36,428 bases of DNA from an uncultured Pelagibacteraceae bacterium (lineage in GTDB: Bacteria; Pseudomonadota; Alphaproteobacteria; Pelagibacterales; Pelagibacteraceae), in assembly GCA_902603215.1 (NCBI GenBank), contig CACKTW010000004.1:1-36428 (forward strand). Reading direction: 5' to 3'. The position numbers and the translations under genes were made by a program. A model generated the notes under the pieces. It had not been told where the DNA came from and did not search any database. It saw nothing but the letters and a program-made list of their open reading frames with translations. Numbering within the stretch: position 1 is the stretch's first letter; every line of letters starts with the position of its first letter. This document shows, in pieces, positions 1-36,428 of the stretch.

Positions 1-132
1 ATAAAATACAATATTCCAAAATTTCTCACTGGGTTATGTTTGGTTGCAGTTTATTTTAGCGGTCCTGTAGGTTTAGTCATTTATTGGTTTATCAGAATAT
101 TTTTTGCAAAAAAAATAACTTTATATGATTAA
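1..132 (+). CDS. 3' end of a membrane protein, possibly ABA4-like/DUF4281 family (partial, truncated by window start)
   Basis: Frame 1 is open from base 1 to TAA at 130-132: IKYNIPKFLTGLCLVAVYFSGPVGLVIYWFIRIFFAKKITLYD; hydrophobic with GPVGLVIYWFIR ending. Overlaps the next ORF start. Confidence 0.5.
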   Translation: MKYNIPKFLTGLCLVAVYFSGPVGLVIYWFIRIFFAKKITLYD

Positions 133-697
133 AACCTTTGAGTTTTATTTTGATTTCTCTAGCCCTTATTCTTTTTTGGCACACAAACAAATTCGAAAAA
201 TCGAATTAGAAAATAATATTAAAGTAAATTATAAACCTGTTTTACTTGGTGGGTTGCATAAGCTTGCTGGTATAACTGCAAATGCTTTTATACCTGCAAA
301 GGCAAAATTCATGATCAGAGATTGTAAAATGTGTGCTGAAAAATTAAATATTGAATTTAAATTTAACTCTTTTTTTCCTACAAGTTCTCTTGATTTGATG
401 AGAGGTGTTCTGATAGCTGAAAAAAATAATAAAAAAAAAGAATATATTGATATTTTTTTTGATGCTTATTGGAAAAATGATTTTAATTTAAATGATAAAA
501 GTTTAATTCTTAAACTTCTCAAAAAAATTGCTTTGACTAAAATGGAATTTGAAGATGAAATTAAAAATGAATTAAAAAATAAAACACAAGAGGCATTTAA
601 CAAAGGTATATTTGGTACTCCATCATTTATAGTCAACAACAAAATGTTTTTTGGACAAGATCGTATAGAATTTGTTTTAAAAGAAGCGGAAAAATAA
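125..697 (+). CDS. 2-hydroxychromene-2-carboxylate isomerase / DsbA-like thioredoxin-fold protein
   Basis: FEFYFDFSSPYSFLAHKQI N-terminus and C-terminal GIFGTPSFIVNNKMFFGQDRIEFV typical of HCCA isomerase/DsbA family. Confidence 0.88.
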   Translation: MIKTFEFYFDFSSPYSFLAHKQIRKIELENNIKVNYKPVLLGGLHKLAGITANAFIPAKAKFMIRDCKMCAEKLNIEFKFNSFFPTSSLDLMRGVLIAEKNNKKKEYIDIFFDAYWKNDFNLNDKSLILKLLKKIALTKMEFEDEIKNELKNKTQEAFNKGIFGTPSFIVNNKMFFGQDRIEFVLKEAEK

Positions 698-699
698 AA

Positions 700-1083
700 T
701 TAAATTATTTTAAATCCATTTTGTTTCATCAAAGCAAATCCTCCATGGATATGAGAAACTTTTATAAACCCCATATCTTTTAAAGTTTTTGCTGCAAGAG
801 CTGACCTCATGCCACCAGCACAGAATAAAACCATCTCTTTAGACATGTCTAATTTACCTTCCTTAAAATAGAGACTTTCAGGATCCAACCAAAATTCCAA
901 CATTCCTCTTGGAATATGGTTTGCTTTTTCTACTTTTCCTTCTTTCTCTAATTCTCTAATATCTCTTATATCTATTAAATTACAAAGATTTTCATCGGCA
1001 AGTTTTTTTGCCTCGGAAGGTTCTAAAGTTTTGATTTCTTTTAAAGCTTCCTCTACAAGAAGTTTAGATGATTTAATAGTCAT
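700..1083 (-). CDS. Rhodanese-like domain protein
   Basis: NLIDIRDIRELEKEGKVEKANHIPRGML and VLFCAGGMRSALAAKTLKDMGF, with active-site Cys loop CAGGMRS. Confidence 0.9.
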   Translation of the reverse strand: MTIKSSKLLVEEALKEIKTLEPSEAKKLADENLCNLIDIRDIRELEKEGKVEKANHIPRGMLEFWLDPESLYFKEGKLDMSKEMVLFCAGGMRSALAAKTLKDMGFIKVSHIHGGFALMKQNGFKII

Positions 1084-1135
1084 AAATGTTAAAATATAAT
1101 ATAATAAAAATTCTATAAATAGTGAAGCAAATTAA

Positions 1136-2167
1136 ATGCTAAAAATTAAAAATTCTCAAGAAAAAAGTTTCTATAAAAAAATTTTTGTTAAATTATGTAG
1201 ATTATTAGGCTACGAAATTATAGACCAAAGTAATTTTAGCATTCCAACATCTGGAAGAGATATAAATGAAAGCATAAGTATTCCGGGAAAAAGATCTATA
1301 ACTTTGCCTCTAGGCAAAGTCGAAATAACAAGACCCGTTAAATCCCTAGATATCATACTAAGAACATGTATGTCGGTTAATATGTTATCGCAATCAAAAA
1401 AGAGAATATTTGAAAAAAACAAGGAAGAATATACAAAACGAACTTTGGTATCTATAGCAAAAAGTGTAAATCACGCAAAAAATATATTTAAAGATACAAA
1501 ATTTAAAATTTACATTATTGATCATAATTCTAAAAAAAATCAAATTGATACAATGAGAAATATATTACAAAAATCAAATATTAATTTTGAAATTCTAAAT
1601 TTAAAACTAGATAAATTTTCCAGTCAAATAAAAAAAATTAATGAAGAAAATAAAGAAGTAACACCAAACCAGAAATCAAATATGTCAAATATTCACCAGT
1701 CTTTTTTACTTTCTAAAGAAAAAAGTGAAGATTTAATTTATTTTGTTGAAGACGATTATATTCACGAAACAATTAGCTTATCGGAAATATTATATACATA
1801 TGAAAGAATAGCATCTCTTACAAAACAAGAATTGATAGTCTGTCCAGCAGATTACCCTTATTTATATACTCAAAGTGAAAATACAAAAATTTTTTTAGGA
1901 GAAAATAGGCACTGGCGTCAAATAAACCAAACTTTGTGCACATTTCTAACAAGTAAAAAAATAGTTGAAAAATACTGGAATGAGCTTACCAGTATGTGTG
2001 AATTTGAACATTATCCTTTTGAAAAACCTCTGCATAATATCTACAAAAAAGAATTATGCGTTTCTCCGATTCCTTCGTTAGCCGTGCATTTTACAAATAT
2101 CAATTCAATTTATGGATTGTCTCCTAATGTGAATTGGAAAAAATTGTGGAATGAAAATGAAAGTTAA
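1136..2167 (+). CDS. Putative glycosyltransferase-like protein
   Basis: Long ORF; KIYIIDHNS and LIYFVEDDYIH (DxD-like) pattern suggests nucleotide-sugar transferase fold; family assignment tentative. Confidence 0.6.
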   Translation: MLKIKNSQEKSFYKKIFVKLCRLLGYEIIDQSNFSIPTSGRDINESISIPGKRSITLPLGKVEITRPVKSLDIILRTCMSVNMLSQSKKRIFEKNKEEYTKRTLVSIAKSVNHAKNIFKDTKFKIYIIDHNSKKNQIDTMRNILQKSNINFEILNLKLDKFSSQIKKINEENKEVTPNQKSNMSNIHQSFLLSKEKSEDLIYFVEDDYIHETISLSEILYTYERIASLTKQELIVCPADYPYLYTQSENTKIFLGENRHWRQINQTLCTFLTSKKIVEKYWNELTSMCEFEHYPFEKPLHNIYKKELCVSPIPSLAVHFTNINSIYGLSPNVNWKKLWNENES

Positions 2168-2179
2168 AGCAAACAAAAA

Positions 2180-2413
2180 TTAGTCTCTTATAGCGTAAGT
2201 AATAACGCTTGTTTCAGTTACATCGGTACCAAGTTTTTTTCATTTTCTGTTTAACATAATACTCATTGTGTTTTTAATAATTAACCAAATCACAAATGAA
2301 ATAATAAAAACAAATTCTACTTCAGATGAAACTGTAGTTTCTACAAAACTAGAGTTTGTAAAGCTTAGAAAAACAAGAACACTAAGTAATATAATTTTAA
2401 AATTTTTAATCAT
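2180..2413 (-). pseudogene. Small membrane-protein reading frame interrupted by one in-frame TGA (57 aa, TGA at 2242-2240, then 19 aa to TAA)
   Basis: Hand translation of minus strand: MIKNFKIILLSVLVFLSFTNSSFVETTVSSEVEFVFIISFVIWLIIKNTMSIMLNRK-TGA-KKLGTDVTETSVITYAIRD-TAA. Not in supplied ORF track (below its length cutoff). Confidence 0.45.
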
Positions 2414-2489
2414 TAAACATCTCTTATAGGGAGATTAAAAAAATTAAACCAATGCTATAATTGAAATATAGTTATGTTTATGATGTAAT

Positions 2490-2530
2490 AAAAAAAACAG
2501 CCTTTAAAATTATCTTTTTTTAAAGGCTGT
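2490..2530 (-). terminator. Intrinsic terminator of the HU gene
   Basis: 12-bp perfect stem ACAGCCTTTAAA (2497-2508) / TTTAAAGGCTGT (2519-2530); on minus strand followed by a run of eight U. Confidence 0.92.
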
Positions 2531-2543
2531 CCTAAATAGAATC

Positions 2544-2819
2544 TTATCTATTAAACATTTCTTTCAATGCTTTTGCAGGTAAGAATTTAACTTTTTGAGA
2601 GGCAGCAATTTGAATTTGCTCACCAGTTCTTGGGTTTCTACCCACTCTAGCTTTTCTTTTTGCTACTTTATAAGTACCAAAACCAGCAATTTTGACCTGT
2701 TCATCGCTTTTTAGGCAACTCAAAATAATATCAAGAATACCATCAAAAGTTCTCTCGGCATCAGCTTTGCTTTGATTCATGGTAGTAGCTATTTTATTAA
2801 TTAACTGTTTTTTGTTCAT
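2544..2819 (-). CDS. HU/IHF family DNA-binding protein
   Basis: KKQLINKIA...GFGTYKVAKRKARVGRNPRTGEQIQIAASQKVKFLPAKALKEMFN signature. Confidence 0.97.
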   Translation of the reverse strand: MNKKQLINKIATTMNQSKADAERTFDGILDIILSCLKSDEQVKIAGFGTYKVAKRKARVGRNPRTGEQIQIAASQKVKFLPAKALKEMFNR

Positions 2820-2969
2820 TTTAGCCCCATTTTGTTGATAAATTCACTCTTGCCATAAAAACCCATAAAATCAACGTTTTTTTTAGTATATTTTGCAAAA
2901 ATACACACAACATATGGCTATATTAAAAAAGTACTGATTTTATTGACTTTTTTTTAGTTTTTAAAAAAA

Positions 2970-4088
2970 TTAACTAAACAAACCCCAGTCCTTTAGATCG
3001 TTATAAGTTACAAAAAACATTAGTGAAACGAGAAAAAATAAACCGATTCGGAAAAATCCTTCCTGAGTTTTTTGCTTTAAAGGGCGTCCTAGAAGCTTCT
3101 CAAAAAAATAAAACATTAAGTGACCACCATCAAGCATTGGTATAGGAAATAAATTAATCAAACCTAAGCTAACAGAAATGTAAGCCATCATACCTAAAAA
3201 GGGGATAAAACCATATTCAGCAACTTGGCCTGTTATTTTTGCTATTCTAATGGGTCCACCTAATTGTGATGAGTCCCCTTTTCCTTTAATAATACTCCAT
3301 AAATATTCAAGGGAATAACTACTAACAAACCATACCTCTTTTAATGAATGAATTGCTGCTTCTACAAGTCCAAGTTTAACACGATTAAATTCATTGTTTA
3401 GTGGAGCAAGAATAACTCCTATTACTTTTTTATTCATTTTATTTCCTAAATTATCTTTAGATTCAATTAACTTAGGTTTTATTTTAAATAAAATTTCTTG
3501 ATTATTTCTTGAAATTTTTAAGCTGATTGTTTCCTCTGAAGACATTGAGATAAAAGAAGAAACTTGTGATATGCTGTTTATTTCTCTTTCATCAATTGAA
3601 ATTATTCTATCATTCTTTTTTAATCCAGCAACATAAGCAGGGCTATCCTTTTGAACATCAGCTATGATTGCGGGTGTAAAATCTTTTCCTGAAAACATGT
3701 AAATAAATAAAAAAATAAAAAAAGCTAATATAAAATTTGCTATTGGTCCTGCTGCAACGATCAAAGATCTTTGATACAAAGGTTTTAACACAAAAAGTTT
3801 TTCTTGATCTTTTTTGCTGTATTTAGACAAAACTTCTTTTTGCTCTGATTCACTAAAAACATTTCTATCACCAAAAAATTTTACATATCCTCCCAAAGGA
3901 ATCCAGCATATCTTCCATCTAGTTCCTGACTTATCATTCCATCCAAAAATTTCCTTTCCAAAGCCTATTGAAAAATCTGTTACACCAACTCCATACCTTT
4001 TTGCAAAATAATAATGCCCATACTCATGGATAAAAACAACAACTGTAATTAAAATCAAAAATGGAATTATAAAATTCATTAGTTCCAA
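2970..4088 (-). CDS. rseP: RIP metalloprotease RseP (site-2 protease, M50)
   Basis: HEYGHYYFAKRYGV zinc motif, PDZ-like middle, NLFPIPMLDGGHL motif. Confidence 0.95.
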   Translation of the reverse strand: MELMNFIIPFLILITVVVFIHEYGHYYFAKRYGVGVTDFSIGFGKEIFGWNDKSGTRWKICWIPLGGYVKFFGDRNVFSESEQKEVLSKYSKKDQEKLFVLKPLYQRSLIVAAGPIANFILAFFIFLFIYMFSGKDFTPAIIADVQKDSPAYVAGLKKNDRIISIDEREINSISQVSSFISMSSEETISLKISRNNQEILFKIKPKLIESKDNLGNKMNKKVIGVILAPLNNEFNRVKLGLVEAAIHSLKEVWFVSSYSLEYLWSIIKGKGDSSQLGGPIRIAKITGQVAEYGFIPFLGMMAYISVSLGLINLFPIPMLDGGHLMFYFFEKLLGRPLKQKTQEGFFRIGLFFLVSLMFFVTYNDLKDWGLFS

Positions 4089-4786
4089 GGTCCTTTGCTA
4101 ATTTTTTTTTTAATTTTCTTTTTTTTTTTATTAAAAAATAATATCAATATAACACCAGAAATAAAACCACCTATATGCGCTGCATACGCTACGCCTCCTC
4201 CTTGACTTCCTGAGAGATTTGAATTTATAAATTGTAAAATAAACCAAAAACCTAAAACATAAATGGCTCTGATTTTTAAAAGTTGACTAAAAAAACCAAA
4301 AGGAATTAAAACAAGAACTCTTGCTTTTGGATAGTTAACTAAATAGGCGCCTAAAATCCCCCCTATTGCTCCACTTGCTCCAACCATTGGAATTTGTGAT
4401 TGTGTGTCCATAAAAACCTGAGACATTGCGGCTCCCACACCAGATAAAAAATAAAAAATGATAAATTTTGTTGGACCTAAATCATCTTCAATATTGTCTG
4501 CAAAAATCCACATATACAACATGTTTCCAATTAAATGCATAAAACCACCATGCATAAACATTGAAGAAAATATAGTCAGATAAGCTGGTATAATGTAAAT
4601 ATCATTTGGTAACTGACTATATCCTAGCAAAACTGAAGGTATAAGACCGTAAGAATAAAATAATTCTCCTGTTCGATATGAACTTGATCCTAGCTCAAAT
4701 AAAAATATTAAAACACAACAAGCTATTAAAAAATAAGTTACAACTGGCTTCCCTGATGTAGGGTTATCATCTTTTAATGGAATCAT
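4079..4786 (-). CDS. Rhomboid family intramembrane serine protease
   Basis: MFMHGGFMHLIGNMLYMWIF, VGASGAIGGILGAY (GASG catalytic Ser) and AHIGGFISG (catalytic His). Confidence 0.96.
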   Translation of the reverse strand: MIPLKDDNPTSGKPVVTYFLIACCVLIFLFELGSSSYRTGELFYSYGLIPSVLLGYSQLPNDIYIIPAYLTIFSSMFMHGGFMHLIGNMLYMWIFADNIEDDLGPTKFIIFYFLSGVGAAMSQVFMDTQSQIPMVGASGAIGGILGAYLVNYPKARVLVLIPFGFFSQLLKIRAIYVLGFWFILQFINSNLSGSQGGGVAYAAHIGGFISGVILILFFNKKKKKIKKKISKGPWN

Positions 4787-6221
4787 AACTCATTATAACA
4801 ATTACTGGTACAAGTGTGGCTAATAAAAATGAACAAAATAACAATGAACTAGTAATTATTTTAGGAAAAAAATCATATGAGAACAATAATCCCACCAAAA
4901 TACTCTTTGAAAAGTCAGGTGAAGGAAATAAAAGTAAACCAAAAAACAGGCCTAGAAGTATAGATAATATTGCAATTTTTGAATTAATTCTTGTGGAATA
5001 AAAGCTATAAAAAACTGTAAAAACCGCGCTACAACAAAGCAAGTCTGCTAATAGAAATAGATAAAGTATACTAAATCCTTCTGAAGCAATAAAAAAAGCA
5101 ATAGCACACAAAAAAACCATCAAATATTTTGATAATTTTAGATAATCAATTTTAAATTGTTTTTTGAACAAGTTTTTTCCATTAACAATAAAAATACTAG
5201 AAATTGCATTAACTAAAGTATCCAAAGTACTTATTGTAAGTGAAAGAGCAAAAACAATAATAATTACTGATACAATTTTTGAATTATCTTTTAATAAAAT
5301 TGAAAAAAAAGCAAGATCTGGATTTACATTAAAATTTTGAGATACAGCTATTAAGCCGCTAAACCCCATAAAAAAAACAATTGGTATTATAATAATAAAA
5401 GAAATTAATAAGCTTTTTTTTAAAACTTTTTCATTTTTAGCTGAAAAAACTCTCTGCCAATTTCCTTGATGAAAAAGATTGGTTGCTGCCACGGCAATAA
5501 AAAAAGTAATTCCCGCAGTATAGTTTGGAATATATTTGGCATTAATTAGATGGGGAGCATTTTTTTTAATTATATCAAAAGAAAAATTATTATCTGTAAA
5601 TAAAAAAATATAACTTATAGAAATCAAAAATAACAAAATAACAATAAAAAATTGTATATTATCAGTAAAAATTGAAACTTTTAATCCGCCGTACAAAGTA
5701 TACGCTAGAGTTGTGACAATTACTATTGATGATGTAATCCAAAGTGGGGTGTTGGAAACATATTTTACCAATATTGATATTGCTGTTACTTCAGCACATA
5801 AAAAAATAAACATGTAAAATACAGTTAGAAATGTAATGAGCTTGAATAAACTCATTCCAAATTTAATTCTAATAAATTCGGTTAAAGTTATTCCTTTACT
5901 AAAAATTTTTCTTAATTTTGTACCCAAATATATTAGAGCCAACATTGGAAAAGCAGTTCCCAAAGAATATCCTATAACAGAACCTATTCCTCCCCAAGTC
6001 GCTGCCGAAGCTGGTCCAAATAGTATCCATGCACCTAAAGCAGAAACAACCAAGCTTGTGGTTAACGATATAACATCTACATTTCTATTCGCAGTTAAAT
6101 AATTATTAATTCCTCTATATTTTTTTGAGTAATTTATTCCTATAAAAGCAAATATTGTGCTTACTAATAAAACTAAAAATAACGACCAATCTTGATTTAA
6201 AAAAAATTCTTGACTATTCAT
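4767..6221 (-). CDS. thiV: Sodium:solute symporter (SSS family), probable ThiV-type thiamin-precursor (HMP) transporter
   Basis: 12-13 TM SSS-like sequence (TANRNVDVISLTTSLVVSALGAWILFGPASAATWGG); start codon directly behind a TPP riboswitch-like leader, matching the known thiV arrangement in Pelagibacter. Confidence 0.75.
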   Translation of the reverse strand: MNSQEFFLNQDWSLFLVLLVSTIFAFIGINYSKKYRGINNYLTANRNVDVISLTTSLVVSALGAWILFGPASAATWGGIGSVIGYSLGTAFPMLALIYLGTKLRKIFSKGITLTEFIRIKFGMSLFKLITFLTVFYMFIFLCAEVTAISILVKYVSNTPLWITSSIVIVTTLAYTLYGGLKVSIFTDNIQFFIVILLFLISISYIFLFTDNNFSFDIIKKNAPHLINAKYIPNYTAGITFFIAVAATNLFHQGNWQRVFSAKNEKVLKKSLLISFIIIIPIVFFMGFSGLIAVSQNFNVNPDLAFFSILLKDNSKIVSVIIIVFALSLTISTLDTLVNAISSIFIVNGKNLFKKQFKIDYLKLSKYLMVFLCAIAFFIASEGFSILYLFLLADLLCCSAVFTVFYSFYSTRINSKIAILSILLGLFFGLLLFPSPDFSKSILVGLLFSYDFFPKIITSSLLFCSFLLATLVPVIVIMSYDSIKR

Positions 6222-6295
6222 TAATCTCCCTCTCTGAATTACCGGACAGGTTATTAGGGTATAATCTCAGTCTTCCGACACCCCTTCGAATAATA
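6222..6295 (-). ncRNA. TPP riboswitch (THI element), compact
   Basis: Minus strand GAAGGGGTGTCGGAAGACTGAGATTATACCCTAATAACCTGTCCGGTAATTCAGAGAGGGAGATTAATG: GGGGTG, CTGAGA, TACCC, AACCTG, GGTAAT and AGGGA blocks in TPP order, immediately 5' of the symporter ATG. Confidence 0.85.
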
Positions 6296-6313
6296 ATTTA
6301 TATTAAAATTTAT

Positions 6314-7372
6314 TTAAAAGCAAACTATGTGGTCAATAGTAATTGGTCTTCTAATACCAAATTTTTCATCAACTTCATGCTGATGAATATGATGCGAATG
6401 AACAAAAACAGGTATAAGTCTATCGCTTGGAGTTTTAAGAGTATAAATGAAATTCGTTCCTCTAAATTTTCTATCTACGACTTCAAGTTTTAAATTGCTT
6501 TTATCATCATGTTCTAAATCTTCTGGTTGCAATAAAAGTTTTACTTCGGAGCCTTTTGGGTATCGTTTTAAAAAGTTTCCTTTTATAATTCCTAAGTCTT
6601 CACTTTCTAAACTATCTTCATCTATAACCTTGGCTGGTATCAATATTCCTCTATTCAAAAAATTCACAACTTCAACAGAATTTGGGAAATGATAAACATT
6701 ATAAGGATCATCATATTGTTTTAATTGTCCATCTAAAATAATTCCACATTTGCTACCCAAATAGAATGCTTCATATGAATCGTGAGTAACAATAATTGTG
6801 GTAATTTTCAAATCGGTCAAAATTTTCTTAAGTTTCACTTGAATTTCTTCTTTAAAACTTTGGTCAACGTTAGATAAAGGTTCGTCTAATAACAACAGAT
6901 CTGGTTTCGATATTAATGATCTTGCTAAAGATGCTCTTTGAGCCTCTCCAGAACTAATTTCATGAGGAAACTTATTTTTTACATGCTCTAAATTCAAAAG
7001 TTTAATTAAATCATCAATTTTCAAGTCTTTTTTTTTCTTTTTATTTCTTTCAGCTCCAAATTCTATATTTTGAATAACGTTATAATGTGGAAATAAAGAG
7101 TTATCTTGAAATGACAAAGCAATATTTCTTTTTTCCGGCTCAACATGAATCTCGTTTGAAGAAATAATTTTATTCTTTAATAAAATTTTACCAGAATGGA
7201 TTTTTTCCAATCCAGCTATAGATCTTAAAATTGTAGTTTTTCCAATTCCAGAAGGGCCCAATAAACATATTATTTCACCTTCCTTTTCAATATTAAGGGT
7301 AACATTATTTACTTTATTTTTTTTGCTTGCTGCAAATGTTACGTTTTTTATTTCTAAAAAATTTTTAATCAT
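6314..7372 (-). CDS. fbpC: Fe(3+) ABC transporter ATP-binding protein
   Basis: Walker A GPSGIGKTT, SSGEAQRASLARSL signature, LLLLDEPLSNVD; CUT-like C-terminal domain; operonic with FbpA/FbpB-like genes. Confidence 0.93.
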   Translation of the reverse strand: MIKNFLEIKNVTFAASKKNKVNNVTLNIEKEGEIICLLGPSGIGKTTILRSIAGLEKIHSGKILLKNKIISSNEIHVEPEKRNIALSFQDNSLFPHYNVIQNIEFGAERNKKKKKDLKIDDLIKLLNLEHVKNKFPHEISSGEAQRASLARSLISKPDLLLLDEPLSNVDQSFKEEIQVKLKKILTDLKITTIIVTHDSYEAFYLGSKCGIILDGQLKQYDDPYNVYHFPNSVEVVNFLNRGILIPAKVIDEDSLESEDLGIIKGNFLKRYPKGSEVKLLLQPEDLEHDDKSNLKLEVVDRKFRGTNFIYTLKTPSDRLIPVFVHSHHIHQHEVDEKFGIRRPITIDHIVCF

Positions 7373-7379
7373 TTTACCT

Positions 7380-8993
7380 TTATTCTCTAAGAATATATCT
7401 AGATGTAATTAAAATAAAGAAACTTGCAATAATTATTAAAAACAATGATGGAATCGCTGCTGCTTCAAGTAAATCTTGTGAAGCATAAATATAAGCAGTG
7501 GTTGCAAAAGTTTCAAAATTAAACGGTCTCATGATAAGAGTTATTGGTAATTCTTTGATGATTTCAATAGCAACCAAAACTCCTATCAATAAAATTGAAT
7601 TTCTTAGGTATGGGATATGAATATTTGTAAAAGTTTTGAGCTTAGAATAACCAAGTAAATAGGCGCTTTCATCTATAGAATAATTTATTTTAATATATCC
7701 TGACTTAATACCATTGCATGCAAGAGAATAAAAACGAACAAAATAAACAACAACTAATCCAAAAACAGATCCAATAAAAATGGACTTAATTGTTTCAAGA
7801 TTTAAAAAACTTATTAAATTATTATCAAACCAAGAAATAAAGCTTATAAATGCCACTGCTAATATAACACCAGGTATTGCATAACCGGAAATTGAAAATG
7901 TTGTTAGTATCTCGAGGAATTTACTTCTTGAAACTCTGTTTCCATAATTAGATATAAAAGCAAAAACTATCAAGACGCAACTTGATAAAAACATTAATAA
8001 TAAAGTATTAAAAATTAACTGAACAATATTTAGATCATTTATATGTTTGGGAAATATTATTGTCCAATACAACATTTGTAAAACTGGAAATAAAAAACTA
8101 ACAAAGAAAACAAAAAAACAAACAAAAAATGCAAAAAATGATTTGTAACCACTTAAAGAAATAATTGACTTAGATTTAAATCCACCTTTAGATAACGAAT
8201 GATACCTTGCTCTTTTTCTAGATAAGTTTTCTAATATGAACAGTCCAAAAATGAATATCAAAAGATAAAAAGATAACTGGTTAGCTAATGATAGATCGTC
8301 GAATGAAACCCAAGCATTGTATATACCTGTTGTCAGTGTTGAAACGCCAAAAAATGAAACAGCTCCAAAATCTGAAAGTGTTTCCATTGCAACTAAAGAG
8401 AGTCCTGCAACAATTGCTGGTCTTGCTGATGGCAAAATAATTTTATAAAATGATTTTTTCTTTGAAAAACCAAGGTTTTTTCCAAGCTCAATTAAATTTT
8501 CAGATTGATAATGAAAAGAAGCTCTTGTTAATACATATACATATCCAAACAAGGAAAATGAAATTGAAATTATTGCTCCTAACATTTCATCAAATTTAGG
8601 AATTTTACTGTTATAATCCCCTTCTCCAAAAATTTTTGTTAATATTGAGTAAAATGTACCAAAATTTTCAAAAAAAGCTGTTAAGGAATATGCATATATA
8701 TAAGCCGGAACAGCAAAAGATAAAATTAGTGCCCATTTAAAAAAATTTACCCCTGGAAATTTATAAAATGAAACAATATATGCGCACCCTACTCCGATTA
8801 TAAAAGTAAAAATTAAAACACCAATTAAGAGAAATATTGAATTAAAAATATATTCATAAAGAAAAGTATCTTCAATTATAAAAAAATAATTCGTTGTAGT
8901 TTGAAAAAAACTTGAAAAAACTGTAATTATTGGAATAGCCACAATTACAGATATAAAAAATGAACCTAAATACCAAATATTAAATTTCTGCAT
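7380..8993 (-). CDS. fbpB: Fe(3+) ABC transporter permease (two fused permease halves)
   Basis: 537 aa with duplicated permease region; EAA-type loops (LIELGKNLGFSKKKSFYKIILPSARPAI; DESAYLLGYSKLKTFTNIHIPYLR). Confidence 0.93.
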   Translation of the reverse strand: MQKFNIWYLGSFFISVIVAIPIITVFSSFFQTTTNYFFIIEDTFLYEYIFNSIFLLIGVLIFTFIIGVGCAYIVSFYKFPGVNFFKWALILSFAVPAYIYAYSLTAFFENFGTFYSILTKIFGEGDYNSKIPKFDEMLGAIISISFSLFGYVYVLTRASFHYQSENLIELGKNLGFSKKKSFYKIILPSARPAIVAGLSLVAMETLSDFGAVSFFGVSTLTTGIYNAWVSFDDLSLANQLSFYLLIFIFGLFILENLSRKRARYHSLSKGGFKSKSIISLSGYKSFFAFFVCFFVFFVSFLFPVLQMLYWTIIFPKHINDLNIVQLIFNTLLLMFLSSCVLIVFAFISNYGNRVSRSKFLEILTTFSISGYAIPGVILAVAFISFISWFDNNLISFLNLETIKSIFIGSVFGLVVVYFVRFYSLACNGIKSGYIKINYSIDESAYLLGYSKLKTFTNIHIPYLRNSILLIGVLVAIEIIKELPITLIMRPFNFETFATTAYIYASQDLLEAAAIPSLFLIIIASFFILITSRYILRE

Positions 8994-9055
8994 CTTAATT
9001 TCTTTAAAATATTCTTTTTTAGACTAGCACCTAATTAAAATACTTTCAATTGAGT

Positions 9056-9106
9056 AGCGTACCTACAATGTATGACGCATGTTTAGGAGAATCATGTAGG
9101 TACGCT
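9056..9106 (-). other. Long intercistronic hairpin within the iron ABC operon
   Basis: Perfect 12-bp inverted repeat AGCGTACCTACA (9056-9067) / TGTAGGTACGCT (9095-9106), 27-nt loop, no U-tract afterwards on the minus strand. Confidence 0.85.
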
Positions 9107-9119
9107 TTAATGTAAAAAA

Positions 9120-9299
9120 CTAATCTTTTATACCAAAGACTTTGTATATGTGTGGAATCTCATCATCCTTGATCTCAGATAGTTTTCTCCCATTTATTTT
9201 TTTGTTGATTTTTTTACACTCTGAACTGCAGGGATTGCAACATTCAGAAGAATTATTGTAATCAACTTCAAATAAACTTTTCTTAAGTTTTGCAATCAT
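9120..9299 (-). CDS. Small Cys-rich hypothetical protein in iron ABC operon (59 aa if ATG at 9299 is used)
   Basis: MIAKLKKSLFEVDYNNSSECCNPCSSECKKINKKINGRKLSEIKDDEIPHIYKVFGIKD; track ORF begins at TTG 9305 directly after the fbpA stop, ATG 9299 has an upstream GGAAG. Confidence 0.7.
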   Translation of the reverse strand: MIAKLKKSLFEVDYNNSSECCNPCSSECKKINKKINGRKLSEIKDDEIPHIYKVFGIKD

Positions 9300-9305
9300 C
9301 AACAA

Positions 9306-10328
9306 TTACTTCCAGCTAGCTGCTAGCATTACCTCTAGCGCGTCAGCCTGTTTTTTACCATATGATGAAACTTTAGTTTTAAGATCTTGTTTAAATCCTA
9401 AGCCCATTTTGCTAACCAAGTTATGAGGTTTAACATCATCAATCATTGGATATTCAAATGTGTTATTAACAATATGTTCCTGCGCTTCTTTTGTTAATAA
9501 AAACTCAAGTAATTTAATTGCATTACTTTTGTTTGGTGCATATTTTAATACACCTCCGCCACTAATATTCATATGAGTTCCTCTTCCATCTTGATTTGGA
9601 AAGAATGGTTTAACTTTTTTAGCTGCTGCTTGTTGTTCTGCTCCTTTTTTGCCAGACAACATCAAAGCTAAATAATAAGTATTAGCTACTGCAAGATCTG
9701 CTTCTCCTGCTGCAACAGCTAATATTTGTGCTCTATCGTTACCTTTGGAATCTCTTGCCATATTTTTTACTAGTCCTTTTGCCCATTCAGCTGTTTTCTT
9801 TTTTCCGTTATTTTGAATTAAAGAAGCAACAAGTGATTGATTGTAAACATTATTAGACTGTCTAATTACTATTCTGCCTTTCCATTTTGGATCAGCTAAA
9901 TCTTCATAAGTCATGCCTTTAAGATCGTTTGCATTTACTCTTTCTGGAGAATAGTAAATTATTCTTGCTCTTTTAGCTATTCCTGTCCAGTAAGCAGTTC
10001 TAAAGTTTGAAGGAACAGCTTTTTTTATAGCTGCTGAACTCGCACCTCGTTGAAACATCCCTTCTGCTTGAAATGCTCCTAATCTTCCAGCATCTGCTGT
10101 GATATATAAGTCTGCTATACAATCTTTTCCTTCTTCCTTTATTCGTTTTTGTAGAGCTTTATCTTTTCCTGATACTACATTTACTTTAATTCCAGTTTTT
10201 ACTGTAAACTTTTCATAAAGCTGAATATCTGAATCATAGTGTCTAGCACTAAAAATGTTTACCTCATTAGCCAAGCTAACGCTGGTAAAAAAAGTTATTA
10301 AAGCCGTAATAATTCCTATTTTTTTCAT
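9306..10328 (-). CDS. fbpA: Fe(3+) ABC transporter substrate-binding protein (FbpA/SfuA/FutA type)
   Basis: Signal peptide; NEVNIFSARHYDSDIQLYEKFTVKTGIKVNVVSG; IAGRLGAFQAEGMF-type pattern (TADAGRLGAFQAEGMFQ); ANTYYLALM. Confidence 0.95.
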   Translation of the reverse strand: MKKIGIITALITFFTSVSLANEVNIFSARHYDSDIQLYEKFTVKTGIKVNVVSGKDKALQKRIKEEGKDCIADLYITADAGRLGAFQAEGMFQRGASSAAIKKAVPSNFRTAYWTGIAKRARIIYYSPERVNANDLKGMTYEDLADPKWKGRIVIRQSNNVYNQSLVASLIQNNGKKKTAEWAKGLVKNMARDSKGNDRAQILAVAAGEADLAVANTYYLALMLSGKKGAEQQAAAKKVKPFFPNQDGRGTHMNISGGGVLKYAPNKSNAIKLLEFLLTKEAQEHIVNNTFEYPMIDDVKPHNLVSKMGLGFKQDLKTKVSSYGKKQADALEVMLAASWK

Positions 10329-10367
10329 TTTTGTTTTACTCCTTTTTTTTCTTGTTAAAATTGAAAA

Positions 10368-10398
10368 TGATAACTATTATCAATGATAATGATTATCA
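10368..10398. promoter_or_regulatory. Tandem Fur boxes (two 7-1-7 dyads)
   Basis: TGATAACTATTATCA (10368-10382) and TGATAATGATTATCA (10384-10398, perfect 7-1-7 palindrome), 16 bp apart start to start, 40-70 bp upstream of the fbpA ATG. Confidence 0.88.
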
Positions 10399-10489
10399 AT
10401 CGCACATATTGTCGCAATATTCAAGGTTTAATTAAAAAATAATACAATTTTAAAGTTTAAAATCTTTAGTTGTTTAAATAGGATAATGA

Positions 10490-10813
10490 ATGGGAAAAAA
10501 TAAGTCATTTTTAAGAAGAGACACAAGAATAAAAGGTAATCTTATTGAAAAGGAAGTTGTTGTTATTGATGGAGAGATTCAAGGCAACATTACTGCTGAA
10601 GAAGTAGAACTTTTTGAAAATTCAAAAGTTAAAGGAAATATAAAATCTAAGTTATCTGAAATTGGCGGAAACCTTAAAGGAGATATTGATTCCGATAAAG
10701 TTCACATAAGAAAAACAGCCGATATCACTGGATCAATTTCTCAAAAAACAATTTCTGTTGAAGAAGGTGCTAATTTAAAAATTAGAACCGAAACTAAAAA
10801 TAAAAAGCATTAA
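10490..10813 (+). CDS. Bactofilin (polymer-forming cytoskeletal protein)
   Basis: Repetitive beta-helix pattern: IKGNLIEKEVVVIDGEIQGNITAEEVELFENSKVKGNIKSK...GDIDSDKVHIRKTADITGSI. Confidence 0.92.
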   Translation: MGKNKSFLRRDTRIKGNLIEKEVVVIDGEIQGNITAEEVELFENSKVKGNIKSKLSEIGGNLKGDIDSDKVHIRKTADITGSISQKTISVEEGANLKIRTETKNKKH

Positions 10814-11700
10814 AATTTCCATTCGCTAATTTTACTATATAAAAAATTTCTAAATGCAACTACTCTTGCAACATTTTTTAGTGATTGTGGATAAACAAAA
10901 TGCGCTTCTGTGATGGGTCCTTGAACATTAGGTAAGATTTTTACAATATTTGGTACATTTAATGTAATATAATCAGGTAAAGGTGCTATGCCTACTCCAC
11001 TTTGAACAGCTAGTAATAAGCCATACACACTATTAACTTTCATTATAGGTTTTCTTTTTTTATTATCTTTTAATCCTAATTTAAGAGCCCAGTCAGGATT
11101 GTAAACAGGATGTGGTGCTCCCTTACCAAAAGATATGAATTTATGTTTATTTAGATCATTTAAAGATTTTGGATATCCATATTTTTCTAAATATTTTGTA
11201 GATCCATAAAGGTGAGAATTAATATCAATTAATTTTTTTTGAATATAATTAAGCTGTTTGGGTCTTCTCATAAATATACCAATATCAGCTTGTCTAGTAC
11301 TTAAATCTAATTCTTTATCATCAAATATAAGCTCAACCTCTATATCGGGATTTAATTGCATAAATTCCTGAATCCTTGGAGTAAGCCAAGTTGTTCCAAA
11401 ACTAACAACTGTTGTAACAGTAAGTTTTCCACTGGGTTTATCTTTTTTCTCTCCAAGAACTGTTTCAACATCTTTTAATTTTGTAATTACTTCATGTGCT
11501 ATTTTAAAAAGATAATCCCCATTTTCTGTAAGAGTCAAACCTCTTGCATGTCTTTCAAATAGTTGGATTTTTAAATCTTGCTCTAATGAGAGAATTTGTC
11601 TGCTGATTGCTGATTGACTTAAGTTCAAAGTAACAGTTGCATTTGTAAAGCTTCCAGCTTCAGCCACAGCATGAAAAATTTTTAATTTATCCCAATCCAT
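10810..11700 (-). CDS. LysR family transcriptional regulator
   Basis: WDKLKIFHAVAEAGSFTNATVTLNLSQSAISRQILSLEQDLKIQLFERHARGLTLTENG HTH plus substrate domain. Confidence 0.95.
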   Translation of the reverse strand: MDWDKLKIFHAVAEAGSFTNATVTLNLSQSAISRQILSLEQDLKIQLFERHARGLTLTENGDYLFKIAHEVITKLKDVETVLGEKKDKPSGKLTVTTVVSFGTTWLTPRIQEFMQLNPDIEVELIFDDKELDLSTRQADIGIFMRRPKQLNYIQKKLIDINSHLYGSTKYLEKYGYPKSLNDLNKHKFISFGKGAPHPVYNPDWALKLGLKDNKKRKPIMKVNSVYGLLLAVQSGVGIAPLPDYITLNVPNIVKILPNVQGPITEAHFVYPQSLKNVARVVAFRNFLYSKISEWKF

Positions 11701-11705
11701 CTTAC

Positions 11706-12707
11706 TTATTTATTTGGATCAACTATAATCCTTCCAGCAACTCCACCTTTTAATATTTTTGGATATTCTTCAATTAATTCTTGAAGATTAATTTCTTTAA
11801 TTCGTTTATTTAAAATACTAAAATCAATTAATTTTTCAACTTGAGACCAAACAAATTCTCTTCTTTTTTTACTTACCATTACTGAGTCTATACCCCATAA
11901 TTTTATACCTCTTAAAATAAAAGGAATTACTGATGTATTCAGCTTGTTGTCGGAAGCATTGCCACATGTAGCAACTATCCCAGAATGTTTTGTATTTGAT
12001 ATAGCGTTGGCTAAAATTACTCCTCCAACTGTATCAACAACGCCATCCCATAAACTTTTTCCAAGTAGTCTTGGTTCGTTTTGAAGTTCTTTTCGTTCAA
12101 TAATATTTTTTGCTCCTAGTTCTTTTAAATAGTCTGATTGATCCATTTTGCCAGTAACTGCGGTCACGTTGCATCCTAATTTTGAAAGCACCATCACAGC
12201 AATACTACCTACCCCTCCTGTTGCTCCAGTAACTAAAACTTCATTTACTTTTTCTCCAAGAAGAATCTCCTCTCTTGCTTTCACGGCAAACGCGCATAGC
12301 AAAGATGTAAATCCTGCTGTTCCAAGTATCATGGCTTCTTTAGTTGAAAATCCCTTAGGTTTCTTTACTAAAAATTCTTTTTTAACTTTTGCAAATTGTG
12401 AATATCCTCCAAAATATATTTCTCCTACACGACAACCTGTCAGGATAACTTCATCTCCAATTTTAAATTCATTATCTGGAGAATCTACTACTTTTCCAGA
12501 CAAATCTATTCCGGGTATATGGGGAAATTCTTTAACTAATCCTGCTCCATTTTTTAATATTAGAGCATCTTTGAAATTTATTGATGAATAATCAACTTTG
12601 ACTAAAACATCGCCATGTTTCAAAAAACTTTTTTCTATATTTTTTACTTCTCGAATTAATTCATCGCCTTTTTTACTTAATACTAATGCTTTAAAATGTT
12701 CACTCAT
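11706..12707 (-). CDS. acuI: YhdH/YhfP-type MDR oxidoreductase, probable acrylyl-CoA reductase
   Basis: FKALVLSKKG...VKVDYSSINFKDALILKNGAGLVKEFPHIPGIDLSGKVV; VTGATGGVGSIAVMVLSKLG; YhdH/AcuI subfamily features. Confidence 0.82.
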   Translation of the reverse strand: MSEHFKALVLSKKGDELIREVKNIEKSFLKHGDVLVKVDYSSINFKDALILKNGAGLVKEFPHIPGIDLSGKVVDSPDNEFKIGDEVILTGCRVGEIYFGGYSQFAKVKKEFLVKKPKGFSTKEAMILGTAGFTSLLCAFAVKAREEILLGEKVNEVLVTGATGGVGSIAVMVLSKLGCNVTAVTGKMDQSDYLKELGAKNIIERKELQNEPRLLGKSLWDGVVDTVGGVILANAISNTKHSGIVATCGNASDNKLNTSVIPFILRGIKLWGIDSVMVSKKRREFVWSQVEKLIDFSILNKRIKEINLQELIEEYPKILKGGVAGRIIVDPNK

Positions 12708-12739
12708 AATAAATTAGATAAAAATATGATCTGTAATTC

Positions 12740-13348
12740 TTATTTACTGATAAATCTTAAATAACGATTTTGATAACTTAAATCTTCTTTAAATTGACCT
12801 AAATAATAATTTGTAACAGTTGTAGCCTGTTCTTTTTTAATCCCTCTAGTTGTCATACATTGGTGTGTGGCATCTATTGAAACGGCAACTCCTTTTGCAT
12901 CTAAAGCTGTCATTAAAGTACTGGCAATTTGCATTGTTAATCTTTCTTGAGTTTGAAGTCTTTTTGAAAATACCTCTACAACTCTTGCTAGTTTACTTAA
13001 ACCAACTACTCTGGTATTTGGAATATATGCTACATGAGCTACTCCGATGATGGGTGCCATATGGTGTTCGCAATGACTTTGTACTGAAATATTTTTTTGT
13101 ATAACCATGTCATCGTAACCTTGAACATCTCCAAACGTTTTTTCTAAAATTTTTGCTGGATCTTCACTGTAACCTTTAAAGTATTCTCTATATGCTTTTA
13201 TTAATCTTTTTGGTGTAGATTTAAGCCCTTCTCTTTTTGGGTTTTCTCCTAACCATTTAATAATTTTAACAAATGCTTCTTCAGCCTCTTTTTCTGAAAT
13301 TTTTTCACTATCTTTAAAGGTCTTTTCAATATCTTTAACTAATTTCAT
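12740..13348 (-). CDS. folE: GTP cyclohydrolase I
   Basis: SHCEHHMAPIIGVAHVAYIPNTRVVGLSKLARVVEVFSKRLQTQERLTMQIA; DATHQCMTTRG. Confidence 0.98.
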   Translation of the reverse strand: MKLVKDIEKTFKDSEKISEKEAEEAFVKIIKWLGENPKREGLKSTPKRLIKAYREYFKGYSEDPAKILEKTFGDVQGYDDMVIQKNISVQSHCEHHMAPIIGVAHVAYIPNTRVVGLSKLARVVEVFSKRLQTQERLTMQIASTLMTALDAKGVAVSIDATHQCMTTRGIKKEQATTVTNYYLGQFKEDLSYQNRYLRFISK

Positions 13349-13424
13349 AAACAGCTTTATATATATAAATCAGTATTTTTAAAATATGTAATATATGCTC
13401 TAATATGTTAAATAATCCATATAT

Positions 13425-13889
13425 ATGTTTAAAAAAAGAGAAAATGTCACAGAAATTGAGGAAGGCAAATATTTATCGCCTAAATTTGATAAAGATGGCT
13501 TAATACCGGTCATAACTATGTGTTCAAAAACAAAAGAAATCTTAATGCATGGGTATATGAATGAAGAATCTTTAAAAAAAACAATAGAAACAAAAGAAGT
13601 TTACTATTGGAGTAGATCAAGAAAATCTATTTGGCACAAAGGCAAAACAAGTGGTTTTATACAAAAAGTGGACGAAATTAGAATTGATGATGATCAAGAT
13701 TCGCTTTGGATATCTGTTGATATTGGGAATGGCGGAAGTTGTCATGCTGGATACAGATCATGTTTTTATAGATCTGTACCCTTAGGCAAAATTAAAGATC
13801 CAAGCAAGATTGAAATAGAATTCAAAGAAAAAAAAATATTTGATCCTAAAAAAATTTACAAAGATGAACCTAATCCAACAAAATTATAA
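13425..13889 (+). CDS. hisI: Phosphoribosyl-AMP cyclohydrolase
   Basis: MHGYMNEESLKKTIETKEVYYWSRSRKSIWHKGKTSG...CHAGYRSCFYR. Confidence 0.96.
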   Translation: MFKKRENVTEIEEGKYLSPKFDKDGLIPVITMCSKTKEILMHGYMNEESLKKTIETKEVYYWSRSRKSIWHKGKTSGFIQKVDEIRIDDDQDSLWISVDIGNGGSCHAGYRSCFYRSVPLGKIKDPSKIEIEFKEKKIFDPKKIYKDEPNPTKL

Positions 13890-14269
13890 TGAGTGATAAC
13901 GAACATCAAAAAAATGTTTTAGGTGAAAAACTTGAATCTTGTTCTATTGATCCTTTGACTGGTTGGTTTAGAGATGGTTGTTGCAATACAAATGAGGTTG
14001 ATCATGGTGTTCATACTGTTTGTGCTAAAGTTACTACAAAATTTTTAGAATGGGCAAAAACTGCTGGCAATGATTTAATGACACCTCATCCTGAATTTAA
14101 TTTTCCTGGATTAAAGGATGGAGATAATTGGTGTGTTTGTGCCAGCACTTATGCGGAGTCTATAAAAGCTGGAACAGCTTGTAAAATTTATTTAAAAAAA
14201 ACAAACTATAAAACGCTTGAAATAATACCTCTAACAAAGCTAAAAAAAAACGCGATTGATTTATCTTAA
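13889..14269 (+). CDS. DUF2237 family protein
   Basis: GWFRDGCCNTNEVDHGVHTVCAKVTTKFLEWAKTAGNDLMTPHPEFNFPGLKDGDNWCVCASTYAE. Confidence 0.92.
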   Translation: MSDNEHQKNVLGEKLESCSIDPLTGWFRDGCCNTNEVDHGVHTVCAKVTTKFLEWAKTAGNDLMTPHPEFNFPGLKDGDNWCVCASTYAESIKAGTACKIYLKKTNYKTLEIIPLTKLKKNAIDLS

Positions 14270-14836
14270 CTCTTCTTGAAATAAGTTGCCTGAACAAGCT
14301 ATGTTATGATTTTTAATTGGAGATATAATCTGAATTTTTAAATAAATATTACTGAATAATATATTTTTTTCATTTTCGCTCAATCTTAAAAGAGATAAAA
14401 AATCGTTAACAAAAGTTTCCTTCATAATTTTTGTATTTAAAATTTTATTTTTTTTTTGAAAAAATCCATAGCCATATTTGTTAAAAAAAATTTTATTTCT
14501 AACTACATTGCAGTCACTATTTTTTGGCCTATACTGTTTTTTTAAATATCTATCTTTATCCATTAAAGCTTTGATATAAATTTGAATTTGATTTTTGTTA
14601 TTAACTTCTATCTTGTGACCTATGGCAGAATACAAAATATGAAGCTGAACTCCTGCTCTACGTGTTAACACCTGTTCTTTTATAACAAGTTTGTTGTCTA
14701 TCTGCGAAAGAATAAATTCTAAATAAGAAACATTTTTATTTTCAAAAGTTTTTTTTAAATCTGAAGCAAATATTGTGTTTGTAAATAAAAAAATAAAAAA
14801 AATTATAAATAAAATTAACCTTTTACATATTTCCAT
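14261..14836 (-). CDS. Hypothetical secreted/periplasmic protein coupled to ETF-QO
   Basis: Start revised from track (14974) to ATG at 14836: MEICKRLILFIIFFIFLFTNTIFASDLKK is a signal peptide; overlaps ETF-QO stop by 14 nt. Confidence 0.75.
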   Translation of the reverse strand: MEICKRLILFIIFFIFLFTNTIFASDLKKTFENKNVSYLEFILSQIDNKLVIKEQVLTRRAGVQLHILYSAIGHKIEVNNKNQIQIYIKALMDKDRYLKKQYRPKNSDCNVVRNKIFFNKYGYGFFQKKNKILNTKIMKETFVNDFLSLLRLSENEKNILFSNIYLKIQIISPIKNHNIACSGNLFQEELR

Positions 14837-16442
14837 ACTTGGGTCCCCCACCACCTTCTGGAGTAACCCAATTAATATTCTGTGAAGGTTCTTTAATATC
14901 ACATGTTTTACAATGAATACAGTTTTGAGAATTAATAACAAATTTTGCTTTATTATTTTCTCTTTGAATTTCATAAACTCCTACTGGGCAGTATCTTTGA
15001 GCAGGTTCATCAAACTTATCCAAAGTGTAATCAATTGGAAGATTTGGATTTGTTAGTTTTAAATGAACAGGCTGATTTTCAGCATGGTTAGTTCCTGTTA
15101 AATAAACAGAACTTGTCTTATCAAAAGTAATGATATTATCATATTTTGGATAATCAATTTTTGGCATTTTATTTGCTGATTTTAAAGTTTCATGGTCCGC
15201 ATGTTTATGTTTTAAAGTAAAAGGTAATTTTCCTCTAAATAAAATTTGATCAATCCCAGTAAATATGATTCCAGGAATTAACCCCCAGCCAAAACTTGGT
15301 TTAATGTTTCTAGCTGCGTATAGTTCTTTGTAGGCCCAACTTCTCTTAAATTTTTCTTCATAAATTGATAAATCTTTATTTTCTTTAATATGTTCGTTAA
15401 TTGTTTCGGCTGCAATTATTCCACTTTTCATAGCTGTATGAGATCCTTTAATTTTCGGCATATTCAAAGTGCCCGCATTACAACCAACTAGTAATGCACC
15501 TGGCATAAACATTTTTGGTAAACTTTGGATTCCACCTTCTATCAGTGCACGAGCACCGTAAGAAATTCTTTTACCTCCTTCTATAATTTTTTTGATTGCA
15601 GGATGAGTTTTAAATCTTTGAAATTCATCAAATGGTGATAAATGAGGGTTTTTATAATCTAATCCTATTACATAGCCTAAAAAAATTTGCTTGTTCTCAG
15701 CATGATACACAAAGCTTCCACCGTAAGTATTGTTATCTAATGGCCATCCGGCTGTATGCATTACAAGACCTTCTTGATGATTTTTTTCACTAATTTCCCA
15801 TATTTCTTTAAATCCAATACCATATTGTTGAGGATTTTTTCCCTCATCTAAATTAAATTTTTTAATTAATTGTTTTCCAAGATGTCCTCTGCATCCTTCG
15901 GCAAAAACTGTTACTTTCGCATAAAGCTCCATACCAGGTTGATAGCTATCTTTTTTGTTGCCATCTTTATCTACTCCCATATCCTGTGTTGCAATTCCTT
16001 TTACTGAACCATCTTGGTTATAAATAATTTCGCTTGCTGGAAATCCTGGAAAAATTTCAACACCAAGTTTTTCTGCTTGCTCAGCTAACCATCTACATAG
16101 ATTTGCTAAACTTATAATATAATTTTTGTGGTTTTTTTGAACTGATGGTAACAACCAAGTTGGCCAACTTAAAGATTTATGTCTTCCTAAAAATAAAAAT
16201 TTTTCTTTTGTAACCTTCGTTTTAACGGGCGAGTTTAATTCTTTCCAATTCGGTATTAACTCGTCTAAAGCCTTAGTTTCAAAAACATTTCCTGATAGGA
16301 TATGTGCTCCAATCTCTGATCCTTTTTCAAGCAAACAAATATTTAAATTTGAGTCTAATTGTTTAAGTTTAATTGCGGTAGCCAATCCTGATGGACCGCC
16401 GCCAACAATTACAGCATCATATTCCATAACTTCTTTGGACAT
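14823..16442 (-). CDS. Electron transfer flavoprotein-ubiquinone oxidoreductase (ETF-QO)
   Basis: DAVIVGGGPSGLATAIKLKQ; 4Fe-4S C-terminus CPVGVYE...FVINSQNCIHCKTCDIKEPSQNINWVTPEGGGGPKYGNM. Confidence 0.97.
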   Translation of the reverse strand: MSKEVMEYDAVIVGGGPSGLATAIKLKQLDSNLNICLLEKGSEIGAHILSGNVFETKALDELIPNWKELNSPVKTKVTKEKFLFLGRHKSLSWPTWLLPSVQKNHKNYIISLANLCRWLAEQAEKLGVEIFPGFPASEIIYNQDGSVKGIATQDMGVDKDGNKKDSYQPGMELYAKVTVFAEGCRGHLGKQLIKKFNLDEGKNPQQYGIGFKEIWEISEKNHQEGLVMHTAGWPLDNNTYGGSFVYHAENKQIFLGYVIGLDYKNPHLSPFDEFQRFKTHPAIKKIIEGGKRISYGARALIEGGIQSLPKMFMPGALLVGCNAGTLNMPKIKGSHTAMKSGIIAAETINEHIKENKDLSIYEEKFKRSWAYKELYAARNIKPSFGWGLIPGIIFTGIDQILFRGKLPFTLKHKHADHETLKSANKMPKIDYPKYDNIITFDKTSSVYLTGTNHAENQPVHLKLTNPNLPIDYTLDKFDEPAQRYCPVGVYEIQRENNKAKFVINSQNCIHCKTCDIKEPSQNINWVTPEGGGGPKYGNM

Positions 16443-16465
16443 ATGTTATTTTTTTACAGTATTTG

Positions 16466-17419
16466 TTATTTTTGTATAGTATTTAATTTGTTTAATTCTT
16501 CCAAAAATTGTGGAAGTGCATCAAATAAATCAGCTTCAAGACCATAATCTGCTACACTAAATATTGGTGCTTCACCATCTTTGTTGATTGCAACTATTAC
16601 TTTACTTTCTTTCATTCCTGCTAGATGTTGGATTGCTCCTGAAATTCCAACCGCAATATATAAATCTGGAACAACCACTTTTCCGGTTTGACCGACTTGA
16701 TGATCATTAGTTATATAGCCAGCGTCTACAGCGGCTCTTGATGCTCCAACTGCAGCATTTAGTTTGTCAGCTATCGCTGTGATCAATTTAAAGTTTTCAG
16801 CTTTTTGCATTCCTCTCCCACCAGAAATAACAACTCTAGCTGTGCCAAGTTCTGGTCTATCTGATTTAACTTCTTCCTTTTTGATAAATTTTAGTAATGG
16901 AGAAGATTCACCAGGTTCTTCTTTGACTATCTCTGCTGATCCACCTGATGAAGGTGCTGGATCAAAGGAAGTAGGTCTTATTGTAATGCATTTTTTTTGA
17001 TCCATACTTTTAACAGTTGCAAAAGCATTTCCTGCGTAAATTGGTCTTAAAAAAGTGTCTGGAGAAATCACTTTTATTATGTCGCTTACTTGTGATGTGT
17101 TTAACAAGGCAGAAACTCTGGGCATCAAATTTTTTCCAAATGTATTTGCTGAACAAACAATGTGAGAATAATTAGCTGACTGTTTGACTATTAAAGGTGT
17201 AAAATTTTCAGCTAAATAGTTTTCATAAATTTCATTATCTATATGAATAACTTTTTTTATATTTGAAACCTTTGATAAAGATTTTGCTACTTCGTCTGCT
17301 TTATTCCCTATAACTAAAACATGTAGATCTTGATCCATTTGAGATGCTGCGGTTACCGCATTTAAAGTAAATGGTTTTACTTCTTTGTTGTTGTGTTCTG
17401 CGATCAATAATACAGACAT
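16466..17419 (-). CDS. etfA: Electron transfer flavoprotein alpha subunit
   Basis: VVISGGRGMQKAENFKLI...GASRAAVDAGYITNDHQVGQTGKVVVPDLYIAVGISGAIQHLAGMK. Confidence 0.97.
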   Translation of the reverse strand: MSVLLIAEHNNKEVKPFTLNAVTAASQMDQDLHVLVIGNKADEVAKSLSKVSNIKKVIHIDNEIYENYLAENFTPLIVKQSANYSHIVCSANTFGKNLMPRVSALLNTSQVSDIIKVISPDTFLRPIYAGNAFATVKSMDQKKCITIRPTSFDPAPSSGGSAEIVKEEPGESSPLLKFIKKEEVKSDRPELGTARVVISGGRGMQKAENFKLITAIADKLNAAVGASRAAVDAGYITNDHQVGQTGKVVVPDLYIAVGISGAIQHLAGMKESKVIVAINKDGEAPIFSVADYGLEADLFDALPQFLEELNKLNTIQK

Positions 17420-18168
17420 TAAATTACCTTTGCCTCATTTTTTAATTTTTGGACTAATTCTGCAACGTTTGCTACTTTAATTCCTGATTTTCTTTTAGGT
17501 GGCTCTTCAACTTTAATCTGTTCTATTCTTGGTTTTGTATCTACTCCTAAGTCAGCAACATTAATTTGCTCTAAAGGTTTTTTCTTTGCTTTCATTATAT
17601 TTGGCAAAGAAGCATATCTTGGTTCGTTTAGTCTTAAATCGCATGTAATAACTGAAGGAATATTAACTTCAATTGTTTCTAACCCTTCGTCAATTTCTCT
17701 TGTAACCTCCAATGATTTATCTTTAACAACAATCTTTGATGCAAAAGTAGCTTGTGGCCAGTTTAATAACGCGGCTAACATTTGGCCGGTTTGATTACAG
17801 TCATCATCTATTGCTTGCTTACCCATAAAAACTAAATCTGGTTTTTCTTTTTCAACAATTTTTTGAAGAATTTTTGATACTGCCAAAGGTTCTAAAATAC
17901 CTTCTGATTTAACATGAATTCCCCTGTCAACTCCAACTGCTAAGGCTTTTCTAACTGTTTCTTGAGCCTTTTCTTCACCAACAGTGACTGCAATAACTTC
18001 TTTAACTTTACCAGATTCTTTAATTTTTACCGCTTCTTCAACAGCGTTATCGTCAGGAGGATTCGTGGACATTTTAATATTTTCAGTAACTACACCTGAG
18101 TTATCTTCTTTAACTCTTACTTGAACGTTATAATCAATAACTCTTTTTACTGCGACTAATATTTTCAT
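17419..18168 (-). CDS. etfB: Electron transfer flavoprotein beta subunit
   Basis: [20 protein letters not shown]...[16 protein letters not shown]...[30 protein letters not shown]. Confidence 0.97.
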
Positions 18169-20600
18169 TATGCTCTTAATAGTTTATTTTCAGGATCGTA
18201 TGGACTCTCGTCCAAAATTGTAGCGTCGTGCATTTTTCCTAAAATATCAATTTTTAATTTTTGACCAGTTGTCGCAAGTTCAGGTTTGACCATACCTATA
18301 GCAATTGATTTATTTAATCTAAAGCCAAAATCACCTCCTGTTGCTCTTCCAACAACTTTTCCATTTTGATAAACAGGGTTATTTCCTAAAACATCTGCGT
18401 CGGATACATTGTGAACTTCCATAGTTACTAACTTGTTCTGAAAGCCTTTTTCTCTCCACTTGTTTAATGCATCTAAGCCAATAAATTTTCCTTTGTTAGG
18501 ATGTATAAATCTGTCTAAACCAGATTCGTAAGGCGAGTATTCAATGGACAACTCTGTGCCAACGAGTTTATAAGACTTTTCAACTCTTAAACTATTCATT
18601 GCTCTAATTCCAAAAGGTTTTAAACCAAGATCTTTTCCGTTTTCCATTAATTTATCAAATATGTGATTTTGATATTCTAATGGATGGTGAATTTCCCATC
18701 CCAATTCGCCAACAAAATTTACTCTTATAGCTGTACATGGGGCATATCCAATATCTACTTTCTTGGAACTTAGCCACTTAAAATTTTCATTAGAAAAATC
18801 ATCTTTTGAAACTTTTTTCATTAAATCTCTCGATTTAGGTCCTGCAACTACCAAAACGCCTATTGAATTTGTTAAATTTTCAAATTGAACTGACCCATCT
18901 TTTGGCATCCATTTTTGAATCCAGTCATGATCTAACCTTTGAAAAGCGCCAGCTGAAACTAAATAAAAACTATCTTCTGCTTCTTTCATTATTGTAAACT
19001 CAGAATGAACTCCTCCTTTTGTATTAAGAGCGTGACATAAATTTACTCTACCAATTTTTTTTGGAATTTTGTTTGCCACTAAATAGTCTAAAAATTCTTC
19101 TGCCTTTGGTCCTTTAATTCTACATTTTGCAAAAGCAGACATGTCTAAAAGACCCACATTTTCTTTTACATTTTTACATTCTTTTTCAACTGCTTTGAAC
19201 CATTTTGATCTTCTAAATGACCAATCATCTTTTTGTTCCATTCCATCTGTTGCAAAAAAATTTGCTCTTTCCCATCCAAACTTTTGTCCAAATACCGCTC
19301 CTAATTTTTTTAATCGATCATAACAAGGTGCTTGTCTTAATGGTCTTGCGGCTCCTCTTTCTTCATCAGGATAATGAATTATAAAAACGTTTCTATAAGC
19401 TTCTTCATTTTTTTCTTTTAAGTAAGATTTAGAACAATAATCTCCATATCTTCTTGGTTCTACTCCAAGCATATCTACTGTTGGCTCTCCATCTACAATC
19501 CATTCTGCTAGTTGCCAACCAGCTCCACCAGCAGCTGTAATACCAAAACTATGTCCTTCATTAATCCAAAAATTTTTTAATCCCCAAGCTGGTCCAACAA
19601 TTGGATTTCCATCTGGAGTATAACAAATTGCACCATTGTAAACTTTTTTAACTCCAACTTCTCCAAAAGCAGGAACACGGTGTATGGCTCCTTCAATATG
19701 AGGCGCAAGTCTATCTAAGTCTTCTTGAAATAATTCATATTCAGAATCTTTTGATGGACCATCAACATAACAACATGGTGCTCCATCTTCATAAGGTCCT
19801 AAAATTAATCCTCCAGCTTCTTCTCTCATATACCAACGACTATCACTATCTCTTAACACTCCCATTTCAGGAAGACCTTCTTTTTTTCTTTTTTGAATTT
19901 CAGGATGTGGTTCAGTAACTATATATTGATGTTCAACCGGTATTACTGGTATATCAAGACCAACCATTTTGCCCGTTTGTCTAGCAAAATTTCCTGAACA
20001 AGAAACAACATGCTCACATTCTATTGTTCCTTTATCAGTTTCTACTACCCAACCATCTTTGCTTTGTTTAATTCCTACTACTGCTGTATTTCTGTAAATT
20101 TCTGCTCCTTTGTTTCTTGCGCCCGTTGCAAGCGCTTGCGTTAAATCAGCTGGTTGGATATATCCATCTTCTGGGTGTTGAATTGCACCAATTAAATCTG
20201 AAGTATTACATAAAGGCCAAATTTCTTTTACTTGATCTGGAGTTAAAAATTTATATTTAACTCCAATAGTTTGAGCGACACCTGCATACTGATGATACTC
20301 GTCCATTCTATCTTTTGTGGTTGCTAATCTAATGTTTGATACAACGCTAAAGCCTACATTTTTTCCTGTTTCTTCTTCTAAAGTTTTATAAAAATCAACC
20401 GCATACTTATGAAGTTGTCCCACAGAGTAGCTCATATTGAATAATGGAAGTAATCCAGCTGCGTGCCATGTTGAGCCTGAAGTTAATTCTTTTCTTTCAA
20501 CCAAAACTACATCTGACCAACCTTTTTTCGCCAAATGATAAAGCATGCTAACTCCTACTGCTCCACCGCCAATTACGACCACTTTTGCTTTGCTTTTCAT
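18168..20600 (-). CDS. Dimethylglycine dehydrogenase-like protein (FAD oxidoreductase fused to GcvT-type THF domain)
   Basis: [49 protein letters not shown]-terminal GcvT region; adjacent to ETF/ETF-QO genes. Confidence 0.88.
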
Positions 20601-20631
20601 TTATGAGATTCCTACTAGATTTTATAGATAA

Positions 20632-20649
20632 TTAAAGATTAATCTTTAA
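20632..20649. promoter_or_regulatory. 18-bp perfect palindrome in divergent promoter region (candidate operator)
   Basis: TTAAAGATTAATCTTTAA, perfect dyad, in the 58-bp gap between divergent ORFs. Confidence 0.6.
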
Positions 20650-20658
20650 ACAAATTTT

Positions 20659-21426
20659 ATGGACAGTTTGTGGGTACCCTGCTATATCCCGGAAAAAATG
20701 AACTTTTCTTTAGAAATTGGATTGAAATCAAACTTGGATGATTTGCCTAATATAAAAGATATTTATATTACCTTGTTACCCAATGAAGATTATAAAGATG
20801 TTGCTGCTAAAGCAACCCAGCTTGTTTCAAAAGGGTTTAATGCGGTCCCTCACTTTCCTGCGCGGTCTATTAAAAATTTAGAAAATTTAAAGGACTACTT
20901 AAATAGATGTAAAGATGGAGGTGTAAAACAAGCTCTGGTAATTGGCGGAGGAACGCAACCTATTGGAGATTTTCATTGCTCATTTCAATTACTTGAGACG
21001 GGACTTTTTGAAGGTCTGAAGATAGGAATTGCTGGACATCCAGAGGGATCTCCTGATATATCCGATTCTGATTTAGAAAAAGCTATGATTGATAAGAAAC
21101 CTTTCGCTGATTATATAGTGACTCAGTGGTTGATAAATCCAGATCCAATCAAAGAATACATACCTAAACAATCATTACCAGTACATGTGGGAATTACTGG
21201 GCCCATGAAAATTAGTAGTTTGCTAAAGTTTGCTACAATTGTTGGTGCAAAAAATTCCATTAATTTTATTAAATCAAATCCTATAAAAGCTTTTGATTTA
21301 CTGAAACCAAAAGAACCAAATGATTTAATTAATAAATTGAAAGATGTAGCAAGCAATTTTCATATTTATACATTTGGTAATTTGAAAACAACTAACAAAT
21401 GGTTAAAGGAGAATAACTATGCCTAA
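20659..21426 (+). CDS. Methylenetetrahydrofolate reductase family protein (short, divergent)
   Basis: FSLEIG (catalytic-Glu region), PHFPARSI, ALVIGGG, GIAGHPEGSP, and PVHVGITGP motifs match MetF fold; internal ATG at 20698 is an alternative start. Confidence 0.85.
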   Translation: MDSLWVPCYIPEKMNFSLEIGLKSNLDDLPNIKDIYITLLPNEDYKDVAAKATQLVSKGFNAVPHFPARSIKNLENLKDYLNRCKDGGVKQALVIGGGTQPIGDFHCSFQLLETGLFEGLKIGIAGHPEGSPDISDSDLEKAMIDKKPFADYIVTQWLINPDPIKEYIPKQSLPVHVGITGPMKISSLLKFATIVGAKNSINFIKSNPIKAFDLLKPKEPNDLINKLKDVASNFHIYTFGNLKTTNKWLKENNYA

Positions 21427-22846
21427 AAAAAAGAAAAAAGCCAAAAAAAATAAAACTAAAAAAATTAAATCAGTTTCATTCAAAAATGAAAAAGTAAATT
21501 ACGATAAGGTAAAACATACGCTGTCAGTAGATCAATCAGATAGACATGTTCCTTACAATCTAAGACAGAGTGGTCCAACAAAAGTTGAAATGTTAATTTC
21601 AACAAGAGTACGAAAATCTCCTTATTGGCATCTTTCAATGAAAGCAGGATGTTGGAGAGCCACTATTTACAATCGAGTATATCATCCAAGGGGTTATGTA
21701 AAACCTGAAAAAGGTGGGGCTATGGTTGAATATGCAGCAATTAAAAATCATGTAACAATGTGGAACGTGGCTGTTGAAAGACAAATTCGCGTCAAAGGAC
21801 CAGATGCAGAAAAATTTACAGACTATGTGATTACAAGAGATGCAACAAAAATTTCAACAATGAGAGGTCGTTACGTTATTCTTTGCAATAATAAAGGTGG
21901 CGTATTAAATGACCCAGTTTTATTAAGAGTAGCTGATGATGAATTTTGGTTTAGCTTGTCAGATTCTGATATCGGTTTTTATTTACAAGGTGTTAATGCT
22001 GACAAAAGATTCAATGTTGAAATAGATGAAATTGATACATGTCCGGTACAAATTCAAGGACCAAAATCAAAAGCATTAATGAATGATTTAATTGGAGATC
22101 AAGTTGATTTAGATAATATGCCTTTTTATGGTTTAGCAGAAGCTAAGGTAGGAGGCAGAAGCTGTGTGATTTCTCAATCAGGATTTTCTGGTGAAGCCGG
22201 ATATGAAATTTACCTTCGTAATGCAACTTTATATGCAGAAGATATGTGGAATGCTGTGCTTAAAGCTGGAAAAAAACATAAATTGATGGTTATTGCTCCA
22301 GCTCACCACAGAAGAATTCAAGCCGGAATATTATCTTGGGGTCAGGATATGGATCAAGAGCATAATCCTTTTCAGTGCAATTTAGGCTATCAAGTTTCTT
22401 TATCTGGAAAAGGTCAATGGAATAAAACAACTGATTATGTCGGCAAAGAAGCTTTAGAGAAAATGAAGGATCAAATTAGCAATGGTAGCAAACCTTACAA
22501 ACTTCAACTTGTAGGCTTAGAATTAGGTGGAAAACCTATCGAGGAATATGCTCCGGACTTCTGGTTAATATCAAATGCCAAAGGGGGTAAGCCAGTTGGC
22601 TACATTACTTCACCTTGGTATCACCCAGAAAAGAAAAAAAATATTGCTATGGGTTACGTTCCTTATGAAGGACATAAAAACGCTAAAGGATTTCCGATTG
22701 GAAATTTTGGTAAAAAATATAAAGTTCATTTACCAAAAAAATATTCCAAAAATCCAGTTAAAGCAGTGGTTGTTCCGATTCCATTTACACAGTCTTTCAA
22801 TGCGAATACTCGAGAGTCAGAAGTTCTAGCTGTTTTAAATAAATAG
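21419..22846 (+). CDS. GcvT/DmdA-like THF-dependent methyltransferase with Lys-rich N-terminal extension
   Basis: ISTRVRKSPYWHLSMKAGCWRATIYNRVYHPRG, WNVAVERQIRVKGPDA, LNDPVLLRVADDEFWFSLSDSDIGFY resemble DmdA; overlaps MTHFR by 8 nt. Confidence 0.85.
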   Translation: MPKKKKKAKKNKTKKIKSVSFKNEKVNYDKVKHTLSVDQSDRHVPYNLRQSGPTKVEMLISTRVRKSPYWHLSMKAGCWRATIYNRVYHPRGYVKPEKGGAMVEYAAIKNHVTMWNVAVERQIRVKGPDAEKFTDYVITRDATKISTMRGRYVILCNNKGGVLNDPVLLRVADDEFWFSLSDSDIGFYLQGVNADKRFNVEIDEIDTCPVQIQGPKSKALMNDLIGDQVDLDNMPFYGLAEAKVGGRSCVISQSGFSGEAGYEIYLRNATLYAEDMWNAVLKAGKKHKLMVIAPAHHRRIQAGILSWGQDMDQEHNPFQCNLGYQVSLSGKGQWNKTTDYVGKEALEKMKDQISNGSKPYKLQLVGLELGGKPIEEYAPDFWLISNAKGGKPVGYITSPWYHPEKKKNIAMGYVPYEGHKNAKGFPIGNFGKKYKVHLPKKYSKNPVKAVVVPIPFTQSFNANTRESEVLAVLNK

Positions 22847-22860
22847 TTAAAAAAATTAAT

Positions 22861-22890
22861 AAAACAGGGGATTAGTCTTCCCCCTGTTTT
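22861..22890. terminator. Likely (possibly bidirectional) intrinsic terminator
   Basis: Perfect 10-bp stem AAAACAGGGG (22861-22870) / CCCCTGTTTT (22881-22890), loop ATTAGTCTTC; 15 nt downstream of the GcvT-like stop. Confidence 0.8.
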
Positions 22891-22912
22891 ATGGTACCAT
22901 TCTTCCCTGTTT

Positions 22913-23485
22913 ATGAATTATATAAAACCAATGTTTAATCAATTGATTGATTATATCTATAGATCTATTAAGCTTGATAGATCTCTTTATGGAAATCCTG
23001 AAAATTTCCATGATTTATCAATTTTTTATGCCGCTATAATAATAATTTTAAATGCTGTTGCTGGGGTGATAGCTGCAACTGTAATAGCTGCAAATACCAA
23101 TTACAGTCCGGCAACAGATATTGTGTCAGTAACTGTACAAACAATTCTGGATTGGGCAGTTTTGTCTATTCTTCTATATATAATTGGAACAAAAATATTT
23201 CATGAATCTGATACTAAAGCAGACTTAAAAAAAGTTTTTACTGTTGTGGGATTTGCTCATTCGCCAGGTTTACTAAAAATTATCGTTGTTGTAATACCCG
23301 GTTTAAATTTTAAGCTAATAATGACATTTGTATTTTTTACTTTTTTTTGGTTTATTGCTTCACTAACGATTGGAATTAAGGAAGCCTTAAATTTTAAAAG
23401 TGACATGAAATCTTTTGGCGTAATACTAATAGCCTTTTTGATAATTGGGTTTATAATTTCTTTTATTTTATTATTTTATTTGTAG
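22913..23485 (+). CDS. YIP1-family membrane protein
   Basis: Multiple TM helices, AHSPGLLKIIVVVIPGLNF and FWFIASLTIGIKEALNF typical of Yip1-domain proteins. Confidence 0.75.
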   Translation: MNYIKPMFNQLIDYIYRSIKLDRSLYGNPENFHDLSIFYAAIIIILNAVAGVIAATVIAANTNYSPATDIVSVTVQTILDWAVLSILLYIIGTKIFHESDTKADLKKVFTVVGFAHSPGLLKIIVVVIPGLNFKLIMTFVFFTFFWFIASLTIGIKEALNFKSDMKSFGVILIAFLIIGFIISFILLFYL

Positions 23486-23488
23486 AGT

Positions 23489-24100
23489 CTAATCATTATC
23501 TGTTAATCCAGCTCCTGCGGCTGTCTTCTTTAGGTCGTCAGACTCATCCACGAAAGTCTCTTCTGAAAGTTTATACAATTCTTTCCAGTCTTGCTCCGAA
23601 AAAGAATTTTTATTTTCTATAAATTCTATATTTACTACTTTTGCTTTGGATTGAGTTTGTTTTTCAATATTTTTTGAAAAAATAGATTTATCAAAATTTA
23701 ACAAGAAGTTTGAATTGTCAAATTGAACTAATATTTTTTTACTCATTATCTCAGATGCTCTGCTAATAAAAGGAAGCATAAGCAAAGGGTAGTTTACGTT
23801 ATAAAATTTAAGAGATTTTAATTTTTCTAGCTCCAAACAACGATCTAAAAAGGCTACGCCCGAATAAATGGGACATAATTCTTTATCATCAGTTTTATTT
23901 TCCTTTTCTATTTTTGTTATTTTTGCTGGATGTTTTTTCTTAATTTTTTTTAAATATTGATTGAGATTTATAATCCCCGGCAAACCAAATAATTCTAAAC
24001 TTCTTATTGATTTTCCTATTTCTTCTGCAACTCCCCATGAAAAACCTGCAGCTTTCGAAGCTCTTTTTGTAGTCGTTTCAATTTCGCTAAAAGTTATCAT
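23489..24100 (-). CDS. DUF3726-like hypothetical protein
   Basis: TKRASKAAGFSWGVAEEIGKSIRSLELFGLPGI N-terminus; last gene of sox-linked operon. Confidence 0.65.
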   Translation of the reverse strand: MITFSEIETTTKRASKAAGFSWGVAEEIGKSIRSLELFGLPGIINLNQYLKKIKKKHPAKITKIEKENKTDDKELCPIYSGVAFLDRCLELEKLKSLKFYNVNYPLLMLPFISRASEIMSKKILVQFDNSNFLLNFDKSIFSKNIEKQTQSKAKVVNIEFIENKNSFSEQDWKELYKLSEETFVDESDDLKKTAAGAGLTDND

Positions 24101-24102
24101 AA

Positions 24103-25773
24103 TTAATTAAGTGAGTTATATATCCATGTATCATCTGAATTTTTTAATTCATGAGATAATGGAGCTCCTTGATACATATTTATTCTAAGCCATTTATCTG
24201 ATCTTGGATCAAACTTAACTGCTCCAAAAAATGAAAGTTTTAAGCGAAGCATATCTATGGGCATTAATGAAGCTCCAATTGTATTATCTTGAATTTCTGA
24301 ATAAGGGAATTGATCAGTTATAAAAGCTCTTCTAACAACATGTCTCAAATCATCATTATTTAATAAAAAATCTGCAACTGTTTTTGATTGATTTGTTTTT
24401 AATATTCTTTCGTAAAGTTGTTTTATATCTCTTGCGATTGCCAAGGGTTGTTCTAATTCAGCGCCTTGTTCTTCATATCTGTTAGCAACTCTAGGCTCTT
24501 CTTTGTTTTTTGATATAAACCAGAAATTGGTAATACTATTTTTTTCCTTAAAATTAATTTTGATAATTGATTGATATTTCTTTTCTAAGATTATTTTAAG
24601 TTCTGAAATTTTCCTATGACCTGGAATGCTAAAGTAACGCTCTTCCTCTGAGCTCATATTATTAATTAAAGGATCTATAATTTTATCATAAGGTTCCATC
24701 ATCATAGAAACTATATATTCAACGCATTCTTCATTAAGATTTTTTTCTACCCAAAGATAGATTGTATTCCACAAATATTTTATCTTAATTGAACAATCTT
24801 TTTCTATAAATTTATCAAATTTAATTAAATCAGATTTTAGAGAATTAATTTTTTTATTTTGATATTCGCTATCTGTTAGCCATGTACCAATAATTGCTTT
24901 AGATTTAGTAAGACAATTTTTGAAAAAAATAAATTCATCATTATTCACAACCTTGATAGATCTAATCTCCTTTAACGCCTTTTCTCTACTATAAATCCAT
25001 TTATGTAAAAGTGTTGGATGATTAACAATAAAAGGTGCCATTCCTAACCCTGTTGAATTTCCTATTCCTAAACTTCTTGCAATGTTTTCATCAAGTTGAA
25101 CTGCTTTGTCAGGATTTTTATTTTTGGCTATATGATTAACTTGATCAAAAGTAAACTGACGAACCAGATACACCAGCATCATTTCTAGCCTGAATGGCCC
25201 ATAAACTTCTTTTCTATTTTTAATTCTAAAACGATCAGCTAATCCAAATTTCCCTGATCCATAAACAGCTGTAGTTCTATACAAATAACCTACTTTGTTT
25301 AATAAATTTCTATCTGGTTGTTTGCCTTCACTTAATGAGTTAACAACATGATCAAAAACTCTTACTGACTTATTGGCCCTTGATAATGTAAGTTCTTTGT
25401 AAGACATTCTGCCAATTTCTTGTTTGGGAACGTTTTCTTTAAGTCGGTTTATATCTTCTTGAGTTGGAGCTCCATCATGCAAAACAAAAGCAGTATCCCA
25501 TTTTGTAGCTATTACTCTATCTGATCGTTCGTTTGGATTTATATATTGAGAAAAACATATCAAAGAATAATTTCTTTTATTTTTCTCAAATGAATATACC
25601 GCTACTCCATAACCGCCTTTGTCTAGTTTAAATATGTTTCTTTTGTATTCCCAATCCTTAAATTCTCTAATAAAGCTTCTCAAAAATGAAAGTTTAGATT
25701 GATGAAACGATCCTAGTCTAGAAAGTTTCATTACTTCATTTGGATCTCTAAGTTTTATATTTATTTTGCTCAA
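24103..25773 (-). CDS. Conserved hypothetical protein, 556 aa, no recognised domain
   Basis: Long ORF, TTG start overlapping previous gene by 4 nt (TTGA); no motif I recognise. Confidence 0.8.
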   Translation of the reverse strand: MSKINIKLRDPNEVMKLSRLGSFHQSKLSFLRSFIREFKDWEYKRNIFKLDKGGYGVAVYSFEKNKRNYSLICFSQYINPNERSDRVIATKWDTAFVLHDGAPTQEDINRLKENVPKQEIGRMSYKELTLSRANKSVRVFDHVVNSLSEGKQPDRNLLNKVGYLYRTTAVYGSGKFGLADRFRIKNRKEVYGPFRLEMMLVYLVRQFTFDQVNHIAKNKNPDKAVQLDENIARSLGIGNSTGLGMAPFIVNHPTLLHKWIYSREKALKEIRSIKVVNNDEFIFFKNCLTKSKAIIGTWLTDSEYQNKKINSLKSDLIKFDKFIEKDCSIKIKYLWNTIYLWVEKNLNEECVEYIVSMMMEPYDKIIDPLINNMSSEEERYFSIPGHRKISELKIILEKKYQSIIKINFKEKNSITNFWFISKNKEEPRVANRYEEQGAELEQPLAIARDIKQLYERILKTNQSKTVADFLLNNDDLRHVVRRAFITDQFPYSEIQDNTIGASLMPIDMLRLKLSFFGAVKFDPRSDKWLRINMYQGAPLSHELKNSDDTWIYNSLN

Positions 25774-26753
25774 GCGCTTATCCCTTGGTAAAAATTATAC
25801 CAATTATTTCCTAGTATGTCATTTACCTCAGTATCTTTGAATCCAACTTTTTTTAGTCCTAATTCTAAGTTCTTAAATCCTCTTGCATCTTTAAACCAAT
25901 CTGGCTGTTTGGGAAAACTGGCATCTGAAGGGCTTCCTTCTCCGTAATCCTTTCCTTTGGTCCATTTGCCATTTCTCATCCAGTCGACTACAGAATCTGG
26001 ATGTCCAATACAAAGATCTGATCCTATTCCAATATGTTTAACACCTATAAGATCAGCAGTTTTTGCGGCCATTTCACAAAAACTTTCTAGGCTACAATTT
26101 GATTTATCTTTTAAATGATGAGGATATAAAGAAAGACCTATCATTCCTCCCGAGTCTGCTAATGCTTTTAAAACTTCATTTGATTTATTTCTTTTTGCGG
26201 AAAACCAAAATGATGGGTTGGCATGCGTAATTGCTATCGGTTTGGAAGATGCTTCAATTGCATCTAATGTAGATTTTTCTGCTGAGTGAGACATATCTAC
26301 CACAACACCTAATCTATTCATTTCTTTGATAACTTCTTTTCCCATTCTTGTAACTCCACTATCATTTTTTTCATAACAGCCCGTGGCCAATAAAGATTGA
26401 TTATTATAAGTTAACTGCATAAAAATTATTCCTAATTTATAAATTTCCTCAACTAGCCCAATATTATCTCCAATGGGTGAGCAGTTTTGAAAACCAAAAA
26501 AAACTGCTGTCTTTTTTTCTTTATGCGCTTTTTCTATATCTTTAAATGTTTTTCCGTGGAAAATTAAATCTTTAAAATTTTTAAAATGCTTGTTCCAAAT
26601 GCTTATATTTTTTTCTACTTCACTAAAATCTTCATGATAAGCAATTGTAACATGTATTGCATCTAATTTTGCTTCTCGATTAATTTTAAAAATCTCTTTA
26701 GACCAGTTGCAATATTGTAAATTATCTATTCTATAATTTTTTTTTTCACTCAT
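25770..26753 (-). CDS. M19 (membrane dipeptidase) family protein with degenerate metal site
   Basis: VVVDMSHSAEKSTLDAIEASSKPIAITHANP...HIGIGSDLCIG; canonical DGHND replaced by DNLQYCNW. Confidence 0.88.
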   Translation of the reverse strand: MSEKKNYRIDNLQYCNWSKEIFKINREAKLDAIHVTIAYHEDFSEVEKNISIWNKHFKNFKDLIFHGKTFKDIEKAHKEKKTAVFFGFQNCSPIGDNIGLVEEIYKLGIIFMQLTYNNQSLLATGCYEKNDSGVTRMGKEVIKEMNRLGVVVDMSHSAEKSTLDAIEASSKPIAITHANPSFWFSAKRNKSNEVLKALADSGGMIGLSLYPHHLKDKSNCSLESFCEMAAKTADLIGVKHIGIGSDLCIGHPDSVVDWMRNGKWTKGKDYGEGSPSDASFPKQPDWFKDARGFKNLELGLKKVGFKDTEVNDILGNNWYNFYQGISA

Positions 26754-27337
26754 AAATTTTTATAACCATATTCTAAGCAAGAATCTGTAATACTATCATA
26801 AAGAGACTCTCCAAAGCTTCTAAGAGCAAATAATCTTATTTTATTTGGATTATCATTAATCATATCAATAGTAATTGATATGCCATGAAATACTGAATTT
26901 AAACAACTATCTTTTTTTAATTCATCAAAATTAAATGGACATCCCTTTTTTAATATTTCTTTAGAATTTTCTCCCTCTAGTTCAATAATAGCTCTTGAAT
27001 GAGATAGGTCTGTAATTGCAAAATCAGTTTCCTTTAATGATTCAAAAATATTTTTTAATAAATCTTTTTTTCTTGAAATCAGCAGCCAATTTTTTGGACC
27101 AACCCATAAAATTCTAGTATCATTATTACAGGCTACTTTTAATGATTCATTATTGAAAACTAGCCCATCTACTTTAATATTGTGTACTGAAATAAGTGAA
27201 TTCTTATATTGAGCTATTTGTAAAATTAAAAAATCTTTTTCTTCTGAAATTTTAATCAATTTATCTTCATTTTTATTCTCATAATCTCCAAAAAGACCTT
27301 TTTTATGGACTTTTTCTAAGGCTGAACTATTTGTCAT
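26750..27337 (-). CDS. soxG: Sarcosine oxidase gamma subunit
   Basis: Position after soxA with ATGA overlap; WVGPKNWLLIS, AITDLSHSRAIIELEGENSKEILKKGCPFNF. Confidence 0.9.
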   Translation of the reverse strand: MTNSSALEKVHKKGLFGDYENKNEDKLIKISEEKDFLILQIAQYKNSLISVHNIKVDGLVFNNESLKVACNNDTRILWVGPKNWLLISRKKDLLKNIFESLKETDFAITDLSHSRAIIELEGENSKEILKKGCPFNFDELKKDSCLNSVFHGISITIDMINDNPNKIRLFALRSFGESLYDSITDSCLEYGYKNL

Positions 27338-30330
27338 GATCTAACCCTTTCTCCTTTAGGATCAACATAATGAGATGAAACCACTTCTACAGGAATAACT
27401 TTATTTTTTAATGGTGAAACCGCAAATAATTTTTGACCAATCATATTTTTTCCATCCTTTAAAATAGCTAGTGAAAAAGGATTATTGAATTCAACACTCC
27501 AGCAAGAAGATGAGATATGACCTAGTTTAGGATTGGGTAATTTTGCATTAACATCTTTAACCAGATGAGATCCTTCTGGAATGCTTGTTTTCTTATCTAT
27601 TGGAACTAATCCGACTATTTTTTGTCTATCTTTCGCTATAAATGCTGGTTTATTTAAAGATCTTTTCCCAATAAAATCTTTCTTTTTACTTAACATTCCT
27701 TCAAGTGATACATCATATGAAATGGTTCTTCCATCTAGCTCTGGTCCAGCAACATGTCCCATTTCAATTCTTAATGTAGACAATGCTTCTGTGCCATAAG
27801 GCTGTATCTCAAACTCTTTTCCTAATTGAATAATTTTTTCCCACATAAAGTTTCCATTATTTGATTCAACGTTAATTTCGTAAGCAAGTTCTCCAGAAAA
27901 AGAAATCCTAAATATTCTTGCATGAACTCCTGATAAATTACCTTCTAAGTAACCCATAAAAGGAAAGTTATCATTTGACACATCTAAATCTGTAAAAATT
28001 TTTTTTAACAAATCTCTAGACCTTGGTCCCGCTAAAGCAGCTCCTGCCCACTGCTCAGTCGTTGAAACAACATTAACATTTAGTTCTGGCCAAACAACTT
28101 GTAGATAATACTCAAGGTGAGATAAAATATTTGCTGCTTGTGCTGTTGTTGTGGTCATATGATAATGATTTTCTGAAATCCTAGTTGTAGTTCCATCATC
28201 CATTAGCATTCCATCTTCTCTAAGCATTACTCCATATCTTGCTTTTCCAATTGGAAGTTTTAACCATGCATTCGTATAAACTCTATTCAAAAATTCAGCT
28301 GAGTCTGGTCCTTTAATATCTATTTTACCCAATGTAGTAACATCACAAATTCCAACATTTTTTCTAACATTCGCTGCTTCTCTTTTTGATGCTTGAAATA
28401 ATGTTTCGTTACCTTTTTTATAATATCTTGGTCTTAACCAAACTCCCGCATCTACAAAAACTGCATTATTTTCTTTATGCCATGTGTGCATTGGTGATTT
28501 TCTAGTTGGTTTAGAATGTTTTCCAATTTCTCTTCCAACAATTGTTCCAATTGTTACTGGCGTATATGGAGGTCTGAAAGTTGTATGGCCTACATCAGGT
28601 ACAATTTTGTCTTCAATGCTTGAAACAAGTTGTAAACCATTAAGATTACTTGTTTTACCTTGGTCTGTTGCCATTCCTAATGTTGTATATCTTTTAACAT
28701 GTTCAATTGATCTATAACCTTCTCTTAATGCAAGCTCTATATCTGAAACGGTAACATCATTTTGAAAATCAATAAATCTTTTATATTTTTTTCCTTTTGG
28801 TAGAGGAACGCACCAAAATTTATCATGTTTTGTAAATTTCTTTTCTACAACTGATGGGGTTAAAATTTTTTTATCATTGTTTGTTATTTTTTTTGACAAT
28901 TGATAACCTGTTTCGAAAGACGTCTTTAATGTTTCTTCCAAAGTAAATGTTCCTTTTGCTGACCCCACTGTTGTTTCTTTTTGTTTTGGCTGATTTGGAA
29001 CAAATGAATCTATATTTTTATCAAATTTTGTTCTATTCCCAGACTGTGATGATAAATGTATTGTTGGAGTCCAAAATCCAGACACGCATATACAATCACA
29101 ATCAACATTTTCAATTTTTCCTAAAGTGTTTTTGTCTTTTGAAATCTTTGAAACTTCAGCTGATTTGACTTTCTTATAACCTTTTGCGGAAACAACAACG
29201 TGTGAAAATTTAATCTCGATATTTAAATTTTTTGCCTCATTAATAATTTCAGAACTTGGTTTTTCTCTTGAATCAAAAATTAAAGGATTGATTCCATTTT
29301 TTTTAAATTCAATTGCAGTTTCATAAGCGCTATCATTGTTTGTGAATATTAATGGTTTTTTACCAACCAAAACTCCATAAACTTTTAAATATTCTTTTGC
29401 TGCGGAAGCTAATACTACTCCTGGAGTATCATTATTTCCAAAAACTATTGGTCTTTCTATAGATCCAGAAGAAATGACAACTTCTTTAGCTCTAATATAC
29501 CAAAGTCTTTGCCTTGGAGTATATTTTTTAGGTTTTGCCAAATGGTCAGTTAAACGTTCTGACATTACTAACATATTGTGATCATAATAACCAAACACCT
29601 GCGCTCTGTTTTTTACCGTAACATTCTGCATTCCTTTAAGTTCATTTATAATTTTATTAGCCCAATCTTTTCCACTTTGGTTTCCAATGTTAACTTCATC
29701 AGTTAGTAAACTTCCACCAAACCTTGGTTTGTCTTCAGCAAGAATTACTTTTGCTCCATTTTTTGCTGCAGCATATGCGCTTGCTAGACCTGCGGGCCCA
29801 GATCCTGCAACTATTAAGTCACAATATTCATATTTATGCTCATATCTATCTTTGTCATGCTTGACTGATACAACGCCAAAACCAGCTGCTTTTCTAATAA
29901 ATGGTTCGTAAATTTTATACCAAAAACTTTTTGGCCACATGAAAGTTTTGTAATAAAAACCAGCTGGTAAAAATTTATTCAAAAAATTGTTTATAGCACC
30001 AACATCAAAATTTACACTTGGCCAACAGTTCACGCTTTCAGATTCTAGTCCTTCAAAAATTTCTATCTCAGTTGCACTTACATTTGGTTCACTTTCTCCA
30101 TTTTTATAAAGTTGAACCTTTGCGTATGGTTCGTCGACTCCTGAGCCAAAAAAACCTCTTGGTCTATGATATTTAAAACTTCTTCCAATAAGATGAACTC
30201 CATTAGCAATTAGTGCTGAAGCAAGCGTATCACCTTCGTATCCATAATATCTTTTTCCATTGAATTTAAATGAAACTTTTTTATCTCTATTAATTAAACC
30301 AATATTATCTAATCTATAATCTTGTGACAT
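27334..30330 (-). CDS. soxA: Sarcosine oxidase alpha subunit
   Basis: FNGKRYYGYEGDTLASALIANGVHLIGRSFKYHRPRGFFGSGVDEPYA; LIVAGSGPAGLASAYAAAKNGAKVILAED; C-terminal GcvT domain. Confidence 0.97.
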   Translation of the reverse strand: MSQDYRLDNIGLINRDKKVSFKFNGKRYYGYEGDTLASALIANGVHLIGRSFKYHRPRGFFGSGVDEPYAKVQLYKNGESEPNVSATEIEIFEGLESESVNCWPSVNFDVGAINNFLNKFLPAGFYYKTFMWPKSFWYKIYEPFIRKAAGFGVVSVKHDKDRYEHKYEYCDLIVAGSGPAGLASAYAAAKNGAKVILAEDKPRFGGSLLTDEVNIGNQSGKDWANKIINELKGMQNVTVKNRAQVFGYYDHNMLVMSERLTDHLAKPKKYTPRQRLWYIRAKEVVISSGSIERPIVFGNNDTPGVVLASAAKEYLKVYGVLVGKKPLIFTNNDSAYETAIEFKKNGINPLIFDSREKPSSEIINEAKNLNIEIKFSHVVVSAKGYKKVKSAEVSKISKDKNTLGKIENVDCDCICVSGFWTPTIHLSSQSGNRTKFDKNIDSFVPNQPKQKETTVGSAKGTFTLEETLKTSFETGYQLSKKITNNDKKILTPSVVEKKFTKHDKFWCVPLPKGKKYKRFIDFQNDVTVSDIELALREGYRSIEHVKRYTTLGMATDQGKTSNLNGLQLVSSIEDKIVPDVGHTTFRPPYTPVTIGTIVGREIGKHSKPTRKSPMHTWHKENNAVFVDAGVWLRPRYYKKGNETLFQASKREAANVRKNVGICDVTTLGKIDIKGPDSAEFLNRVYTNAWLKLPIGKARYGVMLREDGMLMDDGTTTRISENHYHMTTTTAQAANILSHLEYYLQVVWPELNVNVVSTTEQWAGAALAGPRSRDLLKKIFTDLDVSNDNFPFMGYLEGNLSGVHARIFRISFSGELAYEINVESNNGNFMWEKIIQLGKEFEIQPYGTEALSTLRIEMGHVAGPELDGRTISYDVSLEGMLSKKKDFIGKRSLNKPAFIAKDRQKIVGLVPIDKKTSIPEGSHLVKDVNAKLPNPKLGHISSSCWSVEFNNPFSLAILKDGKNMIGQKLFAVSPLKNKVIPVEVVSSHYVDPKGERVRS

Positions 30331-30332
30331 GC

Positions 30333-30599
30333 TTAAATCTCTTCTGTAACTTTAAATGTTTTAAATATTTCATGTGTTGATGTATCTCTTTGAATTTTAA
30401 ACCACTGTCTACATCCTGAGACATGATGCCAAAACTCTAAATGTTTTCCTCTTGGGCTTTTTCTCAAATAAACAAAATTATCCCAATCTTTATCTGAAAC
30501 TTCTTTATTTATTTCTGGCCTTTTAACTGTTGCATCTCCACCATAAGCAAATTCATTTTGAGACCTATCTCCACAATATGGACATTTAATAAATAACAT
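30333..30599 (-). CDS. soxD: Sarcosine oxidase delta subunit
   Basis: MLFIKCPYCGDRSQNEFAYGGDA...YLRKSPRGKHLEFWHHVSGCRQWFKIQRDT; zinc-binding Cys residues. Confidence 0.97.
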   Translation of the reverse strand: MLFIKCPYCGDRSQNEFAYGGDATVKRPEINKEVSDKDWDNFVYLRKSPRGKHLEFWHHVSGCRQWFKIQRDTSTHEIFKTFKVTEEI

Positions 30600-30602
30600 C
30601 TT

Positions 30603-31859
30603 CTATCCTATCCAAGTTTTAGTTCCTAAACCTTTTTCATCTAATAAATAACCCGTGCTAAAACGATTTAAACTTAAATTAGCATTTAATTCATGAACTG
30701 CATCTTTTGCAATCGTGTAAGCAAAAGTCCAACCAGATGCGGGAGTTGATTTAAAACCACCATAACACCATCCACAATTTAAATACAATCCTTCAATGTG
30801 TGTTTTGTCAATTATTGGAGAACCATCCATAGACATATCCATTATACCACCCCAAGTTCTTAACATTTTTAATTTGCTTAGAAATGGAAATAAAGCAAGA
30901 CCTTCCGTTAAAACATGTTGTAAAGTTGGTAGGTTTCCTCTCTGAGCATAACTATTATAACCATCCAAATCTCCTCCCATTACCATTTCGCCTTTGTCTG
31001 ATTGACTGGAATAAAAATGACCTGCTCCAAAAGTAACAACATAATTTAAAATAGGTTTTATTGGTTCAGAAACACAAGCTTGTAGCAGATGTGTTTCGAT
31101 AGGAAGCGTCATATTTAATTTTTCTGCAAGAATAGAAGTACTTCCAGCAACACATAAACCAACTTTTTTTGTTTTAATATTTCCTTTTGAAGTTCTAATA
31201 CCTTTTATTTTTCCATTAACAATATCAAATCCATTAACTTCACAATGTTGTATGATATCTACACCCATGGAATCGGCTTGACGTGCGTAACCCCAAACAA
31301 CAGCGTCATGTCTAGCTGTTCCAGCGCTTGGTTGCATTAGTCCGCCAAAAATTGGAAACCTCACATTTTCTGAAAAATCTGCCATTGGAATTAATTTTTT
31401 TACTTCTTCTCTATCCAATAAAACTGCATCAATTCCATTAAGTCTCATGGAATTCCCTCTTCTTGAAAATGCATTCATTTGAACATCAGAATGAGCAAGA
31501 TTAATTATTCCTCTTGGAGAAAACATTACATTAAAATTCAATTCTTGACTCATGTTTCTCCATAAATTCATTGCAAATTCATTAAATCTAGCATTGGCAT
31601 CATACATATAATTAGATCTAATAATTGTCGTATTTCTTCCAACGTTTCCACCTCCTATCCAACCTTTCTCTATGATGGCAATATTTTTTATTTTATGTTC
31701 TTTAGCTAAATAGTAGGCTGTAGCAAGTCCGTGCCCCCCTCCACCTATAATTACAACATCATATTCTTTTTTAGGTTTGGGATTTTTCCAGGCAACTTCC
31801 CAGTCTTTATGATTTCTAAAGGCATTTTTGATTAAGCTAAATAATGAATATTTCTGCAT
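30603..31859 (-). CDS. soxB: Sarcosine oxidase beta subunit
   Basis: YDVVIIGGGGHGLATAYYLAKEHKIKNIAIIEKGWIGGGNVGRNTTIIRSNY. Confidence 0.97.
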   Translation of the reverse strand: MQKYSLFSLIKNAFRNHKDWEVAWKNPKPKKEYDVVIIGGGGHGLATAYYLAKEHKIKNIAIIEKGWIGGGNVGRNTTIIRSNYMYDANARFNEFAMNLWRNMSQELNFNVMFSPRGIINLAHSDVQMNAFSRRGNSMRLNGIDAVLLDREEVKKLIPMADFSENVRFPIFGGLMQPSAGTARHDAVVWGYARQADSMGVDIIQHCEVNGFDIVNGKIKGIRTSKGNIKTKKVGLCVAGSTSILAEKLNMTLPIETHLLQACVSEPIKPILNYVVTFGAGHFYSSQSDKGEMVMGGDLDGYNSYAQRGNLPTLQHVLTEGLALFPFLSKLKMLRTWGGIMDMSMDGSPIIDKTHIEGLYLNCGWCYGGFKSTPASGWTFAYTIAKDAVHELNANLSLNRFSTGYLLDEKGLGTKTWIG

Positions 31860-31956
31860 AAAAATAAATCTATACCACGAATTTAATTTTTTCTAATTGT
31901 AAAAGATCTTCTAAATAATGTATACATATTCAGTTTTTTTAGATATAGGTGACGCA

Positions 31957-33642
31957 ATGAGCACTATGAAATCTGATATTGAGATCGCAAGAGCTGCGAA
32001 AATGCTCCCTATTAAAGATATCTTGAAAAAAATTAATGTGCCAGATGAGCCTGGATCGTTTAGTCCTATGGGTCGTCATATTGCAAAAATAGATTTAGAT
32101 TATATTAATAAATTAAAAGAAAAAACAAGTAATTTAATTTTGGTTACAGCTATAACTCCAACGCCTGCTGGGGAAGGAAAAACTACAACATCTGTTGGAT
32201 TGAGTGATGGTCTTAACAAAATTGGAAAAAAATCAATAGTATGTTTAAGAGAGCCTAGTTTAGGTCCATCTTTTGGAATGAAAGGTGGTGCGGCAGGAGG
32301 CGGTTATGCTCAAGTTGTGCCAATGGAACAAATCAATTTACATTTTACAGGTGATTTCCATGCAATTACATCTGCACATAATCTTTTAGCTGCATTGATT
32401 GATAACCATATTTATTGGGGCAATAAACTTAACATAGATGTAAGAAGAATTTTTTGGAGACGAGTTGTTGATTTAAATGATCGTGCACTAAGATCTATTA
32501 ATATTAATCTTGGTGGTATCGCAAACGGATTTCCAAGAGAAGATGGTTTTGATATTACTGTTGCTTCAGAAATCATGGCTATTTTTTGTTTATCAAATAA
32601 TTTGAAAGACTTAGAGGAAAAAATTGGAAATATTACAGTAGCTTACACAAGAGAAAAAAAACCAATCTTTGCTAAAGATTTAAATGCTCAAGGTCCAATG
32701 ACTGTTTTGCTTAAAGAAGCTATTCGTCCAAATATCACTCAAACGCTTGAAAATAATCCTGCAATTATTCATGGAGGTCCATTTGGTAATATCGCTCATG
32801 GTTGCAATTCACTAATCGCAACAAAAACGGGCTTAAAATTATCTGATTATGTTGTAACTGAAGCAGGTTTTGGAGCTGATCTTGGTGCTGAAAAATTTAT
32901 TAATATAAAGTGTCGTAAGGGAGAAATTCAACCTAGTTGCGTTGTTCTTGTTGCAACTATTCGAGCATTAAAAATGCACGGTGGATTAAAAAAAGATGAA
33001 TTAAAATCAGAAGATGTTAATGCGTTAAAAAAAGGTTTACCAAATCTTGAGAGGCATATTAATAATATTAAAAAATTTGGCTTGGATGTTGTTGTTGCAA
33101 TTAATCATTTTGTAACTGATACGGATAAAGAAATTAAAATTATTGATGATTTTTGTAAAAAAAATAAAGTAAAAGTTAGTCTTTGCAAACATTGGGAAAA
33201 AGGTGGTGAGGGAACTAAAGAATTAGCAAATATTGTTGTTGAACTTTGTAAAAAGTCAAAAAAAGAAAATTTTAAATTTCTATATAAAAAAGACCTTTCG
33301 TTATGGAAAAAAATTGAAACTATAGCAAAAGAAATTTATGGAGCTAGCGAGGTTGTTGCTGATACAAAAAATAGAGAATTGTTAAAAAAAATGGAAGATA
33401 GCGGTTTTGGTGACTTCCCAGTTTGTATAGCAAAAACACAATATAGTTTTTCTACTGATCCAAATTTAAAAGGTGCTCCATCTGGTCATGTTTTACAAAT
33501 TAGAGAAATAAGATTGTCTAGCGGTGCTAAATTTATTGTTGTTATATGTGGATCAATAATGACCATGCCAGGACTTCCTAGAGTTCCTGCTGCAGATTCA
33601 ATTAAACTGAACAATAAAGGTGAAATAGAAGGTCTGTTCTAG
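31957..33642 (+). CDS. fhs: Formate-tetrahydrofolate ligase
   Basis: [67 protein letters not shown]. Start revised from 31918 to ATG 31957, preceded by AGGTGA. Confidence 0.97.
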
Positions 33643-34439
33643 CTATTCTTTTTTAGATAATTTAACCAATTTTTCAATTCCACTGTGCGAGTAGTATCGT
33701 TTATTTTTAAATCTTCTCTTGTAATTAAATCAATATGACTATCAATTTCAGAATTGTTTTCAAAAGTTTTTACATCTAACAATCTTTGTCTTCGATGTTT
33801 AATTAACTTAATCATGTAAGAATAAGGAATTTCAGGATGATATTGTAATCCCCATATTTCGGATTTTCCTGCAGCAATATGCATGGCTCCAAATTTATTA
33901 ATTTTATTACTTGCTAATAAAACAGAATTTTTTGGTGGAACTTCTACTTCATCAAAATTAAAGGCAGGTGCAGTAAATTTATTTGGTTTAGAAATATAAA
34001 GATGATGTTTTTTTCCTTCATCAGTTAATTCAATGTTTTGGGCTATCCCAACATGTGCTCCGTTCGGTGCTATTCTACATTTTCCACCCATTGCAGTTAC
34101 AGCAACCTGCAAACCCCAACAAGCTGCAAAAAATTTTTTTCCATATTCAAAACATTTTTTTGCAAACTCTACATGTTTTTTAACTTCTTTATCATTTTCA
34201 TCATTTATACGTAGCGTACTTCCTGTTAAAACAATCCCGTTATATTTTTCTAATGATGAAATAATCTTTGACATAGAAGCATCATCGCAAGGTTCTGTAA
34301 TGTCTATTTTAGAATTAGGTTCGTACATTTCGATATGTTTTTTAAAGTTTTCTGATTGTGATGTACAGCCAGCTTTCTTAAAGCCAGAATTTGCTTCTTT
34401 GGTATTGCCCTCAACTATTAATAAGTTTAAACGATCCAT
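33639..34439 (-). CDS. Class I glutamine amidotransferase-like protein
   Basis: [17 protein letters not shown] nucleophile elbow and [11 protein letters not shown] (HxE). Confidence 0.9.
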
Positions 34440-34448
34440 ATTGAAAAA

Positions 34449-35612
34449 TTAGTCAAATAATTTTCCTTCAATACTATATTCATACATTTTTTTCAAATCA
34501 TTTAGTTTAAGTTTTTTTGGGTTTCCTTGGGTAGATGGATCTTCTAAAGCCATCAAAGACAGTTTATCTAGATCTTCTTTTTTAATATTTATGACGTCAG
34601 ATAATTTATGTGGAATATCTAATTCTTTTCTTATTTGAATTACCCAATTTAAAAAAGATTCAAAGCTCTTATCTTTTAAATCAATATATTCACAAATTTT
34701 TATTATTTTATTTTCAATTTCTTTCCTGTTAAAAGTTAACACATAAGGCATAAAAATTGCATTTGATAACCCATGATGAACTTTATACATGGAATTAACA
34801 GGATGGCTCAAAGAATGAATTGCACCCAAACCTTTTTGAAATGCGGTTGATCCCATGCTTGCGGCAGCCAACATATTTGATCTTGCTTCTAAATTTTTTC
34901 CATCTTTTACTGCAACCTTTAACCATTTTTTAATAAGACATATTCCTTCAAGAGCTATCCCGTCTGCCATTGGATGGAAAGCTGGCGCACAAAAAGCTTC
35001 AAGATTATGTGCTAAAGCATCCATTCCGGTTGTCGCTGTAAGTTTAGGTGGTAAATCAACAGTTAAGATAGGATCTAAAATTACTATTGATGGTAAAATT
35101 TTTGGATGAAAAATTATTTTTTTTACACCAGTTTCTTCTTTTATTATTGCTGAAGCTCTGCCTGTTTCTGAACCTGTTCCAGCTGTTGTTGGAACTGCAA
35201 TTATTGGAACAATCTTATCTGCATTAGCCCTAGTCCAATAATCTCCTACATCTTCAAAATCCCACAAAGGTCTAGATTGTCCTGACATAAAAGCAATTGC
35301 TTTACCAACATCCAAAGCACTTCCTCCACCAAAAGCAATGACTCCATCATGTTGTCCTTTTTTAAATTCAGTTACACCATCTGAAACATTTTTTCCTATA
35401 GGATTTCCTTCAAATTTTGAAAAAATTTTAACCTGAATTAAAGAATTCATATCATCAATTATTTTTTTAACCATTTTAGTTTTTTCTAATTTAGCATCAG
35501 TGACAAATAATGGTTTTTTAATCTTTAAATTTTTACAAGCTTGAAAAAGCTCTTTTATTCGTCCTTCTCCAATCCAAACTGTTGTCGGATAATTCCAGTT
35601 AGCTTTTATCAT
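34449..35612 (-). CDS. Iron-containing alcohol dehydrogenase
   Basis: GVIAFGGGSALDVGKAIAF, VPTTAGTGSETG, HSLSHPVNSMYKVHHGLSNAIFMP. Start revised to ATG 35612 (MIKANWNYPTTVWIGEG). Confidence 0.95.
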   Translation of the reverse strand: MIKANWNYPTTVWIGEGRIKELFQACKNLKIKKPLFVTDAKLEKTKMVKKIIDDMNSLIQVKIFSKFEGNPIGKNVSDGVTEFKKGQHDGVIAFGGGSALDVGKAIAFMSGQSRPLWDFEDVGDYWTRANADKIVPIIAVPTTAGTGSETGRASAIIKEETGVKKIIFHPKILPSIVILDPILTVDLPPKLTATTGMDALAHNLEAFCAPAFHPMADGIALEGICLIKKWLKVAVKDGKNLEARSNMLAAASMGSTAFQKGLGAIHSLSHPVNSMYKVHHGLSNAIFMPYVLTFNRKEIENKIIKICEYIDLKDKSFESFLNWVIQIRKELDIPHKLSDVINIKKEDLDKLSLMALEDPSTQGNPKKLKLNDLKKMYEYSIEGKLFD

Positions 35613-35622
35613 AAATAATTTT

Positions 35623-36428
35623 CTACCAATTAATAGATAGTATTTTATTTTGACATATAGCTTCAATTAAACTTATCATAAGAGGTAATTTTTCTTTTTT
35701 AAAATCTTTCATTATTTTTGGTCCAATATCCAGCACTAGTTCTGCTCCTTCAATGGTATCATTTGGCATAAATTCGTTTTTTGCATCTTTGTATTTATGT
35801 CCGTTTCCCAAGTATTTTCCCATTTTGCTATTTCTTCCTCCTGCTGAGCTTACATATAAATCTCCAAGACCTGCTAATCCATAAACAGTTGCTTCTTTTC
35901 CTTTTAACGCTTTAGTAAAATAGTGCATTTCAGAAATTGAATGGTACATTAAAGAGGCTGCTGTATTCAGATAGTTTTTATCCTTTATTTCCTCTGCTGC
36001 TTTTGAGCTGCAAAGTCCCTTTGATGCACCAATAATCATTGAATAAATATTTTTGATCGCTGCACATACTTCAACGCCAACTAAATCATTTGAAAATTCT
36101 GTAGAATAATAGCTTGTTGAAATCATTTTCCCTATAGATTTTATAATATTAGTATCAGAATTTGCTAATACTACACTACTTCTAATTTTATTCGCTAAAC
36201 CAGCAGCTAGACAAGGTCCTCCTACCGCTGAGATATTTATTTTTTTGAAACCTTTTTTAATCAATATTTGTTTTAATTTATCAGCAAGCGTTTCAAACTT
36301 GTTATTTATTACTGTTAAACCTTTTGTTAGCAATAAAATAGGAATTCCATCAGCATTACATTTTGAAATTTCTTCAGCAGCCCAATCAATACCTTTGGAA
36401 TTTACAGCAATAACAATTAAATTTGGTT
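35623..36428 (-). CDS. GpsA-like NAD(P)-dependent glycerol-3-phosphate dehydrogenase family protein (5' end outside window)
   Basis: VEVCAAIKNIYSMIIGASKG; YGLAGLGDLYVSSAGGRNSKMGKYLGNG. The frame stays open from the track Met (36333) to the window end: PNLIVIAVNSKGIDWAAEEISKCNADGIPILL. Confidence 0.82.
   Translation of the reverse strand, partial: PNLIVIAVNSKGIDWAAEEISKCNADGIPILLLTKGLTVINNKFETLADKLKQILIKKGFKKINISAVGGPCLAAGLANKIRSSVVLANSDTNIIKSIGKMISTSYYSTEFSNDLVGVEVCAAIKNIYSMIIGASKGLCSSKAAEEIKDKNYLNTAASLMYHSISEMHYFTKALKGKEATVYGLAGLGDLYVSSAGGRNSKMGKYLGNGHKYKDAKNEFMPNDTIEGAELVLDIGPKIMKDFKKEKLPLMISLIEAICQNKILSINW

Follow-up and report, generated by a model that had tools for sequence, protein, structure and literature searches.

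The window analysed here, a 36,428-nucleotide stretch of DNA from an uncultured Pelagibacteraceae bacterium, carries genes for a sarcosine oxidase that run directly into three genes for an M19-like protein, a 556-aa protein and a DUF3726 protein. This arrangement raises the question of whether the seven genes act together, and what the last three, referred to below as the trio, might do. The original prediction read the run as translationally coupled throughout, and the trio as an auxiliary complex of N-methyl amino acid catabolism.

The seven-gene run

All seven genes lie head to tail on the minus strand in the order soxB-soxD-soxA-soxG-M19-like-556-aa-DUF3726. The intergenic gaps from soxB to DUF3726 are 3, 2, -4, -4, -4 and +2 nt, as had been described. 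The genes, together with the divergent neighbour of soxB, are as follows:

30603-31859, minus strand: soxB, beta subunit; TIGR01373, 652 bits against a cut-off of 529
30333-30599, minus strand: soxD, delta subunit, 88 aa; from its translation and 70-84% identity to the soxD in the same place in other SAR11 loci
27334-30330, minus strand: soxA, alpha subunit, heterotetrameric sarcosine oxidase family; TIGR01372, 1316 bits against a cut-off of 1164, and tree position
26750-27337, minus strand: soxG-like, gamma subunit; PF04268 (7e-4) and TIGR01375 (7e-19, 68 bits), both below the curated cut-off, and position after soxA
25770-26753, minus strand: M19-like protein (membrane-dipeptidase family), 2i5g subgroup; PF01244, 2.6e-72, canonical metal ligands absent
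24103-25773, minus strand: 556-aa protein whose family is undescribed, starting at TTG; unmatched in Pfam, NCBIfam and the PDB
23489-24100, minus strand: DUF3726 protein, 203 aa; PF12525, 7e-20, 71.1 bits against a Pfam cut-off of 22.1
31918-33642, plus strand: formate-tetrahydrofolate ligase (FTHFS), divergent from soxB; PF01268, 1.4e-264

The B-D-A-G order, with soxA and soxB both above their curated cut-offs, places soxBDAG in the heterotetrameric sarcosine oxidase family. Spacing is weak evidence by itself: of the 16 other same-strand gaps in the window, 8 likewise measure 5 nt or less. Comparison across genomes adds what spacing cannot, since it shows the M19-like, 556-aa and DUF3726 genes to be a conserved unit. 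The window is contig C4 of a 0.8 Mb metagenome-assembled genome (MAG) that is about 70% complete, so that genes missing from this MAG are weak evidence. Its named relatives are Pelagibacteraceae (SAR11).

FTHFS could plausibly take up released C1 units, and is also divergent from soxB in loci L215, L069 and L181. It is the first of three genes flanking soxB (31918-35666: FTHFS, class I GATase, Fe-ADH), which have the same order in L215. On the other side, genes for a GcvT/DmdA-like protein (475 aa), an MTHFR-like protein of 255 aa and a Yip1 protein (20659-23485) are convergent to the trio and keep this position in most SAR11 loci; the 475-aa protein scored 243 bits against a DMSP demethylase cut-off of 410. 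A further run at 14823-20600 encodes a DMGDH-like protein (810 aa), two putative ETF subunits and ETF-QO, so that the window holds several N-methyl oxidation genes.

The conserved trio and its partners

The M19-like and 556-aa genes are adjacent in all 88 SAR11 loci, and DUF3726 is next in 87 of them. The 556-aa family is carried by 47 of 100 relatives, by 39 of 290 genomes drawn from across the class and by 26 of 349 drawn from across the phylum. Among the 290 alphaproteobacterial genomes, DUF3726 was found in 32, all of them among the 39 with the 556-aa family (Fisher p=4e-36), and in every one it lies directly downstream of the 556-aa homologue, with at most 119 nt between the matches. Beyond the alphaproteobacteria, the family is present on one Vibrio and one Caballeronia plasmid. 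A transporter sits between the M19-like and 556-aa genes in a few non-SAR11 loci, and in L158 the M19-like gene is on the opposite strand. The trio is a real, co-inherited and widely conserved unit that is not local to the window, and an old one. Co-occurrence of the three genes outside this locus, whose absence would have counted against the original prediction, is strong.

Outside SAR11 the trio lies in a longer conserved operon, LysR-aldehyde dehydrogenase (ALDH)-M19-(BCCT)-556-DUF3726-Ldh, accompanied by BCCT or betaine ABC transporters. The full operon is present in Rhodobacteraceae M382, Aminobacter NyZ550 and Phaeobacter and Tritonibacter plasmids, and much the same operon in many further genomes. 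Seven SAR11 loci have betaine-type proX/proW genes close to the trio, and nine have an ALDH gene within 3.5 kb. Most SAR11 loci lack ALDH and Ldh genes near the trio, and neither adjoins it in the window. Among solved Ldh_2 structures, the operon Ldh family scores highest against DpkA, at 296 bits, with the second best reaching 209. A single Ldh_2 gene was found in this MAG, on another contig, and it is likewise closest to DpkA among the solved structures (270 against 144 bits). The one ALDH match of the MAG, which again lies outside the window contig, shares 31% identity with the operon ALDH and has a malate-dehydrogenase-like gene as its neighbour. The operon Ldh has no match in genomes G060 and G061. 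DpkA is an imine reductase that uses keto acids and methylamine to form N-methyl amino acids (PMC6110843). It is by a wide margin the closest solved structure to the Ldh partner of the full operons; its described native role, however, is in D-lysine degradation, and the window trio has no adjoining DpkA-like gene.

The best solved relative of the window M19-like protein is 2i5g (4e-54), which we believe to be P. aeruginosa PA5396, the product of a dipeptidase-like gene beside dgcAB. The 103 alignable trio M19 proteins all lack the HxD motif and carry Gln in place of the bridging Glu and Tyr in place of one substrate His. Two His, one Arg and one Asp remain; the roles of all these residues are presumed by analogy with renal dipeptidase. 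The set expected of an M19 membrane dipeptidase (HxD, bridging Glu, two His) was thus found in none of these proteins. With key metal ligands gone from all 103, ordinary binuclear-zinc dipeptidase activity is unlikely, and so is a peptidase handling sarcosine-containing peptides, one of the roles originally suggested. In P. aeruginosa and V. natriegens, dgcAB is accompanied by a dipeptidase-like gene and a hypothetical gene (PMC12093977). Like ours, that locus combines genes of N-methyl amino acid catabolism with an M19-like protein that lacks the canonical metal ligands, but no 556-aa or DUF3726 partner has been described there.

The 556-aa family has 85 invariant residues over 25 diverse homologues. 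Forty-six were still invariant in an alignment of 29 members, after addition of those from Vibrio, Caballeronia, S. meliloti and Aminobacter, the last two being about 24-26% identical. No match was found in Pfam, NCBIfam or the PDB by sequence, or in the PDB by profile, and the protein has no recognisable cofactor motif; a match to a family of known, unrelated function, which would have counted against the original prediction, did not turn up. An AlphaFold2 model built from 50 SAR11 sequences (pLDDT 73.5, pTM 0.79) gave no credible match to PDB folds in Foldseek, a comparison that may have missed a fold as the most conserved motifs have pLDDT below 50. One SAR11 match (L131, 10001-11656) contains an in-frame stop codon and was left out of the fold alignment.

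The C-terminal tail of DUF3726, ...GAGAGLTDND, is kept in most of 22 homologues; a single-sequence structure prediction reached pLDDT 36, too low to be of use. Profile comparison gave 20% probability for a relationship to the N-terminal part of Ldh_2, which we do not claim. Nor do we claim kinship with the third protein of the S. meliloti/Aminobacter module described below, whose C-terminal motif looks alike by eye (2% probability).

A proposed betaine pathway, most likely for homarine

The role in N-methyl amino acid catabolism that had been proposed is borne out by the company the trio keeps, namely soxBDAG-type genes and genes of N-methyl and betaine catabolism. We favour, with moderate confidence, the reading that a betaine-degrading operon, most likely that of the homarine (N-methylpicolinate) pathway, has the trio as its core, and that in this genome the trio has ended up directly behind soxBDAG.

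To become N-methylglutamate, homarine must lose one of its ring carbons. A cut between C5 and C6 would leave an N-formyl-N-methyl dehydroamino acid with an aldehyde, after which one would expect an aldehyde dehydrogenase, an enzyme for the N-acyl group and an imine reductase. As the ALDH, M19-like and DpkA-like Ldh proteins of the full operon would cover these, the ring opening would be left to the 556-aa and DUF3726 proteins, and the pathway might run as follows. The 556-aa protein and DUF3726 would open the N-methylpyridinium ring between C5 and C6, giving an N-formyl-N-methyl group and an aldehyde. Judged from the gene set, aldehyde dehydrogenase would then oxidise the aldehyde to a gamma-carboxylate. 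The M19-like protein, whose altered metal site lacks the canonical ligands, might remove the N-acyl group of the dehydroamino acid. A DpkA-like reductase of the Ldh family, whose relation to DpkA is observed, would reduce the resulting N-methylimine to N-methylglutamate; in this genome the step would rely on the DpkA-like gene of the other contig. Finally SoxBDAG, or N-methylglutamate dehydrogenase (Mgd) where present, would demethylate N-methylglutamate, giving glutamate and a C1 unit for tetrahydrofolate, a step to which the observed linkage of sox to the trio points while the specificity is our suggestion. An N-formyl or N-methyl intermediate, one of the original guesses, fits this scheme.

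A model for the first step is the trigonelline pathway of Acinetobacter baylyi, in which TgnAB opens an N-methylpyridinium carboxylate to an N-formyl-N-methyl product. The likeness is one of reaction; TgnAB differs in being a two-component flavin monooxygenase.

A homarine operon, homABCDER, has reportedly been described in Rhodobacterales and SAR11, with N-methylglutamate as the product (Ferrer-Gonzalez et al. 2026, Nat Microbiol); it is said to comprise five catabolic genes and one regulator. The full trio operon is a candidate for this hom operon, to judge by its make-up. The number of catabolic genes, the regulator, the occurrence in SAR11 and the link to N-methylglutamate and Mgd agree with the full Rhodobacterales operon. 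Five catabolic genes and a regulator are found together in Rhodobacterales, Aminobacter and others; the window differs in clustering only three, with no adjoining LysR gene and with fusion to soxBDAG rather than linkage to mgd. Other observations sit less well with homarine: the ALDH and Ldh genes are away from the trio in most SAR11 loci, and G060 and G061 have no operon Ldh match. Mgd takes part in homarine catabolism (PMC13390433), which makes the N-methylglutamate step likely, and R. pomeroyi draws homarine down quickly (PMC12817926).

The best-surviving alternative, to which we give a minority share, is that the trio degrades another betaine or N-methylated cyclic amino acid, such as trigonelline, stachydrine or carnitine. 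The operon layout and the predicted substrates of its BCCT and betaine ABC transporters would be compatible with small betaines of any kind, and cyclic imines, piperideine-2-carboxylate for one, are further substrates of DpkA-like reductases. In the Phaeobacter loci the neighbours of the trio operon include genes for a Rieske-type oxygenase and a reductase, and a dimethylglycine-dehydrogenase-like gene. A distant version of the trio with different partners is present in S. meliloti and Aminobacter. The S. meliloti module encodes 556-like, 251-aa and M19 proteins together with an ABC transporter, an aminotransferase and ALDH, so that the layout seems to have been reused for another substrate, possibly in another betaine pathway. 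Against these points, the role of Mgd and the reported homABCDER operon favour homarine. The S. meliloti module (L143, 8731-19342; pSymB about 388.5-399.1 kb) also includes an IclR gene, and its aminotransferase is of class III.

Returning to the homarine reading, we suggest tentatively, and with clearly less confidence than in the pathway itself, that the 556-aa protein, together with DUF3726 and the metal-site-stripped M19-like protein, opens N-methylpyridinium rings as an enzyme of a new kind whose fold is undescribed, the distant S. meliloti/Aminobacter version opening a second betaine. Betaines such as homarine are plentiful among the metabolites of plankton, and no ocean heterotroph is more abundant than SAR11. 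Should the reading hold, the trio would mark SAR11 genomes able to turn such betaines into glutamate nitrogen, and would supply a testable substrate for a large family without fold or function that has 46 invariant residues and alpha-, beta- and gammaproteobacterial members.

Linkage to sarcosine oxidase

The direct soxG-M19 junction was found in no other locus with a visible upstream side, including L002-L030 and 80 longer SAR11 loci, and the fused seven-gene run was thus observed in this genome alone. What is conserved is the trio; its fusion to sox is local to this genome. Looser linkage is common. In 54 of the 80 longer SAR11 loci, soxG lies on the same strand 2.8-8.1 kb upstream of the trio, with other genes between (purE/purK-like genes among them in L084); the longer loci were used here, the sox count over all 88 being disturbed by GcvT-domain matches of other genes. 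The closest arrangement is that of L215, with FTHFS divergent and then soxB-soxD-soxA-soxG-proX-proW-M19-556-DUF3726, and the window looks like this order minus proXW. An assembly join is argued against by the FTHFS/GATase/Fe-ADH flank, which matches that of L215. L211 and L213 have the order soxBDAG-BHMT-DMGDH-proX-proW-ABC ATPase-trio, and soxBDAG is also near the trio in L158 and just upstream of it on Phaeobacter plasmids.

It is improbable, though less so than an accessory role for the trio, that genome streamlining brought the genes together by chance, a random deletion at soxG-M19 having joined two operons with unrelated jobs. The junction is confined to this MAG, tight spacing is common in the window, and there is no sox beside the trio in L209, the nearest relative (556-aa protein 93% identical), or in L210 (88% identical). 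A chance join does not, however, account for the recurrence of sox-trio linkage in Phaeobacter and L158, or for the SAR11 intermediate L215, in which only proXW separates the two and the FTHFS flank is the same. The trio is a genuine catabolic unit of wide conservation that stands here in a local fusion, and it probably represents the homarine pathway in a SAR11 form. Upstream of the trio in L209 (5435-12952) are amidinotransferase-like and M24-peptidase-like genes and a polyamine-type ABC transporter, in place of sox.

That the trio serves as an accessory or assembly complex of the heterotetrameric sarcosine oxidase, whose cofactor assembly was one of the roles originally suggested, is very unlikely. 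In its favour are the direct junction with soxG in the window, the many SAR11 loci and the Phaeobacter plasmids that have soxBDAG upstream, and enrichment of the trio in genomes with soxA above the cut-off (31 of 39 genomes, odds ratio 10, p=5e-10). Against it, the 556-aa family is missing from 68 of 99 such soxA genomes, many trio loci (L209, L139, L140 and L178 among them) have no sox nearby, and the non-SAR11 operon instead carries ALDH, a DpkA-like reductase and a betaine transporter.

In a quick tree of 36 soxA sequences, with SH-aLRT support and no bootstrap, the trio-linked copies (SAR11, L158, L183 and Phaeobacter) all fall in one clade (SH-aLRT 98), L158 on a long branch. The second soxA copies of G003, G260, G164, G377, G253 and G350 lie outside it, and an Mgd-type copy, recognised by neighbouring genes for a type III glutamate-ammonia ligase and a glutamine amidotransferase, is far outside. 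We also considered whether the window sox genes might be Mgd (mgdABCD) in disguise, and rejected this, as the window protein is 36% identical to the Acinetobacter Mgd-type subunit and falls outside the Mgd branch. Likely Mgd orthologues, 51-52% identical to that subunit, were found in only 3 of 34 trio-bearing genomes, so that demethylation in most of these genomes must use Sox or something else. Other members of the trio-linked soxA clade are neighbours of GlxA-type regulators and GbcB-like genes, and the clade may simply be the sarcosine oxidase of the glycine-betaine pathway; sarcosine, N-methylglutamate or both are the candidate substrates of the trio-linked Sox.
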